Part shown: piece by piece, positions 1 to 64,000 of the stretch
Position numbering within the stretch: position 1 is the stretch's first letter
How the letters are laid out: each line of letters begins with the position of its first letter
Assembly: GCF_025685625.1 (NCBI RefSeq)
Contig: NZ_JAGSYI010000002.1
Coordinates: forward strand, 124,001-188,000
Reading direction: 5' to 3'
Source of the DNA: Acidicapsa acidisoli
Lineage (GTDB): Bacteria; Acidobacteriota; Terriglobia; Terriglobales; Acidobacteriaceae
Length of the DNA stretch: 64,000 nucleotides
Notes under the pieces: generated by a model
Told to the model about the DNA's origin: nothing
The model's database searches: none
The model's input: only the letters and a program-made list of their open reading frames with translations
Translations under genes and position numbers: made by a program

Positions 1-269
1 GTCTTGTCGTATATGCCTTGAAGCTCAGCCATATTCGCCAACCTCCAGTCGGAATGACCATCTAAACGCAGACAGTAGCAGTACTTCATGGCCTTTCTCC
101 AACTTATATCCTTACCGTTATCCTTCCCGGCCCACATCAGGCCGGTGGATGAATCAACCCAAACTGCTCGCATTTGGTTTTCCTGTGCGTCTGCGCGCTC
201 CGGTGATCGAGCAGAGACAACCACGGCAGAAGTAAGGGCGATCAGTAGAAATGTGCATTTGATTTTCAT
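1..269 (-). CDS. DUF1566 (Lcl C-terminal-like) secreted protein, 3' part cut by window start
   Basis: Reading the minus strand from the ATG at 269 gives an open frame that leaves the window after 89 codons. The first ~28 residues form a signal peptide (Lys-rich start, hydrophobic core, Ala-rich end). The rest matches the DUF1566 pattern: STGLMWAGKDNGKDISW is followed by a cysteine pair and GHSDWRLANMAEL. Such domains occur in exported, often repetitive bacterial proteins of unclear function. Only the N-terminal part of the domain is visible, so length and further domains are unknown. The family call is from motif recognition. Confidence 0.6.
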   Translation of the reverse strand, partial: MKIKCTFLLIALTSAVVVSARSPERADAQENQMRAVWVDSSTGLMWAGKDNGKDISWRKAMKYCYCLRLDGHSDWRLANMAELQGIYDK

Positions 270-482
270 TGCGACGATTTTACTTCTGCCGGTTGCGTCT
301 GTGCTTGCAGGAGAAATCAAGGTCATGTCGTGGCCTGCTCCCGCAGTCACCTTGTGCCCAATACTCCAAAACCTTTTACAGACGATGGTGTCCCCCGGCG
401 CGTCTCACAAAAGGTAAGTTTTGGGACGATCTGCGGAGTTGCTTAAAACGAGGGCTTGCGGGTCCCGAAAGTCTATCCCCAA

Positions 483-559
483 AAGCAGATTCCCTTCGGG
501 AATGACAGATAGAAAGGCAAGAGCAAAAGCAGATCCTTCGCTTTGCTCAGGATGACAAA
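483..559. repeat. Two copies of an intergenic repeat ending in 'gatgaca'
   Basis: Two related units lie 20 bp apart. One is AGCAGATTCCCTTCGGGAAT followed by GACA (483-507). The other reads AAGCAGATCCTTCGC then TTTGCTCAGGATGACAAA (527-559). A near-identical copy of the second unit is at 26785-26818. Each has a short internal palindrome. They behave as dispersed noncoding repeats. Confidence 0.6.
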
Positions 560-581
560 TCATTCGGTGCGGGCTTTTGTG

Positions 582-624
582 GTGCCCCATCCTTTCCGCA
601 AAGGCGGCGGAAAGGATGGGGCAC
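582..624. repeat. Perfect 18-bp inverted repeat (hairpin)
   Basis: The left arm GTGCCCCATCCTTTCCGC (582-599) is an exact reverse complement of 607-624, with a 7-nt loop. There is no T-run after it, so it looks like a palindromic repeat rather than an intrinsic terminator. It could fold in transcripts coming from either side. Confidence 0.7.
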
Positions 625-766
625 TTAGCTTCGGTTCGCTCAGAGATAACAGTCTGATTTATTGCGGGACCTAAAGGTCATATGAGGAAGCCGGAGGTGC
701 GTGGTATCTCCGGCTGAGTTATTTCTTGCTTTTGCGCCTGAAGGGCGCGGCTGCCTTGATGGCAAA

Positions 767-1720
767 TCACCAGCCGCGGGTTTGGAGGAGGTGTTGCTCT
801 TCTATGGCTGCTGCGGCAAGGCCCTTCATGGTGCCGGTGACTTGTTCGCTTACTTCTGCGAGGATTTTGGGGTCGTTGAAGTGGGTGGTGGCGATTACGA
901 TGGCTTTGGCGCGGGAGACGGCTTCTTCGCGCTCCTTCTGGTTGTGCTCTACGTCCAGAGGGGTGGCGCGTTCTTTCATGAAGATTCCGCTGCCTACGAA
1001 TACCGTTTCTGCGCCTAGCTGCATCATCAGGGCTGCATCGGCGGGGGTAGCGATGCCGCCGGCAGAGAAATTCGGGACGGGGAGCTTGCCGTTCTTGGCG
1101 ACCATGCGGATCAGTTCGTAGGGCGCGCCGTGCTCTTTGGCGAGATTGTAGAGCTCTTCTTCACGGGCGACGGTGAGCTGGCGGAGTTCGCGGGTGATCT
1201 GGCGCATGTGCTGGACGGCGTGGACTACGTCGCCGGTGCCTGCTTCGCCCTTGGTGCGGATCATGGCTGCGCCTTCGGCGATGCGACGCAGGGCTTCGCC
1301 GAGGTTGCGCGCTCCGCAGACGAAGGGGATGGTGAAGGCGTGCTTGTCGATGTGATGAGCTTCGTCGGCGGGGGTGAGGACTTCGCTCTCGTCGATGAAG
1401 TCGACGCCGATGGCTTCGAGGATCTGGGCTTCGGCGAAGTGACCGATGCGGGCCTTGGCCATGACCGGGATAGAGACGACGGCTTTGATCTCTTTAATGA
1501 GCTTCGGATTGGCCATGCGGGCTACGCCGCCCTCGGCGCGGATCATGGCGGGAACGCGTTCCAGGGCCATGACGGCGACTGCGCCGGATTCTTCGGCGAT
1601 GCGGGCCTGCTCGACGTTCATGACGTCCATGATGACGCCGCCCTTGAGCATCTCGGCCAAACCTACCTTGAGACGCAGGCTGGTGCTTGTAAGGCTTCCA
1701 TTATGATTCGCTTCTGCCAT
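767..1720 (-). CDS. pdxS: Pyridoxal 5'-phosphate synthase, lyase subunit PdxS
   Basis: PdxS builds PLP from ribose 5-phosphate, glyceraldehyde 3-phosphate and ammonia delivered by the glutaminase PdxT. At 317 residues it is a little longer than the usual ~295. The family TIM-barrel signature is clear: [20 protein letters not shown] near the N-terminus, [20 protein letters not shown] in the middle, [17 protein letters not shown], and the [20 protein letters not shown] phosphate-binding region. A GAGG-type ribosome site lies 7 nt before the ATG. pdxT is not next to it in this window, so the glutaminase must be encoded elsewhere. Confidence 0.95.
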
Positions 1721-2160
1721 TAAACTACCTCGCTTCCTTCAAAAACCTCGGCAGCCCCGGCTCGTTTTGGGCCGGATGCCGACAATTCTCATCTTTAGTC
1801 TTCAACTATCAAGTGTAGCAGCGATGTGGATGCGACGTTTGCTTTGCCGGGTTGTGGTTTTGGTGGAGCGAATGCAAGGCTTGTCTGACAAGATTCGCAG
1901 GAAAAGGATCAAGCCGAATTTGCAGCATTCGGGAAGGATTTTTTTGCGAGCTTTGCTGGCGGGTGGGTTAGAGCTACATTACTGATTCTAAGCAAGTAAA
2001 TGATGCTGGATCAGTCAGGGATGCGAACGGGGTTGTTTCGTGTGGATGAATTTAGGCTCATGGGGTTCGGCGGGGCGAATCGGCAGCGATTTTGAGTTGT
2101 AGGATTAGAAGCGGTCCGATGGTTTTTGGGGCTGCTTTTTTCGAGAGAGTGTGAGGTGGA
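1721..2160. other. Divergent intergenic region, presumed promoters
   Basis: About 440 bp separate the starts of the divergent pdxS and decarboxylase genes, so both promoters should lie here. I see no RNA gene, repeat or clear sigma-70 boxes. The reading frames inside do not look protein-like. Confidence 0.4.
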
Positions 2161-4611
2161 ATGGACGAAGGACGTTGGGTGCTGCTGATTGCCAGCGAAG
2201 TGGGTGGTACGGACTCGGTTTCGGACCGGGCGATGGAACGGCTGGTGGATGCGATCAGCAAAGAGGGATATGAGGTGGTTCGCACCTCGACGCCGGAGGA
2301 TGGTTTGTCCCTGGTCAAGAGCGATCCTTCGCACTCGGCGATTCTGCTGGACTGGGATCTGGCTGGAGAGCACCAGTTTGACGAACGCGCTGCGCTGCGG
2401 ATTATTCGCGCGGTGAGACGGCGGAACAAAAAAGTCCCAATCTTCCTGATCGCCGACCGGACGCTGGTGAGCGAGTTACCGCTGGAGGTGGTCAAGCAGG
2501 TGCATGAGTATATTCACCTGTTTGGCGATACGCCGGCGTTTATCGCAAGCCGCGTGGATTTTGCCGTGGAGCGGTACAACGAGCAGCTTTTGCCGCCGTA
2601 TTTTCGTGAGCTGAAGAAGTATAACGACCAGGGCGCGTATAGCTGGGATGCTCCGGGACACATGGGTGGCGTGGCGTTTCTGAAGCACCCGGTCGGCATG
2701 GAGTTCCACAAATTCTTTGGCGAGAACATCATGCGCTCGGATCTGGGGATTTCGACTTCGCCGCTGGGGTCGTGGCTGGATCATATCGGGCCTCCGGGCG
2801 AGTCGGAGCGGAACGCGGCACGGATCTTTGGAGCGGACTGGACGTTTTATGTGCTGGGTGGTTCGTCGACTTCGAACCAGATCGTCGGACACGGGGTTAT
2901 TGGGCAGGACGACCTTGTCATCATCGACGCGAATTGCCATAAGTCGATTTGCCACTCGCTGACGGTCACCGGAGCGCGGCCGGTTTATCTCACACCGACG
3001 CGCAATGGCTACGGGATGATCGGGCTGGTGCCGCTGAAGCGATTCAGCCCGGAAACTATCAAGGAACTGATTGCGAAGAGCCCGTTTTCCGCCGGGGCTG
3101 TTTCGCAGGAGGCTACTTATGCGGCGGTGACTAACTCGACGTATGACGGGTTATGTTACGACGTGAATCGCGTGGTAAGTGAGTTATCGCAGAGCGTGCC
3201 GCGGATTCACTTTGACGAAGCGTGGTATGCGTATGCCAAGTTTCATCCCATCTATCGCGGGCGTTTTGCGATGGATGTTCCGGATGAGATTCCGAACCGG
3301 CCGGCGCTGTTTGCGGTGCAGTCGACGCACAAGATGCTGGCTGCGTTTTCGATGGCGTCGATGGTGCATATCAAGCTCAGTCCGCGTGCGCCGCTGGATT
3401 TTGATCAGTTCAATGAATCGTTCATGATGCATGGCACGACTTCGCCGTTTTATCCGCTGATTGCTTCGCTGGATGTGGCGGCGGCGATGATGGACGAGCC
3501 TGCGGGGCCGACGCTGATGGCGGAGACGATCTTTGACGCGATCAGCTTCCGCAAGGCAATGTCGTCGATTGCGCACAGGTTGCGCGCGCTTGAGGATGGG
3601 GATGGCTGGTTCTTCCGGCTCTTTCAGCCGGACAAGGTCGAGGACCCGGTCGATGGGCAGCGGTATCTGTTTGAGGATGCGCCGGATGAATTGCTGGCTC
3701 TGAATTCAAGCTGCTGGACGCTGAAGCCTGGAGACGACTGGCATGGCTATCAGGATGAGGATGTCGAAGACGACTACTGCATGCTGGACCCGACGAAGGT
3801 CACGATCCTGATGCCGGGCGTGAATGCGCAGGGCGTGGTCGCGGAATGGGGCATTCCAGCGGCGATTCTGACGGAGTTTCTGGATGCGCGGCGGGTTGAG
3901 ATTGCACGCACCGGAGATTACACCGTTCTGGTGCTGTTTTCGGTGGGAACCAGCAAGGGCAAGTGGGGAAGTTTGCTGGAGAATCTCTTCGAATTCAAGA
4001 GGCTGTACGATACCGAGGCGACGCTCAGCGAGGCGCTGCCGGATCTGGTTGAGAAGTATCCGTTGAAGTACCGGAATGTAACGCTCAAGGAACTTAGCGA
4101 CGAGATGCACGCGGCCATGGTGGAACTGCGGCTGAGTGCGCTTGAGGGTGAGGCTTGCGAGCTGGATACGCAGGAGGTTTTGACGCCCGCGCAGACGTAT
4201 CAGAAGCTGCTAAGGAACGGCACGGAAAAGGTCAAGTTCACGGAGATGGCCGGGCGGATTGCGGGAGTGATGCTGGTGCCGTATCCGCCAGGGATTCCGG
4301 TGTGCATGCCGGGTGAGCGGCTGGGTGGGCAGGACAGTCCTGTGATCAAGCTGATTCTGGCGCTTGAGGAGTTTGGCAAGCGGTTCCCTGGGTTTGAGCG
4401 CGAGGTGCATGGGATCGAGGTAGACGCGCAGGGGGATTACTGGATGCGCGCGGTGATCGAAGTCGTAGAGACGAATGGGAAGCGGTCGAATGGAAAGAAT
4501 CGGCCGCCGAGTTCGGCTCCGCCGGTGAAGCGGAAGCGGAAAGCCGGTGCGAAGTCGACCACAGGTTCTCTATCGCGTGATTCGGAGAGCAAGCCGCTGA
4601 CTTCAGGGTGA
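2161..4611 (+). CDS. PLP-dependent Orn/Lys/Arg decarboxylase, class I
   Basis: An 816-residue member of the fold-type I basic amino-acid decarboxylases (AdiA/CadA/LdcI type). These convert arginine, lysine or ornithine to the amine and serve acid resistance or polyamine supply. The N-terminal ~130 residues form the response-regulator-like wing domain (LLDWDLAGE). The PLP domain follows, with GHMGG, LGGSSTSNQIV and FDEAWYAYAKFHP, and the Schiff-base lysine in QSTHKMLAAFS (about K391). The C-terminal domain carries PYPPGIPVCMPGE. The last ~35 residues are a basic, low-complexity tail (VKRKRKAGAKS). Which amino acid is the substrate cannot be read from the sequence. The start is preceded by GAGGTGGA. 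Confidence 0.92.
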   Translation: MDEGRWVLLIASEVGGTDSVSDRAMERLVDAISKEGYEVVRTSTPEDGLSLVKSDPSHSAILLDWDLAGEHQFDERAALRIIRAVRRRNKKVPIFLIADRTLVSELPLEVVKQVHEYIHLFGDTPAFIASRVDFAVERYNEQLLPPYFRELKKYNDQGAYSWDAPGHMGGVAFLKHPVGMEFHKFFGENIMRSDLGISTSPLGSWLDHIGPPGESERNAARIFGADWTFYVLGGSSTSNQIVGHGVIGQDDLVIIDANCHKSICHSLTVTGARPVYLTPTRNGYGMIGLVPLKRFSPETIKELIAKSPFSAGAVSQEATYAAVTNSTYDGLCYDVNRVVSELSQSVPRIHFDEAWYAYAKFHPIYRGRFAMDVPDEIPNRPALFAVQSTHKMLAAFSMASMVHIKLSPRAPLDFDQFNESFMMHGTTSPFYPLIASLDVAAAMMDEPAGPTLMAETIFDAISFRKAMSSIAHRLRALEDGDGWFFRLFQPDKVEDPVDGQRYLFEDAPDELLALNSSCWTLKPGDDWHGYQDEDVEDDYCMLDPTKVTILMPGVNAQGVVAEWGIPAAILTEFLDARRVEIARTGDYTVLVLFSVGTSKGKWGSLLENLFEFKRLYDTEATLSEALPDLVEKYPLKYRNVTLKELSDEMHAAMVELRLSALEGEACELDTQEVLTPAQTYQKLLRNGTEKVKFTEMAGRIAGVMLVPYPPGIPVCMPGERLGGQDSPVIKLILALEEFGKRFPGFEREVHGIEVDAQGDYWMRAVIEVVETNGKRSNGKNRPPSSAPPVKRKRKAGAKSTTGSLSRDSESKPLTSG

Positions 4612-4656
4612 GCCAGCCACTCCGGGGAATCTTGCGGCTTCGGTGCATAAATTTTC

Positions 4657-4701
4657 TTGACGCTGGGCATGATTAGAATCACAATGTAGTTCTAATCATG
4701 C
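4657..4701 (+). promoter_or_regulatory. padR promoter with 12-bp palindromic operator, probably leaderless
   Basis: TTGACG (4657-4662) and CACAAT (4680-4685) are 17 bp apart, which would place transcription start a few bases from the ATG at 4698. A perfect inverted repeat, gcatgattagaa (4667-4678) and ttctaatcatgc (4690-4701), brackets the -10 box and includes the start codon. This fits an autoregulatory PadR operator. Boxes and palindrome are seen directly; function is inferred. Confidence 0.55.
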
Positions 4702-5039
4702 TTGGCGAATTTGAGTACCTGATTCTTTCGGCGGCGGCGAACCTGGGCGAAGAGGCCTATGGGGCGGCGATGCGTGCGGCGATTGAGACGACGGCGGGGC
4801 GGACTTGCTCGTTGGGCGCGCTTTACACGACACTCGACCGGTTGGAGACAAAAGGCCTGGTGGAGACATGGATGGGCGAGCCTACGCAGCAGCGCGGCGG
4901 ACGCGCACGCCGCATGGTGCGGGTAACGAGCGAGGGCAGCCGGGCAGCGCGTGAGTTCTATGATGCTGTGACACGGATGAGCCGCGGGACGGCCTGGGCC
5001 GATGGCCGAACCGGAGAACTGCCGGGAGATCTGGCGTGA
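4698..5039 (+). CDS. PadR-family transcriptional regulator
   Basis: A 113-residue winged-helix protein of the compact PadR subfamily. The helix-turn-helix region includes LGEFEYLILSAAANLGEEAY at the start, the conserved CSLGALYTTLDRLETKGLV, and the wing GGRARRMVRVTSEG. Members usually repress a neighbouring transporter or membrane-protein gene and dissociate on ligand or stress. The stop overlaps the next gene's GTG start by 4 bp, indicating translational coupling. No ribosome-binding site precedes the ATG, in keeping with a leaderless message. Binding to the palindrome over its own start is a reasonable expectation. Confidence 0.88.
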   Translation: MLGEFEYLILSAAANLGEEAYGAAMRAAIETTAGRTCSLGALYTTLDRLETKGLVETWMGEPTQQRGGRARRMVRVTSEGSRAAREFYDAVTRMSRGTAWADGRTGELPGDLA

Positions 5040-5707
5040 CGGGCGCGGGCTGGTACTGCGTCGAGGCCGCAGCCGGCATACTGGGCGCGCTCGATCGTGA
5101 GGCCGTACTGGGAGATCTTGCGGAGTCGGACTGCGGTGCTTTGCGTGCACTTTGGGATGTGCTGGGGCTGGCAGCGCGGCGACATCTGGAGCTTTGGGTG
5201 AATTGGCGTCCGTGGGCTGCGAGTTTTGGCCTTGCGCTGCCCGCAAGCCTGTTTCTCATGGGCTGCTCCGTCGCTGCGAGCCGGGGGTTCGACGGTCTGT
5301 TGGACCGACCGGTCACGGCGTCGCTGCTTGGAATATCCCTTTTGAGAATGCTTTTATTATTCTGCTGGGGGTGGATGGCGGGGTTTGCCGCTGGCGCCGT
5401 CTCCCGGCGTACGTTGTGGGCTAGCGCACTAGCGTGCGCTGCGCCTTGCCTCATTTGCCTATCGGAATGGCCAGGGAATTGGGTTTCGGGGCTGCGGCTG
5501 CTGCTGTTTCTGGCGCCTGCCCTATGGGGCGTATGGCGTGGACGGCAGAAGCAACAGCTCGAATCGGGGTGGGCGACCTTTCTGGCTGCGACAGGGATGC
5601 TCGTCCCGCTGATGTGGGACAAGGGTGGCGGCCTTTACGGCCTGGGGCTGCTGTGGCCAGGCTGGTTTCTGGTAGCAACGGCTCGACGCAGGGGCAAGCC
5701 AGCTTAA
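5036..5707 (+). CDS. Multi-pass membrane protein co-transcribed with padR
   Basis: A 223-residue protein with a short soluble N-terminus (about residues 1-60: an acidic stretch with LGDLAESDCGALRALWDVLG) and then about five hydrophobic segments. It starts at a GTG that overlaps the padR stop. I do not recognise a named family. In acidobacteria, PadR regulators are often followed by such membrane proteins, and the overlap makes this the likely regulatory partner or target. No catalytic or transport motif is visible. Confidence 0.7.
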   Translation: MTGAGWYCVEAAAGILGALDREAVLGDLAESDCGALRALWDVLGLAARRHLELWVNWRPWAASFGLALPASLFLMGCSVAASRGFDGLLDRPVTASLLGISLLRMLLLFCWGWMAGFAAGAVSRRTLWASALACAAPCLICLSEWPGNWVSGLRLLLFLAPALWGVWRGRQKQQLESGWATFLAATGMLVPLMWDKGGGLYGLGLLWPGWFLVATARRRGKPA

Positions 5708-5736
5708 ACGACAAAATCGAACGGAGGGCAAGGACC

Positions 5737-6840
5737 ATGGGATTCATGGGATATCGCATACGTGTGTTTGCCGTGGCGCTGGTATTGGGAACAGCGTTGC
5801 TGGGGGCAAAGCAGCTCCATGCGGCTGAGAGCGGCGGCCAGGTGGTAGTGCGCGAGTTGCGCGGCGAAAGCCTGACGCACAGCCTGATCGGCACCAATCC
5901 TGTGCGGCGGCTGGCGGTCTATCTGCCTGCCGGATATGAAGGATCTGCGAGGCGGTATCCAGTCCTTTACTACTTGCAGAATCCGCTTTCGGAATTCAGC
6001 TCATCGTTTTACGAACATGAGGCGCGAGCGGTGCTTGATCGGGCGACGGAGCCGGGAGGGATTGGGCCGTTTGTCATGGTCGCGGTTGATATGGCGACGC
6101 CGTTTGGCTGTTCGTGGTACGTAAATTCACCGGTAACGGGCAACTGGGAAGACTTCATGATGCAGGAGGTGGTGCCGTATGTGGACGCGAATTTTCGGAC
6201 GCTGCCGACGCGCGACTCACGCGGTATCTTCGGAGATTTTATGGGCGGGTATGGAGCGATTCGATTTGGCATGACACATCCGGAGGTCTTCGGGGCGGTG
6301 TATGCGCTGCATCCCGTTGGGACGGGGTCGGGGATCTACACGATGTATTCGCGGCCGGATTGGGAGAAGCTGGCCAGGATCAAATCCACCGATGAGTTGT
6401 CGAAGGAAGTCTGGGCCAATATTTTCCTTAGTATCTTTCAGGCCAGCGTGCCGGATGTGGACAAGCCGCCCCTGTATATCGACTTACAGGCTCATAAGAC
6501 CGGTGATGCGCTGGAGATCGATAGTGCGGTTACGGAACGGCTGCGGGATGACTTTCTGCTGGAGACGATGATTGGCAAGTACGCGGATAATCTGAAATCG
6601 CTGCGCGGATTCCGGTTCGACTGGGCGCGGAATGATGGAAACCAGGATCACGTGTACGCGAACCAGGCGTTTACTCACAAGCTGAATGAGTTTGGGATTG
6701 CTCATGAGGCGGAGGAGTACAACGGGGTCTGGGGCAGTGGTAACTGGAGCACGGATGGACGCGTGGCGACGGAGGTGTTGCCGTTCTTTCAGAGGAGTCT
6801 GGTGTTTGAGACCAGCGTGAAGACCGGTGGTGCGGATTAA
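5737..6840 (+). CDS. Secreted esterase-fold protein (putative esterase/EstD-like) with missing nucleophile
   Basis: A 367-residue alpha/beta-hydrolase of the 'putative esterase' group (feruloyl esterase/S-formylglutathione hydrolase-like). I chose the ATG at 5737 because a GGAGGG site precedes it and a signal peptide follows (residues 1-30, ending LHAAES). The frame is open further upstream but only over the preceding gene. The fold is recognisable from YPVLYYLQNPL and the nucleophile elbow, but the elbow reads GDFMGGYGAI, with Phe168 where the family has Ser (GxSxGG). The codon is TTT, one base from a serine codon. It may therefore be inactive or a binding protein. It converges with recQ, with a 4-bp overlap. 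Confidence 0.8.
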   Translation: MGFMGYRIRVFAVALVLGTALLGAKQLHAAESGGQVVVRELRGESLTHSLIGTNPVRRLAVYLPAGYEGSARRYPVLYYLQNPLSEFSSSFYEHEARAVLDRATEPGGIGPFVMVAVDMATPFGCSWYVNSPVTGNWEDFMMQEVVPYVDANFRTLPTRDSRGIFGDFMGGYGAIRFGMTHPEVFGAVYALHPVGTGSGIYTMYSRPDWEKLARIKSTDELSKEVWANIFLSIFQASVPDVDKPPLYIDLQAHKTGDALEIDSAVTERLRDDFLLETMIGKYADNLKSLRGFRFDWARNDGNQDHVYANQAFTHKLNEFGIAHEAEEYNGVWGSGNWSTDGRVATEVLPFFQRSLVFETSVKTGGAD

Positions 6841-8918
6841 GGGATGAATTCCGCCCGGTTGCAGATTTCGAGGATTTGGGGGCCGTATTTTTCTACTTTT
6901 GCGGGGCCCATGCCGGAGATTTCCTGGAGTTGATTGGGAGTGGTGGGATGAGCGTGGGCGATGGCGTGGAGGGTGCGGTCGTGAAGGACAACGAAGGGCG
7001 GCATCCCAAGCTTTTTTGCAATGGCGGTGCGCCAGCCTTTGAGGGCTTGTTCGAGTTCCTGGGCTGCGGGGCTTAGCTCGACCGGCGGTGGTGTTGCTGA
7101 TGGCGCTGTTTTCTTCTTTGCCGGCTTCCGGTCGGAGGCAAAAGATAGCGAGCCGTTCTTTTTATTGGATCGTCCGTCGTCGAGCATTTGCAGGTTGAGC
7201 GCGGTTCCTTCTTCGCATTGCTCGCCTTCCGCAGTCAGGATGGCCTTTCTATAGAGGATGGTTTCGCCGTCTTTGACCCATTCGGCGTCTTCTACGGCGA
7301 TCAGGCCAGCTTTGGCCAGCGCTGACAGATAAGTGTCCAATTCTTTGCGGCTCAGATTGCCGGGGAGGTCTTTGAGGAGACGGCCGAGGGATTTGCCCTG
7401 GGTGTTGCGCAGGCAGTCGAGGATTGCGTGGAGTGTGGCTTGCTCGGCGCGGGACGGGGCGCGGTAGTTTTGCGCTGAGCTGTCGGAGGGGCTGCAGAAA
7501 TCGCAGAGGCCGCAACGGGTCTGGCCGTCTTTGAGGTCGCCGAAGTGGAGGACAAGCGCGGCCATGCGGCACTGGTGGCCGTCGACGTACTTCTGGACCA
7601 GTTCGAGCTGGTTGCGGCGGTAGTCGGATTGGCGGGTGTAGGGGGCGGTCCATCGAGCTTCGCCGCGCGTGGCGTTGTTGTTGTAATCGACCATTGCGCC
7701 GCCGTGGATGAAGAGCTTTTCGATGGCTTTGGAGAAGGTTTCTTCGTCGAGGCTCAGTGCGGCGCGGATTTCGTCGAGGGGTTGCGGCTCGGCGCTGAGG
7801 ACTTTGTAGACCTGATGCATGGTGTCGATGGGCGGGTAGTCGCGCTTGAGGAAGAAATCGTGCGTCCGCTGGTCGGCGTAGGAGTGCATGAGGATGGCGC
7901 GGCTGGGTTTGCCATCGCGTCCGGCGCGGCCGATCTCTTGGTAATAGCCTTCGAGGGTGCTTGGGAGTGCGGCGTGGATAACGGTTCGTACATCAGCTTT
8001 GTCAATGCCCATTCCGAAAGCGATGGTGGCGACGACGCAATCGAGCTGGCCGGATTGAAAGGTCTGCTGGACGTTTTCCCGTATTTCTGAGGGAAGGCCG
8101 GCGTGGTAGGCCGCAGTCGGGCAGACCTGGCTCAGCTGGGCGGCGAGTTCTTCGGACTTTTTGCGTGCGGGGGCGTAGACGATGGCTGGGCGGCGCGCTG
8201 GGTCTTTCAGTAGCTCGCAGATCAGGTCGCCGCGCATGGGCATGGGAACTTCGGTGACTTCGATGGCGAGATTGCTGCGCCGGAAGCCGTGGATGAACTT
8301 CTTCGCCTTTTCGAGGCCGAGCTGGGTGAGGATGTCGCGTTGCACGGCTGGAGTTGCCGTGGCGGTGAGAGCGACGACTGGCGCAGGGCGCAAGGCGGGC
8401 AGGTATTGGCCCAACATGCGATAGTCGGGGCGGAAGTCGTGGCCCCATTGCGAGATGCAGTGAGCTTCGTCGATGGCGATGAGGGCGGGCTTGCGCTTGG
8501 CCAGCATTTCGGGAAAGCCGGGGACGCGGAGGCGTTCGGGGGCGATGAAGAGGAACTGGAGCGAGCCGTTGAGGTAGTCGACGCAGGCCTGCCGGCTGAC
8601 GGCGCGGTCTAATCCCGAATGAATGCGGGCGACGGAGAATTCGAGGGCGGTCAGTTTGGCGCACTGATCTTCGATGAGTGCGATGAGTGGACTGACGACG
8701 AGGGCTGTTCCTCCGCGAGCGATGGCGGGGAGCTGGTAGCAGAGGGACTTGCCGGCGCCAGTGGGCATGACGAGGAGTAGATCTTCGCCGTCGACGGCGG
8801 CGCGGCAGACTGCTTCCTGGTTGGCGCGGAAGGAAGAAAAACCGAAGGCGCGGCGGAGCAACTCTGTCAGCGAGGGGAAATCCGCTGTTTTTGGGATGGG
8901 AAGAACTCCGGCGACCAT
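6837..8918 (-). CDS. recQ: ATP-dependent DNA helicase RecQ
   Basis: RecQ unwinds DNA 3' to 5' in recombination and fork repair. The 693-residue protein has the full architecture. Walker A is MPTGAGKSLCYQLPA and the DEAH box is IDEAHCISQWGHDFRPDYR. Motif VI is YYQEIGRAGRDGKPSRAI. The RQC zinc cluster has C-x(n)-CGLCDFC around QTRCGLCDFC. An HRDC domain lies at the C-terminus (about residues 610-690, LHAIAHAHPTTPNQLQEISG). A Lys/Ala-rich linker (residues ~560-600, KKNGSLSF, KPAKKKTAP) precedes HRDC. It lies 50 bp downstream of the exosortase gene on the same strand. Confidence 0.95.
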   Translation of the reverse strand: MVAGVLPIPKTADFPSLTELLRRAFGFSSFRANQEAVCRAAVDGEDLLLVMPTGAGKSLCYQLPAIARGGTALVVSPLIALIEDQCAKLTALEFSVARIHSGLDRAVSRQACVDYLNGSLQFLFIAPERLRVPGFPEMLAKRKPALIAIDEAHCISQWGHDFRPDYRMLGQYLPALRPAPVVALTATATPAVQRDILTQLGLEKAKKFIHGFRRSNLAIEVTEVPMPMRGDLICELLKDPARRPAIVYAPARKKSEELAAQLSQVCPTAAYHAGLPSEIRENVQQTFQSGQLDCVVATIAFGMGIDKADVRTVIHAALPSTLEGYYQEIGRAGRDGKPSRAILMHSYADQRTHDFFLKRDYPPIDTMHQVYKVLSAEPQPLDEIRAALSLDEETFSKAIEKLFIHGGAMVDYNNNATRGEARWTAPYTRQSDYRRNQLELVQKYVDGHQCRMAALVLHFGDLKDGQTRCGLCDFCSPSDSSAQNYRAPSRAEQATLHAILDCLRNTQGKSLGRLLKDLPGNLSRKELDTYLSALAKAGLIAVEDAEWVKDGETILYRKAILTAEGEQCEEGTALNLQMLDDGRSNKKNGSLSFASDRKPAKKKTAPSATPPPVELSPAAQELEQALKGWRTAIAKKLGMPPFVVLHDRTLHAIAHAHPTTPNQLQEISGMGPAKVEKYGPQILEICNRAEFIP

Positions 8919-8968
8919 TGCTTCATTCTATTTGCTGGCGTGCCGTTGATTCAGCCCCGGAACCAGCG

Positions 8969-10564
8969 TTACCACTGAGACCAGTCGCCACGCGAGAGAA
9001 CCCAGATTGCCAGAAGGAGGTTGCTGGTGGCGTGGGCTATGACTGCGTCGCCGAGCCTGCCTTTCCATTTCATTAGACCTGCGTAGACCAGCCCGGCGAG
9101 AATGCCGACAATCCATTGGTGGCCATGCATCAGTCCGAAGAGCACCGAGGAGAGGCCGATGGAGAGGATGGTGACAGCGGAGAAGGGAACTATGTCGAAC
9201 TCCCGGTTGACGAGTCGACGGGCGAGGTAGCCGCGGAAGGCGAGTTCTTCGGCGATGGGTACGGTGATGACTGCGGCAGCTACGCGGAAGGCTATCCAGG
9301 ACAAGCGGGCGACCGGGGATAGAGCCGCGAGGGCTGCGCCAAGCTGGCTCCTTTCGTTGCTATGCGTGAGAAAGGATGGAACGAGCCAAAGCGCGAAGAC
9401 GGCTGTTCCGGTTATTGGCGCCCACCAACTGAAGCGCCAGTTGATTTGTTTCAACTCGGGCCAGTAATACCAGATGGCAATGGACGCGGCCAGAAAGCGC
9501 AAAGGGTAGAGCCACTCGAAGTATCCGGAAGCGGCTTTGGAAACAAAGGATGCGGCGAGGATCGCGAGGAACGGAACGAGGTAGGCTCCGGTTAAGGGTG
9601 ATTCTCCGACTTGAGTGTCTTCATCATCAAGAAAGATAGGGGTTGTGTGGGCGTGATCTGCTGTGGACGGAAGAAAGTAATAGCGACGCCGTACCCACGG
9701 GAGTTTGCGCGTTGCCATGGAAAAGGCGAAAGCGACGACGGTAAATGCGATCCATCCGGCCTGGGAGTGGAAACCTACCATGGCAACCTCGCCGTAGCCC
9801 GCGTTACCGATGAGAACAAGAGCGGAGATGCGGAGGACGTTCAGCATCCATACGCTAAGAAGCGCACAGGGAACAAGCAGTAATGCCTGGGGAAAGCGGC
9901 TCTCCCGGCGAAAATACCATAGCCAGATCACAGTGAAAGCCAGAACGAGTCCGATCCCTTCCAATCCGGAGCAAGCTTCAGCCACGAAGATTGAGAAACG
10001 CGGCGTCCCTATGATGAAAGTTTCGGAGTCCACATAAATATCGGGAAGGAATACTCGAAGTAAAACTTTGACGGAATGAAAGGTCATTCTCTGCAGGAAG
10101 CGCCCCGGTGCGGTACTGGAGGAATCCCAAAAGGACTGAAAGGGAAAGCGCAGACACCAGGCGAGTGTACCGGTGAGGATGGAATAGAGCCACAACCATT
10201 TCGTTTCCCGGATGGTGCGGACCCACACTTGAGCTGGAATACATGCCAAGGCTGTCAGAGAGATTGCGGCGAGTAATAGAACGCGGGAAACGATGTGCGC
10301 ACCCTCGGAGTTCAGCAGAAAACTGAATCCGTGCAGGGCGGCAAAATTGATGGACCAAATGATTGCAATGCAAGCGATGTGGGCCACAAAGAACCGCGCG
10401 CCGAACGGCAGGTCTTCCTTGTGCTTCTTGAAATAGGAGTGGCCGAGACCCAGGAAGACTGCGTACGAGACAATCCCGAGTGGAGCGAACGGACCAAGAA
10501 GAGCCGCAGTGTGAAAGATGCTGGCTACCAGAACGACGTCGAGGGTCAGGATACCGGCCAACAA
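8969..10564 (-). CDS. xrtE: Exosortase E fused to CPBP-type membrane protease (XrtE)
   Basis: A polytopic membrane protein of 531 residues joining two enzymes. Residues ~1-290 are an exosortase transpeptidase with the triad Cys198 (EACSGLEG), Arg245 (NVLRI) and His266 (GFHSQAG). Residues ~320-531 are a CPBP (type II CAAX prenyl-protease-like) domain with the glutamate pair and arginine of EELAFRGYLARR (439-444) and the histidines of FGLMHGHQW and HATSN. The exosortase E class, paired with VPEID-CTERM substrates, has this fused form. The enzyme should cleave C-terminal sorting tags at the inner membrane and hand the protein onward. The TTG at 10564 is the first obvious start, but the frame is open upstream, so the N-terminus is uncertain. 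Three tag-bearing genes lie just upstream. Confidence 0.9.
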   Translation of the reverse strand: MLAGILTLDVVLVASIFHTAALLGPFAPLGIVSYAVFLGLGHSYFKKHKEDLPFGARFFVAHIACIAIIWSINFAALHGFSFLLNSEGAHIVSRVLLLAAISLTALACIPAQVWVRTIRETKWLWLYSILTGTLAWCLRFPFQSFWDSSSTAPGRFLQRMTFHSVKVLLRVFLPDIYVDSETFIIGTPRFSIFVAEACSGLEGIGLVLAFTVIWLWYFRRESRFPQALLLVPCALLSVWMLNVLRISALVLIGNAGYGEVAMVGFHSQAGWIAFTVVAFAFSMATRKLPWVRRRYYFLPSTADHAHTTPIFLDDEDTQVGESPLTGAYLVPFLAILAASFVSKAASGYFEWLYPLRFLAASIAIWYYWPELKQINWRFSWWAPITGTAVFALWLVPSFLTHSNERSQLGAALAALSPVARLSWIAFRVAAAVITVPIAEELAFRGYLARRLVNREFDIVPFSAVTILSIGLSSVLFGLMHGHQWIVGILAGLVYAGLMKWKGRLGDAVIAHATSNLLLAIWVLSRGDWSQW

Positions 10565-10641
10565 ATATAACCGCCCAAGAAGATGGCGGTGAAACTTGAA
10601 GAACGATAGCGACTGGGAGTGAATAGTCAGAGTTTCCTCGC

Positions 10642-10881
10642 CTAACTGCGACGTCGAGAGCGCAGGACAGTGGTTGCGCCACGAAGCAGCTTCAAGCCGT
10701 CAAGCACGAGGGCCGGGTCGACTTCGGATACCAAATTGATTGGCGGCTGGATATGGCTGATTCCGTTCTGAGTATAATCCGGTCCCGCCGACGACAGGGA
10801 ACTTTCCTTGGGTTCGCGGCGCGGACCGTTGGATGGGGAAGATCCTCTGAAGACGAATTGCCAGCAATTACTCGGTGACAA
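10642..10881 (-). CDS. Short protein with PEVD-type C-terminal sorting signal, possibly degenerate
   Basis: A 79-codon frame starting at a TTG, directly after an in-frame stop. The last ~28 residues are the sorting tag: SEVDPALVLDGLKLLRGATT, then VLRSRRRS. It resembles the tags of the next two genes (PEVDP, hydrophobic stretch, RSRR tail). The N-terminal half has no signal peptide. Either the true 5' end was lost by a frameshift (another frame from about 10952 has a hydrophobic start) or this is a remnant. Its place immediately before xrtE supports a substrate origin. Confidence 0.45.
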   Translation of the reverse strand: MSPSNCWQFVFRGSSPSNGPRREPKESSLSSAGPDYTQNGISHIQPPINLVSEVDPALVLDGLKLLRGATTVLRSRRRS

Positions 10882-10998
10882 TTCGCTTCAGGGATCGGTC
10901 CCGAGCAAACACGGGCCCAATGAACGATGCACAACAAGAATGCAGGAACCAAATTGAAACCCTGCGGGTGCGCCCACAGTGGCGGCTTGAGTTAATCG

Positions 10999-11265
10999 CT
11001 ACCGCTTTGAGCGTCGAGAGCGAACCACGGTCAACGTTCCTGCCAACAGTGCAAATCCGCTGATGGCAAGGCTGGGGTCGACTTCGGGGGCCGTTGCTGG
11101 ACCATGCGGTGGCGGTGGTGGCAGTCGTGGCGGTGGCGGTGGCGGTGGAGGCGGTGGTGGAGGCAGTGGTAACCACCCCAAGATGCCGCCGTATGCATGG
11201 GCGCTGGGGCTGGTGGAGAGCACCAATGCCAAGGCAAGTAGAGAGAGCTTCAGATATTTCTTCAT
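10999..11265 (-). CDS. Proline-rich exported protein with VPEID/PEVD-CTERM sorting signal
   Basis: An 88-residue precursor with a signal peptide (residues 1-24, ending PSAHA), then a proline-rich stretch (about residues 33-55, 12 consecutive prolines followed by RLPPPPP), and a C-terminal tag APEVDPSLAISGFALLAGTL ending in VVRSRRSKR. The tag has the three parts of an exosortase signal: motif, transmembrane stretch and basic tail. AAAGGA lies 8 nt before the ATG. The mature part is tiny and rigid, which suggests a surface or matrix peptide processed by the adjacent exosortase E. Confidence 0.85.
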   Translation of the reverse strand: MKKYLKLSLLALALVLSTSPSAHAYGGILGWLPLPPPPPPPPPPPPRLPPPPPHGPATAPEVDPSLAISGFALLAGTLTVVRSRRSKR

Positions 11266-11816
11266 GGTTCTTGTCCTTTCGGGCAGTTATCTGACTACGT
11301 ACCAGGATCACGGAACATCTAAACTTCCATGACTTAGCAGTTTTGCGAAGCCCTGAAGGCTACAGCAATTTCGATTTTCCGTTTGAAGCCTGGGCGACGA
11401 CGGTTTCCATGAGTTGAAGTACCCGGAATCGTCCGATCGCCTCTCGCTTCGCATTGCGCCAGAGTCAACTGATGAGCAGCCATTCCTCGCAGAGTGGCGA
11501 CGCAAGTTGTATCAGGCCGGAATGCAACGATTCGAGAAGGGCTACGGCCCGGCGGACCAGAACATCTTTGCACTAGATCCCGGGAAGGACAGCTTTCTGA
11601 GACAAGAACGCCTCCCGGAATCCGTGACAGGAATTGGTTGATTCCTCGGAGTCTCGCTCAGATTATCGTTGCAATCGGAGCAAATGAAAATACCTCTAAT
11701 GACTGAATCTAAAGGATTAAAAGGAACTGATTTTAGACACTTTGGTACCCACTTGGTGCTGCTCTACATGGGCAAAAGAAAAAGCGGGCGACGAAGCCGC
11801 CCGCCTAAGAGACTGC
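11266..11816. other. Intergenic region between two sorting-signal genes
   Basis: About 550 bp with no frame that has both a plausible start and protein-like composition on either strand. It should contain the promoter of the proline-rich substrate gene. I see no repeat or hairpin of note. Confidence 0.4.
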
Positions 11817-12119
11817 TCAGTTTATTGCCGGACGCCGGGAGCGCCGGCTGCGTAGGACCGTCAGCGTTCCCCCAAGGAGCATGAATCCGCTCATTGCCAA
11901 ACCGGGATCGACTTCGGGAGCTACGTTGGGTTTTGGATTGCCTTGATTGTGATTTCCTTGATTGTGGTTGCCGGACGAACCGTGGAATAGCCACTCAATA
12001 ATGTCCTGGATTATTCCTCCGACTCCTCCGTAGGCAGTTACCATCTCAGCATGGGCGTACGTGCTTGTGCCGAGGGCTAAAGCCAAGGCCAAGACTGAGT
12101 GCTTCAGTAGCTTTGTCAT
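11817..12119 (-). CDS. Exported Asn/Gly-rich protein with VPEID/PEVD-CTERM sorting signal
   Basis: A 100-residue precursor. The signal peptide spans residues 1-24 (ending YAHAE). A small middle region has IIQDIIEWLFHGS and the repeat NHNQG-NHNQG-NPKPN. The C-terminal tag is APEVDPGLAMSGFMLLGGTL followed by TVLRSRRSRR. AAGGAAG lies 6 nt upstream of the ATG. The tag is nearly the same as in the gene at 10999-11265, so both should be substrates of the exosortase E nearby. The function of the mature part is unknown. Confidence 0.85.
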   Translation of the reverse strand: MTKLLKHSVLALALALGTSTYAHAEMVTAYGGVGGIIQDIIEWLFHGSSGNHNQGNHNQGNPKPNVAPEVDPGLAMSGFMLLGGTLTVLRSRRSRRPAIN

Positions 12120-12574
12120 GCTGCTTCCTTTTCAGACCGGTGGCAAGTTCCGCTCTTCACACGTTGAAACGGAAAGACGTCGGGGGTTGGTTCTATCTAC
12201 GTCGTTCTTCGATCATGCTGTATTCGTTTTACGGTATGAACTTACGTCGGGAACTGCTGGTTGTCGTCTCCAGGGGTATTGAGTCCTGGCGGCCTCTCGG
12301 ATTCTGCTCCGTATCGGGACGGTCGAATTGGTCGAGGCACGCCCAACTCTCCATTTACGGATTCCGAAAGAGCCAAAGCATCTTTCGCCTCTGTTGCAGA
12401 ATTCCTCAGCGCTGCTCGATGTGCAATTCCTCGTCTGCGCCAACCCCATATCGAACCGGGCAGGGATCGGACTATTTGTGTTAGCTGGCATCACGGTTTG
12501 GTAACTTGACGAAGCGGTCAGAAGTAACTTGATTTTGCATGTCCCAGTTGAACTGCTGACGAACGCTTGTGCTG
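12120..12574. other. Intergenic region, no gene seen
   Basis: About 455 bp between the thioesterase end and the start of the first sorting-signal gene. Frames here have poor composition and no ribosome sites. It presumably holds the promoter for the exosortase substrate gene. Confidence 0.4.
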
Positions 12575-13042
12575 CTAAGTTCGAATTGCAATGAAGAGAC
12601 CGGTGGCGCGCGCCAGGACCATTCCGTCCTCTGCCTGGATTGTTGCTGCGGCCCAGTGCTTTCGGCCTTCGCTGCGGTTGACTCGACCTTCAATGCGAAT
12701 CGGGGCGCCGGATGGCACTGGACTTAGATATTCGACTTGCATCTGGCGGGTCATGGCAGTTACTCCGCGAACGCGGTTTGCTTTGCTCATGGCTTCGTCG
12801 AGCATTGTCGCGATGATGCCGCCGTGAACGCAGCCGGGAGGACCTTCGTATTGGTCTGAGATTACGGCTTTGGAGACGACGGCCCCTTCGGGAGACTTTG
12901 CGAATTCCAGCTTCAGGCCCGCGGGATTGGCCTGGCCGCAGCCGAAGCAGCGATTCCGCGCGCCGTGGACGAGTGGTGTGAGTCCTTCGGCGGAGGTATC
13001 GGACAAGGAATCTGACAACGGATCTGGGCTCAATGGGCTCAA
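12575..13042 (-). CDS. PaaI-type hotdog-fold acyl-CoA thioesterase
   Basis: A 155-residue protein. The start is a TTG preceded by GGAAGG at 6 nt and overlapping the stop of the upstream dehydratase gene by 4 bp (TTGA). The longer in-frame extension upstream is only a shadow of that gene. The hotdog signature is CVHGGIIATMLDEAMSKAN with the substrate-facing Asp, then YLSPVPSGAPIRIEGRV. An N-terminal CFGCGQANPAGLKLEF segment is typical of this subgroup. It probably hydrolyses short or aromatic acyl-CoA. The coupling to a dehydratase does not reveal its substrate. Confidence 0.85.
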   Translation of the reverse strand: MSPLSPDPLSDSLSDTSAEGLTPLVHGARNRCFGCGQANPAGLKLEFAKSPEGAVVSKAVISDQYEGPPGCVHGGIIATMLDEAMSKANRVRGVTAMTRQMQVEYLSPVPSGAPIRIEGRVNRSEGRKHWAAATIQAEDGMVLARATGLFIAIRT

Positions 13043-14022
13043 AGTGTTCCTTCCAAAATTTTGGCGTAGAGGTCGCGATCGACATTTCCGCCGGTGAGAA
13101 TAATTCCTATCGATGGGGATGAGTTGCGAAGGCTGTTGCGCTCTTTCAATGCTCCGGCGAGGGCTGCCGCGGCGGCGCCCTCTGCAAGGTTGTGGGTGTC
13201 TTCGTATAGCGCCCGCATGGCGGAGGCAATTTCGGCGTCGGTGACCTCGATGATGCGGGCGACGTTTTCCCAGATGACTTGCATTGCGTCGCTGTTGGGC
13301 AGGCGGCAAGCCAGGCCGTCGGCAATGTGGGTCTGCGAGGGCGCTTCTACGATGCGGCGTTCGCGAAAGGAGAGCGCATAGGAGGGCGATTCGGCGGCGA
13401 CTACACCGACGATTTCGGTCTTGAGGCCGAGTGCGTTGCGGGCGGCTGAGACTCCGCAGATGGATGAGCCGAGGCCGATAGGAACGTAGATTGTATCCAG
13501 TGGCGGCGTGGCGCGCAGGAACTCGAGGGCGTAGGTGGCCGTCCCAGCCACGAGGCACGGATGGAAGGACTCAACCATCGCATGTCCGGGACGCGTGGCA
13601 AGTTCGCGGGCGTATTCCAACGAAGCCTGGAAGTCGTCGCCGTGTTCTATGAGTTCAGCTCCCTGCGCTCGCATGGCGTTGTTCTTTTCGCGGCTGTTGC
13701 CGTGGGGGATGACGATGACGGCGTGCAGGCCGGAAAGACGGGCGGCCATGCCGACGCCCTGACCGTGATTTCCGCGGGTGGCGGCTACGAGCGTATGAAC
13801 GTCCGGCTGGGATTGCTTGAGCCAGGACGAGTAGACCAGAGCGCCACGGAGTTTGAAGGCTCCGACAGGCGTGTGATTCTCATGCTTAACCCATGCCTCG
13901 GTGTGACCGTGGACGCTGAGTCGTTGATTGAGCAGGGGCCATGTGTATTGAGGGGTGGGCGGCATGACCCGGTAAATGATGGCCTGGGCGGTTTCGATCT
14001 CGCTGAGGGTGGGCAATTGCAT
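13039..14022 (-). CDS. Threonine/serine dehydratase-like PLP enzyme
   Basis: A 327-residue fold-type II PLP enzyme of the threonine dehydratase (IlvA/TdcB catalytic) group, lacking any C-terminal ACT domain. The PLP lysine is in TPVGAFKLRGAL, the phosphate loop follows the SSICG stretch, and the asparagine loop is ATRGNHGQGVGMAARL. It would deaminate threonine or serine, or act on a related hydroxyamino acid. Without the regulatory domain it resembles catabolic or racemase-like members. It is translationally coupled to the thioesterase gene. Confidence 0.85.
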   Translation of the reverse strand: MQLPTLSEIETAQAIIYRVMPPTPQYTWPLLNQRLSVHGHTEAWVKHENHTPVGAFKLRGALVYSSWLKQSQPDVHTLVAATRGNHGQGVGMAARLSGLHAVIVIPHGNSREKNNAMRAQGAELIEHGDDFQASLEYARELATRPGHAMVESFHPCLVAGTATYALEFLRATPPLDTIYVPIGLGSSICGVSAARNALGLKTEIVGVVAAESPSYALSFRERRIVEAPSQTHIADGLACRLPNSDAMQVIWENVARIIEVTDAEIASAMRALYEDTHNLAEGAAAAALAGALKERNSLRNSSPSIGIILTGGNVDRDLYAKILEGTL

Positions 14023-14178
14023 GAATTCAGCTTACGATAAGGTGTCTGAATGCCTGTGTTTGAATCCGATCATCTTATTGTGGACTCAAATGGCAGGCTT
14101 AGATCTTTGCAATGTGTGTCATCCGAACAGAGAAAATCGGGGAAACCCCAACAGCGAATCCAAGGAGAGATGGGTTTT

Positions 14179-14907
14179 ATGAATCGCAGAACAGCTATCA
14201 AGCAAATGAGCGGTCTTGCCAGCGCGGTCCTATTGACCGCTACGAGCGCGAGTCAAGCAGGTGCGCAGGCTGCCTCGGCTCCGGCGGCCGCGCCTGCCGG
14301 ACCTTTTACGCTGCCTCCGCTGCCGTACGCATACGATGCGCTTGAGCCTTACTTCGATGCGGAGACGATGCATCTGCATCATGACAAACATCACCAGTCG
14401 TATGTGGACAAGCTGAATGCTGCGGTCGTTGGGCATCCGGATTTAGCCAGCAAATCGGTCTATGAACTTGTCGCTAATTTGGATTCTGTGCCGGAACCGA
14501 TTCGCAAGGCAGTGCGCAACCAGGGCGGCGGTCACGCGAATCACTCGTTCTGGTGGGAGACGCTCGGCAAGGGCGGCGCTGCTCCGACGGGCGAGCTGGC
14601 CAAGGCGATCGATGCAAAATTTGGCAGTTTTTCAAGCTTTCAGGAGAAGCTAACGGCGGAAGCAGTCGGAGTCTTTGGCAGCGGCTGGGCGTGGCTGGTC
14701 GCTTTGCCGGGCGGAGGGCTGGATATATCTTCGACGCCGAATCAGGATAGTCCGCTGACGGCTGGGCATAAGCCAGTCCTGGGAATCGATGTGTGGGAAC
14801 ACTCCTATTACCTGAAATATAAGAACAAGCGGCCGGATTATGTGAAGGCCTACTTCTCGGTTGTGAATTGGGACGCGGTGAGCGCGAAATTTGCCGCCAA
14901 GGCGTAA
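14179..14907 (+). CDS. Exported Fe/Mn superoxide dismutase
   Basis: The mature part has the Fe/Mn-SOD metal ligands: the first His in [13 protein letters not shown], the second in [14 protein letters not shown], and Asp/His in [18 protein letters not shown]. The N-terminus is a signal peptide with an RR pair (MNRRTAIKQ) and an Ala/Ser-rich core, suggesting Tat export of the folded, metal-loaded enzyme. I chose the ATG at 14179 because AAGGAGA lies 10 nt upstream. The ATG at 14170 would leave almost no spacing. An Ala/Pro linker follows the signal. It should detoxify superoxide in the periplasm. Confidence 0.9.
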
Positions 14908-14934
14908 CCCCAGAAGTGTAACCGGCGCGACTGC

Positions 14935-17700
14935 TTATGCGAGTTGATGTTGCGCCGGTTCCTCAATCGGTTCTTTGATCAGTTCCTCTAAGGGCGATGG
15001 TTCTACGGAGACTCCGCACCATTGCGCGATGGCGCGAGAGATCGGGCTTAGATTCGATTCCTGAAAGAGCCGGTCGTGATCGAGCGAAATCCATTGCTCG
15101 GTGATTCCCCGACGCGCTACATGTCTCCAGCCGAAGCGGGAATTGCCTCGGATGGGTCGGTGTTCTTCGATACTCAGAAAATGCAGGATGGGAACGTCGA
15201 GTTTCTTCAGATGGTAGAGGGGAAGATAGCCCTGTTGCGATTGCTTGAGCATCCATTGCAGCGCAGGGGGTTGGTTGACGCGGTCCAGCATCCGGCGTGC
15301 CGGCCGGATTGAAAACCACATTGCGCGCCGAATGAGACGCCGGAAGTTTACGGCAGGATTTGCGGCGCCGTTTTTTCTCCGGAACTGACGCCCCTCGGAG
15401 ACCGCTCGTTGGGCAAATGTTCCAAAACCTCGGAACATTGTGGGGAATCCTGGGGACGGAACGTCGAATAGCACCAGCTTTACCGCGTGGCCCTGTTTGC
15501 GCAACAGGTGAGCGGCAGCGAAGGCTACGATACCTCCGTAGCAGTAGCCGCCAAGGATGTAGGGACCGTCCGGCTGGACTTGCTGAATCGCACGTATGGT
15601 TTTTTCGGCGGCTCGCTCGAAGGTGAATAGGGAAGAATCGTGCCAGGTATTGACCGGGCGGACAATGGAGAGCGGAAGCTGACCGGCGAGATGGCTGGCG
15701 AGTCTGCGGAAGTAGAGCCCTTCGTCGCCGTCGCCGGGGATGCAGAAGATTGGACTCCTGCCGGGCTCCTCGCGGACTGGGAAGACTTCGACTTCGCTGG
15801 AGGCTGACGCGGCACTGAGAGAACAGACAGAATTACTGAGAAGCGTGGCGATATTGGCGAGAGTCGGGTTGTCGAGAAAGCTGGCGGCCTCAGCCTGCAA
15901 GTCGCTGCCAAAGCGAAGGTCGATCTCTGCCAGAAGATTGACGGCTCCGAGGGAATCTCCACCAGCGGTGAAGAAGTCTTCCGTTTGGTCAATCTCATCG
16001 CGCTTAAGGACTCGAGCCCAGATTTCGATGAGCCTTCGAAAGGTGGGGTCGTTGGCAAGGTCGGGAAGGCTTAGCTCCGATTTCGCAGAAGGCGATGCAA
16101 TCAAATTGATGACGTTGTTGGCAAGGCCTGTCTTAGACGGAGTTCCGGAGATCCCCGAGGCAGCCGGTTTCTGGGTAATTCGTTCGGCCAGCAGGTGGCG
16201 ACGGGGTTTACCTGTTTCGCCGCGAGGAATTTGATCTACGAAATAGACGCGGCGAGGAACCTTGAATGGCGCGAGCTTCTGGGAGGCAAAACGACGCAGT
16301 TCCGCCTCGCTTGTACTCGAATCTGGCCGGGGTACTATGGCGCAGGCGATATCCTCGCCCAGCGTGGGATGAGGAACGGCAAAGGCGGCGGCGGCGAGCA
16401 CGGCGGGATGTGCGGCAAACACTCGATCGACGTCTTCGGGAACAATCTTCTGGCCGCCACGGTTGATCATTTCCTTCGATCGACCGGTTACGAACAGGAA
16501 ACCCGCGGCATCAAGCCTGCCGATGTCACCGGTACGGAACCAACCATCCCGAAAAGCGGCCTCGTTGGCCTCCGGGTCATTGGCGTAAGCGGCCATGACC
16601 GAGGGTCCGCGCACCACGATTTCTCCTTCCGCTTCGGGAAGGAGAAATTTGCCGGAAGGGTCCATGATAGCGATGGTTGGGCCGACGCTGCGGCCGACTG
16701 AACCGGGCCGATATGGACGGAGATTGAGGGCATCGCTGGTGATGGCTCCGGTTTCGCTCATGCCGTAGCCGTTCAAGACGGGAACGCCGAGAAGGCGTCC
16801 GAGGTCGCGGGCGAGTTTCACGGTAAAGGCTGCGCCGCTGGAGCGGACGAAGCGAAGCGAGACAGGTTTCTTGAGTGGACGATTCTCCAGAACAGTCACG
16901 ACTGCCTGGTGAATTGCCGGGGCACAGGTGTACCACGTGGGATGTAGATCCTGGAGCCAACCGGGGTAGCTTGCGGCTTCAAAGCCGCGGGTAGCGATGA
17001 TTGTGCCCCCGACCGATAACTGGGCAAAGGTCGAAACGATTCCCTGGGCATGGTACAGAGGCGTCACGAGCAGCAGACGGTCGGATGCCGAGAGCGCCAA
17101 GGCGGTTTGCGTGTATCGGAACATCGCTTCCAGATTGCCGCCAGTGAGGGGGACGAGTTTGGAGCGGCCGGTTGTCGCGGATGTATTGAGCAACACGGCA
17201 GCGCCGGAAATCAGGTCCGGAAGAAAGTGGTTGGCTGATGTGGTATCGGCGGTTTTTTCGATGTTCCAGACGGCACCTGCATCGCCCATGTGCCCCAGGA
17301 GTACTGTGATCCCGAGGCGCAGAGCGATTTGCCTGGCTGCTTCGAATTCCGGAGTGAGAACAATCGCAGCGGCGTGCATGGCGACAAGATGGGATTCGAT
17401 CTCGGAGGCCGTCAGGTTGGGATTGAGAGGGGCGCAACAACAGTGGCGCATGACGGCTGCAACCGCAAGGACAGCGAGCGCTCCGGGCTGAACGAGAACG
17501 ACTACGACTTGATGCGATTGCAGGCCGGATTGGCGCAGATGGGTGCTGAGCGCGTCGATCTCCTGCCAGAATTGGCTGTAGGTGAAGGCGCTCTTGCCTG
17601 GCTCCTTGACTGGTTCAAGGACAGCAGGGAAATCGGGCTTCAGACGAGCGTGGAATTCAATGGACGCAAGGGCGGTTTCCTGGGGAGGGAAGACCTTCAT
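14935..17700 (-). CDS. NRPS-like A-T-TE protein (acyl-AMP ligase, carrier, thioesterase)
   Basis: A 921-residue single-module enzyme. Residues ~1-510 are an AMP-binding adenylation domain: A3 LLNTSATTGRSKLVPLTGGN, A5 LNGYGMSETGAI, A7/A8 WFRTGDIGRLD and VTGRSKEMINRGGQK, and the A10 lysine in PRGETGKPRRHLL. A carrier domain follows with the phosphopantetheine serine in FFTAGGDSLGAVNLL (Ser583). The C-terminal ~270 residues are a thioesterase whose elbow reads GGYCYGGIVAF, with Cys720 in place of the usual serine. There is no condensation domain, so it probably activates one acid and releases, dimerises or transfers it. No tailoring genes are adjacent. The product cannot be predicted. Confidence 0.85.
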   Translation of the reverse strand: MKVFPPQETALASIEFHARLKPDFPAVLEPVKEPGKSAFTYSQFWQEIDALSTHLRQSGLQSHQVVVVLVQPGALAVLAVAAVMRHCCCAPLNPNLTASEIESHLVAMHAAAIVLTPEFEAARQIALRLGITVLLGHMGDAGAVWNIEKTADTTSANHFLPDLISGAAVLLNTSATTGRSKLVPLTGGNLEAMFRYTQTALALSASDRLLLVTPLYHAQGIVSTFAQLSVGGTIIATRGFEAASYPGWLQDLHPTWYTCAPAIHQAVVTVLENRPLKKPVSLRFVRSSGAAFTVKLARDLGRLLGVPVLNGYGMSETGAITSDALNLRPYRPGSVGRSVGPTIAIMDPSGKFLLPEAEGEIVVRGPSVMAAYANDPEANEAAFRDGWFRTGDIGRLDAAGFLFVTGRSKEMINRGGQKIVPEDVDRVFAAHPAVLAAAAFAVPHPTLGEDIACAIVPRPDSSTSEAELRRFASQKLAPFKVPRRVYFVDQIPRGETGKPRRHLLAERITQKPAASGISGTPSKTGLANNVINLIASPSAKSELSLPDLANDPTFRRLIEIWARVLKRDEIDQTEDFFTAGGDSLGAVNLLAEIDLRFGSDLQAEAASFLDNPTLANIATLLSNSVCSLSAASASSEVEVFPVREEPGRSPIFCIPGDGDEGLYFRRLASHLAGQLPLSIVRPVNTWHDSSLFTFERAAEKTIRAIQQVQPDGPYILGGYCYGGIVAFAAAHLLRKQGHAVKLVLFDVPSPGFPTMFRGFGTFAQRAVSEGRQFRRKNGAANPAVNFRRLIRRAMWFSIRPARRMLDRVNQPPALQWMLKQSQQGYLPLYHLKKLDVPILHFLSIEEHRPIRGNSRFGWRHVARRGITEQWISLDHDRLFQESNLSPISRAIAQWCGVSVEPSPLEELIKEPIEEPAQHQLA

Positions 17701-17836
17701 GCTTGTAACCCTTTCGATGGGGATTGGAGAAGGGTATCATTTTCTTCAAGATCGCGACGAATAAAGGGGTTGGGTGAGGTGGATGGCAGGGAGTTGTGAG
17801 CCTGATTGTGAAACGAGTTTTGAGCAACTACGCGGA

Positions 17837-18211
17837 ATGAGGGAGACCGGTGCAGGGTGGCGGAAGCGATGCTTCCTCGCAGTTGTCCTCAGCTTTGCCT
17901 CAGTTTTGTGGGGATGCCGGGCCGGGCAGGAGCTAACGCCGCAACAGGCCGAGGGGCAGCACCTTTACTCAGTGCGATGTGCGCATTGCCACGAGGACAA
18001 CGACCTGGCGCTGAAGCCGCCGCCGCCGAATATTCATGGCGCAATGAGCAGGACAAAGCTACCGAGCGGCGCTCCGGCAACGGATGCCGAGGTGAGGCGA
18101 TTGGTTCTGGTTGGCAAGGGCAAAATGCCGAGCTTTTCGGGGCGATTTACCGAGGAGCAGATGGCGGCGCTGCTCGCTTATCTGCATACGGATATGCGGC
18201 TGCCCCATTGA
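17837..18211 (+). CDS. Cytochrome c lipoprotein (class I, monohaem)
   Basis: I place the start at 17837 because a lipoprotein signal follows (hydrophobic run ending LWGC); the frame is open back to 17774. The mature ~95 residues carry the haem site CAHCH in YSVRCAHCHEDND and the distal Met in GKMPSFSGRFTEEQM, typical of small electron-shuttling class I cytochromes. The lipid anchor should tether it to a membrane facing the periplasm. It lies 38 bp upstream of miaB on the same strand, probably by chance rather than by function. Confidence 0.85.
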   Translation: MRETGAGWRKRCFLAVVLSFASVLWGCRAGQELTPQQAEGQHLYSVRCAHCHEDNDLALKPPPPNIHGAMSRTKLPSGAPATDAEVRRLVLVGKGKMPSFSGRFTEEQMAALLAYLHTDMRLPH

Positions 18212-18249
18212 AGAGTGGGGAAAGTCCGTGTCGCGGTATACTCGGGAGT

Positions 18250-19569
18250 ATGGCGACCGGAAAAACATTCTATATCGAGACCTTCGGATGCCAGATGAAT
18301 GCCCATGACTCGGAGAAAGTCATCGGGACGCTGGAGCAGCAAGGGTACGCGCAGGTGCAGGTGGAGGAAGATGCCGACCTGCTGCTGTACAACACCTGTT
18401 CGATTCGTGATAAGGCGGAGCAAAAGGTCTTCAACCGGCTGAACGACTACAAGAAGCTGCATAAGCTGGGCAAGCGCTTTGCGGTGATCGGGTGCGTGGC
18501 GCAGCAGGAGGGCGAGAAGATCTTTGAGCGTGCGCCCTATGTCTCGCTGGTGGCGGGGTCGGCTTCGTATCGCAAGTTGCCTGAAATGCTGGCGCGGCTG
18601 GAGGCAGGGGAGACGCGGATCACCGGATTGGATGATCGGCAGACAGATCTGACCTTTGAGACGGAGTTCACTTCGCGACAGAATCCTTATCGCGGCTACA
18701 TCACGATTATCGAGGGGTGTGACAAGTTCTGCGCCTACTGTGTGGTGCCGTATACGCGGGGCAAGGAGCGCAGCCGCGGGTCGGACTCGGTGCTGGAGGA
18801 AGCGCGGCGAATCGTTGACCTCGGGTACACCGAGATTCAATTGCTCGGGCAGAATGTGAACAGCTTTCGCGATCCGCAAGGGAAGCGGAGTTTCGCGGAA
18901 TTGCTGGCCGCTCTAGGGGAAATCCCTGGAATACGGCGGGTGCGGTTTACGACCAGCCATCCGAGGGACTTTACGCGGGATATCGTTGAGGTAATCGATG
19001 CGGTGCCGACGCTCTGCGACCACGTGCACTTGCCAGTGCAATCTGGATCGTCGCGGATTCTACGGATGATGGCCCGGGAATATACGCGAGAGTGGTACCT
19101 GGAGCGGATTTCCTGGATTAAGGCGGCGAAGCGCAATATTGCGTTGACGACGGATATTATTGTGGGGTTTCCTGGGGAGACTCCGAACGACTTTGAACAA
19201 ACCGTAGACTTGTTGAATGAGGTGCAGTACGACGCGGTCTTTGGGTTCAAGTATTCGCCCCGGCCGAATACGCCTGCGCTGGTCATGATTGACTCGATTT
19301 CAGATGTGGAAAAGTCGACACGGCTTCAAGTGTTGCTTGACCGTCAAAGAGAGATTCAAAGGGTGAATTATGACAAGCATTTAGGAGAAATAATGGAAGT
19401 AATGGTTGAGGGCACGAACCCGGGGCGCGGTCAGATCACCGGACGAAGTTCACAGAACAAGCCAGTGAACTTCACCTGGGGTGGACCGATTGCACCTGCG
19501 CCGGGGAGCTATCACAGGGTGAGGGTTACGAAGACATTTCCGAATAGCCTGGTGGGTGAGGCGGTTTGA
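18250..19569 (+). CDS. miaB: tRNA-2-methylthio-N6-dimethylallyladenosine synthase MiaB
   Basis: MiaB adds the 2-methylthio group to i6A37 in tRNAs reading UNN codons. The 439-residue protein has the N-terminal UPF0004 domain with its three cluster cysteines (FGCQMN, YNTCSIRDKA, IGCVAQQEG), the radical-SAM motif GCDKFCAYCVVPYTRG, and a C-terminal TRAM domain (about residues 375-438). The ATG at 18250 fits the family N-terminus (TFYIETFGCQMNAHDSEKV). The frame open upstream runs through the cytochrome gene and is not part of it. Confidence 0.95.
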   Translation: MATGKTFYIETFGCQMNAHDSEKVIGTLEQQGYAQVQVEEDADLLLYNTCSIRDKAEQKVFNRLNDYKKLHKLGKRFAVIGCVAQQEGEKIFERAPYVSLVAGSASYRKLPEMLARLEAGETRITGLDDRQTDLTFETEFTSRQNPYRGYITIIEGCDKFCAYCVVPYTRGKERSRGSDSVLEEARRIVDLGYTEIQLLGQNVNSFRDPQGKRSFAELLAALGEIPGIRRVRFTTSHPRDFTRDIVEVIDAVPTLCDHVHLPVQSGSSRILRMMAREYTREWYLERISWIKAAKRNIALTTDIIVGFPGETPNDFEQTVDLLNEVQYDAVFGFKYSPRPNTPALVMIDSISDVEKSTRLQVLLDRQREIQRVNYDKHLGEIMEVMVEGTNPGRGQITGRSSQNKPVNFTWGGPIAPAPGSYHRVRVTKTFPNSLVGEAV

Positions 19570-19597
19570 GGGGTCCTGAATCTGGAAAGGAGGCTGT

Positions 19598-20086
19598 ATG
19601 GATGTCGAAATGCGAATCCGTGGCGTGATGCTGGATCCGAATACAAATATGCCCATTGTGGTTCTGAAAGATGTGGCCTCCGATACTGTGCTGCCGATCT
19701 GGGTCGGGATCTTTGAGGCGAACGCGATTCAGGTTGAGATTGAAAAGCTTTCGGCACCTCGTCCAATGACGCATGATCTCACGCGAAATCTCATTCAATA
19801 CATGAATAGTTCGCTGGATCGTGTTGTTATTAATGATCTTAGAGAAAATACGTTTTACGCTACGCTGTGGCTGACCCACGCCGGCAACTCGATGACCGTG
19901 GACGCTCGTCCGTCTGATGCGATTGCGCTGGCGCTGCGGGCGGATTGTCCGATCTATGTTGCTGAGCCTGTACTGGCGGTTGCCAGGCTCAATCCCGCAG
20001 GCCAGCCTGAAAATCCTGGTACGGAAGATCTGCGGAAGTGGCTGGAGGGATTGAACGATGAAGATCTGGGCCGATACAAGATGTGA
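19598..20086 (+). CDS. Bifunctional nuclease family protein (DUF151/BFN)
   Basis: A 162-residue protein of the BFN (DUF151) family, known from plants and many bacteria for ribonuclease/deoxyribonuclease activity. Family features seen are VVLKDVASDTVLPIWVGIFE, the ARPMTHDLTRNLI-type helix and VDARPSDAIALALRADCPIY. AAAGGAGG precedes the ATG. It follows miaB by 28 bp and probably shares its transcript, which ends at the terminator near 20250. Confidence 0.88.
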   Translation: MDVEMRIRGVMLDPNTNMPIVVLKDVASDTVLPIWVGIFEANAIQVEIEKLSAPRPMTHDLTRNLIQYMNSSLDRVVINDLRENTFYATLWLTHAGNSMTVDARPSDAIALALRADCPIYVAEPVLAVARLNPAGQPENPGTEDLRKWLEGLNDEDLGRYKM

Positions 20087-20231
20087 TTCAGGCCTGCGAG
20101 TGTTCTCTTAGATACTTTAAGTATTACGAGGGAAGTGATTGGTTCGAATATGGATAGAGAATTTATTAGGTTGTCGGGACTTGCTGAACTTAACTTTACA
20201 GAATATCTGTTATCGGACATGATCGCTCTTC

Positions 20232-20260
20232 CCGCAAGCCGGGCCTTGGCTTGCGGTTTT
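20232..20260 (+). terminator. Rho-independent terminator
   Basis: Stem ccgcaagcc (20232-20240) pairs with ggcttgcgg (20248-20256) around a 7-nt loop, followed directly by TTTT. It lies about 145 bp past the BFN stop and should end the miaB-BFN transcript. Confidence 0.8.
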
Positions 20261-20490
20261 CAATGTAACTTCATGTGAAATCAATACTTGCTGCGCTTGT
20301 GAGGGCGTCTTGACGGGGTGTACCAACCTGCTGGTCAGCCCTTCTACTTATCTCACAGGCTTAGTTCATTTCTCAACGATTTTCCATAAAGATGAACCCA
20401 TATCCCGGATCTCTGCATCAGTTGTGGCGATAACTTTACACTTTCGACGGCTGGTGAATGCCAGTAATTTCTTGTTGGGGTTCGACGCGC

Positions 20491-21315
20491 ATGACGATCA
20501 GGAATCGACAGTTCTCTGTTTTTCTATCCATTTTTGCTCTGGCGCTTGGGAGCTTCTCGCCCTTGCGTGCGCAGGAGCCAAGACAAATCGTTCAACAGGT
20601 GGTTACGACTGAACTGACCGCCGGAAAGGCCGATCAGTCGCTTTGGCTCTATTACGAGGCGGATCGGAAGCCAAATAGCCGCGTTCAGCAGTGGGTGGCG
20701 CAGACTCCGAAAGGCGATCTCCGGCGAGTCATGGAGGAAAACGATCGCAAGCTTTCGGAGGCGCAACAGCTCCAGAGAATGGATAGTTTCCTGCGTGACT
20801 CCGGCGCCCAGGCGAGAGATCGCAAGAAACAGGAGGAAGACATCAAGCAGACGGTGGATTTGCTTAACCTCTTGCCGGAGGCTTTTTTGTGGACATGCAC
20901 GGGAACCCAAGGCACCGACACAACGCTGCATTTCACACCGAACTCGAAGTTTCACGCTCCGACTCGGGAGGCTCGCATTCTATCCGGCGTGGAGGGCGAT
21001 TTGGTGGTGAACGCGACTCAGCACCGGATTGTCAGTTTGAAAGGCCGGCTCGTGCATGACGTGAAATTTGGCGGGGGACTGCTGGGTGAACTCAAGGCCG
21101 GCGGCAGTTTCGATATTGAACGGCGCGAGATCCAGGATGGCGAGTGGCAGATCGTCGAGACGCATGTTCATTTCGCGGGTCGCATGCTGCTCTTCAAGAG
21201 CGTCTCGGAACAGGAGGATGATGAGAAGTCGGAGTTTAAGCTGCTTCCCTCCTCCGTGTCTCTCGAGCAAGCTAAGACTGAACTGCTTCAGAGAAGCGAA
21301 CTCGCGAAGAATTAG
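20491..21315 (+). CDS. Secreted protein of unknown family, paralogue 1
   Basis: A 274-residue exported protein. The start at 20491 gives a clean signal peptide (residues 1-24, ending LRAQE). The mature part has a charged N-terminal region, then a beta-rich half: ARILSGVEGDLVV, HRIVSLKGRLVHDVKFGGG, LGELKAGGSFDIERREI and HVHFAGRMLLFKSVSEQED. I do not recognise the family; the alternating strands recall LolA/RseB-like lipid-binding folds, but that is a guess. It is followed by a clear paralogue. Confidence 0.75.
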   Translation: MTIRNRQFSVFLSIFALALGSFSPLRAQEPRQIVQQVVTTELTAGKADQSLWLYYEADRKPNSRVQQWVAQTPKGDLRRVMEENDRKLSEAQQLQRMDSFLRDSGAQARDRKKQEEDIKQTVDLLNLLPEAFLWTCTGTQGTDTTLHFTPNSKFHAPTREARILSGVEGDLVVNATQHRIVSLKGRLVHDVKFGGGLLGELKAGGSFDIERREIQDGEWQIVETHVHFAGRMLLFKSVSEQEDDEKSEFKLLPSSVSLEQAKTELLQRSELAKN

Positions 21316-21480
21316 GCGAACTTTTCGTTTTGCTTCGAGAATTGCAGTGCCTGATGCTGCGTCCTGCTGAAGGCTGGCGAAATGCTCCGCACTCCTGATT
21401 CGCCTTTGAGCTAACTCCTGCGTTGGTATGGGCATCCCAATCAATAGCCGGTTGGGAGACGGATCACGTTCAGGAGGATC

Positions 21481-22299
21481 ATGTTCAGGAATAGATCTCG
21501 GGTGGTTTGGGTCATTGGCTGGATTCTGATGCTCCTGTGGTCTGTCGCAGCCGTGGCGGCGGACGGCGAGGATGCAAAGCAGGTTGTGCAGCAGGCTGTA
21601 AATACGGAGTTGTCCGCGGATCATAACGATCATTCGCGTTGGCTATATTTCGACGTGGATCGGAAGCCAAGAAACAGCGTGACGCAATGGGTGGCGCAGA
21701 CCGCAAAGGGAGATGTGTGCCGGGTTTTGGAAAAGGACTCTCACAAGCTCTCATTCTCGGAGCAACAGGGATTGATGGACGGATTTGTGCGGAACTCGTG
21801 GGAGCAGGCGCGGCGGCGAAAGGCCAGCAGCCACGATGACGAGCAGGCTGCCGAACTCTTGAAGATGCTACCGAGCGCGTTTATCTGGAGCAGGACGGAA
21901 AGCCATGGCGGAACTACGGTTCTTCACTTTAAGCCAAACGCGAGCTTTAGCCCTCCCGATCGGGAGGCGCGAGTGTTCGCGGCGATGGAAGGCGATATGA
22001 CTGTGGACGACGCGCAGCATCGGATTGTGAGCCTGAAGGGCCGCCTGGTTCGCGATGTGAAGTTTGGCGGCGGATTTTTTGCAGAACTCAAGGCTGGCGG
22101 ATCATTCGACGTGGAGCGCCGGAAGACTGGCGATACAGTGTGGCAGATTACTGAGACGCACGTTCATATAGATGGGCATGCTTTGCTTTTTAAGAGCATC
22201 GCGGAACAAGAGGACGAGGTGAAGACGAAGTTCCACCAGCTCCCCGACAATGTGTCTCTTGAACAGGCTGAGAAGGAGTTGCTCCGGGAAAGCAACTAA
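21481..22299 (+). CDS. Secreted protein of unknown family, paralogue 2
   Basis: A 272-residue paralogue of the preceding gene, collinear along its whole length. Shared blocks include VTQWVAQTAKGDVCRVLE, HRIVSLKGRLVRDVKFGGG, FFAELKAGGSFDVERRK and THVHIDGHALLFKSIAEQED. The signal peptide spans residues 1-27 (ending AVAADGE). AGGAGG lies 5 nt upstream of the ATG. The pair looks like a tandem duplication that has diverged mostly in the N-terminal half and linker. Function unknown. Confidence 0.78.
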   Translation: MFRNRSRVVWVIGWILMLLWSVAAVAADGEDAKQVVQQAVNTELSADHNDHSRWLYFDVDRKPRNSVTQWVAQTAKGDVCRVLEKDSHKLSFSEQQGLMDGFVRNSWEQARRRKASSHDDEQAAELLKMLPSAFIWSRTESHGGTTVLHFKPNASFSPPDREARVFAAMEGDMTVDDAQHRIVSLKGRLVRDVKFGGGFFAELKAGGSFDVERRKTGDTVWQITETHVHIDGHALLFKSIAEQEDEVKTKFHQLPDNVSLEQAEKELLRESN

Positions 22300-22354
22300 A
22301 CCTATATTGCAGAACTTGGTGAACCATTCGTATTCGACTCGCATCTACCAGAGC

Positions 22355-23209
22355 ATGAGCGAAATCTTGAGGACTTTCAAATTAGGCGGCGACCTTGAGG
22401 TCAACCGCCTGGGTTTTGGCGCCATGCGCATCGTAGGCGACGGGGTTTGGAGTGAGCCGAAGGATGCCGGAAATTCGAAGCGCGTATTGCAACGGGCTGT
22501 CGAGCTGGGTGTGAACTTTATCGATACTGCTGATGCGTATGGGCCGGCGGTGAGCGAGCGGCTGATTGGTGAGGCTTTGGCGCCTTATTCAAACGGCACG
22601 GTGATTGCGACGAAGGGTGGACTGACCCGTCAAGGGCCTGCGAAGTGGGCGCCGCTTGGGCGTCCTGAGTACCTGATTCAACAGGTGGAGCTTAGTTTAC
22701 GGTTTCTGAAGCAGGAGACGATTCAGCTTTGGCAACTGCATCGGATTGACTCCAAAACACCGGTTGAGGAATCGCTAGGGGCGATGAAGGAGATGCGGAA
22801 GCAAGGCAAGATCCGGCATATCGGGTTGAGCGAAGTGAACGTGAAAGAGATCAAGCGTGCGCGCAAGGTGGTGGAGATTGTCAGCGTGCAGAACAGGTAC
22901 AACCTGAGCGACCGCGTTCACGAGGATGTGCTGGAGTACTGCGAGAAGGAAGGTATCGCGTTTATTCCGTGGTCGCCTGTGGCCGCGGGTAAGTTGGCGC
23001 AACCGGGCAGCAAGCTGGATGCGACGGCAAAGAAGCATGGCGCGACGGTGAGCCAGCTCTCGTTGGCGTGGCTGCTGAAGCATTCGCCGGTGATATTGCC
23101 AATCCCCGGGACGTCGTCGGTGGAACATCTCGAAGAGAATATGAAGGCGGCGAATGTGAGATTGAGCGATGCCGAGTGGAAAGAGATCGAGACAGCGGCT
23201 AAGGGATAG
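22355..23209 (+). CDS. Aldo/keto reductase
   Basis: A 284-residue NADPH-dependent oxidoreductase of the AKR superfamily. The signature is NFIDTADAYGPAVSERLIGE with catalytic Asp/Tyr, the lysine in VIATKGGL, and the histidine in LWQLHRIDSKTP. The C-terminal cofactor loop is LPIPGTSSVEHLEENMKAAN. The start at 22355 fits the family N-terminus; the longer frame overlaps the upstream gene. The substrate is not predictable. Confidence 0.9.
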   Translation: MSEILRTFKLGGDLEVNRLGFGAMRIVGDGVWSEPKDAGNSKRVLQRAVELGVNFIDTADAYGPAVSERLIGEALAPYSNGTVIATKGGLTRQGPAKWAPLGRPEYLIQQVELSLRFLKQETIQLWQLHRIDSKTPVEESLGAMKEMRKQGKIRHIGLSEVNVKEIKRARKVVEIVSVQNRYNLSDRVHEDVLEYCEKEGIAFIPWSPVAAGKLAQPGSKLDATAKKHGATVSQLSLAWLLKHSPVILPIPGTSSVEHLEENMKAANVRLSDAEWKEIETAAKG

Positions 23210-23268
23210 TTCGACAGGATCATTAGGCTGTGAAACATGGGTCGCTGATGCGGCCCCTTTTTCTGTAA

Positions 23269-23353
23269 TGGGTCCGACCCTCAGGGGCTAAAGCCCCTTG
23301 ATATTGCTTGGCTTAATGTACGGGCTGAAGCCCGTACCCTTCAAACTGACTCA
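23269..23353. repeat. Copy A (85 bp, left end shortened) of a 100-bp palindromic repeat
   Basis: It matches copies at 30584-30683 and 32728-32827. It contains the hairpin GGGGCTAAAGCCCC, then TACGGGCTGAAGCCCGTA, then CTTCAAACTGACTCA. The left terminal repeat is mostly deleted (only TGGGTC remains). Confidence 0.8.
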
Positions 23354-23456
23354 CTACGCCTCGTTGTGCGTAACCTTCAACTGACCCCCTACGCCTTTTT
23401 CGTATTCGTTGTGCGATTGCTTCCCTGAGCGTTATCTTGGAGCGCAGGAGGCGACG

Positions 23457-24005
23457 ATGGCACTGAAGCTGACAACTTCTTATCTTGAGGATTCGATCGG
23501 GGTCTTTCGCTATTACAAACGGCTTGCTGAGGGCGCAATGCGACAGGTCTCCGACGAGCAGCTTTATGTTTCGCTCGATCCGGAGATGAATTCCATCGCT
23601 GTGATCGTGAAGCATATGGCGGGAAATATGTGTTCGCGGTGGAGCGATTTCTTGACTACGGATGGAGAGAAGCCGTGGCGCGACCGGGATTGTGAGTTTG
23701 AGCTTCCGCCGCAGGGGCGTGAGGGTCTGATGGGGCTTTGGGAGACTGGTTGGGGAATGCTGTTTGCTGCGCTGGAGCCGCTGACGGAGGCCGATCTTTT
23801 GCGGACGATCACGATTCGCGGCGAGGCACACTCGGTGATGCAGGCGATGAACCGGCAGTTGGCGCATTATCCGTATCATTGCGGGCAGATTGTGTTTCTG
23901 GCGAAGCATCTCAAGCATGAGAGCTGGCGGTGCCTGAGCGTGCCGAGGGGCGGGTCACAGGAATTCAATGCGAAGGTTGCGGCGGGCGAGGCCAGCCAGC
24001 GATGA
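23457..24005 (+). CDS. DUF1572/DinB-like helical bundle protein
   Basis: A 182-residue protein of the DinB/YfiT-like four-helix superfamily, DUF1572 branch. Features are SLDPEMNSIAVIVKHMAGNM, SRWSDFLTTDGEKPWRDRD and the late histidine in LAHYPYHCGQIVFLAKHL, which supply the typical His triad. Members are metal-binding and often linked to thiol or stress chemistry, without a fixed reaction. The start at 23457 is preceded by AGGAGG. Confidence 0.8.
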   Translation: MALKLTTSYLEDSIGVFRYYKRLAEGAMRQVSDEQLYVSLDPEMNSIAVIVKHMAGNMCSRWSDFLTTDGEKPWRDRDCEFELPPQGREGLMGLWETGWGMLFAALEPLTEADLLRTITIRGEAHSVMQAMNRQLAHYPYHCGQIVFLAKHLKHESWRCLSVPRGGSQEFNAKVAAGEASQR

Positions 24006-24158
24006 CGCTGCGCGTTCGCCTGGTGGGTAACTTTGAGGCTTGCTTAAGACACCGGGAGGATTCAATCACTTGTCAATCACTAGCTAAAGGCTGATCCCTC
24101 ACCGCGTATCGTACGCTAAGAATAATACAAGGCTAAAATTGGAACGCGAGGATTGAGA

Positions 24159-24500
24159 ATGAATGGATACTTTCCCGAGGTCATCACGCTGAAGGCAGAG
24201 TCTTCGACCCATCGCCAATACGACAATCACGCGATTGCTAATGTCAATGACCATGTTGTTCGGATTGCCGCGATGACAGAACCCTATCATTGGCATTTTC
24301 ATCCAAACTCCGACGAGTCATTTCTGGTGATTGAAGGACGGCTTTCCATCGAATTCGAGGGCGGATCGCGCGAACTTGATCCTGGCCAATTGCTTACTAT
24401 CCCTCGCGGAGTCCGCCATCGGACCCGGCCAATTGGCGCGCGATCAGTGAACCTCACGTTCGAGTTGGCAGAGTCTGAAACCGTTGCTGTTGTTCCCTAA
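24159..24500 (+). CDS. Small cupin-domain protein
   Basis: A 113-residue single-domain cupin. The first motif is HWHFHPNSDESFLVIEGRL with the metal ligands; the second is PGQLLTIPRGVRHRTRP. Such proteins bind a metal or small sugar-like ligand. The ATG at 24159 (MNGYFPEV) has a GAGG upstream. Its stop overlaps the end of the convergent MATE gene by 4 bp. Confidence 0.85.
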   Translation: MNGYFPEVITLKAESSTHRQYDNHAIANVNDHVVRIAAMTEPYHWHFHPNSDESFLVIEGRLSIEFEGGSRELDPGQLLTIPRGVRHRTRPIGARSVNLTFELAESETVAVVP

Positions 24501-25867
24501 GCCGGTTCTGCGTTGTACTTTTCGGATGCTTTGTACCAGCGATGCAGCAGGCTCGATGAGATGACGATGAGAGCCAACGTTAGCCCGATCCACATGCCGT
24601 AGATGCCCCATTTGAGGACAAAGCAGAGGATGAGGCCGAGTGGCAGGCCGAGGATCCAGTAGCCGACGAAATTGGCGATCATGGGTGCGCGGGTTTCGCC
24701 GAGGCCGCGTAAGGCTCCGGTGCAGACGGTCTGGACGCCATCGAAGATCTGGAAGGCTGCGGCGATCCACAGGAGACTTGGGCCGACGGCGAGCACGCGC
24801 GGGTCATGCGTGAAGAGTTCGATGAGCGGCCGCGGTGCGACGAGAAAGACGATGCCGGCCAGGACCATGAAGCTGGAACCGAGGGCCAGCGACAGCCATC
24901 CTGCGCGGCGAGCGCGGGCTTTATCTCCTGCGCCAACCGCGTGGCCGACGGCAACCGCGGCGGCGGCGGAGATTCCGAGCGGGACCATGTAGGTGATGCT
25001 GGCGTAGTTAATGGCGATCTGGTGTGTGGCGAGGGCTACGGGCGAGAGCCAACCGGCGGAGAGTGTCGCGGCGTTCCATGCGCCGACTTCGAGGATGATC
25101 TGTCCGGCGGCTGGCAGACCGAGACGGATGAGTTGGCGAATTCGAGTCCATTGCGGACCGGCCCAGTGTTTGAAGAGCGGATGGCCGCGCTTGCGCTCGT
25201 AGCGCCAGGCGAAGATGGTCAACGAAACGGCCATGCCGATGCGGGCAATTACTGTCGACAACGCACTGCCGCGCACACCCATGGCGGGGAATCCGAGATG
25301 GCCGTAGATGAGCGCCCAGTTCCCTCCCCAGTTGAGCAGGTTGGCGAGGACGTAAGTAATCGTAATGACGCGGACCTGGCCTACGCCTTGCAGATAGCGG
25401 CGGGTTGCGCCGTAGATGAGCAACGGCAGGAGGCTCCAGTTGAGCATGCGTAAGTAGGCTGATGCTGGCGTTGCGACCTCTGCCGTGATGCCGAAGTGGC
25501 CGTATCCAAAGCTAGCGCAGGCGACCAGAATCATCAGGACGGGTGTGATGGCCGCTGCGAGGTAGATGCCCTGGGCGAGCCAGCGATGGCAGTCGTCGTA
25601 GTCTTTGCGTCCGTATGCCTGCGCGACCATGGTATCGAGGCTTAGCAGGAGGCCGATGCCGAAGAGCGATGGGGTATAGAAGACAGCATTACCGACGGCG
25701 ACCGCGCCGATAGCTGCGGGACCGAGGCGGCCGACCATGATGGTGTCGACTACGCCTTGCGCCATCCAGCCGAGTTCGCTGAGGACGACTGGTATGGCGA
25801 GATTTACCAAAGCGGCCAGTTCCCTTTTCCAATGCTGGCCTTGTTCGGTCGCCGGTGCTTGACTCAT
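24497..25867 (-). CDS. MATE-family multidrug exporter (NorM-like)
   Basis: A 456-residue membrane protein with the 12-helix MATE layout. Recognised segments are LAIPVVLSELGWMAQGVVDT, VGRLGPAAIGAVAVGNAVF, and in the second half the mirrored NYASITYMVPLGISAAAAV with VGHAVGAGDKARAR. It should export cationic compounds in exchange for H+ or Na+. It lies 49 bp downstream of kduI on the same strand, so it may be read through from the pectin operon, although a functional link is not evident. Confidence 0.92.
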   Translation of the reverse strand: MSQAPATEQGQHWKRELAALVNLAIPVVLSELGWMAQGVVDTIMVGRLGPAAIGAVAVGNAVFYTPSLFGIGLLLSLDTMVAQAYGRKDYDDCHRWLAQGIYLAAAITPVLMILVACASFGYGHFGITAEVATPASAYLRMLNWSLLPLLIYGATRRYLQGVGQVRVITITYVLANLLNWGGNWALIYGHLGFPAMGVRGSALSTVIARIGMAVSLTIFAWRYERKRGHPLFKHWAGPQWTRIRQLIRLGLPAAGQIILEVGAWNAATLSAGWLSPVALATHQIAINYASITYMVPLGISAAAAVAVGHAVGAGDKARARRAGWLSLALGSSFMVLAGIVFLVAPRPLIELFTHDPRVLAVGPSLLWIAAAFQIFDGVQTVCTGALRGLGETRAPMIANFVGYWILGLPLGLILCFVLKWGIYGMWIGLTLALIVISSSLLHRWYKASEKYNAEPA

Positions 25868-25915
25868 CTCTCCACTTTAATGGGTGAGATGAGGTGCGGG
25901 GTAGATGGCTGCGTT

Positions 25916-26746
25916 TCAGCGCAGTTCGGCTATCGGAGCCGGGTCCATATCGCTATAGACTTGATTCTCGCCGCCCATGCCCCAGCAGAATTTGTAGTTG
26001 CGAGTGCCGGCGCCGGCGTGGATCGACCAGCCAGGAGAGATAACGACCTGCTTATCGGCAACGATCAAATGACGGGTCTCCTGGGATGGCCCCATGAGGT
26101 GGATTACGCGGTCTGTTGCCGGGATATCAAAGTATAGATACACTTCGGAACGGCGCATGTGCGTGTGTGGAGGCAGGGTGTTCCAGATGCTGCCTGTGTC
26201 CAGTTGAGTAAGCCCCATCACTAACTGGCAACTGCGCGTGCCTTCGAGATGAATGAGCTTGGAGATGTGACGACGGTTGGCGGTTTCTGCTGCGCCGATG
26301 GTTGTTGGTTGTTGATTGCCGAATGGGATGAGCGTCGTGAGATACGCCGCGTGAGCTGGGTAGCTGAGCAGATAGAAGTTAGCTGGTGAAGATGGGTCGC
26401 TGCTGTGGAATGTTATGGTGACCGCGCCGCGACCGATATATAGTGCATCGAGTTTATCGAGTGAGTACGATTGGCCGTCGACTTCGACTGTGCCGAGGCC
26501 TCCGATGTTCAGGACTCCCAGTTCCCTTCTCTCAAGGAACGATGTTGCGCGCAGTTCGTGTGGACATGGGAGCGTCAACGGGGCTGACGACGGGACGGCG
26601 GAACCTATGATTGTGCGGTCGAGGTCGACATAGACGAGTTCCACGGTGTCTTGTGCGAAGAGTGATTCAAGGAGGAAGCTGCTTCGGAGTTCTTCCGTGG
26701 ACATGGATTGATAGCGGACTGAATCGGGGAGTTGGAGTATCTTCAT
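25916..26746 (-). CDS. kduI: 5-dehydro-4-deoxy-D-glucuronate isomerase KduI
   Basis: KduI interconverts 5-keto-4-deoxyuronate and 2,5-diketo-3-deoxygluconate, the step after unsaturated galacturonate is released from pectin. The 276-residue length is typical. Zinc ligands are in NTLPPHTHMRRSEVYLYFDI and the following ISPGWSIHAGAGTRNYKFCW segment. Family hallmarks GMGGENQVYSDMD and FLERRELGVLNIGG are present. It lies downstream of DUF4861, GH105 and SGNH genes, all on the same strand, forming a rhamnogalacturonan utilisation operon. Confidence 0.95.
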   Translation of the reverse strand: MKILQLPDSVRYQSMSTEELRSSFLLESLFAQDTVELVYVDLDRTIIGSAVPSSAPLTLPCPHELRATSFLERRELGVLNIGGLGTVEVDGQSYSLDKLDALYIGRGAVTITFHSSDPSSPANFYLLSYPAHAAYLTTLIPFGNQQPTTIGAAETANRRHISKLIHLEGTRSCQLVMGLTQLDTGSIWNTLPPHTHMRRSEVYLYFDIPATDRVIHLMGPSQETRHLIVADKQVVISPGWSIHAGAGTRNYKFCWGMGGENQVYSDMDPAPIAELR

Positions 26747-26784
26747 GGGCTTTCTCTCTTGTTTGGTAAGTCGGACTTATTGGG

Positions 26785-26818
26785 AAAGCAGATCCTTCAC
26801 TTCGTTCAGGATGACAAA
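26785..26818. repeat. Third copy of the 'gcagatcctt' intergenic repeat
   Basis: AAAGCAGATCCTTCACTTCG followed by TTCAGGATGACAAA, nearly identical to 527-559. It sits in the ~95-bp gap between kduI and the DUF4861 gene. Confidence 0.6.
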
Positions 26819-26840
26819 CTTAGACAGATGCAATTGTCAC

Positions 26841-28022
26841 TCACCGTCGGCCCGTGGGATGATCTCGGGTCCATTGGATTTTCAATGGATGGTCCAGTTC
26901 GAAAAGCTTTTCCTTCAGGTAAGTGTTCCAGGCTTGTTGCGTTGGCATATCTGCCTTGGACCATCCGGAGCCGGCGTAGTAAGTGAAGGTCTGACCGGAA
27001 TGAACCGGAAATGAGAGCACACCCTGGCCGTCTATCTGAGATGCGCTTGCCTGCTGAGTTGGAAACTCGATGAGACCAGTAGCAATGCGGCCTGCGGTTG
27101 GGTCCTGGGGAGTGTCCCATACGGAGAGGATGCGGCCGTTTTCGATGGCTGTGAAGTCCGCGCCGGGATGGATGGCGATGGCTGCGGCTGCCTGGATGGT
27201 GGATTCTCCGGTGAAGGTGAAAGTGGACTCGATCTTGTTGAGATGGGTTCCGGCATCGAGGGTGATGCGCTTGGTCTCGGTTACTTCGATACCGTTGGCA
27301 TTCCAGGGAGCGTAGGTTAGCTCGAATTGGAAACGGACGGGGCCATCGGAGATTTGTTTGAGATGCGTGTAGTTCTTTGAGACCCATAGCTTGTTGCCAC
27401 TTACAACGGCGGTGCCTCCGCAGCCGCGAGTTGGGCCTACCAGGTAAGAATCGAGGCCAACGCCGTCATCGACGTGATAGGAGAGCTTGGGATTATGCGT
27501 TCGCGCACCTTCCGCATCGTGTTTGTAAAAGCTGTTGATGACGAAGTTAGGAACGCGCTTGGACCAGACATCGATGCCGGAGGTAATCTCGCCGGTTGCC
27601 TCTAATGCGGGGCCGTAGACGCGATAGGCTACGTACTTGTTTTCCCATGCGAAATCGTCTTTGCGTTCGGGGGCTTCGCGGCCGAAGACTTGCGGGTCTG
27701 GCTGGCTGCTGACGTCTCTGTTGATGAAGTCGATGTTTAGCTTGCCGCTGGCGGGCAGTTGTACTGCGATCAGGAGCAAATCATTCGAGATTTGCGTTGG
27801 AAGGTGTTCGTGGGTCTCTGCGTTCTCGGCGATTTTCTGGTCGAGGTTTGCGATATGTTTGCGTGCCTCTGCTAGAGGCAATTCGATAACTTCGGGTTGC
27901 CGGGGATGATTTGGCAGGCCGGAGATTGAAAGCTGCTGGGCTTTGACTTCGCCTATCGATGCAAATGCGGCCAGCAAGAGGATTGCGGCCTTGATCGATG
28001 AGGGAGCGAGTGAGGTATTCAT
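26841..28022 (-). CDS. DUF4861 family protein of the pectin operon
   Basis: A 393-residue exported protein with a signal peptide (residues 1-28). It resembles DUF4861 proteins, which accompany rhamnogalacturonan and pectin genes in Bacteroidetes and Acidobacteria. Distinctive stretches are YVAYRVYGPALEATGEITSG, KLSYHVDDGVGLDSYLVGPT and RGCGGTAVVSGNKLWVSKNY, with a conserved WDTPQDPTAGRIATGLI. No catalytic motif is established. The beta-sandwich-like composition suggests carbohydrate binding or a lyase role. Only 9 bp separate it from the GH105 gene, so it is co-transcribed. Confidence 0.8.
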   Translation of the reverse strand: MNTSLAPSSIKAAILLLAAFASIGEVKAQQLSISGLPNHPRQPEVIELPLAEARKHIANLDQKIAENAETHEHLPTQISNDLLLIAVQLPASGKLNIDFINRDVSSQPDPQVFGREAPERKDDFAWENKYVAYRVYGPALEATGEITSGIDVWSKRVPNFVINSFYKHDAEGARTHNPKLSYHVDDGVGLDSYLVGPTRGCGGTAVVSGNKLWVSKNYTHLKQISDGPVRFQFELTYAPWNANGIEVTETKRITLDAGTHLNKIESTFTFTGESTIQAAAAIAIHPGADFTAIENGRILSVWDTPQDPTAGRIATGLIEFPTQQASASQIDGQGVLSFPVHSGQTFTYYAGSGWSKADMPTQQAWNTYLKEKLFELDHPLKIQWTRDHPTGRR

Positions 28023-28031
28023 ATACGTTTC

Positions 28032-29222
28032 CTAGTTCGACGACATGCTGTAGATTTCTGATCCGGCGAGGAGAAATGCGCCTACGCCGTAGACATAGCT
28101 GGACGTGACTTTGAATTGGTCTGGAGCTGCGCCGACTGGTTGAATGCAGCCGAGGCGGCCGTCCTGATAGATGTGTGAAAGAAGGCCGGTCCATGCCTTT
28201 TTCACGACAGGCAGATATTGCTTGCGATCGAGAATTCCGGTGCGGATTCCCCACGCAATGGCATAGGTGTCAAAGGCCGATCCGGAGACCTCCGGCAGTG
28301 GATATGCGCCCGGATCAAGCAGGCCCGGACGCCATAGGCCGTCTGCGCCCTGGATTGCTGCGATGGCCTTTGCCATCTGCTGGAACTGCTCGACGTATTT
28401 TTGGCGATCGGGATAGTTCGCCGGCATGGATTGAAGGACTCGTGCGAGGCCAGCCATGACCCACCCGTTGCCGCGTGACCAGAAGAGTTTTGAGCCGTTG
28501 GCGTCGTGTTTAGCGAGGAAAGTTGCGTCACGCGAGAAGAGATGTTGCTGCGGATCGTAGAGAAGATTGGAGGTGATCCACCACTCGCGATCCATGAAGT
28601 CGAGATACTTGCGGTCGCCGGTGATTTTGGATAGATTCGCGAGCACGGGCGGGCCCATAAAGAGAGCGTCGCACCACCACCAGAGGGGCTTGTGCGGGTC
28701 GTCAGTTCGTTGAAGGAGCGCATCCATGCGCTCGCGCGTCGGAGCGAGCATGGCTGGATCATGGATCTCTTCATATAGCGCCAGATAAGTCTGGCCTATG
28801 GCGTGGTCATCGGCGTGTTCGGGACGCGCGCCTAGCTGCCAGTTGAATTGCCTGCCCATGGACTGCATGGCATTTCGATAGGTGCTTCCATTGACTGCTG
28901 GCGGAACGGCCATAAATCCCGCGTAGAGAGCGGCGAGCGTCCAGTCCTGTGTGTAATTGCCCTGCACTCGATTCAGTTGCCAGTCGGCGACTTTGCGTAG
29001 AGCTTGCGCTACATCATTCTTTCTGAATGCCGGGGACAAGCCGGTTGCGAGCGGGCCTGCATCTGCTGGCGAGTCGCCGACGACTGGAAGGCTATCACTC
29101 GATGGCCGCTGCGATTGCAACGTTGCTGGGGATGAGAATATCAGCCCAAAGACTAGCAGGGCGAATGCAGCGCAGACTTGCGGACGCAGTGCGCTGCGAC
29201 GGTTCGAATTGCGAGGCTCCAC
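28032..29222 (-). CDS. GH105 unsaturated rhamnogalacturonyl/glucuronyl hydrolase
   Basis: A 396-residue exported enzyme of GH105 (YteR/YesR-like), which removes the unsaturated uronic acid that a lyase leaves on rhamnogalacturonan oligomers. An (alpha/alpha)6 barrel is supported by repeated aromatic motifs: WQLNRVQGNYTQDWTLAALY, LWWWCDALFMGPPVLANLSK with the catalytic Asp, and FWSRGNGWVMAGLARVLQ. A signal anchor covers residues ~15-37. It is the second gene of the operon, so oligomer cleavage probably happens outside the cytoplasm before KduI acts inside. Confidence 0.92.
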   Translation of the reverse strand: MEPRNSNRRSALRPQVCAAFALLVFGLIFSSPATLQSQRPSSDSLPVVGDSPADAGPLATGLSPAFRKNDVAQALRKVADWQLNRVQGNYTQDWTLAALYAGFMAVPPAVNGSTYRNAMQSMGRQFNWQLGARPEHADDHAIGQTYLALYEEIHDPAMLAPTRERMDALLQRTDDPHKPLWWWCDALFMGPPVLANLSKITGDRKYLDFMDREWWITSNLLYDPQQHLFSRDATFLAKHDANGSKLFWSRGNGWVMAGLARVLQSMPANYPDRQKYVEQFQQMAKAIAAIQGADGLWRPGLLDPGAYPLPEVSGSAFDTYAIAWGIRTGILDRKQYLPVVKKAWTGLLSHIYQDGRLGCIQPVGAAPDQFKVTSSYVYGVGAFLLAGSEIYSMSSN

Positions 29223-29234
29223 TATCGTCTCCTG

Positions 29235-30515
29235 TTAGTTGGGAGTTGCAATTGCTTTGAGCTGATATTGATGTGACTTAGGCTGCGCGAACTCATAGAT
29301 TCGTTTCTGCAATTCTTTTTCAAATTGCAAGAGATCCGAGGCGCCTGGCTCTGCCGAGGTTCCGTATTTCATCTGATTGACGAACATTTGAAGCCGCACG
29401 TAATGGGCGTCATCGCGGTCGCGAACGAGCCAGCTGACCCGGAAGGCCTGACCGCGCATAGGTGTGCTCAACCTTGCCAGATTAACACCCGTGTTCAGCT
29501 CTGCGTTGGTGAATATGCCGATGGGAGTGCCATCGATTGTGAATTGATAGTTGCCTTCCGCCAATCCGTGGACGGTTAACAATTGCTGATTCAGATCCCG
29601 CTCGATGTCGGTGATTTGCTGGAGGAAATGATTGGCGGCGTTCTTGTCATCATCGAACGGTAGTGGAAGGGCGTCGTCCAGTTGGGTCCAGCTGATGCCT
29701 GACTGCTTTGCTGAAAGGTCGGAGACATGGGCGTTCTTTGTTTCGATGGTCGTAAGCTGCTTTGCGTCGATGGTCGTCGAAGAGACGATGGATGGAGCGT
29801 TCCATCCCTTCAGGATAGCCGCGGCCATGAACCAGTGAGCCATGGGTTCCGGATGTACGCGGTCTGGGAGGAGCAGTTCCGTTGCCAGCGGATCGATGGC
29901 GGCGCCTCTATTGAGAGATGCGACGAATGGCGCGTTGAGATCGATGAAGGTTGCGTTGTGTTTGCGGGCTAATTCGCTGTCGATTTCGGAAAAATGGGTC
30001 AGGGTCGAGTTGTAGCCACCAGGAACTTTTGCCGGCCTGGTTACTTCATCGTACGGCGAGGGGCCTAGGAGCGACAGGCGCACGCCGGGGAGTGCCGTTT
30101 CGAGGGAGTTGAGGATGTGCTCGTAGCCCTGGGTGTACTTGCTCTCGATCTCGGGAGTCAGGTTTCCATAGCCGCCATCGTTCATGCCGAGCATGATGGT
30201 GACCACGGTGGGCTTTTGTGGAAAGACATCTCTCGGCAGGCGTGTGTCGATGGACCCGGCGCTGCCGCCGGAGACGCGGTCACCTCCTACTCCGGCATTG
30301 AAGAACTGCACCTGCATGTGAGGAAAGCGGGTGACGGTGTAGACGTCAACGTCCTGGGTATAGTAGCGCTGCTCGGTTATGCTGTCTCCGTAGAAGACGA
30401 CGGTGTCGCCATCGTGGAGGTAATAGGACTTCTCGGCCGGTTGAGCGAAGAGGAACGGCGAGGAAGCAATAACTATGGCAATGAAAGCAAAGCTATTCGG
30501 AACTCTAAAACGCAT
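29235..30515 (-). CDS. SGNH/GDSL hydrolase, probable pectin/rhamnogalacturonan acetylesterase
   Basis: A 426-residue secreted esterase. The ATG at 30515 is followed by a signal peptide (residues 1-24, ending LFAQP). SGNH blocks are VVFYGDSITEQRYYT (block I Ser), GVGGDRVSGG (Gly), MLGMNDGGYG (Asn) and LPDRVHPEPMAHWFMA (Asp and His). The C-terminal ~170 residues form an accessory domain. First gene of the pectin operon; it probably removes acetyl groups so that GH105 can work. The acetyl substrate is inferred from context. Confidence 0.88.
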   Translation of the reverse strand: MRFRVPNSFAFIAIVIASSPFLFAQPAEKSYYLHDGDTVVFYGDSITEQRYYTQDVDVYTVTRFPHMQVQFFNAGVGGDRVSGGSAGSIDTRLPRDVFPQKPTVVTIMLGMNDGGYGNLTPEIESKYTQGYEHILNSLETALPGVRLSLLGPSPYDEVTRPAKVPGGYNSTLTHFSEIDSELARKHNATFIDLNAPFVASLNRGAAIDPLATELLLPDRVHPEPMAHWFMAAAILKGWNAPSIVSSTTIDAKQLTTIETKNAHVSDLSAKQSGISWTQLDDALPLPFDDDKNAANHFLQQITDIERDLNQQLLTVHGLAEGNYQFTIDGTPIGIFTNAELNTGVNLARLSTPMRGQAFRVSWLVRDRDDAHYVRLQMFVNQMKYGTSAEPGASDLLQFEKELQKRIYEFAQPKSHQYQLKAIATPN

Positions 30516-30583
30516 CGATAAAAACCCCTGACGAGGATACACGGAAGGGTGAGGGGCTGTCTGCTCGATGCGGGTTGGGCACT

Positions 30584-30683
30584 TGGGTCAGTTTGGAAGA
30601 GGGGTCGCCCCTCAGGGGCTAAAGCCCTCTGATATTGCCGATTTAACGTACGGGCTGAAGCCCGTACCCTTCAAACTGACCCA
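30584..30683. repeat. Copy B of the 100-bp palindromic repeat
   Basis: Full-length element of exactly 100 bp. The ends are TGGGTCAGTTTGGAAG and CTTCAAACTGACCCA in inverted orientation, around two inner hairpins (GGGGCTAAAGCCCT and TACGGGCTGAAGCCCGTA). It has no coding capacity. It lies upstream of the pectin operon start. Confidence 0.85.
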
Positions 30684-30700
30684 CTACCCGGGATGAAAGA

Positions 30701-31498
30701 TCATCGGACTATGAATTGAGTTGCGGAAGGAATGGCGACAGGGGCCAGGTCCGCGGAGTTGAACTGCGCTTTTGCGAGGCCGTCTCTTGAGTGAAGCGGG
30801 CTTTGGGTTGCGATGTGTATCCACTCGTGCAGGATGACTCGGGCGATGGCGATAGCCAGAAGCTGGTCGCGGTACTTCCGATCGTGTCCGTAGGCTCTGG
30901 TGGCAAGCATCTGAGCGAGAGGGCCGCATTCCACATGGACGAAGGGTTCAATGTGACCGTGGTTTCTTCTTACCCAGCCGAGTGGACCGGATATCTGGCC
31001 ATCCTCGAAGAGAACACGGGGCGGATGCGGGAGTATGGTGCAGTCTCCGTGGAGAAAGACGGTGACTGGGTTTTCTATAGACTGGCCCGGGGTTATCCGG
31101 TCTCCGCGAAGGATCTGGATCTGAGCACTTGACCCTGATTTCGACGACTGACTTGAGATGCCGACGGCGTCTTGTTTCAGCCCGCGTATCTCGGCGGAAC
31201 TTGATGCCAATTCTTCCCCTAGCGCGGCGACGAGCGCAGTCCACTGTTGATCTGTCATTGGACGTGCTTTTCGATCTGTGAAGACTGCCAGCGTCGCTTG
31301 TGTTTTAACGGCGTAATCCGAGCCTGGTTCCGAGATAGGGCTTTGGGCGGCAACGGAGTTTACCGAAGCAATGAGCAACAAGCAAAGAGTGCACTGGAGC
31401 AGGTGTGTCGCGAGGGCCGGAATTCTGGTGATTCCGCCGTTCTCACGGATATCTTCGCGGCGATGGTCTGTCTTCCGTGTTGTTGAATCATGCTGCAT
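30701..31498 (-). CDS. Exported protein with HExxH zinc-metalloprotease-like motif
   Basis: A 265-residue protein. I use the ATG at 31498; an in-frame start at 31588 is also possible. A hydrophobic segment around residues 30-50 (LQCTLCLLLIASVNSVAAQ) looks like a late signal peptide or anchor. Near the C-terminus IARVILHEWIHIATQSPLHS contains HEWIH, the zinc-binding signature of gluzincin-type peptidases. The rest (VFTDRKARPMTDQQWTALVA, HVECGPLAQMLATRAYGHDR) matches no family I can name. Could be a peptidase or a non-catalytic relative. Confidence 0.65.
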   Translation of the reverse strand: MQHDSTTRKTDHRREDIRENGGITRIPALATHLLQCTLCLLLIASVNSVAAQSPISEPGSDYAVKTQATLAVFTDRKARPMTDQQWTALVAALGEELASSSAEIRGLKQDAVGISSQSSKSGSSAQIQILRGDRITPGQSIENPVTVFLHGDCTILPHPPRVLFEDGQISGPLGWVRRNHGHIEPFVHVECGPLAQMLATRAYGHDRKYRDQLLAIAIARVILHEWIHIATQSPLHSRDGLAKAQFNSADLAPVAIPSATQFIVR

Positions 31499-31688
31499 GT
31501 CGGCCTCCCGAATGCTTGAACGAGGCTCAGAATAGCGATTGCGGAGAGGCATCCGATATCCGAAGCTTGCGCGTAATTTGCTTTGCAAATGCGTGATTCG
31601 TGCGGCCGGATTTTGCTTGCGGAATGGCCGGTCATTGCGGCGAACGCCAGTCGCACCAACATCCCTGTCTTCAGGTTCACGCGGATCG

Positions 31689-31716
31689 TGTCATTCGTCC
31701 AATAGATTGATATAAT
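31689..31716 (+). promoter_or_regulatory. Possible sigma-70 promoter of the LysR gene
   Basis: A consensus -10 box TATAAT (31711-31716) lies 38 bp before the LysR start. The -35 hexamer 16-17 bp upstream (TGTCAT/GTGTCA) is weak. A LysR-type protein may itself bind here. Confidence 0.4.
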
Positions 31717-31754
31717 CCACTCCATCTGAAACAGAGATGGATAGGGAGGGACAG

Positions 31755-32690
31755 ATGGAAGTCCGCCAATTGCAAATCTTTCGGATCCTGGCTGAGGAGC
31801 TGAACTTTACCCGCACCGCGGAACTCGTTCACACGGTGCAGTCGAATGTGACGGCGCAGATCAAGGCGCTTGAGGAAGAGCTCGGGATGCCACTGTTTGA
31901 CCGGCTAGGGCGCCGCGTGGCGATCACGGATGCAGGACGACGCTTTCTGCCCTTTGCCGAGCAAGCCCTGGCGGCGATGGAACAGGGGCAGCGTGCGATG
32001 CAGGCGGGGGCGGCTCCAAGCGGTCCATTGCGGATCGGCGCGCCGGAATCGGTGCTTACTTATCGACTGCCGCAGGTGCTGCGGGCTTACAGGAAACGGT
32101 TTCCTCATGTCGAACTGATCTTTCGTCCGTATTCCGATGCATCTCTGTGTGCGATGCTTGAAACCGGCAAGTTTGACATGGCCATCCACATGTCCGATGC
32201 GGCTCATGGACCGGCATTTAAATCTATTCGATTGCGGACCGAGCGGGTCTTTTTGCTGAGCGATGCGAGCCATCCGCTGGCTAATTGCCGTACCGTGAAA
32301 CCGACTGATCTGGCTGGACAGATGCTGCTTCTGACGGAGGCCGGTTGCAGTTACCGCGAAAAGCTTGACCGGGTGCTGGCATTGCAAAATATCCGCCCCG
32401 GAAATGTGACGGAGTTTTCGAGCGTTGAGGCCATTAAGCAATGCGTGATTGCAGGCATGGGGCTGGCTTTACTGCCGGCGATTGTGGTTTCGCGCGAACT
32501 GCGCCAGCATCAGATCAAGGCGCTGCACTGGGCCGGGCCGTCACTGGATATTGCTACCCAGGTCCTATGGCACAAGGACAAGTGGGTATCTCCGGCGATG
32601 GCGGCTTTTCAGGAGGTTATGCAGGAAAAGCTGGAGGATTCGGAGAGTTCGAACGGTTGTCTGGCGATCGAGGGGCAGTTGGTGCGGTAG
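31755..32690 (+). CDS. LysR-type transcriptional regulator
   Basis: A 311-residue LTTR. The N-terminal winged helix is MEVRQLQIFRILAEELNFTR then TAELVHTVQSNVTAQIKALE. The effector domain begins near residue 90 (GPLRIGAPESVLTYRLPQVL). The start at 31755 is preceded by GGGAGGG. The usual divergent partner gene would be the HExxH protein on the other strand (start 31498), a candidate target. The effector is unknown. Confidence 0.92.
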   Translation: MEVRQLQIFRILAEELNFTRTAELVHTVQSNVTAQIKALEEELGMPLFDRLGRRVAITDAGRRFLPFAEQALAAMEQGQRAMQAGAAPSGPLRIGAPESVLTYRLPQVLRAYRKRFPHVELIFRPYSDASLCAMLETGKFDMAIHMSDAAHGPAFKSIRLRTERVFLLSDASHPLANCRTVKPTDLAGQMLLLTEAGCSYREKLDRVLALQNIRPGNVTEFSSVEAIKQCVIAGMGLALLPAIVVSRELRQHQIKALHWAGPSLDIATQVLWHKDKWVSPAMAAFQEVMQEKLEDSESSNGCLAIEGQLVR

Positions 32691-32727
32691 TGCGACTAGC
32701 CAACTGAACGAACCGTTTGATTGGTAA

Positions 32728-32827
32728 TGGGTCAGTTTGAAGAATGGCTAACCCTCAGGGGCTAAAGCCCCTTGATATTGCATGGCTTAATGTACGGGCT
32801 AAAGCCCGTACCCTTCAAACTGACCCA
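32728..32827. repeat. Copy C of the 100-bp palindromic repeat
   Basis: Full-length 100-bp element with ends TGGGTCAGTTTGAAG and CTTCAAACTGACCCA as exact inverted repeats. The inner hairpins are GGGGCTAAAGCCCC and TACGGGCTAAAGCCCGTA. It lies just past the LysR stop. Confidence 0.85.
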
Positions 32828-32973
32828 CTATGTTTTGTTTCGAAGGCCGACAAAGATTGCAATCAGGGAGTATACTTCTGGCCTAGAAAATCCTGTGTCA
32901 GCGTGCGTCCATGTATGGATGGCGTCTTAAGGCTTAAGCGAGAGTTGCGGGTTCTCGTTTTTGGAGCGGAGGT

Positions 32974-34062
32974 ATGATGAGATCGCTGAAAAGCTGGTTT
33001 GTAAAAGAGACGCCGCCAGAGCGTCGAGGCGCCGAGCGGATAGCTTCGCCCTGGCTTGTTGCTTATGACTGGAGTAGCTCGGAGACGAAGAGGCACGATA
33101 TTCGAGATATCAGCGCGACAGGGCTTTACTTACTCACAAACGAGCGCTGGGCTCCCGGAGAGTTGGTTTCTATTGGATTACACAAAAAGGATCTGCCGTT
33201 GGAGAATGGCGGACATGGTATCCCGGTGCAGGTTAGGGCTGTTCGATGGGGCGCAGATGGTGTTGGCCTCTCCTTTGTTCAGGCAAAGGATATGGACTTA
33301 CACCTTGGAGAAAACCCTCTTGCTGACGCGGCGGACCGGAAGGAGCCGGAAGGCGTGAGGCGGAAGCTGCGCATGGCCAAAGCCAGCGCGTTTGTGGATC
33401 GGATTTGTCCGTCTATCTCTGAGGATGTGAAGGTGCTGTTTCGCGACCGGCTTAGTACCTTCCGAGTTGGAAACGCAATCGAAATTGCGCTGAAAGCGGA
33501 AGAGATGTTGGTATCTGGTGAGTTTGTCGATCGGAAACGAGCGCATCCTCGGCTTGTGATGCGCATTCTCGAAGACGGATCGTGGACTGACGATGATGCC
33601 ATTCAGAAACTATGGGCGGGGTTGTTAGTTGGGTCGTGCACGAAGGATGGGGATGACGAGTCGAATATGGAGTTCGTTACCCTGCTAAGTGACATCGCGT
33701 CCGAGCACGTCCAGATTTTTGCAACTGCATGCGCGAGGGCGAATGTATTTGTATCCGAATCCGGTTCCGTGTCGGCGCAGCCGCTGGTATTCACCCTGGA
33801 GGAGCTTGGGAAGATTACCTGTCTGCACGATATGAATCGAATCGATGTGGATATCGATCATCTGACTGTCTTCGGGCTGTTTGAGAAGCGAGTCAAGACC
33901 TCAAGTTATACGTCCGTTTCCGACGCGATGATCAGGCCGAGCAGGCTCGGTTTGGAACTATATGCACGTTGTTACGGACATCGCGGAGCTACACAGGATT
34001 TCTACTCGGCGCTGCGCAAGAGAGAGCCCGCGCCGGATGAAGTGGCGCAGGCTCCGGTTTAG
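32974..34062 (+). CDS. PilZ-domain protein with uncharacterised C-terminal domain
   Basis: A 362-residue protein. Residues ~15-110 are a PilZ domain, the c-di-GMP receptor fold (ERRGAERIASPWLVAYDWSS, then ISATGLYLLTNERWAPGELV, and VRAVRWGADGVGLSFV). The first arginine motif is RRGAER rather than the classical RxxxR spacing, so ligand binding is uncertain. The remaining ~250 residues are helical and charged; the part around LWAGLLVGSCTKDGDDE faintly recalls DUF4393. GCGGAGG precedes the tandem ATG ATG start. It may couple c-di-GMP to an unknown output. Confidence 0.75.
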   Translation: MMRSLKSWFVKETPPERRGAERIASPWLVAYDWSSSETKRHDIRDISATGLYLLTNERWAPGELVSIGLHKKDLPLENGGHGIPVQVRAVRWGADGVGLSFVQAKDMDLHLGENPLADAADRKEPEGVRRKLRMAKASAFVDRICPSISEDVKVLFRDRLSTFRVGNAIEIALKAEEMLVSGEFVDRKRAHPRLVMRILEDGSWTDDDAIQKLWAGLLVGSCTKDGDDESNMEFVTLLSDIASEHVQIFATACARANVFVSESGSVSAQPLVFTLEELGKITCLHDMNRIDVDIDHLTVFGLFEKRVKTSSYTSVSDAMIRPSRLGLELYARCYGHRGATQDFYSALRKREPAPDEVAQAPV

Positions 34063-34089
34063 AGCGCTTGCTCGGGCAAGCGCTCTAAA
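34058..34089. terminator. Bidirectional hairpin terminator
   Basis: A 14-bp perfect stem (tttagagcgcttgc, 34058-34071, with 34076-34089) has a TCGG tetraloop and A/T at its base. It overlaps the PilZ stop and lies 12 bp from the end of the convergent GH2 gene, so it can serve both. Confidence 0.75.
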
Positions 34090-34100
34090 CCATTAAGCTA

Positions 34101-36617
34101 TCAAGCCATCTGCGGACGAAGTGCGATTTTCTTTGTTGTAATGGTGAGTTTGGTCGGAGTCAGTTCCGGGCCATCCCAGCCTTCCTTGACTGCTTCGATG
34201 CGAATCTCTCCCGGATGTTTTGTGGACTGCAGGATTACCTGAGCGAGCCCGTTGAAGAGTGAGCGCTTCGGTTCTTTGTCGGACTGCAAGCAGTTGGGGT
34301 CGCCGTTGCCTACTCCGATGAGCTTCCCTGCCCCCGAGATCTTGAAGCCGATCAGGTTGCTTGCGGTCGGAACCGGGCGGCCATCTTTGTCTAGGGCTTC
34401 GACGCGAAGGATTGCGATGTCTTCGCCGTCGGCGTTGATCTCGGTTCGGTCCGCTGTTAGCCGGATGCTGACTGGGTCTCCGGTGGTTTCTCGCTTCTCG
34501 GTTAGGACGACTTTTCCATCCTTACTGCCGCGTGCTTCGATGCTTCCCGGTTGATATTTTGCAGTCCATTCGAGATGGCCAAGGTGCGGCACTTTCTGGC
34601 TGCCCGCGCTTACTCCGTTTACGAAGAGTTCGACTTCGTCGAGGTTGGAATAGACCCATATCTTAATTGGCTCGCCTTCCCTGCCGGTCCAATTCCAGTG
34701 GGGGAAAACATGTAATGCCGGTTCCTGGCCCCACCAGGCTTTGTAGTAGTAGAAGGTGTCTTTGGGAAAGCCGCACATGTCGATGATGCCGAACTGGGAA
34801 TTGATGGACGGCCAGCCGTAAGGCGTGGGTTCGCCGCGATAATCGAAGCCGGTCCAGGCAAATCCGCCTGCCATCCAGTCGCGGGTGCCGTAGAACTTCC
34901 ACCATTCCTCCGCGGTCTCGCCCCAGGGAACGACGCCGTCATACGAGTTGACTGTATTTCGGAGCGGGTCGGTTGAGTAGACGCCGCGCGTGGCGATGGC
35001 GCTGGAGGTTTCTGAGCCATAGACGGGACGCTTCGGGTTCTTCTTGTGGAATTCGTCGGGGAACTTGAGGTTGTAGTTGAAACCAATGATGTCGAAGGCC
35101 TCCGAGACGCCCTTTTCATTGTTGCCGTTAACGGCGGCGGAAACGACGCGTGTGGGGTCGAGTTCGTGACAGCGGCGGACCATGGTGGTTGCGATCTTTG
35201 CGCCCTGTTCGGCGAGCGGGTCTTGTAACTGCCACTCTTCGTTGCCGATGGACCAGATGATAATGGAGGGTGAGTTCCGATAGCGCTTGACCATGGCTTC
35301 GAGTTGGGCCAGACCTTCGGGATTGGAACTCATCTGGCGGGTTTCGCACATCATCATGACGCCGAGGCGATCACAGGCCTGGACCCACTCCGGCGTAGGC
35401 ATATTGTGGGAGGTGCGGACTGCGTTGCAGCCCATTTCCCTGAGTACGCCAAGGCGGAAATACTGCAGACGATCTGGCAATGCTGCGCCCACGCCGGCAT
35501 GATCCTGATGATTGCAGGTGCCCTGTATCTTGAGGGGCTTTCCGTTGAGAAAAAATCCCTTGTCCGCGTCAAAGACGGCCGTTCGGACACCGAAGTTGAA
35601 TTGCTCGGCATCGACGGACTTTCCGGCTGACTCAACAGTGACGATCGCGTTGTAGAGATTGGGTGATTCCGTGGACCACAAAGCTGGATTGGCGAGATTC
35701 GTGGTCGCTGTAAAGACCGCGGAGCCATCAGCTGTGATCGATTGCTGGGCTGCATCGGCAGTGGCGACGGTCTTGCCTTCTGTATCGAGGATCTTCCAAC
35801 TCACTTTGGCATTGGCAGCTATCGCACCAGCATTGCGGACTTCCGTTCCGAGACTGATGGTTGAGGAAGTGCCGTTGAGCGAGGCGCGGGCGTAGCTTTC
35901 AAACTTGCCGAGATAAACTGCGTCTGTTTTGGTCAACCAGACGTGGCGATAGATTCCGGCTCCTTCATAGAACCATCCGTCGCCGAAGCTGGCGTCCACG
36001 CGGGCGACGATGCAGTTCTTTGCGCCAACGGCGAGGAAGTCTGTGAGATCGAAGTGAAATGGAGCGTAACCATTGTCGTTTCGGCCGACGAAACAGCCAT
36101 TGACCCAAACCAGAATGTCGCGGAAGACACCGTCGAAGTCGATGGTGATTCGGCGGCCTGCATCCGATGCCGGAATGTCGAAGGTGCGACGGTACCATCC
36201 GACGCTGGTGTCAGGATAGCGGCGGCCGACGGGCTTGAATCCGTGCGAGTTCTGGACTTCGTCGTGAACAAACGGCAATTCAACGGCCCAATCGTGAGGC
36301 AGATCGAGTTCGCGCCACTTTGAATCGTCGAACTTGACTTTTGCGAACTCAAATTCTCCGGTCTTTGCAAAGTCCCCTTGACCGTTGCCGAAGGCGAGAT
36401 CTTTGGCCGGATCGATGGAGTTGCCGAATTGAAATTTCCAACCGAAATCAAAGAGGAGCTTTTCTCGGGGAGCGAGCGCCGGCAGTGCGGCGTCCGATGC
36501 GGCCGCAAGCGCGTCAGCACTAGCCCATGCTGAACGAACAATGAGAGACGATACACCAAAGGCGAGGCCGGACACGGCAGTCGAACGGAGCAGATTGCGA
36601 CGAGTGATGCTTGGCAC
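34101..36617 (-). CDS. Tat-exported glycoside hydrolase family 2 (beta-galactosidase-like)
   Basis: An 838-residue GH2 enzyme. I choose the GTG at 36617 because GGGAGGA lies 7 nt before it and a twin-arginine signal follows immediately (TRRNLLRSTAVSGLAFG, cleavage near SAWA). The sugar-binding domain has DLPHDWAVELPFV; the TIM barrel has GTCNHQDHAGVGAALPDRLQ, the acid/base in IIWSIGNEEWQ and the nucleophile in RPVYGSETSSA. A C-terminal beta-sandwich (RLTADRTEINADGEDIAILR) is typical of bacterial GH2. It probably acts on plant galactosides or related sugars in the periplasm. Confidence 0.92.
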   Translation of the reverse strand: MPSITRRNLLRSTAVSGLAFGVSSLIVRSAWASADALAAASDAALPALAPREKLLFDFGWKFQFGNSIDPAKDLAFGNGQGDFAKTGEFEFAKVKFDDSKWRELDLPHDWAVELPFVHDEVQNSHGFKPVGRRYPDTSVGWYRRTFDIPASDAGRRITIDFDGVFRDILVWVNGCFVGRNDNGYAPFHFDLTDFLAVGAKNCIVARVDASFGDGWFYEGAGIYRHVWLTKTDAVYLGKFESYARASLNGTSSTISLGTEVRNAGAIAANAKVSWKILDTEGKTVATADAAQQSITADGSAVFTATTNLANPALWSTESPNLYNAIVTVESAGKSVDAEQFNFGVRTAVFDADKGFFLNGKPLKIQGTCNHQDHAGVGAALPDRLQYFRLGVLREMGCNAVRTSHNMPTPEWVQACDRLGVMMMCETRQMSSNPEGLAQLEAMVKRYRNSPSIIIWSIGNEEWQLQDPLAEQGAKIATTMVRRCHELDPTRVVSAAVNGNNEKGVSEAFDIIGFNYNLKFPDEFHKKNPKRPVYGSETSSAIATRGVYSTDPLRNTVNSYDGVVPWGETAEEWWKFYGTRDWMAGGFAWTGFDYRGEPTPYGWPSINSQFGIIDMCGFPKDTFYYYKAWWGQEPALHVFPHWNWTGREGEPIKIWVYSNLDEVELFVNGVSAGSQKVPHLGHLEWTAKYQPGSIEARGSKDGKVVLTEKRETTGDPVSIRLTADRTEINADGEDIAILRVEALDKDGRPVPTASNLIGFKISGAGKLIGVGNGDPNCLQSDKEPKRSLFNGLAQVILQSTKHPGEIRIEAVKEGWDGPELTPTKLTITTKKIALRPQMA

Positions 36618-36832
36618 GGAGGGTTCCTCCCGGAGAACCGGAGTTGAATATTGGGTCGCCCCGGAAGATCGCCAGAGCCTGCGCGAATTGAATTCCTGGA
36701 GGGCGATCTGCAAGCAAACTATACAGCATGAAACTGTTCACTGTAAACGCTTTCACAGCCCTGGCCTTGAGCGCTGCTATCGGCTTTTTCGCGCGACGAA
36801 TCTGGTACACTCATGAAGATGGATTGACAGCC

Positions 36833-36920
36833 GGAGAGATGGCCGAGTGGCTGAAGGCGCACGCTTGGAAAGCGTGTTTACCGCAAGGTAACGTGGGTTC
36901 GAATCCCACTCTCTCCGCCA
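36833..36920 (+). tRNA. tRNA-Ser (anticodon GGA)
   Basis: An 88-nt cloverleaf with encoded CCA. The acceptor GGAGAGA pairs with TCTCTCC. The anticodon arm CACGCTTGGAAAGCGTG presents GGA. There is a long variable arm (TTTACCGCAAGGTAA), as in class II tRNAs, and the T-loop is GTTCGAATCCC. A TACACT -10-like box lies at 36806. The 3' end is the insertion point of the downstream island. Confidence 0.95.
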
Positions 36921-36922
36921 TT
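36901..36922. other. attL: 22-bp direct repeat at tRNA-Ser 3' end
   Basis: The last 20 bases of the tRNA gene plus TT (GAATCCCACTCTCTCCGCCA, TT) recur exactly at 55829-55850 in the same orientation. The following AT-rich ~20 bp is also similar. This is the usual footprint of site-specific integration into a tRNA gene by a tyrosine recombinase. Confidence 0.85.
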
Positions 36923-37648
36923 CTTTCTCATATTTATTTGATTTTCAACGTAAGGCATAGAATAAAAGCTGCTTAGTCGAATTCCATCTCTTCTCCAGAG
37001 TCTCCAGAATCTCTCCAATGCAGTCCTTTTCGATGGTTTTGCACGACAATAGACCACCTGCACGACAAAGCAACATCGAGCGCCGGGAAGATGCAAATCC
37101 GGACCCTTGACCTTCTTGTCAGCCCACAGCACATGACGGTTCAGGGACTTCCAATAAGCGGCCCCGGGAGCACGCATGCAGGCTGGTCTGTCCCTTCCGA
37201 ATCTGAGAGCTGGCAGCCGTGGAGGAAGTACATGGATTCCTGAAGAAAGCCGACGCCACAAACTTCCAGTTGACTTCCGGAGTCCCTCGTACATGAATGG
37301 ATTCACTGGGTTTGGATTGTTCCGGCGGCTGGAACCTCCTTATCAGGTATCGCCTACGTCAATCGCCACCTTGGTCTACTGGTTCAAGCAGTAGGCTAGA
37401 GCATGACCCATCCGGTTGGCTTGCGGCCGACCTGGGGATTCACGAACAGTGAAGCACCCTTCCCTTTTCAATCTGCCAACAAATCAAACCCTGCACGCTC
37501 GAACGTTTTGTATCTGGCAGTTTCCGCTTCCTTTGGCGCGGCCAGATTCTTTGTTGACTTTCTTCCAACTCCAAGCACAAACTGTTATCGGGCCGTCCGG
37601 CCCAGGGGGCGGTGGACGCCCCTGGGTGCAGCGAACGAAGTTCTGGGG
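36923..37648. other. Left end of the island, no gene supported
   Basis: About 725 bp next to the tRNA. Several frames are open but none has a ribosome site plus protein-like composition. It may be eroded island DNA. Confidence 0.4.
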
Positions 37649-37753
37649 TTACCGAAGCAACATTCGAAGTAGAACAACCAAGGCCAGCAGGAATCGCCAG
37701 TCAAGCACGACACTGCTAGCAACCGTGAGCCACCCGCCTCTTGGTTTGGGCAT
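37649..37753 (-). CDS. Possible 34-residue hydrophobic peptide
   Basis: An ATG at 37753 with an excellent Shine-Dalgarno (AAGGAGGTG, 8 nt upstream) opens a 34-codon frame: a short basic start (MPKPRGG) and then one membrane-length hydrophobic helix ending LLALVVLLRMLLR. It could be a small membrane peptide or a toxin-like peptide. A longer open frame crosses it on the other strand, so coding status is uncertain. Confidence 0.35.
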   Translation of the reverse strand: MPKPRGGWLTVASSVVLDWRFLLALVVLLRMLLR

Positions 37754-37932
37754 TCTGCCCACCTCCTTACCTCGACCGATCCGAAGACCGTTCCTGCGGT
37801 TTTCGGATCGATCGATATCGGAAGAGATCGACTCTACGTTGGTTGGCAAACGCCAAGTGAGTCGGAGCACATCATTCTGCAAGCACCGACAGAACCTGAT
37901 TTGGTCATCGGGTTGAATTCGATGAGGGAGAT

Positions 37933-38037
37933 ATGGCGATCATCACCGGAATATCGATAAAGTCCATGATTGAAAGCATCAAGCGAGATCTCAACAGCGC
38001 AACAGCTGACATCGAAGTCATTCAAATTAAGATGTAG
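37933..38037 (+). CDS. Possible 34-residue small protein
   Basis: Small frame starting MAIITGISIKSMIESIKRDL, rich in Ile/Ser/Lys with helical character. A GAGGGAG lies very close (2 nt) to the ATG, which is poor spacing. It is followed 12 bp later by another short frame. Unrecognised. Confidence 0.2.
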   Translation: MAIITGISIKSMIESIKRDLNSATADIEVIQIKM

Positions 38038-38049
38038 GCACTGTCTGAG

Positions 38050-38148
38050 ATGCACGATCCCTTATTCGAGCGTTATGAGGAATTGATCTTTGAAAACCTC
38101 GGGTTGCGCGGAGAGCTTGCTAAACGCCCCGCGGTTCCGACAGTGTGA
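38050..38148 (+). CDS. Possible 32-residue small protein
   Basis: Small frame starting MHDPLFERYEELIFENLGLR, acidic and helical in appearance. It may be an eroded gene start in the island. No clear ribosome site. Unrecognised. Confidence 0.2.
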   Translation: MHDPLFERYEELIFENLGLRGELAKRPAVPTV

Positions 38149-38206
38149 GGCGGTTGGGTACAGTTGGACTTGCTTCACGGCCGCGGGAAGACTGTTCCCA
38201 GCCAGT

Positions 38207-38521
38207 TCAGGATCGATCAAAGACGACCACCGAGTGACCTCTGCTCTGCCTGACGTTTGCCTGGATTACCGCCCACTGTTTGTCCTCTGCGTGATCCTTC
38301 GCTTTCTGCTTCCTGCGATTCAGCTCCCAGTCGACTGGGCCAGCCTGAAGGCCTTCACTGAACTTGGTGGGTCGGTAAATCCTCCCGTTGAATTTGGCAT
38401 TTAGCAAGCCGGACTGTAACTCTGAGTCAGCAGGAACAACAAGGCCCGGATTGCTCCCGGCCCATTGTGAGTAGTCAAGCTGCATTCCGACTATCCGGCA
38501 GAAGTTCCTGCCGCCAATCAT
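38207..38521 (-). CDS. Hypothetical island protein B (104 aa)
   Basis: Its ATG overlaps the stop of the upstream gene by 4 bp (ATGA), a strong sign of a real two-gene operon. The 104-residue product has SELQSGLLNAKFNGRIYRPT and a charged helical stretch ELNRRKQKAKDHAEDKQWAV. There is no signal peptide or membrane segment. I do not recognise a family. Confidence 0.6.
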   Translation of the reverse strand: MIGGRNFCRIVGMQLDYSQWAGSNPGLVVPADSELQSGLLNAKFNGRIYRPTKFSEGLQAGPVDWELNRRKQKAKDHAEDKQWAVIQANVRQSRGHSVVVFDRS

Positions 38522-38820
38522 CCTTCAGTTTGCGAACCCCTTTGAGCATAAGTGCTCCCTGGTGGAAGCTCGAGGACGCTGCAATTGACGCTCGACAAGA
38601 TGCTTCGATCGTTCCACAGTAAGCCAATCAGCCAAAGACCGCGTTCTCTGTTGCTCATGGCTTTCCACCTGGACAGAAGCTTCTCTGACCAGATGTTGTT
38701 CTCGCCGAACTCCTCGTCAAGGAAATCTAGCCAGGAACCGTTTGAAACATAATCTAGCGATTCCAGGAACATGTCCCGGATGAATCCCGGAGCTCTATTA
38801 CCCGGTAGTGTTGCTCTCAT
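38518..38820 (-). CDS. Hypothetical island protein A (100 aa)
   Basis: Starting at the ATG at 38820, with GGAG 7 nt upstream, it encodes 100 residues. The sequence is acidic and aromatic-rich: FIRDMFLESLDYVSNGSWLD, then FLDEEFGENNIWSEKLLSRW and a late GLWLIGLLWNDRSILSS. It looks like a compact soluble helical protein. It forms an operon with the following gene through a 4-bp overlap. Family unknown. Confidence 0.6.
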   Translation of the reverse strand: MRATLPGNRAPGFIRDMFLESLDYVSNGSWLDFLDEEFGENNIWSEKLLSRWKAMSNRERGLWLIGLLWNDRSILSSVNCSVLELPPGSTYAQRGSQTEG

Positions 38821-39150
38821 TGGTTTTCTCCATAAGGAAATTACCACTGAGTTTGATAGAGAGTGTTTGTTCTCGGGGCGACCCCGCTGGATACGCTCAA
38901 GTTCTTCCAGTCGTCACGATGAATCCGTGACTGCCGCACCATACCATGCCGCTAATCATCGACAGTGGTTAGCGTAATTGTACCCTGCGCGTCAGGCTCG
39001 GACCGGATTCCAGTCGCGCTCGGCGACGATGTGTCATCGAAGGGTGATTCGTGGTGAGATGCGTGTTTATGAGGACTTTTCTATGCGCAGCCGAAGCCTG
39101 CGCCGGAGGCGAAAGCCTGACGCTGGCGCGGCAGATTCTCCGGCAAGTAG

Positions 39151-39188
39151 GCCTTAACCTAGCGAAGGCCGAAAAAGCGGCAAAATAT
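39151..39188 (+). repeat. Left terminal inverted repeat (IRL) of the Tn3-family element
   Basis: It begins GCCTTAACCTAGCGAAGGCC and continues GAAAAAGCGGCA. It also encodes the last residues of TnpA on the minus strand (LFRPSLG, stop). It matches the outlying end at 51870-51907 at about 33 of 37 positions. Confidence 0.85.
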
Positions 39189-42163
39189 TCGCCTTCTGGT
39201 CAGCGGCTGGCCGCTTGAGCGGGAGGCACTGCCGCATATCGAGGGTGAAGGTGCCGTAGGGATTGACGTGCTGCCACTTGAGGGGCGAGAGGGCGCGGAG
39301 GTCTACTGCCGTGAGCCGATCCCGCCATTGTTCTTCCTCCAGCACCTGCTGAATCATGAGGGTATTCACGTAGACGAGGCTGATTTGCAGCAAATGCAGT
39401 GACAGCATGAGGATTTCCTGGTCTTCCAGCCTGTTGCTGGCGAACTCGCCGCCCTTCCCATAGAGGATGAAGTTGTTGGCGCTGTTCCAGTTTTTGATGA
39501 CCTGCAAGCCCTCGTGAATCTCCCGACGCAGCTGCTCCTGGCGGAGATAATCGCACAGGAAGATGGTTTTCAGGGCCTTGCCCAACTCGCACAGCGCCCT
39601 ATAGGTCGGATGCTGCACGTTGTTCTTGGTGAAACGTCGCAGGATGGATTCAGCATCCGCAGTCCCCAGGCGCAGAGCAGTCGTGAACTTGATGAGCTCG
39701 TCGTATTGCTGTTCGATGATCTCCCAATTGATTGGGCGGGTCAGGATCGGCTGCAGATTGGCGTATTTTTCCGGCGCACCACTTTGCGACCTATAAAGCC
39801 GCTGTTTCTTGAGGTTTTTCAAGCGTGGCAGAAGCTCAAACCCCAAAAGATCACTGAAAGCGAAACCGACTTCGCTCTGCCCATGAGTGTCCACGTATTG
39901 CTTCTCCACGTCCATCTCCGTGTCATGGCGCAGCACTCCTTCGATCATGGAGGAAACCTCTGAGGAAGAAGGCGATTTCAGTTGCGAGTAGATGCACGCT
40001 GAGTTCTTCTCGACGTGCCGATAGATCATGACGCCGCGACCGTTATAGCGCACGTGCCATTCAGTGATCAGGTTCTGGTCCCAGGCCCCAAACTGTTTCG
40101 AGTCCGAGGCACACGCCGTGGTTCCCTCGCCCCACAGCCTCGGATTGCGGGTGTGGAAGATAGCGTTGCATACTCTGGCGATTGCCGCTCTCAACTGTTC
40201 TTTCGTAATGTATCGCCGACGGATGTATTGCAAGTCGGCGTAGCCGTCCTCGCCTCCTCCACTGCACATTCGTTTGAGGCCGGCATTTGTTCCCAGGCCA
40301 TACAAACACAAAAGCAGGCGACGTTGCAGAAAGTCTCCATCAAGAACCTCGCGGGCACCAACCGTGCGAAACGCATCGGTAAAGTGGACGCGCAATTCCG
40401 TCTCCTTCAAGATGTCGAGCAGGTTTGTCATGGGCCAGCGTTCGACCAATGCAGCTGTTAATGCCACGATGTTGGACGGCTCGGGCAGCGCCTCCAGCGG
40501 CGACAAGACGATGCGTCCCTTGCTTTTTTTGGTGGGGACGATTTTGACTTGCTTGTCGGTTGGTAACTCAGTATCGAAGGCGGTGAGTGCGGCCTCCATC
40601 CGTGCGCGTATCTTTTGTACAAACGCTCCCGCATCACGAGGTTAGTTGAGCGCCGCGTAGTACTCGTCGCGACGCAGATCGAAATCCTGTGGCAGATCCT
40701 CGTCGGGGTTGCGAAAGCGATGCGCGCCCTTCGCCCATATTTCCTTGCAACGCACTTTTTCGCGCAATGCTGTCAGCACACACCACTCATAGGAGATGCG
40801 ATTGATCGCTCCCTCGTGCGCATCGTCCAGCACCAATTCTCGCCAATCGTCACTCACCACGCCGTCCAGCGGCACCTCCTCGCTTGTGGGAAACACTGCG
40901 GTCTTGCGATCGCGGTATTTGTAGAGCAGAGCCAGCGCATCCATCACCGGGCGATGCCGGTCGTTGTTGCACTGGAACGACAAAACCTCGACCAAAGCTG
41001 GCACAATGCGGCGGTAGTGATGGCTGTAAGATGCGCGCGTCACCACCTTCACCTGCCGTTCGTGCTTCTCGGCTGCCTCAACTTCCTGGATCAGTTCTTC
41101 CAGCGTTCTTTCGCCTACTGCGGGGTAGATTACGTCTTTCACGATCCCGTCTGGCTGGTCTTTGGCGGCTTTGGCGAGCTTGTACAGCAACCTGGCCTTG
41201 CCCACAACCTTCTTGGCAAATTTCAGAAGCTCGATGTCTACCTTCTCCTCTGCGCGCACGCCTACTCGGTGGGTTATGCGGATCAACAGTTCGACCAGGC
41301 TGTCTGTGATTTCCTTCTGTCGCTGCCAGCAGAGAGCGGCCAGCAGCGTATAACGGACTTCGGGTGGATGACGCCGCAACTCGCGAGGAGGTTCGCTGGC
41401 GGCGCGCTGGCGGTATTGTGTAACCAGCCTGGCGGGCACGCCGCGAAACAGTCCTTCCGGCAAATTCAGTGCACGCAGTTGCTGGAGCTTGGCGATTTCA
41501 TCCAGGACAGTCTCGACACTCACCGCACCGGCATCGTCTTTCACCGCGGCAAGCTCGGAGCGTATGGGAACAACGGCATCTGATCCACGTCGGCGGCACT
41601 CCCTGGGATCTGGGTGTTGACCAGAGCATCCAGGGCTTGGCGGGTGGCGGGCATAAGCTGCGCCGTGGCCTCCGCCACCATCCGTTCCTCACGCTGCCCA
41701 ACCGCCAGTCGCAAAAGACGGCGCATCCGCTCAGGTGACGGTGGTTCCAGACGCAGCGTGCGCAAATGGCCGTACGCTGCAATCTTGAATGCCTCCGCTT
41801 CTGGGTTGAATGAGGCGACCCGCTCTTTCAACCACGCAATAAAAGCCGGTTCATCTTCGGCATGGAAGAGCTGGAAACCGCAGTACTCTCGATCTGGGCG
41901 CGCTGATGGCGCTGAGTCCTCTCGCTCCATTCCTCTTCGAGGTATGCCCCCGGTGGCACACCGGTCTGGTTGGCCAAATGGAAAACGATCGTGGTTACAA
42001 CTTCCTCGCGGCGCTCTGGAAAGTGTCCTTCGAATTGAGACGTCTTGAGCAGAACAGCGAAGCTGAGCCGGGTAGCGCCAGCTTTATTGCCCAGCAAGGC
42101 GCGCTCTTCGCCGGAGAGTGTCCAGTGTTGGGCCAGCTCGTCTGGATGCCAGTCCTGCTTCAT
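39154..42163 (-). pseudogene. tnpA: Tn3-family transposase tnpA, broken by two frameshifts and a stop
   Basis: About 1,000 codons, full family length, but interrupted. The N-terminus runs from the ATG at 42163 (MKQDWHPDELAQHWTLSGEE) to a frameshift near 41,895. The second piece runs to another frameshift near 41,560-41,640. The third ends at an in-frame TAA at 40642 and the same frame resumes at once (EYYAALN, stop, [13 protein letters not shown]). The last piece keeps the catalytic core: Asp in [12 protein letters not shown], Asp in [20 protein letters not shown], and Glu in [17 protein letters not shown]. The element cannot transpose on its own unless helped in trans. Confidence 0.9.
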
Positions 42164-42249
42164 CGGCTACAAACACTCCCCGGCGCGATCGCAGGAGCGG
42201 TGGGGAATCCTGGTTTCGCAGTGGGTTGATTCGGCTGGTAGCCAATATA

Positions 42250-42330
42250 GATGGCCAAATGGGAGATGGCCAAGTAGAATTGTCTTTCGCGCTTCTTGGC
42301 CACATGGTTACAACTTGGCCAAGTGGCGTA
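42250..42330. promoter_or_regulatory. Candidate resolution site (res) upstream of tnpR
   Basis: Four copies of a TGGCCAA/TGGCCA-type motif occur within ~70 bp (around 42252, 42266, 42297 and 42315), some in inverted pairs such as TTGGCCAAGTGG. The location between divergent tnpA and tnpR is where Tn3 elements carry res. Motifs are seen; function is inferred. Confidence 0.5.
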
Positions 42331-42352
42331 TACCCAACTTGACCGCCCGCCT

Positions 42353-42985
42353 ATGAAAATCGCCCGAATCTACCTCCGAGTCTCCACCGATGATCAAGAT
42401 CTTACTCGCCAGACCGAAATCGAGCACAGTACCCGCACTGCCGGCTTTTATGTCGCCGGGGTCTACCGCGAGAAGGCCTCGGGGGCCCGCGCCGACCGGC
42501 CAGAACTGCTGCGCATGATCGCCGACCTCCAATCAGGCGAGGTTGTCGTCGCCGAAAAGATCGACCGGATCAGTCGGTTGCCACTGGCTGAGGCTGAGAA
42601 ATTGGTCGCTTCGATCAGAAGCAAGGGTGCCAAGCTGGCAGTTCCGGGCGTCGTAGACCTATCGGACCTCGCGGCAGAGGCTCACGGAGTTGCACGAATA
42701 CTTCTGGAATCTGTGCAGGAGTTGTTGCTGAAACTGGCTCTGCAAATGGCCAGAGACGACTATGAAACTCGCCGAGAACGGCAACGCCAAGGGGTACGAC
42801 TCGCCAAGATCGCTGGCAAATACATGGGTCGTATCCCTGACACTACTGCCCACCACCGCATCATCGCGCTACGCACCGCCGGCCAGACAATCAAGCAAAC
42901 CGCAGCTCTAACCGGGTGCAGCCTCAGCCAGGTCAAGCGCATCTGGGCACTGCGTCTGGCAACCGCCAGACCTGCCGAGGAATAA
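42353..42985 (+). CDS. tnpR: Serine resolvase TnpR
   Basis: A 210-residue serine recombinase. The catalytic domain starts MKIARIYLRVSTDDQDLTRQ with the nucleophile Ser in RVSTDDQ, followed by YREKASGARADRPELLRMIA, EKIDRISRLPLAEAEKLV, and a C-terminal helix-turn-helix ending TGCSLSQVKRIWAL. The ATG at 42353 is used because the frame upstream is outside the conserved region. It resolves cointegrates at res. It appears intact, unlike tnpA, and its stop lies a few bases from the right end repeat. Confidence 0.92.
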   Translation: MKIARIYLRVSTDDQDLTRQTEIEHSTRTAGFYVAGVYREKASGARADRPELLRMIADLQSGEVVVAEKIDRISRLPLAEAEKLVASIRSKGAKLAVPGVVDLSDLAAEAHGVARILLESVQELLLKLALQMARDDYETRRERQRQGVRLAKIAGKYMGRIPDTTAHHRIIALRTAGQTIKQTAALTGCSLSQVKRIWALRLATARPAEE

Positions 42986-43020
42986 CATAAGTTGCTTTTT
43001 GGCCTTCGCTAGGTTAAGGC
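42983..43020 (-). repeat. Internal terminal inverted repeat (IRR) of the Tn3-family element
   Basis: Read inward, it begins with the same 20 bases as the left end and then AAAAAGC, with one base fewer in the A-tract. Similarity fades after about 27 bases, so it is a weaker partner of the left end than the copy at 51907. Confidence 0.8.
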
Positions 43021-43193
43021 GTTTCAGGAAGGGTGAGATGAAACGTGCTTCCGTTTGCGGTCGGCAAGACCGCAAACGTAAACCAATACTCAGCGATCAA
43101 TCGAACTGAGCGAAGGAATTGGTCGAAATCGATAGGCTTGATGATGTACGAGCTACAGCGCAGCTTGTGCAGTTTCAGAATCTCTTCTTCCAT
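43014..43193 (-). pseudogene. C-terminal fragment of a response-regulator receiver, cut by the transposon end
   Basis: From about 43193 the minus strand encodes the end of a CheY-like receiver: LHKLRCSSYIIKPIDFDQFL then RSVRLIAEYWFTFAVLP. The KP motif and the following helix match Rcp1-type receivers. The reading frame ends on a TAA supplied by the transposon repeat. The N-terminal half with the phosphorylated Asp is absent from both flanks of the transposon. Confidence 0.7.
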
Positions 43194-43503
43194 CTGCAGT
43201 TACCTCTATGGATACGATAGTCCTGCCTCTTCATGGAGAATGTAATATACGTCACTCTTTCTCTGTGACTTGCGTCGCATCGTAATCACCGGTTTTCAGT
43301 GCAATCTGAAAGTAAATAACAACCAACTAATATCAACAGCTATTGTGTACCGTGGTCGAAGCACTGGGAGGTTTCAAATCATTCTGCGCCTTGCTGCAAC
43401 GGTTCATCGTGGCCGGAGATGTGCGAAAGAAGGATACGTCTCCATTCGGCTCGGCAATTGCCGTTCAATGACACGCTCACGCTCACCATTGCGACCGGAT
43501 AGC
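43194..43503. other. Noncoding gap
   Basis: About 310 bp between the receiver fragment and the end of the phosphotransacetylase-like gene. No gene or repeat is supported. Confidence 0.4.
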
Positions 43504-44496
43504 TCAGGCGCAATGAGATTCCAGCGGGTCCAGCGCATAGTGCAGCAACATCGCCACGGCACAAGAAGTTAGACGCGTCGCCGCTGAGTCCGCGCGACTC
43601 GTAAGAATCACCGGAACTTTCGTCCCCAGCACAATCCCAGCCAACTGCGCGCCCCCCAGATACTCCAGCTGCTTGGCCAACATATTGCCGGATTCAAGAT
43701 CCGGCACCACCAAGATATCCGCCTGCCCCGCCACCCGAGACACGAGCCCTTTGATCTGTGCGGCTTTCGCGCTCACTGCGGTGTCGAAGGCCAACGGACC
43801 ATCCAGCATCCCGCCAGTGATCTGACCGCGCTCGGCCATCTTGCATAGTGCAGCGGCATCGAGGGTTGATTTGATCTTGGGATTAACAGTTTCAATCGCG
43901 GACAGCAAGGCTACTTTCGGTTCGGGGATCCCAAGTGCATGAGCAAGTTCGATAGCGTTTTGGACGATGTGAACCTTGTCCTCCAACTCAGGCTCGATGT
44001 TGATCGCGGCATCTGTGATAAGCAGAGTGCGCGGGTAGGCTGGCGTATCCATCACAAACACGTGTGAGATCCGCCTTGAGGTGCGCAGCCCGGTATCCCG
44101 AGCCATCACCACGCGCATCAGTTCATCGGTATGCAGGCTACCCTTCATGAGAGCCTGAGACTGCCCGCTGCGGCACATGGCTACGCTGATCTGGGCCGCT
44201 AGTTCTTCCGTTGCGGCATCAACAATCGGATAGCCGGTGATATCCAGCCGAGCCTTCCTGGCCAATGCATCTAATGCCATCGTCGGTCCAACCAGCGTGG
44301 CCTTGATGATTCCGGCCTGAGCCGCCTCAGTTGCGCCGCGCAGCGCCACCTCGGAGAGTGGCCAGCAAACTGTGGTGGTGATTGCCGGCAGATTTTTGCA
44401 ACGCTCCAGAAACTGATAAAAGACGTGAAAGTCCGGAGGATGGCTGACCAATGGATCCACGGTAGTCGATTCCACCAGACTTGCGAGATCGCTCAT
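43504..44496 (-). CDS. Phosphate acetyl/butyryltransferase family enzyme
   Basis: A 330-residue member of the Pta/Ptb family, which exchanges CoA and phosphate on a short acyl group. Family signatures are LVGPTMALDALARKARLDIT, RDTGLRTSRRISHVFVMDTP, TLLITDAAINIEPELEDKVH, LSAIETVNPKIKSTLDAAAL and GGMLDGPLAFDTAVSAKAAQ. AAGGAG lies 8 nt before the ATG at 44496. No acetate or butyrate kinase lies nearby. It is the last gene on the strand of the cytochrome operon, 148 bp after it, and may add substrate-level ATP formation to the electron-transfer module. Confidence 0.9.
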   Translation of the reverse strand: MSDLASLVESTTVDPLVSHPPDFHVFYQFLERCKNLPAITTTVCWPLSEVALRGATEAAQAGIIKATLVGPTMALDALARKARLDITGYPIVDAATEELAAQISVAMCRSGQSQALMKGSLHTDELMRVVMARDTGLRTSRRISHVFVMDTPAYPRTLLITDAAINIEPELEDKVHIVQNAIELAHALGIPEPKVALLSAIETVNPKIKSTLDAAALCKMAERGQITGGMLDGPLAFDTAVSAKAAQIKGLVSRVAGQADILVVPDLESGNMLAKQLEYLGGAQLAGIVLGTKVPVILTSRADSAATRLTSCAVAMLLHYALDPLESHCA

Positions 44497-44643
44497 CAAG
44501 AGTTCTCCTTACAGGATCGGACTGCCTCTAGAATCATCTCGTCCGCTCTGAGCGTCAAGACTCGATCTGGAGGGTTGAAGACGATCGTTTGGCGCACTAA
44601 AGGCTATCCGGTTTACGCTCGCATTCAATCAAGTTCTCTACGT

Positions 44644-46080
44644 CTATTGGAGACCTATATCGGCCAACTGCTTGGGGTTGGGCTCGTCGACAGCAACCAG
44701 ATTATGGCACATTGAGCAGTCATTCGTGATGCTAGTGCCATTCTTCGCCGTATGACTTCCGTCGTGACAACGCATACACCCTCCTGTCAAGGCGGCGGAG
44801 TGACCTATGTTGTTTGGATGCGTGCCCCATGTGACTTTCATGAATGGAAAGACATTCTGGTTATAGATCAAAACGAGTGCATTGGCCGCTTGCTCCACCT
44901 GCACGCGTTGGCTGTTCCAGATATCCGGATATTGAGATCGATAGAAGCCTTCGAGACCACCAGTGATTTTGGCGGTTGCCTCCTCAGCGGAGGTGTAGCT
45001 GGCTCTTATGAGCACGAGTCCTTGCTTGTGAACGAACAGCAGGGAGGCGGAAGGAGTGCCAGCCGCCATGTCCTTGTTGAGCGCGTCCTCTGGAGTATCG
45101 AAGGAGTGCGCTGGACGATTGTGGCAGTCAATGCAGTCCATCTCATGCCTCTGGCCGGTAATGGTTCCGCTTGTCGAACCAGAGTTGAAATCAGTGGCCG
45201 AACCATCGTCATTTCGCTTGCTGACGAAGTTGATGGTCTGGCGGTGGGAGTCGGTGGCAACGAATTCAATATGGCCAAGGTGGGCGCCGTGAATGCCACT
45301 GAGCTTGCCAAATTGATTGCGGCCGCCGATATGCATCACAATTAGGGTTCGCGAGACGGCGTTCTTTTCATCATCACCGTAGGATGTTTTTACCAGGAGC
45401 TTGTCGCCGATCGATCGATCCGGATTATGACAGTTGAGACAGGTTGCGCTGGCGGGAGGCAGCCTGTCTCCAGGCATAATCGGTTGCGGGTAGTTGTGAA
45501 AAATGACCATGAGCAACTGCCTGGTGCCGTTCATTTTGGCGTGGACATAGCCGGGAACTCCGGGCGCGACATGACATTCTGTACACGCAACGCCGGAATG
45601 CGAGGCCACGCCATAAGCCTTCCACTCAGGAGCCATGACGTGGCAGCCCTGGCCGCAGAAGTTGGGCGTATCCATGTACGCCACGCCGCGGTAACTTGCA
45701 GTGCCGACAATGACAAAATTGATGAAGGTGGCTACGACAACAAAATTGACTCCGTGGCGAAAGATGGGGTCGGCAAAGTCAATTTTGGGATAGACCGCAG
45801 GCAGGCGGTCGAGAGCTACCAGGTGACGATGGCGCAGCCACATGCCGATTGGAATGAGAAGCAGGCCAAGGACAAAGATCGCAGGCAGGCAGAGATCGAA
45901 GATGATCCCGATGTAGGGATTGGTCGAACCGCCGTGGCCGAAGATATCCACGACCCAGAAGCCGACCAGGGTCAGGGCTGACGCGCTGGTGAGCGCTCCG
46001 CCAATCAAGCTGATCGGGTTGTTCCCGAAAAAGAGAGATGGCCTGAGCCACTCCTTCTCAAATCTGGTGAACCAGCTCAT
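44644..46080 (-). CDS. NapC/NirT/ImcH-like inner-membrane hexahaem cytochrome c
   Basis: A 478-residue protein with three N-terminal membrane helices (about residues 22-48, 58-83 and 110-133) followed by a periplasmic domain. Six haem sites are visible: CGQGCH, CTECH, CLNCH, CIDCH, CMRCH and CSMCH. The first pair, in NFCGQGCHVMAPEW and GVACTECHVAPG, matches the NapC/NirT quinol-dehydrogenase family. The three-helix layout and length resemble ImcH of Geobacter, which has one more haem. It should take electrons from the quinol pool and pass them to periplasmic cytochromes. Last cytochrome of a four-gene operon with the decahaem protein and porin. Confidence 0.88.
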   Translation of the reverse strand: MSWFTRFEKEWLRPSLFFGNNPISLIGGALTSASALTLVGFWVVDIFGHGGSTNPYIGIIFDLCLPAIFVLGLLLIPIGMWLRHRHLVALDRLPAVYPKIDFADPIFRHGVNFVVVATFINFVIVGTASYRGVAYMDTPNFCGQGCHVMAPEWKAYGVASHSGVACTECHVAPGVPGYVHAKMNGTRQLLMVIFHNYPQPIMPGDRLPPASATCLNCHNPDRSIGDKLLVKTSYGDDEKNAVSRTLIVMHIGGRNQFGKLSGIHGAHLGHIEFVATDSHRQTINFVSKRNDDGSATDFNSGSTSGTITGQRHEMDCIDCHNRPAHSFDTPEDALNKDMAAGTPSASLLFVHKQGLVLIRASYTSAEEATAKITGGLEGFYRSQYPDIWNSQRVQVEQAANALVLIYNQNVFPFMKVTWGTHPNNIGHSAALTGGCMRCHDGSHTAKNGTSITNDCSMCHNLVAVDEPNPKQLADIGLQ

Positions 46081-46098
46081 ACCTGCCCTGTCCCTCGA

Positions 46099-46425
46099 CT
46101 ACTTCTTCTGCAAAGTGTGGATGTAGCCGATCACTCCCTTGATCTCCGCGTCCGTGAGCTTGCCCTTATAAGCGGGCATCTTCCCTTTGCCGTTCGTGGT
46201 AGCTTCGATCAGTTCGGCGTCGGACTTCTGCAGGATCTGCGGGTCGTTGAAGGGAATTGCCTTCATCGACTTGCCGGCCGGCGTAGCGCCAAGTCCGTCG
46301 GCGCCATGGCACATCTGGCATTTCGCCTTGTAGGTATCGCCGCCAAGGCCTTGGGCAAGGGCAGGAATGCTGGTGACGACAAGGGTGAGAGCAACGGCAA
46401 CAGCCTGGGAGGTGCGATTCAGCAT
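46099..46425 (-). CDS. Small periplasmic cytochrome c (monohaem, class I)
   Basis: A 108-residue precursor with a signal peptide (residues 1-24, ending PALAQ). The haem site is CQMCH in KAKCQMCHGADGLG and the axial Met is in GKGKMPAYKGKLTDAEIKGV. AAGGAG precedes the ATG. It lies 18 bp upstream of the NapC-like gene and downstream of the barrel gene, so it is part of the operon. Its likely job is to shuttle electrons between the inner-membrane cytochrome and the decahaem protein. Confidence 0.92.
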   Translation of the reverse strand: MLNRTSQAVAVALTLVVTSIPALAQGLGGDTYKAKCQMCHGADGLGATPAGKSMKAIPFNDPQILQKSDAELIEATTNGKGKMPAYKGKLTDAEIKGVIGYIHTLQKK

Positions 46426-46479
46426 GGGAGATCTCCTTTTGAATTCAGGGCGGGCACGATCGACGACCGAGTTGAAAAT

Positions 46480-48747
46480 TCAGAACGCATAGTTTACCGA
46501 GAGCGTGTAGAGGTTACCGCGAAAGTTCCGGGGCGCCGTGGGCCCAATGGGCGATCCTTCGCCGTAGCCGAAGTAGTTGTAATCGGCCTTCCAGGACCAG
46601 TTCTTCTGAATATCCATGACGACATTGGCGTAAGGCGACTGATACTGAGACTGCAGTGATCCATTCACCTGACGTAGATTGATCGCGTCGCTGTTGCCAT
46701 TGACCGCGCTCATGCGATAGCCGCCGTTCAGATGAACACGCTTCACGGGGGCCAGCATGAATGCCAACGATCCGAATTGCGTCGGCGCGTTGTAATATCC
46801 GGTGCTCGCAAACGGCGTTCCGGCTGCAACACATACATCCGGTGCCGTACTGGCATTGGGCGGGGCGGGCGTGGATGCGTAGCACTCGATTGTGCTCGAA
46901 TAGACGCTGTCGTAGCCGTAGTTCATGTCCAACGACCACTTCTCGCTGGGTGCAATCGAGGCGCCAACGGAGAAGTCGCGATTGTGCTCCAGATGATTGA
47001 CAGTCTGCACGTTATCGCTGCTCTCACGAATGTTGATTGCACCCGAGAGGGTAAGCCATCCCTGCGGCTTGTAGGTACTGCGCAGGCGGTAGTGTTCCAT
47101 GTGGCGCGGGCTGATGCGGGTAAAGGCGTTATCCGCATACATGGCGTCAACGTCGAAGTTGACACGCCATTGTGGGCTCGGCCGCAACGCAGAGCCGAAA
47201 AGACCCCAGTTTTCGTGAATAGGAATGAAGTCTCCGCCGGCGTCGGTGATGATGCGGCTGCGATAGCGGTAGCCAAGCGAAACTCGCGCCCGCGACGTAG
47301 CGTCCCAGGCCACGAGGAAGGTATTGGTCTTGGTCTTCTGATTGAGGAATTCAGAATCGGCCGTTACTGCGGGCGGATTGGGGGAAATCACCGGGGTTGC
47401 CAACAACGATGCCCCCAGATAGTCGGTTTCGCTAAGGTTATTTCTTCCCGGCACACGGAAGTTCCAGAAATTGAAGAGATTTGTTGCAGTAACTGTCGGG
47501 GTAATCTGCCATGTCACGCCGAGGTCGCCATTGACATCCACCCGGCGCGCATTGGCTGAGCCAGTTACAACCGATTCGCGTAGTGTTGTGCGGCTTTCAA
47601 GGCCGTTGAATGTTTCGTTGAAATTGTTTAGATTGGCGGTCGCTCCGCTATAAAGCAGCCGCCCATTGAATGTGAAATGTGGAACATCTGCGCTCTGGAA
47701 TCGGAGTTGTTCGCTGGGCATCAGCGTACGAGTCGGCGCAGTACGGCTGTACGAAAGAAAGGCATTACAGGTTGGATTGACAGCCCCAGTCGAGGTAAAT
47801 GGTGCGGCGCAGGGAGTCTTCCATACCGAAGAGATATCGATTCCCAGACTGACCGGCGTGCCATTGGACAGTTGATAATTCAGGCCACCAAGTCCCCAGG
47901 TGGTATCACCCTTGTAATTGGTCACGAATTCGTCATAACTCACGGTCGTGTGCTTGAAAAGTCTCCAGTCGAGGCCGCCTGTCCAACTGTCAGTCATATT
48001 GCGCCAGTCTTGTGTGAGCAGAGCTTCGGTGCCAAAATGCACGGAACTGTAGGATGGCCCTTCGCTGATGCTGTGGTTGTACCCGAAGCGCACGCTGACG
48101 CGCGACAACGGAGCCAGAGTAAGGTTGAGGTCGGTCATGCGACGCACGGTGTTATAGAGATGCGGCGAATCGAGAATAGGCAGAAACGGTGTGGATGCCG
48201 GCGGAATCAGAGGATTGGCCAGCAGGTCATAATCGAAGTACTGGCGGTCGCGGCGAAAGCTTCCTCGGAAATCGTAGATCTTTCCCTTGGAGATATTCAA
48301 GAGCGATACGCTGTTAGGATCCCCTGCGTACCCGAAGCTACTCGTCGTAAGCGTATCGAACAGCTTCGCTTTGAACGGATCTACGGCATGCATATCTAAC
48401 GATTGATTCAGGACGCGCGGTCCCGACTGCAGATTGACCATTGTGTCGTAGACCGCGCCGCTGCCGGAGTAATCCGCAATGTGGCCGCCAAGCTCGAGCG
48501 CCTGATGAATCACGTAGCCGTAACGAATGTTGTCTCCAGGTGCTGGCGGAGTTGTGTTATCGATAGCAGCCGGTACTTTCGCAGGTGCGCCTGCCTGTGC
48601 TGTGGCCGGATCGCTAGTCGGCGCGACCGTCTGGGCGGTCGCAGCCGAGGTATCCGTCGTCATACTTGTGCATACTGCCAGGGCGCACGCGAGCCGGACA
48701 GTGCGGGAGAGACGTGCCGTGAGCAATGTCGACAATGCGCGTATCAT
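46480..48747 (-). CDS. MtrB/PioB-like outer-membrane beta-barrel protein
   Basis: A 755-residue exported protein starting at the ATG at 48747 (GAGAGG 8 nt upstream). After the signal peptide and a Pro/Ala-rich linker (residues ~30-70) the sequence alternates like a large barrel: RYGYVIHQALELGGHIADYS, SFRRDRQYFDYDLLANPLIP, LTLAPLSRVSVRFGYNHSIS. It ends in the aromatic signature YTLSVNYAF. The size, the DLNLTLAPLSRVSVRFGY-type strands and the neighbouring decahaem gene identify the MtrB/PioB family, whose barrel sheathes a periplasmic decahaem cytochrome to form a conduit through the outer membrane. Confidence 0.88.
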   Translation of the reverse strand: MIRALSTLLTARLSRTVRLACALAVCTSMTTDTSAATAQTVAPTSDPATAQAGAPAKVPAAIDNTTPPAPGDNIRYGYVIHQALELGGHIADYSGSGAVYDTMVNLQSGPRVLNQSLDMHAVDPFKAKLFDTLTTSSFGYAGDPNSVSLLNISKGKIYDFRGSFRRDRQYFDYDLLANPLIPPASTPFLPILDSPHLYNTVRRMTDLNLTLAPLSRVSVRFGYNHSISEGPSYSSVHFGTEALLTQDWRNMTDSWTGGLDWRLFKHTTVSYDEFVTNYKGDTTWGLGGLNYQLSNGTPVSLGIDISSVWKTPCAAPFTSTGAVNPTCNAFLSYSRTAPTRTLMPSEQLRFQSADVPHFTFNGRLLYSGATANLNNFNETFNGLESRTTLRESVVTGSANARRVDVNGDLGVTWQITPTVTATNLFNFWNFRVPGRNNLSETDYLGASLLATPVISPNPPAVTADSEFLNQKTKTNTFLVAWDATSRARVSLGYRYRSRIITDAGGDFIPIHENWGLFGSALRPSPQWRVNFDVDAMYADNAFTRISPRHMEHYRLRSTYKPQGWLTLSGAINIRESSDNVQTVNHLEHNRDFSVGASIAPSEKWSLDMNYGYDSVYSSTIECYASTPAPPNASTAPDVCVAAGTPFASTGYYNAPTQFGSLAFMLAPVKRVHLNGGYRMSAVNGNSDAINLRQVNGSLQSQYQSPYANVVMDIQKNWSWKADYNYFGYGEGSPIGPTAPRNFRGNLYTLSVNYAF

Positions 48748-48760
48748 GCGAAGCAGCCTC

Positions 48761-49711
48761 TCACTTGAAGAACACGCTGCTGGCGTTTGAGCCATGGATC
48801 TGAACGTGGCAAACTGTGCAAGCCTGATATTGATTAGCCTGATTGTGGAATGAAGGCGTGCCAGGCGCGGTAAAGTTCATCGAAGCAGAATGGCACTGCA
48901 GGCACAGCGAGTTCACATTATTGCGAGTGAGCAAACGCGGATTTGGCGACCCATGGGGAAAATGACAGGAAGTGCAGCCTTCGGTCTTGAGCGGAGGATG
49001 TTCATACACGAACGGACCGGCAGTTTCTGCGTGGCACTCGGTGCAGATGGCATTCTGGTCGGCGCTCGACTTGAGTAATTTGTCCTCAAACGTGCCATGT
49101 GGATTGTGGCAGTCGCTGCATTTCATTAATCCTTCATTCACTTTGTGGTGGAATGGCTGGGCAAAGGCGGCCTTCGCGTCGGTATGGCAGCCATAGCACA
49201 GCTTCGGCTCCGATACCTTCAGTAAATTCGCTTCGCTCTGGAAGACATGACTGCTGTGGCAGCTTGTGCAGCTAACACCGGCTGCCCCATGCGAGGAGCG
49301 TTCGAAATTCGCGTGTGTGTCTGCGTGGCAACTCAGGCACTTGTCATCCACCATCTTCGGTGTTGCTTTTGAGAACTGAAATATCTTAGTAGCATCGCCG
49401 CCGGACTCCACATGCGCCTTGCCGGGACCGTGGCAGCTCTCGCATGTAACGCCTTTTCCACCATGCATAAGAGCAAGCTTCGAATGAGGATTGATAGCGA
49501 ACTTCGTTGAGACCTCAGCGTGGCAAGTGGCGCAGGTCTCAGACCCGACGTAATCGGCAGGATTGATCGAGGGATCTTTTCTGACCGATGCATTTGTGCG
49601 GCCTGGATCAGATTTCTGTTTGTCTTGACCAGCAGCATCTACTACTCGGTGAGGCATACAAAGCCAGAACAGCACCGTAATCATCGCTGAAGCAAAGAGC
49701 AAACGCCGCAT
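48761..49711 (-). CDS. DmsE/MtrA-like decahaem c-type cytochrome
   Basis: A 316-residue exported protein with ten CxxCH haem sites: CATCH, CESCH, CLSCH, CTSCH, CYGCH, CSDCH, CTECH, CTSCH, CLQCH and CTVCH. The signal peptide covers residues ~1-26. The number and spacing of haems and the size are those of MtrA/DmsE/PioA proteins, which insert into an MtrB-type barrel. The stop is 14 bp before the barrel gene's start. First gene of the operon. No outer-surface MtrC-like cytochrome is found in the window, so the terminal acceptor is unknown (metal, DMSO-like or other). Confidence 0.93.
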   Translation of the reverse strand: MRRLLFASAMITVLFWLCMPHRVVDAAGQDKQKSDPGRTNASVRKDPSINPADYVGSETCATCHAEVSTKFAINPHSKLALMHGGKGVTCESCHGPGKAHVESGGDATKIFQFSKATPKMVDDKCLSCHADTHANFERSSHGAAGVSCTSCHSSHVFQSEANLLKVSEPKLCYGCHTDAKAAFAQPFHHKVNEGLMKCSDCHNPHGTFEDKLLKSSADQNAICTECHAETAGPFVYEHPPLKTEGCTSCHFPHGSPNPRLLTRNNVNSLCLQCHSASMNFTAPGTPSFHNQANQYQACTVCHVQIHGSNASSVFFK

Positions 49712-50264
49712 GCATAATCACCGTAACCTTTTAGTGGCAATGACGACATAGCTCTGTGACTTCCAGCCGTTTTCGAGGTTTCAACACTCTGTTGAACGCG
49801 ATCACACATGTCACGAGTTTTGATGTCAGAGCAGGTTAACTAGCGTACCTTGTGCTGAGTATGGGCGCACAGACTCGACGGAATCTGAGCACTCTAGCTC
49901 ATAGAGTTCCCATTCTTCCAAGCAGCCTATGCTCGGCGGACTTGCAGAGCGGCTGAGGCTCTGGATTGGATCACCCTAGCTTTGGGAGGGCAGGCAGGAT
50001 TCCCTCGTGGCCTACTTTGCGGCTGGCGACATCAATGTTGGCTTTACCCTGGTCTGGTCGGCGTAGCATTAACTGCAGAGGGAAACAAGACCCTCCGCAT
50101 CCATCGCCCTGATAACTTCTGAAAGGATTGGGGCTCCTTTCCCGTCTACGAAGGTAGCTCCGCGGATATGACGCCGCATCTCCTTTCGCTTTCCCTAAAA
50201 CTAATGATTGGGCCACACGTTGCCCTAACTCGGTAGCTCAGAGGCCGACAACCAAGGAGTTCTC
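49712..50264. other. Divergent intergenic region between the cytochrome operon and the stress-protein gene
   Basis: About 550 bp between divergent starts. It must contain the promoters of both. I see no convincing gene, repeat or clear box pair. Confidence 0.4.
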
Positions 50265-51182
50265 ATGGATATCTCCAAGCAATTTCCCTTCGAAACGATC
50301 GTTGTGGCGTCAGACTTTTCACAAAAATCTTCGTCCACACTTCGCTATGCCCAAGCCATAGCGCTCCAGCATGGCGCTAAGCTAGTGCTCGTACATGTGA
50401 TAGATCCCATTGGCTACGCGTTTCCCACGGGGGTGCCTAGCGCCCTCTCCGTCGATCAAACGGCTCGCGAAGAACTGAATCGGGTCGAAGAGCAGCTACG
50501 CGCACAGGGGATTTCGGTTCACTCAGTTGTTCAGACGGGCGACATTTGTGAGCTCATCCTGCAGACGGTGCGTGACCACGGTGGGGATCTTCTGGTTCTT
50601 GGAACCCGCGGCAAGACGGCGGTTGGTCGGGCGGCGCTCGGAGCGATCGCGCGTCAACTCCTGGCAAAGACCGAGTTCCCCATCCTCACCGTCACACCCG
50701 ATGTCGAATTCCTGATTCCATGGGCGGGAAAATGGAGAACCGTTCTGCTGGCAACAGATTTTTCCACTTGCTCCCTGGCCGCATTGACCGCTGCACACCG
50801 CATCGCGCATCGGCTGTTGACGGTTCTCCACTCTTCCGTGACAGAAAGCGACACAGAGCATCGCAGTCATCTGGAACAGTTGCGCTTTCTCGCGCCCATG
50901 AACGAGTCTCACACCGTTCCCGTCGAACACATAGCGACCACTGGCGAAGCTGGACAGGTGATCGTGGACTTTGTCCTCAAGCATCAAATCGATCTAGTAG
51001 TCCTGGGCAGTCCTGCGACGATGCTGTCGGAGGAAGATATGCACACCAGCACCGTGCTCCAGGTGATATCCGGAGTCCACTGCCCTGTGCTTTGTATCCC
51101 TGCTCCCCGGGAGAAGGGAAAGTCGGCGACGTCGGCGATTGAATCCGGGAGAGAGGAAACTGCAGCACTGCAGAAAGCTTAG
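50265..51182 (+). CDS. Universal stress protein, tandem UspA domains
   Basis: A 305-residue protein made of two Usp domains. The first (residues ~6-150) starts FETIVVASDFSQKSSSTLRY and ends with the ATP-loop-like GTRGKTAVGRAALGAIARQL. The second (~155-290) starts RTVLLATDFSTCSLAALTAA and ends with LGSPATMLSEEDMHTSTVLQ, where the GxGxxG-S loop is altered. AAGGAG is 6 nt before the ATG. It is divergent from the cytochrome operon. Usp proteins often accompany respiratory or anaerobic genes; a regulatory role is possible. Confidence 0.9.
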   Translation: MDISKQFPFETIVVASDFSQKSSSTLRYAQAIALQHGAKLVLVHVIDPIGYAFPTGVPSALSVDQTAREELNRVEEQLRAQGISVHSVVQTGDICELILQTVRDHGGDLLVLGTRGKTAVGRAALGAIARQLLAKTEFPILTVTPDVEFLIPWAGKWRTVLLATDFSTCSLAALTAAHRIAHRLLTVLHSSVTESDTEHRSHLEQLRFLAPMNESHTVPVEHIATTGEAGQVIVDFVLKHQIDLVVLGSPATMLSEEDMHTSTVLQVISGVHCPVLCIPAPREKGKSATSAIESGREETAALQKA

Positions 51183-51739
51183 GTTTCCTGACATCAAGTT
51201 ACCCCTTTCCCCGGGCGAGACCTGGAAATTCCTCAACGAAATCTTCATCTTCGTCATTTTGGTGTTCCTGGATATGTCTCGATCTTCATTCGACAGGTTG
51301 CGCTTTCGATCGTAGTGGAGGTCGACATTGAGAATCGTCATACTCGGCGCCGGTGTTCAAGGTACGGTCTTCGCCGTGACGACGTGCGAAACTTTCTCCG
51401 CCAAGGGGAAGCAGCAAAACTCCGGAGCCTGCTGGCATCGATCGACGCCTGGCAGTTGAAGTTTCAGAAACATTCACCTAGCGGAATCGCATCGGATTGG
51501 CGTTAGACGACCAAACTCTGCGGCACCCTCGGGTTGCGAAGTGGTAATGGCGCGGCCCTTTTAGAAATCCATGGAGTCGCTTCGTAGCCTCGGATCACCA
51601 GTCTTTCAGGGACCGTTCAGACACAGGTGTTCTGGGTGCGCAAGGTACTTCCGTTCGAGGATTTCGGCCCATTCTGAGCGTATACTCGAAGACCAGGATA
51701 CGAATCTTTCGTTGCCCAGGCGGACGGACGTTACTTGCG
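51183..51739. other. Gene debris, including a Rossmann N-terminus
   Basis: About 550 bp with no intact gene. At 51328, after GGAGG, a TTG starts LRIVILGAGVQGTVFAVT, the GxGxxG start of an NAD(P)/FAD-binding protein. The frame then loses protein-like character. The rest looks like eroded coding DNA. Confidence 0.45.
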
Positions 51740-51904
51740 CAACTCCAGGATGAGTTGAAGCAGTTGCAGCGTCGGATAGAAAGAGCCGATGCTGTCATTT
51801 TCGAGGCAGCCGGAGAGCACGAAGTCTGCCAGCGTTTGATGGCGATCCCCGGAATGCCGACTCCTACAGCTAATATGCCGTTTTTTCCGCCTTCGCTAGG
51901 TTAA
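51740..51904 (+). pseudogene. C-terminal fragment of an IS110-family transposase, cut by the third transposon end
   Basis: The plus strand reads QLQDELKQLQRRIERADAVI then FEAAGEHEVCQRLMAIPGMP, the coiled helix and 'L..IPG' start of the IS110-family transposase_20 domain. The frame enters the end repeat and stops at a TAA there (PPSLG, stop). The catalytic N-terminal half is missing. Confidence 0.6.
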
Positions 51905-51907
51905 GGC
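51870..51907 (-). repeat. Third, outlying terminal repeat of the Tn3-family element
   Basis: Read inward from 51907 it begins GCCTTAACCTAGCGAAGGC and continues GGAAAAAACGGCA, matching the left end at 39151 at about 33 of 37 positions. It has the same orientation as the internal end at 43020, so it can pair with the left end to define a 12.8-kb unit. Confidence 0.8.
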
Positions 51908-51949
51908 CTCGTACAGTGCCAACGACCGGCGTCATTGCTCTCGGGAAGC

Positions 51950-53533
51950 TCAAAGAGTTTTCAGGAATGCGATGAGCGCTCGGCGATCTTCTTCGGACAA
52001 ATCCAATCCAAAGGGATGACCTTTGACCGAATAGCTCTCGGCGCCATAAGGTTTGAACCCTGTCGGCTCATAGTCGTCTTGCTGGCGTTTGGGATCGAAC
52101 CAATCTTCGAGAGACGCGCACCAGCCGCTGTGCCCGAACATGCTGCGGTACCAGACGCCCTTCAGCGACGGCACTTTGTAATAACCCGTGCCTCGTCTCG
52201 TTTTTAAGGTCATATTTGGATCTGTCCCAACCGAGAACGGTGCGATGTCGAATTGTTTTCGCGCCTCAGGAGGCACACGGAAACCTTCAGCCGGCGTGAG
52301 CTTGTTGTTGGTGTAAAGAGGAGGCGTGTGACAGGTTCCACACCCTTCGCTCTCAAATATCTTTTTACCGCGATTGGCGAGTGCATCGAACTTGTTCGGA
52401 TTGGGAGGTGGTTCGAGAGCGTACAGGTACATCGCCAATGCATAAAGCTGCTCGTCACTGTATCGACCGCCGACGGCGATCGGATCGTCGGGTTCCGGGC
52501 GTTTTGTCGAGTAGTGAAAATCCGCGGGCACGAAACCGTCGTAAGAAGCAAGATCATCAGCACCCTGGTTCAATGCCGCGTAGCGCATCAGATCCGCGAT
52601 GGAACGGTGCTTTTGCAGTCCTGTGTGGTCCAGGTAACGGCGATCCTTAACGCCAATAAGGTCTGGAATCTGGAGTGGATAAAAGAGGCTGCTCCGATGC
52701 CGGGCTGTTACTTCCGCAGGCATGGCCGCATGCGCGGCGATCAACTGGTCCGTGGTCATGTTGTCTATTGGCATCGATGGATCAGGCTTCTGCCATGGAG
52801 CTGCGTACAACGAATGGTCAAGGTGTCGAAGGTCGGCCTCAGCTTTCCGGGCATCATCGGGATTGGCCAACCGTCTGCCGAAGTACCAAGCTTTGCTTTT
52901 CTCAAACGGGAAGTTCCCCTGGGCACCCTCTAGAACACTTCCATTGGGCATGACTCGCGTGTGGCAAAAGCCGCAGGCAAAATCGCCGAGGTCCACCTCG
53001 CCCTGCTTTCGAATGACATATCGGACAAACGGTACGACTCCATCCTTGGCAACAGGAACACCAGTTGCCTGATACCACTTTAGATCTCGCACGTCGTTCA
53101 TGCTGGCGATCCGATGCGTTGTGAAATAGATCGGCGTGTTGAAGACGATTCGTCCGGCCGCGATCCAGTCTTCACTAGAGCTGAGATTGGGCTTGTGAGC
53201 TGATTCGTCCCACAGGACCTCGGGAGCCTGTTGCTTGAGCCACTCCATATAGTTCGGTGGTTCATGCCCCGGAGCGTAGACCGGGTAGCTCTTGTAGATA
53301 GGACGAACGGGAATGCGGTAGTAATAATCGGAGGCAATGTGCTTTGGCGATCCGACCGGGTCTGCGAGCGGCAGCTCCAATGTCGCGATCGCTTCGTCAT
53401 CCCACACCCGCGGAACCGAAGGCGTGAAAGTTGAGCGTTGGTGCTGGGCCTGGGCATGCGAGAACAGCCACAACCCACTCACGATGACCACCAGCAGAAA
53501 CACAACCTGGGACATCAACCTCAACCTTTTCAT
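51950..53533 (-). CDS. Dihaem c-type cytochrome, RoxA/MauG-like
   Basis: A 527-residue exported protein with two haem sites, CGFCH (DFACGFCHTRVMPNG) and CGTCH (ESEGCGTCHTPPLY). The signal peptide covers residues 1-29. The C-terminal region SLKGVWYRSMFGHSGWCASL and GHPFGLDLSEEDRRALIAFL is typical of the dihaem peroxidase/RoxA-type group, which oxidises or cleaves organic substrates or reduces peroxide. The full substrate is unknown. Its end is 43 bp from the third transposon repeat, and it is divergent from a regulator gene. Confidence 0.85.
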   Translation of the reverse strand: MKRLRLMSQVVFLLVVIVSGLWLFSHAQAQHQRSTFTPSVPRVWDDEAIATLELPLADPVGSPKHIASDYYYRIPVRPIYKSYPVYAPGHEPPNYMEWLKQQAPEVLWDESAHKPNLSSSEDWIAAGRIVFNTPIYFTTHRIASMNDVRDLKWYQATGVPVAKDGVVPFVRYVIRKQGEVDLGDFACGFCHTRVMPNGSVLEGAQGNFPFEKSKAWYFGRRLANPDDARKAEADLRHLDHSLYAAPWQKPDPSMPIDNMTTDQLIAAHAAMPAEVTARHRSSLFYPLQIPDLIGVKDRRYLDHTGLQKHRSIADLMRYAALNQGADDLASYDGFVPADFHYSTKRPEPDDPIAVGGRYSDEQLYALAMYLYALEPPPNPNKFDALANRGKKIFESEGCGTCHTPPLYTNNKLTPAEGFRVPPEARKQFDIAPFSVGTDPNMTLKTRRGTGYYKVPSLKGVWYRSMFGHSGWCASLEDWFDPKRQQDDYEPTGFKPYGAESYSVKGHPFGLDLSEEDRRALIAFLKTL

Positions 53534-53703
53534 GACTGACCTCCGGGGAAACCTCGCAAGGTGGAATCACCGCCAAGCCTGCACATCTTCCTATGTTCCT
53601 GATTTTGTTGGCAATGGAGATAGTCTGTAGAATCCTGTATTTTTCCTTTAGCGGCGGCCGGGGTACTTTCTAGCCAGGACATTGCCGGTTCACCTGAGAG
53701 GTG

Positions 53704-55230
53704 ATGGGGGTTTACCTGAATTCCAGCGTCCTACAGTTCGGAGAATTCGAACTCGACCTCCGTAACCATCGGTTGCGGCGGTCGGGTTCTGAGCTGAAGC
53801 TCGAGCGGATCCCGATGGAACTCCTGATTCTGCTGGCCAGCCGGCCTGGCGAGCTGGTCAGGAGAGAAGAGATCATTCAAGAGCTTTGGGGCGATGAGAT
53901 CAACGTTGATACCGAAAACGCAATCAATACCGCCGTCCGAAAGATACGACAAGTTCTGGGCGACGACTCGTCGAGCCCCCGCTTTGTCCAGACGATCAGC
54001 AAACGAGGATACCGATTCCTGGCTGAGCCCACACGGCCAGCCGTACCGCCTCAGACACCCGCATCAATTTCGAAAGCCGTCCGCTGGAAGACGATCCGAT
54101 GGACACTGCTCGCCGCTATAGCAGCCCTGTTAGGCGTCGGCCTCGTCGTCTGGAGCATCCGTCATTCCCGGCAGGTCCTGCGAGTCTCGAATTACATGGC
54201 AATCACGCATGACGGCCTGCCGAAACAAGGGCCGCTGCTCTCGGACGGCGTTCGCATCTATTTCGTCTCCGGGAGCATGAATCATCGAAGCATCTCTCAG
54301 ATATCGGTCCACGGTGGAGAGTCTTCAACTCTCGTTAGCGCGCTTCAGTCCCCTCGATTGATGGATATCTCATCGAACGGAAGCGAGCTGCTGGCCGCAT
54401 CGTTTGGACCTGATCCTGGCGCTTCAATGGGAGAGAAAGCAGGATTAAACGAGTCGGCTCTGTGGAGCATTTCGTTGCCTTCCGGAAACGTCCGGCGAAT
54501 TGGCGATCTCTTCGCCGATGCCGCCGCGTTCGCTCCAGACGGTCAGAAGATCGCCATTGGCTGGAACCGCGCGCTGTACGTGGTAAACAGCGATGGCACC
54601 GACCAAAGAAAGATTGCTCAATTGTCTGGAACCGCATCGTCCATTCGATGGTCGCCCGATGGAAAGCGATTGCGATTGACCATCATGGACCCGAAGACGC
54701 TTCGGTCGTCCCTTTGGGAGTCGCTCAAAGATGGAACGTCTCTGCACGAAATCCTGGGCGAGTGGAACCCGGTTCCCGCCGAATGCTGCGGACGATGGAG
54801 CCCCGATGGACGCTGGTATGTTTTCCAATCTACCCGAGATGGCAGGACGGATTTATGGGCGCTTCCTGAGTCTTCGGGCCTGATCGACCGCAAGTCACAG
54901 GAGCCCATTCAGTTGACGGCAGGACCAATCAACTCTCTCGCGCCGGAAGTAAGCTCCGACGGACGCAAGCTATACATGATCGGTCAGCAGCTCCGCGGAG
55001 AGTTGAACAGGTACGACGCCAGGTTGAAGGAGTTCGTTCCGTACCTCAATGGCGTATCGGCCGAATTTATTGACTTCTCACGAAACGGAAAGTGGATAGC
55101 CTATGTCAGTTTTCCGGACCATCTGCTCTGGCGCTGCAACGCAAGAGCCATGCCCCGAGTACTTGGCGATAGCCGATTTAAGGTCTGGCACACTGGCTCC
55201 CACGGGAGCGTCAGGTTCGGGTTGTATTGA
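53704..55230 (+). CDS. Winged-helix (OmpR/CadC-type) transmembrane regulator with beta-propeller, truncated
   Basis: Residues ~8-105 are a PhoB/OmpR-type winged helix (FGEFELDLRNHRLRRSGSEL, ELVRREEIIQELWGDEINVD, FVQTISKRGYRFLAE). A membrane helix follows (TLLAAIAALLGVGLVVWSI, about residues 138-157). The rest is a TolB/PD40-type propeller with repeated SPDG motifs (RWSPDGKRLRL, RWSPDGRWYVF). The last blade breaks off in a non-homologous tail after WIAYVSFPDHLLWRC. Related proteins usually continue for more blades, so the 3' end is probably lost. It likely controls the divergent dihaem gene, with the spacer of ~170 bp between them. Confidence 0.8.
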   Translation: MGVYLNSSVLQFGEFELDLRNHRLRRSGSELKLERIPMELLILLASRPGELVRREEIIQELWGDEINVDTENAINTAVRKIRQVLGDDSSSPRFVQTISKRGYRFLAEPTRPAVPPQTPASISKAVRWKTIRWTLLAAIAALLGVGLVVWSIRHSRQVLRVSNYMAITHDGLPKQGPLLSDGVRIYFVSGSMNHRSISQISVHGGESSTLVSALQSPRLMDISSNGSELLAASFGPDPGASMGEKAGLNESALWSISLPSGNVRRIGDLFADAAAFAPDGQKIAIGWNRALYVVNSDGTDQRKIAQLSGTASSIRWSPDGKRLRLTIMDPKTLRSSLWESLKDGTSLHEILGEWNPVPAECCGRWSPDGRWYVFQSTRDGRTDLWALPESSGLIDRKSQEPIQLTAGPINSLAPEVSSDGRKLYMIGQQLRGELNRYDARLKEFVPYLNGVSAEFIDFSRNGKWIAYVSFPDHLLWRCNARAMPRVLGDSRFKVWHTGSHGSVRFGLY

Positions 55231-55580
55231 CAGCACAGTCGGACTTCTGCATCGGGATGAGCTACTGGGAACGCGGCGGCTAAGCAGTACCTATCGCGAG
55301 AGCTCTCTTGGGCCCGCTCTGCAACTACTGGTAGAGAACGTTGACGACTCCGGTGCTGCTGAGTCGATACCCCTTACGCCCAAGCTGAACTCTAGAGATT
55401 CCACGAAGGATCGTTTTGATCCTATCTGGCGCACACCTACCGAAGTCGTATACCTATCGGGATCGGAGCAATGATGAGACCTCTATCGATGAAGTGCATG
55501 CTCACAAGTTTGTATCTAGCATTAGTCGCCTCATGTTTGCAGGGTCAGACAAAGCCAATGAGCATGACATCGCTTCTAGT
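55231..55580. other. Debris after the regulator
   Basis: No intact gene. One frame (55103-55474) shows beta-propeller-like stretches such as EYLAIADLRSGTLAPTGA and may be the tail of the regulator or of another propeller in a shifted frame. Confidence 0.4.
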
Positions 55581-55739
55581 TCATGCCTGGGTACCGTCCG
55601 CGACCGGCACGACTTGCCCATTAAGCAGCACATGGCCCGGCTTGACCCGGCCGTTACCACCGCGAGCGGCAGGTGATCGTTTCCACTTCCCCTCCGCGTC
55701 CTTATATCTGACCATCAAGGTCACTACCTTGGTATCCAT
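55581..55739 (-). pseudogene. N-terminal remnant of a tyrosine recombinase (island integrase)
   Basis: From an ATG at 55739 the minus strand encodes VVTLMVRYKDAEGKWKRSPA followed by GGNGRVKPGHVLLNGQ, then stops after 52 codons. This resembles the N-terminal arm-binding part of acidobacterial phage-type integrases. The core-binding and catalytic domains are absent. It starts ~90 bp from the right attachment repeat and reads into the island, as expected for an island integrase. Confidence 0.6.
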
Positions 55740-55828
55740 TTGGGAATTATATGGCCTTTTGCGCGACAACCGCACGACAACGAAACCATACTATGCGTAT
55801 TTACTAGGGTTTTTGGTGCTACATTCCA

Positions 55829-55850
55829 GAATCCCACTCTCTCCGCCATT
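55829..55850. other. attR: copy of the tRNA-Ser 3' end
   Basis: An exact 22-bp copy of 36901-36922 in the same orientation (GAATCCCACTCTCTCCGCCA, TT), with no tRNA body upstream. It marks the right border of the island. Confidence 0.85.
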
Positions 55851-56027
55851 TTTCATATTAACTTATTGATTTTATTTAACTTATAGTGACTGTCGAGGGT
55901 CGAATCACCCTTGTTATTCCTTGTGAAATCTGACTAGACCTCTCCGACGCTATCCCCTCATCTGTTCAATCGCAAAAGCTAGACTTTCCACCCGCATCTT
56001 GCCTTCCCTCTTTGCGACAGCTAGACA

Positions 56028-56439
56028 ACGGCAGCGGAGAGTAGTCGTTTGCCAATCGGAGGCTGACGTCCTTGGTTTTTCGAGTGGAAGAAGGTGAATG
56101 GGAAGCCTGGACCGAAATACAAGATTTCCGTTCCTGGCTGTGACCTATTCGGCTTCGCTGGATTGTGAGGAAACTGGACTAATCCCAAGACGAACCAGTG
56201 GGAAAAGACGTTCTCGATACTCACGACTACGCCCAACACTGCAATGCGGCCATTCCACAACCGCCAGCCGGGTCATCCTAGAGCCTAGTGAGTACGAGGA
56301 GTGGTTGACGCCTACTGAGCGGCCTCCGGTCCATCTGTTGCGTATCCTGCCGGAAGAGAAGATCCACATTGCGCCTGTAGCGGCACCAAAGCAGGAGCCA
56401 CCGGAGACTGTGCCGGTGACGGGCAGCTTGTTTGAGTGA
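56028..56439 (+). pseudogene. SRAP domain protein (YedK/HMCES-like), broken
   Basis: Several frames together spell a SOS-response-associated peptidase: RPWFFEWKKVNGKPGPKYKI, then DLFGFAGL, a TGA where the family has Trp, then TNPKTNQWEKTFSILTTTPN, a frameshift, and VILEPSEYEEWLTPTERPPV to the end TGSLFE. Such enzymes crosslink to abasic sites in single-stranded DNA. The N-terminal catalytic cysteine region is absent. At least one stop in place of Trp and one frameshift make it inactive. Confidence 0.75.
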
Positions 56440-57233
56440 CATCCGTGCCCAGTACCGAGTTATTAGACCCCATGAAGGTGCCCAGTGAATCACAGCCGAT
56501 GCCGTTCTGAATTAATTCCCGATTCTTAAACGATCGTTCCATAAAATCGGCAATCAGAAAAACCACAGTAAGGACCAGTAAGAACTCTAGGGTTCCCATT
56601 ATCAAAGCCTCTTTATCGCAGTCAACGGATGAGGGGAAGAGATACGTCAAATTCGAATGTAGAAGTACACAATTGGTTGCCCGTTCAGACCATTTTTTTT
56701 GATGAATCAGAACAATGCAACTGTCACACCCGGTATTTGCTATCATCCGAACGAACCAACGCGAATCAGACCCACACAATTCTGCCGTGTGTAGTCGATG
56801 CGGGAATGTCTACTGGCTAACTGCGGGCGTGGACAGGCGATTGTTGACACTCAAGATGGGCAGTAAGGTCCAAAGGGAATGACGAGGCAGCAAGTAAATC
56901 CGTTAAAGGCAACGAACTGCAATTACTGATCCTCTTCTGGTGACTCTAAAGAATTCAGATGAGTCATCAAAAGGACCGCCTTCACAATGAATTCCAGTCA
57001 CCCACGCCACAAACAGACAGCTTCTCTGATCCCTATATAAAATCTATCCATGCAAACCCAGCATCGAACTGGGAAACGGAGCAACAGAAGTCGTGGCACC
57101 TCCCCAAACTGCATTCTTGACGTTCGCAAATGTCTGCTCCCACATGAGTGGCACTGCATAGATCACCGCGTCCATTGAAGCCCGTCTATAACAGAGCCAT
57201 TACATCAAATTAGGACGATTGATTTATCGCAGC
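56440..57233. other. Long gap with at most one weak small ORF
   Basis: About 800 bp with low coding character. A minus-strand frame from an ATG at 56599 (MGTLEFLLVLTVVFLIADFM) could be a small membrane protein, but it runs antisense into the broken SRAP gene and is doubtful. Nothing else is recognised. Confidence 0.35.
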
Positions 57234-57395
57234 TCACATTGCGTAAACATGCAACAGCCACCAGATAAGAAACAACGCAACGATACCCAGTAAGATATGG
57301 GCGATCCAATGGCCCGGCGTAGTAGGTCGTCCAAACCTGAACATGCGTGCGATGGTATCAGTATCCCTGCAATCCGGGCAGATAATGTTGCGCAT
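57234..57395 (-). CDS. Small zinc-ribbon membrane protein (53 aa)
   Basis: Starting at 57395, MRNIICPDCRDTDTIARMFR has a single CPDC zinc-knuckle-like motif, and a membrane helix follows (IAHILLGIVALFLIWWLLHV). Such short C-x2-C/helix proteins are common but uncharacterised. The ribosome site is weak. Confidence 0.45.
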   Translation of the reverse strand: MRNIICPDCRDTDTIARMFRFGRPTTPGHWIAHILLGIVALFLIWWLLHVYAM

Positions 57396-57574
57396 GATGA
57401 GCCGGTAACGAATCGCATGAGCGTATAAAGTGCGGTGCCTCAATCCGCTTGGATAGTAAGCGACCGCCTCGGAGAGACGGCTTACACGGTGCGGTTGCAC
57501 GTTTGCAATTTGAGCAATACCGCGCAGATTTTGCTACGCTGTTATGGAACCCTGTATACATCGTGAGGAGCTTC

Positions 57575-57757
57575 ATGCAAGAAACGTGGATAATCGAACG
57601 TAATACAGGTTCGCGAGCATTTATCGCCACAGGGAATCTTATAAAAGTGGTATGGCGTCCGCAAATTATGAGCAGGCAAGACTTTTCCAATTTGCTTGTT
57701 CCGGGCACTGATGTCGATGAACGAGGTCTAAGAATTACACTAGAGCAGTGGTTATAA
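57575..57757 (+). CDS. Small hypothetical protein (60 aa)
   Basis: The ATG at 57575 has GAGGAG 5 nt upstream. The product, MQETWIIERNTGSRAFIATG then NLIKVVWRPQIM..., is compact with balanced charge. No family recognised. The frame open upstream is not needed. Confidence 0.5.
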   Translation: MQETWIIERNTGSRAFIATGNLIKVVWRPQIMSRQDFSNLLVPGTDVDERGLRITLEQWL

Positions 57758-57874
57758 GGCGGTTACATAGACTCGACACTCGCTCAGCAGAATCGAAGAT
57801 TTGCGCTAAACCTTGATGAGTTCAACTTCGCGACTTTCCTCGAACATATAACTTGCCATCGCCAGCGCAGAGTC

Positions 57875-58069
57875 CTAGCGGGAATTAGCGCACTCCGGAT
57901 GAAGCATCCGATCCAGACTCAATCCGTGGCAGTCGTGACCGGCTTCTGCCGCCTCCAGCTCAGACTCCTCAGCTTTGTAGATGATGGTTAAGAAGCATTT
58001 AGGACAGATTAAATCGAAGGTTCCATCGGCGTTGCGCCGACGTGGGAAGGCGTGAGTTGTAGCGGCCAT
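57875..58069 (-). CDS. Small conserved-looking zinc-finger-like protein (64 aa)
   Basis: MAATTHAFPRRRNADGTFDL is followed by ICPKCFLTIIYKAEE and a C-terminal HDCHGLSLDRMLHPEC. Two cysteine/histidine pairs could bind zinc. AGAGG is 5 nt before the ATG. I have the impression that similar short proteins are frequent in acidobacteria; function unknown. Confidence 0.6.
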   Translation of the reverse strand: MAATTHAFPRRRNADGTFDLICPKCFLTIIYKAEESELEAAEAGHDCHGLSLDRMLHPECANSR

Positions 58070-58127
58070 GCTGGCCTCTTTCTAGGGCCCGATACGTTTC
58101 ATAGGCGTGAAAACAATATACTCCTGT

Positions 58128-58304
58128 TTATTCAAGGACTGGGTTCGATCTAATGCCCAACTTCTTCACGGTCACTTCCCATGCGGATTGCCCGTCGATT
58201 ACTGGCACTTCCAAGTGATCTAAATCCATTCGTTTAACGAACTCGACCAACTGAGCAGCGGCGAGATCGGCAGACCTTGCATATTGGTCAGATTCGTCGC
58301 TCAT
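58128..58304 (-). CDS. Small hypothetical protein (58 aa)
   Basis: An ATG at 58304 is preceded by a strong AGGAGG at 5 nt. It opens a 58-codon frame, MSDESDQYARSADLAAAQLV then EFVKRMDLDHLEVPVIDGQS. The product is acidic with helical segments. No family recognised. Confidence 0.55.
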   Translation of the reverse strand: MSDESDQYARSADLAAAQLVEFVKRMDLDHLEVPVIDGQSAWEVTVKKLGIRSNPVLE

Positions 58305-58431
58305 TGGGCCTCCTTTTTCGTGAAATCTGGCCCATGAGAAAGACTCACTCTATCCTCTGAAAGTCGCAGGTCAGGGTCAAAAGAGACCATGTTCGACGAT
58401 TATCATTTCGCGGATTCTAAATTCAGAGGGG

Positions 58432-58834
58432 TTAATTCATGTCTGCGGTGATTTCCCTGATGTGATGGCTACCTGTCAGCATTGCGGCGACTTCCTTGAT
58501 TAGCGCGGTCGGGCTTCCTGCCTCGAGGCTCTTGCTGAGAGTGCCCTTTGGCACGAATACGCAGGAGTCCGTGAGAAGTAAGATGGGCAGCCCGGATTGT
58601 CCCGGCTCAACTCGTCACTGTATGGAACGGCATACTCGGGACCAACATGGAGAGCAAGAATTATCAAGTCGAAACGACCTTCGTCGCCTATACGACGGGC
58701 ATCTGCGAACCTAGGCCTCACCGTAACTTCGTAGCCCGCGTGTTCCAGTAGCCCGCGTGTTCCAATAGTTGCACTCTGGTGTTGCGCCGGTCGTCGTCTA
58801 GGTCAATGAGCATCACTCTGAACCGGGTTTGCAT
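58432..58834 (-). pseudogene. Response-regulator receiver, broken by a 17-bp tandem duplication
   Basis: The frame from 58834 (FRVMLIDLDDDRRNTRVQLL, EHAGY) reaches a directly repeated 17-bp block (58731-58747 and 58748-58764), which shifts the frame. The receiver continues in another frame: VTVRPRFADARRIGDEGRFD, LIILALHVGPEYAVPYS, and after one more shift LPILLLTDSCVFVPKGTLSK. The Asp pocket (IDLDDD) and the 'LIILAL' strand are recognisable, but the phosphorylated Asp is replaced (LALHVGP). Confidence 0.65.
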
Positions 58835-59001
58835 TGTTGGGGCCTTCAATTGGATTGTGGCAATAGTATACGCCCGTCCAGACAACACTTTGTTTGCGGC
58901 TGAACATTGAACTATATCTCTTCTCGATGCTGTTCTAACGAGTAAAGGAATCTCGCTCTTTATCGAAAGGTTCGCAGTGCAATGATATTTTCCGCCTACT
59001 G

Positions 59002-59181
59002 TCAGTAGCGAGAACCGAAAAAATAGAAAGCCCTATCGACAACGCGAAAAAGCTCCCAATTACCGTTCCTGTCCAAGCAGACCCGGTCGCTAACGGACGG
59101 AACATGGCCATCGTAGGCTTCGATGTTCGGGGCGATGCTTTCAGAACCTACGCCGTCTAAAAACTCAAGCCCAGTAATCAT
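59002..59181 (-). CDS. Small hypothetical protein (59 aa)
   Basis: The ATG at 59181 opens MITGLEFLDGVGSESIAPNI then EAYDGHVPSVSDRV..., an acidic 59-residue product ending with RAFYFFGSRY. AAGGGG lies 9 nt upstream. Unrecognised; plausible from composition. Confidence 0.4.
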   Translation of the reverse strand: MITGLEFLDGVGSESIAPNIEAYDGHVPSVSDRVCLDRNGNWELFRVVDRAFYFFGSRY

Positions 59182-59239
59182 GACAAAACACCCCTTCCTG
59201 GAAATTGGAATTCCTCATCTGATGAATCGCAAACGTCCG

Positions 59240-59467
59240 CTACTTTCCAGACGTCTTCTTATGAACAGCCCAACGGCGTTTAACAGCCTCGGCAATGCGC
59301 TTATGGCCTTCAGGGGAAATATTGTGCTTTCTGGCTGGCTTGTCAACCGTGGTGGCACCCTTCGGTCTTTCTGGTGCTCGTCCGCTACCGCCATTCAGAA
59401 GCGAGCGAGCCTGTTTCAGGTTCGCAATTTCGCTATCTAGTTCCGCTAGAATTGCCGCAAGTGTCAT
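59240..59467 (-). CDS. Small helical, basic-tailed protein (75 aa)
   Basis: The start at 59467 (GAGG 6 nt upstream) gives MTLAAILAELDSEIANLKQA, a coiled helix, then a linker and the basic segment HNISPEGHKRIAEAVKRRWA ending VHKKTSGK. The 'SPEGRKRIAEAVKRRWA' motif recurs in many bacterial small proteins and may bind nucleic acid. Function unknown. Confidence 0.6.
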   Translation of the reverse strand: MTLAAILAELDSEIANLKQARSLLNGGSGRAPERPKGATTVDKPARKHNISPEGHKRIAEAVKRRWAVHKKTSGK

Positions 59468-59564
59468 AATGCCCTCGTAATCTCTCACTCGAAAAGCTGG
59501 TTCTATCAGCGCCCACCACTGACACCAACATTACCTGAACAACACTTAATTGCTGTGATTGATT

Positions 59565-59957
59565 ATGGACAGAGAGATGAATAAACATAGAGTTCTCATC
59601 ATTGATGACAGCGTAGCCAATTCCGAAGGACTCGCAGAGTTGCTTTCGCTGATGGGATTCGAAACAGTATCCACCACGTCGGGAATACGCGGCTTAGAAC
59701 TTGTATCGAAGTAGAACCCCCATGCCGTTCTGACTGATTTAGACTTGCCAGACCTGCACGGCAATGAAGTGTGCAGGCGCATTCGATCAAACCCGGAGTG
59801 GGAAGCGATTGCAGTCATCCTTCAGACCGGATCGCAGCCAGTTCTCCTCGCTTCCCCCATCTCATCGATACTGGCATCAGCGACACGATCAAATCTGCCT
59901 CGACGAGAAATCCGCCGATTAGAATCCGCAACCATCGCATCCTCGCTACAATCCTAG
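59565..59957 (+). pseudogene. CheY-like response regulator, in-frame stop and frameshift
   Basis: From the ATG at 59565 a receiver begins RVLIIDDSVANSEGLAELLS and reaches a TAG at 59712 (ELVSK, stop, NPHAVLTDLDLPDLHGNEV). The phospho-acceptor Asp in TDLDLPD lies just after the stop. Near residue 89 (AVILQTGS) the frame shifts; the continuation PRFPHLIDTGISDTIK is found in another frame. The gene is dead. Confidence 0.75.
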
Positions 59958-60215
59958 CCGATTCGTTTCCCACTTCCACCTCTCTGCTTTCTTATATGCA
60001 CTTTCTTTTTGCTGCAATCATGGATTGTTAAAAGCAGAAATCCGGTTCTGCACCTCGGCCGTAGCGAGCCGACGCGCGATGTTGGAAGAACAGCTTGCCT
60101 GTGCCACTTTGGCGTGAGAGTCGGAACCTGGCGGCTATTCTTAGTCATAAGAAATTAATCTAAGGCGCTTAGCGGAAAGTTAAGATTAGATGATATTGAT
60201 CTCAAAGGAGATGCC

Positions 60216-60560
60216 ATGGCAACGACGGCGGGGACTGCGTTTCGTTACGAGATTGAAGAGTCGGAAGACGAAAACAAATATGTAACCACAACCATCAAGT
60301 GCCACGGTAAGCTCTTAAGCGAAAACTCCGCGGAAATCAAGGCGCTGGTTATGCCGTTGCTCCAACGGGGTGGCCGCACAGTGCTCGACTTCTCCGATCT
60401 TGAACATCTGGATAGCTCGGGTTTGGGCGCGTTGGTAGGGCTTAAGATCTCAGCGATTAATCGCGGCGCGTGTGTCCTGGAACTGGTCAATCTGACACCA
60501 CGCATCAAGCAGTTGCTCACCGTTACCAACTTGCTGCAGCTGTTCGGACAAAAGACTTAG
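60216..60560 (+). CDS. STAS-domain anti-sigma factor antagonist
   Basis: A 114-residue STAS domain protein (SpoIIAA/RsbV type). The phosphorylation site is in DFSDLEHLDSSGLGALVGLK, preceded by LVMPLLQRGGRTVLDF. AAAGGAG precedes the ATG by 6 nt. It should control a partner-switching kinase/anti-sigma protein, not visible here. It sits before a Ser/Thr kinase gene, which may or may not be its partner. Confidence 0.9.
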   Translation: MATTAGTAFRYEIEESEDENKYVTTTIKCHGKLLSENSAEIKALVMPLLQRGGRTVLDFSDLEHLDSSGLGALVGLKISAINRGACVLELVNLTPRIKQLLTVTNLLQLFGQKT

Positions 60561-60906
60561 GACTTCGGGCTAACCGAGATCTGAATCGTTGCGAAAATAG
60601 GACGAAGCTGGCTGCCGAGCAGCCAAGATACTAGATTTGTGTTCGCTGGGCCGCTGCTGAGGTCTGGAGATCAGCTGGAAGTGTTCCTCTGCACGGCTGA
60701 AAGCTTGTGTTCTGAGGCGGCCCGACGGTACACCGATTATCGGGTATACCCCGAAGCGCCGAACGCGCAGCATTCAAGCCAACGCCTTACCCGCGTCCAT
60801 CCACGAATCATTTATACTCCAGGCATCACACCGGACCTGAAGTTCTCATCTGGAACTTGTGGACTGGTGTTTTTCCGTTCAATTCTGGCAGGTTGTGAAG
60901 TGCGAA
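60561..60906. other. Gap before the kinase gene
   Basis: About 345 bp. I see a short hairpin GGCTGC-CGA-GCAGCC without a T-run, and no gene. It should contain the kinase promoter. Confidence 0.35.
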
Positions 60907-63900
60907 ATGAATGATTCCTCGGGCGGCGACAAATCAGGTATTCCGGGAGAAGACACGCCTCGTGGCGGGTCAGAAGTTGCTTCCTCCAAGGTGCCGGATA
61001 GTTTGCAGTCTCCGCAACGTCACCCTCCGAACCAGGAGCCTCAGGACTCTCGCGCTACTATCATCGCCGCTGCGGCATTCCGCACCGATTCCAATCCTGC
61101 GGTCACGAACGGAGCTCCACCACAGAATCCGGATGCAACCATCGTTGGCGTTACGCGCAACACAATCGCGAGCAACGCCACCATCATTTCGGGAGGCGCA
61201 ACTGGCCGGCTTCCATCTCCGGAAGCGGCGAACGGCTCGGTCGGGAACCTGCTTTTACTTCAGATCGGAACAGTCCTGGGCAGCCGCTATGAGATTCTCG
61301 AGCTCCTCGGAGAAGGCGGCATGGGAGCTGTGTATAAGGCCGCCGACCGCGAGGTGGACCGAATCGTAGCCCTAAAGGTTATCCGTCCTCAGATGGCCTT
61401 AAATCCGGAGATCCTGGCCCGCTTCAAGCAGGAACTCTTGCTCTCGTCCAAGGTGACGCATCGCAACGTGATCCGGATTTACGACCTCGGCGAAGCCCAG
61501 GGCGTGAAGTTCATCACCATGGAGTTCCTGGATGGCGAGAACCTCCATGACATCCTGAGGCAACGGCAAAAACTGAGTATTGCGGAAGCGGTCGACATCA
61601 TGGAGCAGGTTGCCAACGGCCTGGCCGCCGCTCACCGGGAAGGCATTATCCATCGCGACCTGAAGCCGGCCAACATCATGGTCGAAAAAAGTGGCCGCAT
61701 CGTGGTGATGGACTTTGGATTGGCCCGCACTTTCTCCGGCGATGGAATGACACAGACCGGCATGATGCTGGGGACGATGGAGTATATGTCTCCGGAGCAG
61801 GCGCAAGGTCTGGAGGTAAAGGCCAGCTCCGACATCTTCACAATCGGCCTGATCCTATATGAATTACTTGCCGGGGTTACGCCCTTCTACGCCGAGAGCG
61901 CGATCGCAAGTCTGTTGAAGCGCACGCAACAACGCGCCGTGCCGTTGGCGGATGTCGATAGGAATATTCCAGGTTCGCTCAGCAACATTGTTGCGAAATG
62001 TCTAGAGAAGGAACCGGCACATCGCTACCAGAGCGCCAAAGATCTGGTAGGGGACCTTCGCGCATGGCAAGGCAAAAGCGGCAAAGTTTCTGCTTCTTCG
62101 CTACGGCTGCGTCTGAACCGTATCCGGGAGCTTCCATGGACCTATCTTGCGGTCTCCGGCATCGCAACGGCGGTGATTGCAGTTGGAATTGCGTGGTTCA
62201 TCATCGGGAGGCAGCGGGCTGCCAAGCCAGAGCCGCACGGTCCGGTCTCGGTGCTGGTTGGCGACTTTACCAACCATACCGGCGACCCGGTCCTGGATGA
62301 GACGATCGAGCCGATGCTCGGCGTGGCATTGGAAGGCGCCAGCTTTATCAACTCGTACAGTCGCGGCGATGCGCGAAGGCTTGCTGCGAAACTTCCGAAT
62401 CCCACGAACAAACTCGATGAGCAGTCCGCGCGGCTGGTTGCTGTAAGCCAGGGCGTCAACGTGGTGATTACGGGTGACATTAGCCTGAGGGGCAGCGAGT
62501 ACGATATTTCGGCAATCGCTCTAGACTCCGTAAGTGGCAGCGTGCTGGCAAAAGCGGACATCACCGTCTCCAATAAACAAGAGATTGTGAGCGATCTTCC
62601 CAAACTGGTGGTTCCATTTCGTAAAGCCCTGGGCGACGCCACCCCCGCTTCGCGCCAGTTTGAGCAGGTCAGCGGGGGTTTTACCGCTGCATCTTTAGAG
62701 GCCGTCCATCAGGACGCTCTCGGTGTGGAAGAACAGTTCGCCGGCAAATTCCAGGAAGCGTTCAATTCGTTTCAGAAAGCAGCAGAACTGGACCCGCAGT
62801 TCGCGCGGGCGTATACCGGCATGGCCGCCATGGAAGAGAATCTGGGGAAATCCGCGGACGCTGTAAAGTACATGAAGCTTGCGATGCAGCATGTGGACCG
62901 CATGACTGAGCGGGAGCTCTATCGCAACCGCGGCTTGTATTACCTCACCACAGGCGAGTGGCAAAATTGCGTTCAGGAATACTCAAAGCTCGTCACGCGC
63001 TATCCCGCCGACCGTGTCGGTCAAAATAATCTTGCAAGCTGCTACACCCAGTTACGCGATGCGCCAAAGGCGCTGGAAGCGGCGCAACACGCCGTCGAGA
63101 TTGTTCCCAAGGGAGTGGGGCCGCGGTTGAACCTGGCCTTCATCAGTGTCTTTGCCGGAGATTTTACCTCGGGCGACAAAGAAGCGCACACCGCATTGAC
63201 GATCAGCCCATCCGCTGCGCAAGCATATCTGGTACTTGCGGAAGCCCAGCTTGGACAAGGCCAAATCGAAAAATCGGCGGAAGACTACCATCAGCTCGAG
63301 AAGTTTGGCTCCGATGGCGCATCGACCGCGGCAGTTGGACTGGCCGATCTCGCCGCCTACCAGGGAAAGTATGCCGAGGCGGTGCGCATCCTCACCCAAG
63401 GCACCGACGCCGATCTGACGGCCAAAATGACTGATAATGCCGCGAGGAAATGTGTAGCGCTTGCGAACATGGAGGAATTACAAGGGCACCATGCGGCAGC
63501 ATTTGCCGACATCGATAAAGCGCTGGCAAACAGCCAAACTGCCCAAATCCAATTCCTCGCGGCGATCAGTTACGTCGACGCAGGAGATCTTGCAAAAGCA
63601 CAAAAGCTCGCAACGAATCTCTCGTCGCAGTTATCGGGTGAGCCACAGTCTTACGGCAAGATCATCGAAGGCATGATTGCTCTCAAGCGCAAAGATGCCA
63701 AAGGAGCCGTGAAACAGATCACAGCCGCAATCCATCTACTAGATACCTGGATCGGCCGCTTCGAACTCGGGCGGGCATACCTCGAAGCGGGAGCCTATAC
63801 GGAGGCTGATTCAGAGTTCGATCAATGCATGCATCGCCGAGGGGAAGCCATCGAGCTATTCATGGATAACACGCCGACTTATACGTATTTTCCGCCCATC

Positions 63901-64000
63901 TACTATTATCAAGGACGCGCGCGGGAAGGCATGAAAAGTCAAGGGTTCGCGGATTTTTATAAAACATATCTCAGCATCCGTGGAGGGTCCTCCGAAGACC
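60907..64000 (+). CDS. Ser/Thr protein kinase (PknB-like) with membrane helix and TPR tail, 3' end outside window
   Basis: The frame from the ATG at 60907 stays open to the window end (1,031 codons). Residues 1-120 are a Pro/Ser/Thr-rich linker. The kinase domain (~128-395) has GEGGMGAVYKAAD, the catalytic HREGIIHRDLKPANIM, the DFG (MDFGLARTFS) and the activation segment LGTMEYMSPEQAQG. A membrane helix follows (YLAVSGIATAVIAVGIAWFI, about 411-430). The outer part starts with GPVSVLVGDFTNHTGDPVLD and continues as TPR-like repeats (FQEAFNSFQKAAELDPQFAR, YAEAVRILTQG). This kinase/TPR architecture is very common in acidobacteria. Confidence 0.9.
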   Translation, partial: MNDSSGGDKSGIPGEDTPRGGSEVASSKVPDSLQSPQRHPPNQEPQDSRATIIAAAAFRTDSNPAVTNGAPPQNPDATIVGVTRNTIASNATIISGGATGRLPSPEAANGSVGNLLLLQIGTVLGSRYEILELLGEGGMGAVYKAADREVDRIVALKVIRPQMALNPEILARFKQELLLSSKVTHRNVIRIYDLGEAQGVKFITMEFLDGENLHDILRQRQKLSIAEAVDIMEQVANGLAAAHREGIIHRDLKPANIMVEKSGRIVVMDFGLARTFSGDGMTQTGMMLGTMEYMSPEQAQGLEVKASSDIFTIGLILYELLAGVTPFYAESAIASLLKRTQQRAVPLADVDRNIPGSLSNIVAKCLEKEPAHRYQSAKDLVGDLRAWQGKSGKVSASSLRLRLNRIRELPWTYLAVSGIATAVIAVGIAWFIIGRQRAAKPEPHGPVSVLVGDFTNHTGDPVLDETIEPMLGVALEGASFINSYSRGDARRLAAKLPNPTNKLDEQSARLVAVSQGVNVVITGDISLRGSEYDISAIALDSVSGSVLAKADITVSNKQEIVSDLPKLVVPFRKALGDATPASRQFEQVSGGFTAASLEAVHQDALGVEEQFAGKFQEAFNSFQKAAELDPQFARAYTGMAAMEENLGKSADAVKYMKLAMQHVDRMTERELYRNRGLYYLTTGEWQNCVQEYSKLVTRYPADRVGQNNLASCYTQLRDAPKALEAAQHAVEIVPKGVGPRLNLAFISVFAGDFTSGDKEAHTALTISPSAAQAYLVLAEAQLGQGQIEKSAEDYHQLEKFGSDGASTAAVGLADLAAYQGKYAEAVRILTQGTDADLTAKMTDNAARKCVALANMEELQGHHAAAFADIDKALANSQTAQIQFLAAISYVDAGDLAKAQKLATNLSSQLSGEPQSYGKIIEGMIALKRKDAKGAVKQITAAIHLLDTWIGRFELGRAYLEAGAYTEADSEFDQCMHRRGEAIELFMDNTPTYTYFPPIYYYQGRAREGMKSQGFADFYKTYLSIRGGSSED

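What the first reader, a model, noticed from the sequence alone, without database searches (positions are those of the whole stretch)
43504..51182. MtrAB/ImcH-like porin-cytochrome operon for electron export on a mobile island
Four adjacent minus-strand genes make a complete route: inner-membrane NapC/NirT/ImcH-like hexahaem cytochrome, small cytochrome c, MtrB-like barrel and DmsE/MtrA-like decahaem cytochrome. I count 17 CxxCH sites. That the genes sit within a tRNA-Ser island and between transposon ends suggests extracellular respiration is acquired here. A phosphotransacetylase-like gene and a universal stress protein travel with it. No MtrC-type surface cytochrome is visible, so the acceptor end differs from Shewanella.
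Basis: partly seen in the sequence, partly recalled or inferred. Interest (0 to 1): 0.9.

Follow-up and report, generated by a model that had tools for sequence, protein, structure and literature searches.

The report
Electron-export operon carried by a transposon
A soil acidobacterium carries, between the ends of a rare Tn3-type transposon next to a tRNA gene, a full set of genes that looks able to pass respiratory electrons out of the cell; the gene set is common in its family, but this mobile setting was not seen in the relatives examined.

Summary
On the minus strand lie a decahaem MtrA/DmsE-type cytochrome, a 755-residue barrel, a monohaem cytochrome c and an ImcH-type inner-membrane cytochrome: 17 haem motifs, one of them CX3CH, a mark of ImcH. 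The barrel matches no MtrB/PioB sequence profile, but its predicted fold is closest to chain B of the Mtr complex (6R2Q). The block lies between 39-nt Tn3-type inverted repeats (39149-39187, 51871-51909; 35 of 39 identical) with a broken tnpA, a resolvase, a phosphotransacetylase-like gene and a universal stress protein, inside a tRNA-Ser island with an att-like repeat (36901-36945, 55829-55873). The repeat's 19-base core occurs three times in the 7.1-Mb genome, all here. The conduit is widespread in Acidobacteriaceae (80 loci kept); none of these, as fetched, has this transposase or resolvase. Gene trees place or allow this copy beside its nearest congeners (support moderate), so it looks like a lineage-native operon relocated by a rare transposon. 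One paper found no mtrAB next to imcH, another no complete mtr/omc operon in Acidobacteria; here conduit and ImcH type share an operon. Electron export is likelier than import, but direction was not tested. New variant of a known kind.

The parts
36833..36920 (+). tRNA-Ser (GGA), insertion site of the island
   Evidence: ARAGORN; in relatives the same tRNA lies beside the same GH2 gene in 6 of the 9 loci fetched (GH2)
36901..36945 (+). left att-like repeat (3' end of the tRNA plus 25 bp)
   Evidence: direct repeat D2, first 22 nt identical to the right copy
39149..39187 (+). Tn3-type terminal inverted repeat, left
   Evidence: 35 of 39 identical to the outer right repeat; same core beside tnpA in two Deinococcus Tn3 elements
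39154..42163 (-). tnpA, Tn3-family transposase, broken into at least four frames
   Evidence: PF01526 E 1.5e-132 for 39154-40599; DUF4158 E 1.5e-15 for 41828-42163; the two middle frames gave no Tn3 hit and are assigned by position
42353..42985 (+). tnpR-like serine resolvase
   Evidence: PF00239 E 1.2e-19
42996..43020 (-). inner copy of the inverted repeat (first part only)
   Evidence: 25 nt, 96% complementary to the left repeat
43504..44499 (-). phosphate acetyl/butyryl-transferase-like gene (cargo)
   Evidence: PF01515 E 3e-46; NF006045 and NF008852 over their cut-offs
44644..46080 (-). ImcH-type inner-membrane cytochrome: three hydrophobic segments, CX3CH, five CX2CH
   Evidence: PF03264 E 7.6e-7; NrfH chain 2j7a_C E 8e-5; alignment A2; motif count; hydropathy
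46099..46425 (-). monohaem cytochrome c (c6/cbb3 type)
   Evidence: PF13442 E 4.6e-14; nearest solved chain 7o38_A E 4.9e-11
46480..48747 (-). outer-membrane barrel, MtrB-like fold, 755 aa
   Evidence: AlphaFold2 pLDDT 73.2, pTM 0.63; Foldseek top hit 6r2q_B E 3e-14, TM 0.59/0.68
48761..49711 (-). decahaem cytochrome, DmsE/MtrA family
   Evidence: TIGR03508 263 bits, cut-off 192; 6r2q_A E 1.3e-39; 10 CX2CH
50265..51182 (+). universal stress protein, two Usp stretches (cargo)
   Evidence: PF00582 E 6.9e-37
51871..51909 (-). Tn3-type terminal inverted repeat, outer right
   Evidence: inverted repeat I1
55829..55873 (+). right att-like repeat
   Evidence: 85% in the BLAST alignment; 80% ungapped

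Best explanation
A 12.8-kb Tn3-family transposon (39149-51909), nested in a tRNA-Ser island, carries an Acidobacteriaceae porin-cytochrome operon as cargo. Proposed working: the ImcH-type protein takes electrons from quinol in the inner membrane through its first (CX3CH) haem region, passes them along its other haems to the small cytochrome c or directly to the decahaem protein, and the decahaem protein, held in the barrel of about 26 strands, carries them across the outer membrane without a surface MtrC. The likely role is an electron sink (ferric iron, humics or another outside acceptor) when oxygen is short. Shown: gene content, haem motifs, repeats, predicted fold of the barrel. Inferred: protein partners, direction, acceptor, and that this transposon moved the operon.
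For: Decahaem: TIGR03508 over its cut-off, 6r2q_A hit, 10 CX2CH in 18 of 18 rows, this genome included. Barrel: 6r2q_B is the top Foldseek hit at E 3e-14, TM 0.59/0.68; the other 49 hits listed, mostly TonB-type receptors, start at E 2.7e-9 and reach TM 0.46 at most; the decahaem gene lies just upstream of it in 76 of 80 loci. ImcH: three hydrophobic segments and 1 CX3CH + 5 CX2CH in 14 of 14 rows, this genome included, and in 15 of 16 further loci, one having 4 CX2CH; PMC6295460 gives this pattern for ImcH and implicates it only in quinol oxidation (section read). Transposon: 39-nt repeats, 35 of 39 identical; the 19-base core is found 3 times in the genome, all here, and in 1 of 60 relatives with 2 mismatches; two Deinococcus Tn3 elements have the same core beside tnpA; order IR-tnpA-tnpR-cargo-IR. 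Island: 22-nt identical repeat from the tRNA 3' end. Position: no operon gene in the 9 tRNA-Ser loci fetched from relatives (one of them, L058, ends at the tRNA).
Against: No 5-bp target duplication at the outer ends, so the 39149-51909 unit is not proven to have jumped as one. The inner repeat could close a smaller 3.9-kb transposon. tnpA is broken. No integrase among the island frames tested. The AlphaFold model of the ImcH-like protein is poor (pLDDT 55.2). In the ImcH and decahaem trees no starred set of up to half the rows holds the window's copy. Edaphobacter aggregans DSM 19364, which has the operon (L105), is listed as aerobic in PMC5900883 (passage), and that paper concluded that such strains do not respire iron in the Shewanella/Geobacter way.
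Confidence: 0.68

Rival explanations
1. Electron import: the same four parts work like MtoA-MtoB-MtoD-CymA of Sideroxydans and bring electrons from Fe(II) into the quinone pool.
For: The make-up is the same (decahaem, barrel, small cytochrome c, inner-membrane NapC-type cytochrome); PMC10654088 describes the Mto route (passages). No MtrC-type partner over the cut-off, as in Fe(II)-oxidising clusters mentioned in PMC4245776 (passages).
Against: The inner-membrane protein is of the ImcH kind, so far implicated only in quinol oxidation (PMC6295460), not a tetrahaem CymA. No RuBisCO match in this genome, 1 fragment in 61 genomes; other carbon-fixation routes were not tested.
Confidence: 0.17
2. 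Not a respiratory route to minerals: the conduit feeds a particular outside reductase (as DmsEF does) or serves as a redox vent under stress.
For: The decahaem gene matches the DmsE family best; a universal stress protein and a PTA-like gene lie beside it; no surface cytochrome over the cut-off; several relatives are described as aerobes (PMC5900883).
Against: No DmsA-type reductase among the 19 frames of 38-64 kb given to Pfam (18 of them from this stretch, one from 34101-36713); USP and PTA are not conserved partners (9 and 3 of 80).
Confidence: 0.13
3. The outer repeat is a left-over of another Tn3 copy, and the operon lies between two elements by accident; it was never cargo of this one.
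For: Three copies of the repeat, no target duplication, broken tnpA.
Against: The outer repeat matches the left one over the full 39 nt (35 of 39), the inner one only over about 25 nt, so the outer one is the better partner end.
Confidence: 0.3
4. The operon came by horizontal transfer from outside the genus.
For: G001, next to the four-species group in the RpoB tree (94.0% identity), gave no decahaem, barrel or ImcH match at the thresholds used. The transposase is rare in the family: this genome and 1 other of 398. Mtr clusters are known to be mobile (PMC8805035, passages).
Against: The decahaem tree joins this copy with G011 and G002 (87/90), the barrel data allow it (p-AU 0.53), and the ImcH tree has it with G004, G011 and G002 (93/85): its RpoB neighbours. 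None of these supports is starred.
Confidence: 0.15

Closest known systems
MtrAB of Shewanella (PDB 6R2Q)
   Same: 10-haem cytochrome plus large barrel; sequence match of the decahaem protein, fold match of the barrel
   Different: No MtrC over the cut-off; barrel 12% identical in the fold alignment and outside PF11854; inner-membrane partner ImcH-type, not CymA
ImcH of Geobacter (as described in PMC6295460)
   Same: Three TM segments, CX3CH next to the third, further CX2CH motifs, NapC/NirT-like stretch
   Different: Six haem motifs, not seven; stands in one operon with a decahaem-barrel pair, while that paper found no mtrAB/mtoAB beside imcH
GSU2203/GSU2204 families (NCBIfam)
   Same: Decahaem 225 bits to NF041028, barrel E 2.7e-5 to NF041027
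   Different: Both below the curated cut-offs (325 and 350 bits)
MtoABD-CymA of Sideroxydans
   Same: Same four functional parts (PMC10654088, passages)
   Different: ImcH-type in place of tetrahaem CymA
Mobile mtrCAB loci (PMC8805035)
   Same: Conduit genes near transposase genes or tRNA genes, accessory cytochromes as passengers (passages)
   Different: No mtrC; here both terminal repeats of a transposon enclose the operon; the Acidobacteriia of that paper (unclassified or Bryobacterales) had no inner-membrane quinone oxidoreductase nearby
Tn3-family transposons of Deinococcus plasmids
   Same: Transposase 73-76% identical in the three best plasmid hits; same repeat core beside tnpA in the two that were read
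   Different: Neighbouring genes unrelated; tnpA annotated as one whole gene there

Membership tests
MtrAB/DmsEF porin-cytochrome conduit | Periplasmic decahaem cytochrome of the MtrA/DmsE family | tested here: met
   TIGR03508 263 bits over cut-off 192; 6r2q_A E 1.3e-39; 10 CX2CH
MtrAB/DmsEF porin-cytochrome conduit | Barrel of the MtrB/PioB sequence family (PF11854) | tested here: not met
   No match up to E 1; no match in the genome (none of that search's 14 control genomes was over the cut-off, so sensitivity is not shown)
MtrAB/DmsEF porin-cytochrome conduit | Barrel with MtrB fold | tested here: met
   6r2q_B first of 874 matches, E 3e-14, TM 0.59/0.68; that chain B is MtrB is recalled, the listing says 'Structure of the Mtr complex'
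MtrAB/DmsEF porin-cytochrome conduit | The two proteins form a complex that conducts electrons | not testable with these tools
   Only single chains could be folded
MtrCAB | Surface decahaem MtrC/OmcA | tested here: not met
   TIGR03507 best 27.9 bits against cut-off 209.3 in this genome
ImcH | Three N-terminal TM segments | tested here: met
   Hydropathy peaks within 23-47, 53-84, 106-130
ImcH | CX3CH next to the TM domain plus 5-9 CX2CH | tested here: met
   CX3CH at 142, CX2CH at 166, 214, 316, 435, 455
ImcH | Sequence similarity to Geobacter ImcH itself | not tested
   No Geobacter ImcH sequence was compared
Tn3 family | DDE transposase of the Tn3 type, intact | tested here: not met
   PF01526 present but the gene is broken into at least four frames
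Tn3 family | About 38-bp terminal inverted repeats at both ends (length recalled) | tested here: met
   39 nt, 35 identical
Tn3 family | 5-bp target duplication (recalled) | tested here: not met
   CAAGT before 39149, CGTAC after 51909
tRNA-borne genomic island | Direct repeat of the tRNA 3' end at the far border | tested here: met
   36901-36945 and 55829-55873
tRNA-borne genomic island | Integrase gene | tested here: not met
   No integrase among the island frames given to Pfam; short frames were not all scanned
MtoABD-CymA | Tetrahaem CymA-type quinone reductase | tested here: not met
   Six-motif ImcH type instead

The most novel reading that the evidence does not exclude
A Tn3-family transposon that carries a self-sufficient quinol-to-outside electron conduit (ImcH + cytochrome c + MtrAB type) as cargo, so that extracellular respiration can move as one transposable unit between sites and cells of Acidobacteriaceae.
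Probability: 0.35. Interest if true: 0.72.

Novelty: new variant of a known kind. Interest (0 to 1): 0.52.

Why it matters
Two published readings leave Acidobacteriaceae without a full export route: PMC5900883 saw mtrA/mtrB homologues in several strains, among them Edaphobacter aggregans DSM 19364, but no complete mtr/omc operon (passages), and PMC6295460 found no mtrAB next to imcH. The E. aggregans DSM 19364 contig fetched here (L105) holds decahaem, barrel, cytochrome c and ImcH-type genes in a row, and 28 of 80 loci show all four compactly. So a cultured soil strain makes the question testable. If the transposon frame is right, it also gives a concrete vehicle for the mobility of such conduits.

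Tried and rejected
Foreign origin of the operon: first suggested by low identities to G002/G011 (decahaem 71-73%, barrel 66-67%, ImcH 68-69%, against RpoB 97.3%), then put low because larger trees keep or allow this copy with G002/G011. tRNA enrichment near the operon: 3 tRNAs in the 33 loci scanned, no more than my rough estimate of chance (not computed in a call); dropped. An IS110-like remnant at 51548-51877, guessed by eye: Pfam gave no support. FNR or CRP box upstream of the decahaem gene: only 2-mismatch matches near 49791, no control run. Structure of the ImcH-like protein: pLDDT 55.2, not used. Shi 2014 (PMC4245776) was checked for Koribacter or Acidobacteria: no occurrence, against my recollection. 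In the RpoB tree (23 rows) four rows (G009, G010, G012, G014) were read in a wrong frame (22-38% identity) and are disregarded, though they were in the tree as built. For the larger trees 23 of the 80 named loci were offered; 16, 23 and 20 gave long enough ImcH, barrel and decahaem rows. The inner-repeat identity printed (14 of 39) is one base out of register; one search is used instead.
Full report
What is there. The window is part of a 7.1-Mb, 18-contig genome. By barrel sequence its nearest named kin are Acidobacteriaceae: Granulicella, Edaphobacter, Silvibacterium, Bryocella and many metagenome bins. On the minus strand, in order of transcription, lie a decahaem cytochrome (48761-49711), a barrel (46480-48747), a monohaem cytochrome c (46099-46425), a NapC/ImcH-like cytochrome (44644-46080) and a phosphotransacetylase-like gene (43504-44499); a universal stress protein gene points the other way at 50265-51182.

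Decahaem and barrel. The decahaem protein is over the cut-off of the DmsE-family model TIGR03508 (263 against 192 bits) and matches 6r2q_A at E 1.3e-39 (the archive labels that chain with another enzyme's name, its identity as MtrA is recalled). The 18 genome rows (this genome included) and 20 named loci counted have ten CX2CH each. The barrel has no PF11854 match and only a sub-cut-off match to the GSU2204 family (E 2.7e-5). An AlphaFold2 model from 18 aligned sequences (pLDDT 73.2, pTM 0.63) shows about 26 strands by my count. Foldseek puts 6r2q_B of the Mtr complex first at E 3e-14 with TM 0.59/0.68; the next hit is a siderophore receptor at E 2.7e-9, and the 49 further hits listed stay at TM 0.46 or below. 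So it works like MtrB by fold and by its partner, while sequence membership in PF11854 was tested and not met.

Inner-membrane protein. Three hydrophobic segments (within 23-47, 53-84, 106-130), then a CX3CH at 142 and five CX2CH; the CX3CH is invariant in 15 of 15 aligned, and 1 CX3CH + 5 CX2CH holds in 14 of 14 genome rows and 15 of 16 further loci. PMC6295460 (passages and the ImcH section read) gives this pattern for ImcH, counts 19 ImcH homologues in Acidobacteria, implicates ImcH in quinol oxidation only, and states that no mtrAB/mtoAB was found beside imcH. In the 80 loci kept (of 108 that encode a relative) the decahaem gene starts within 2.5 kb upstream of the barrel in 76, an ImcH-type gene starts within 4.5 kb of the barrel start on its downstream side in 34 and within 8.5 kb in 41, a cytochrome c within 4 kb in 46, and all four stand compactly in 28; 11 of the 80 loci end within 4.5 kb of the barrel start. 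Ten of these loci are, by equal contig length, places already taken from the genome search.

Acceptor end and direction. The OmcA/MtrC model TIGR03507 gives nothing over its cut-off in this genome (best 27.9 against 209.3 bits); 2 of 61 genomes, in other families of the class, are over it. RuBisCO gave no match here, with one fragment in 61 genomes. These, and the ImcH type, favour export; import in the manner of MtoABD-CymA is not excluded.

Transposon frame. Inverted repeats of 39 nt (35 identical) lie at 39149-39187 and 51871-51909, enclosing a Tn3-type transposase (its stop lies inside the left repeat), a resolvase and all the cargo; a third, partial copy at 42996-43020 lies between resolvase and cargo. 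The 19-base core occurs three times in the whole genome, all here; allowing two mismatches, 1 of the 60 relatives has one copy. In the family this transposase is rare: this genome and one other (63%) of 398 at E 1e-150. None of the 80 named loci, as fetched with up to 8 kb on each side, nor the 20 regions gave a TnpA or resolvase match at the thresholds used. tnpA is broken and there is no target duplication, so the element looks old and is now probably immobile on its own.

Island. The 3' end of tRNA-Ser and the 25 bases after it are repeated at 55829-55873, the first 22 bases without a change. Of nine loci fetched around this tRNA in relatives, six have the same GH2 gene beside it and none shows an operon gene; one of the six (L058) ends at the tRNA and says nothing about what follows. 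No match of the window's right flank was found behind the tRNA in these loci or in the next 60 kb of G001, so an empty site could not be shown base by base. No integrase was recognised among the frames scanned.

History. Most of 14 congeners have the genes (decahaem 13, one of them partial; barrel 11; ImcH 12), by shared flank genes in at least four different settings: this transposon, G002/G011, the group around G013/G014, and G004. The right-hand flank of the G002/G011 setting is colinear in G000, G001, G004, G006 and G008, with no match to the operon in the 20 kb fetched; the left-hand flank matched only in G008. RpoB groups G000 with G004, G011 and G002 (98/98, with four misread rows elsewhere in that tree). 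The ImcH tree has the same four together (93/85). The decahaem tree joins G000 with G011 and G002 (87/90), the barrel data allow it (p-AU 0.53), but both reject the four with G004 (p-AU 1e-5 for decahaem, 5e-67 for barrel): the conduit pair of G004 belongs to another deep type. None of the supports around the window's copy is starred. So the outer-membrane pair and the inner-membrane protein have parted company at least once, and the window's operon is most simply a lineage-native operon that ended up in a foreign transposon.

Known and new. Mobility of mtrCAB with transposases and tRNA genes is in print (PMC8805035, passages), as are mtrA/mtrB homologues in Acidobacteriaceae (PMC5900883, passages), porin-cytochrome clusters in a Holophaga genome (PMC7399161, passages) and ferric iron reduction by Acidobacterium and Acidicapsa under low oxygen (PMC8790237, passages). 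I found no paper on a Tn3-borne conduit (paper searches) or on an ImcH-MtrAB operon in Acidobacteria; I saw the listings, and passages only of the papers cited, and the library holds open-licence papers only. Hence: new variant of a known kind.

Noticed in passing
window 51950-53533 (-) and 53701-55230 (+): A di-haem cytochrome c peroxidase-like protein (sub-cut-off matches) and a regulator with a Trans_reg_C domain and WD40-like repeats lie between the outer transposon repeat and the right att-like repeat.
   Followed up: no
G004:C5 (L041) against window 44644-49711: ImcH of G004 groups with the window's, but its decahaem-barrel pair is of another deep type: inner- and outer-membrane modules seem to be exchanged separately.
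   Followed up: partly
L220 (G056), L221 (G059): Two genomes of other families in the class have OmcA/MtrC-type genes over the cut-off close to a decahaem gene on the same contig.
   Followed up: no
window 55873-60859: About 5 kb of lower G+C (0.49-0.52) with hardly any long frame, just outside the right att-like repeat.
   Followed up: no
L041 6905-7885: A PTA-like gene 81% identical to the window's stands near the operon in G004, on the other side and strand; higher identity than any operon gene there (46-70%).
   Followed up: no
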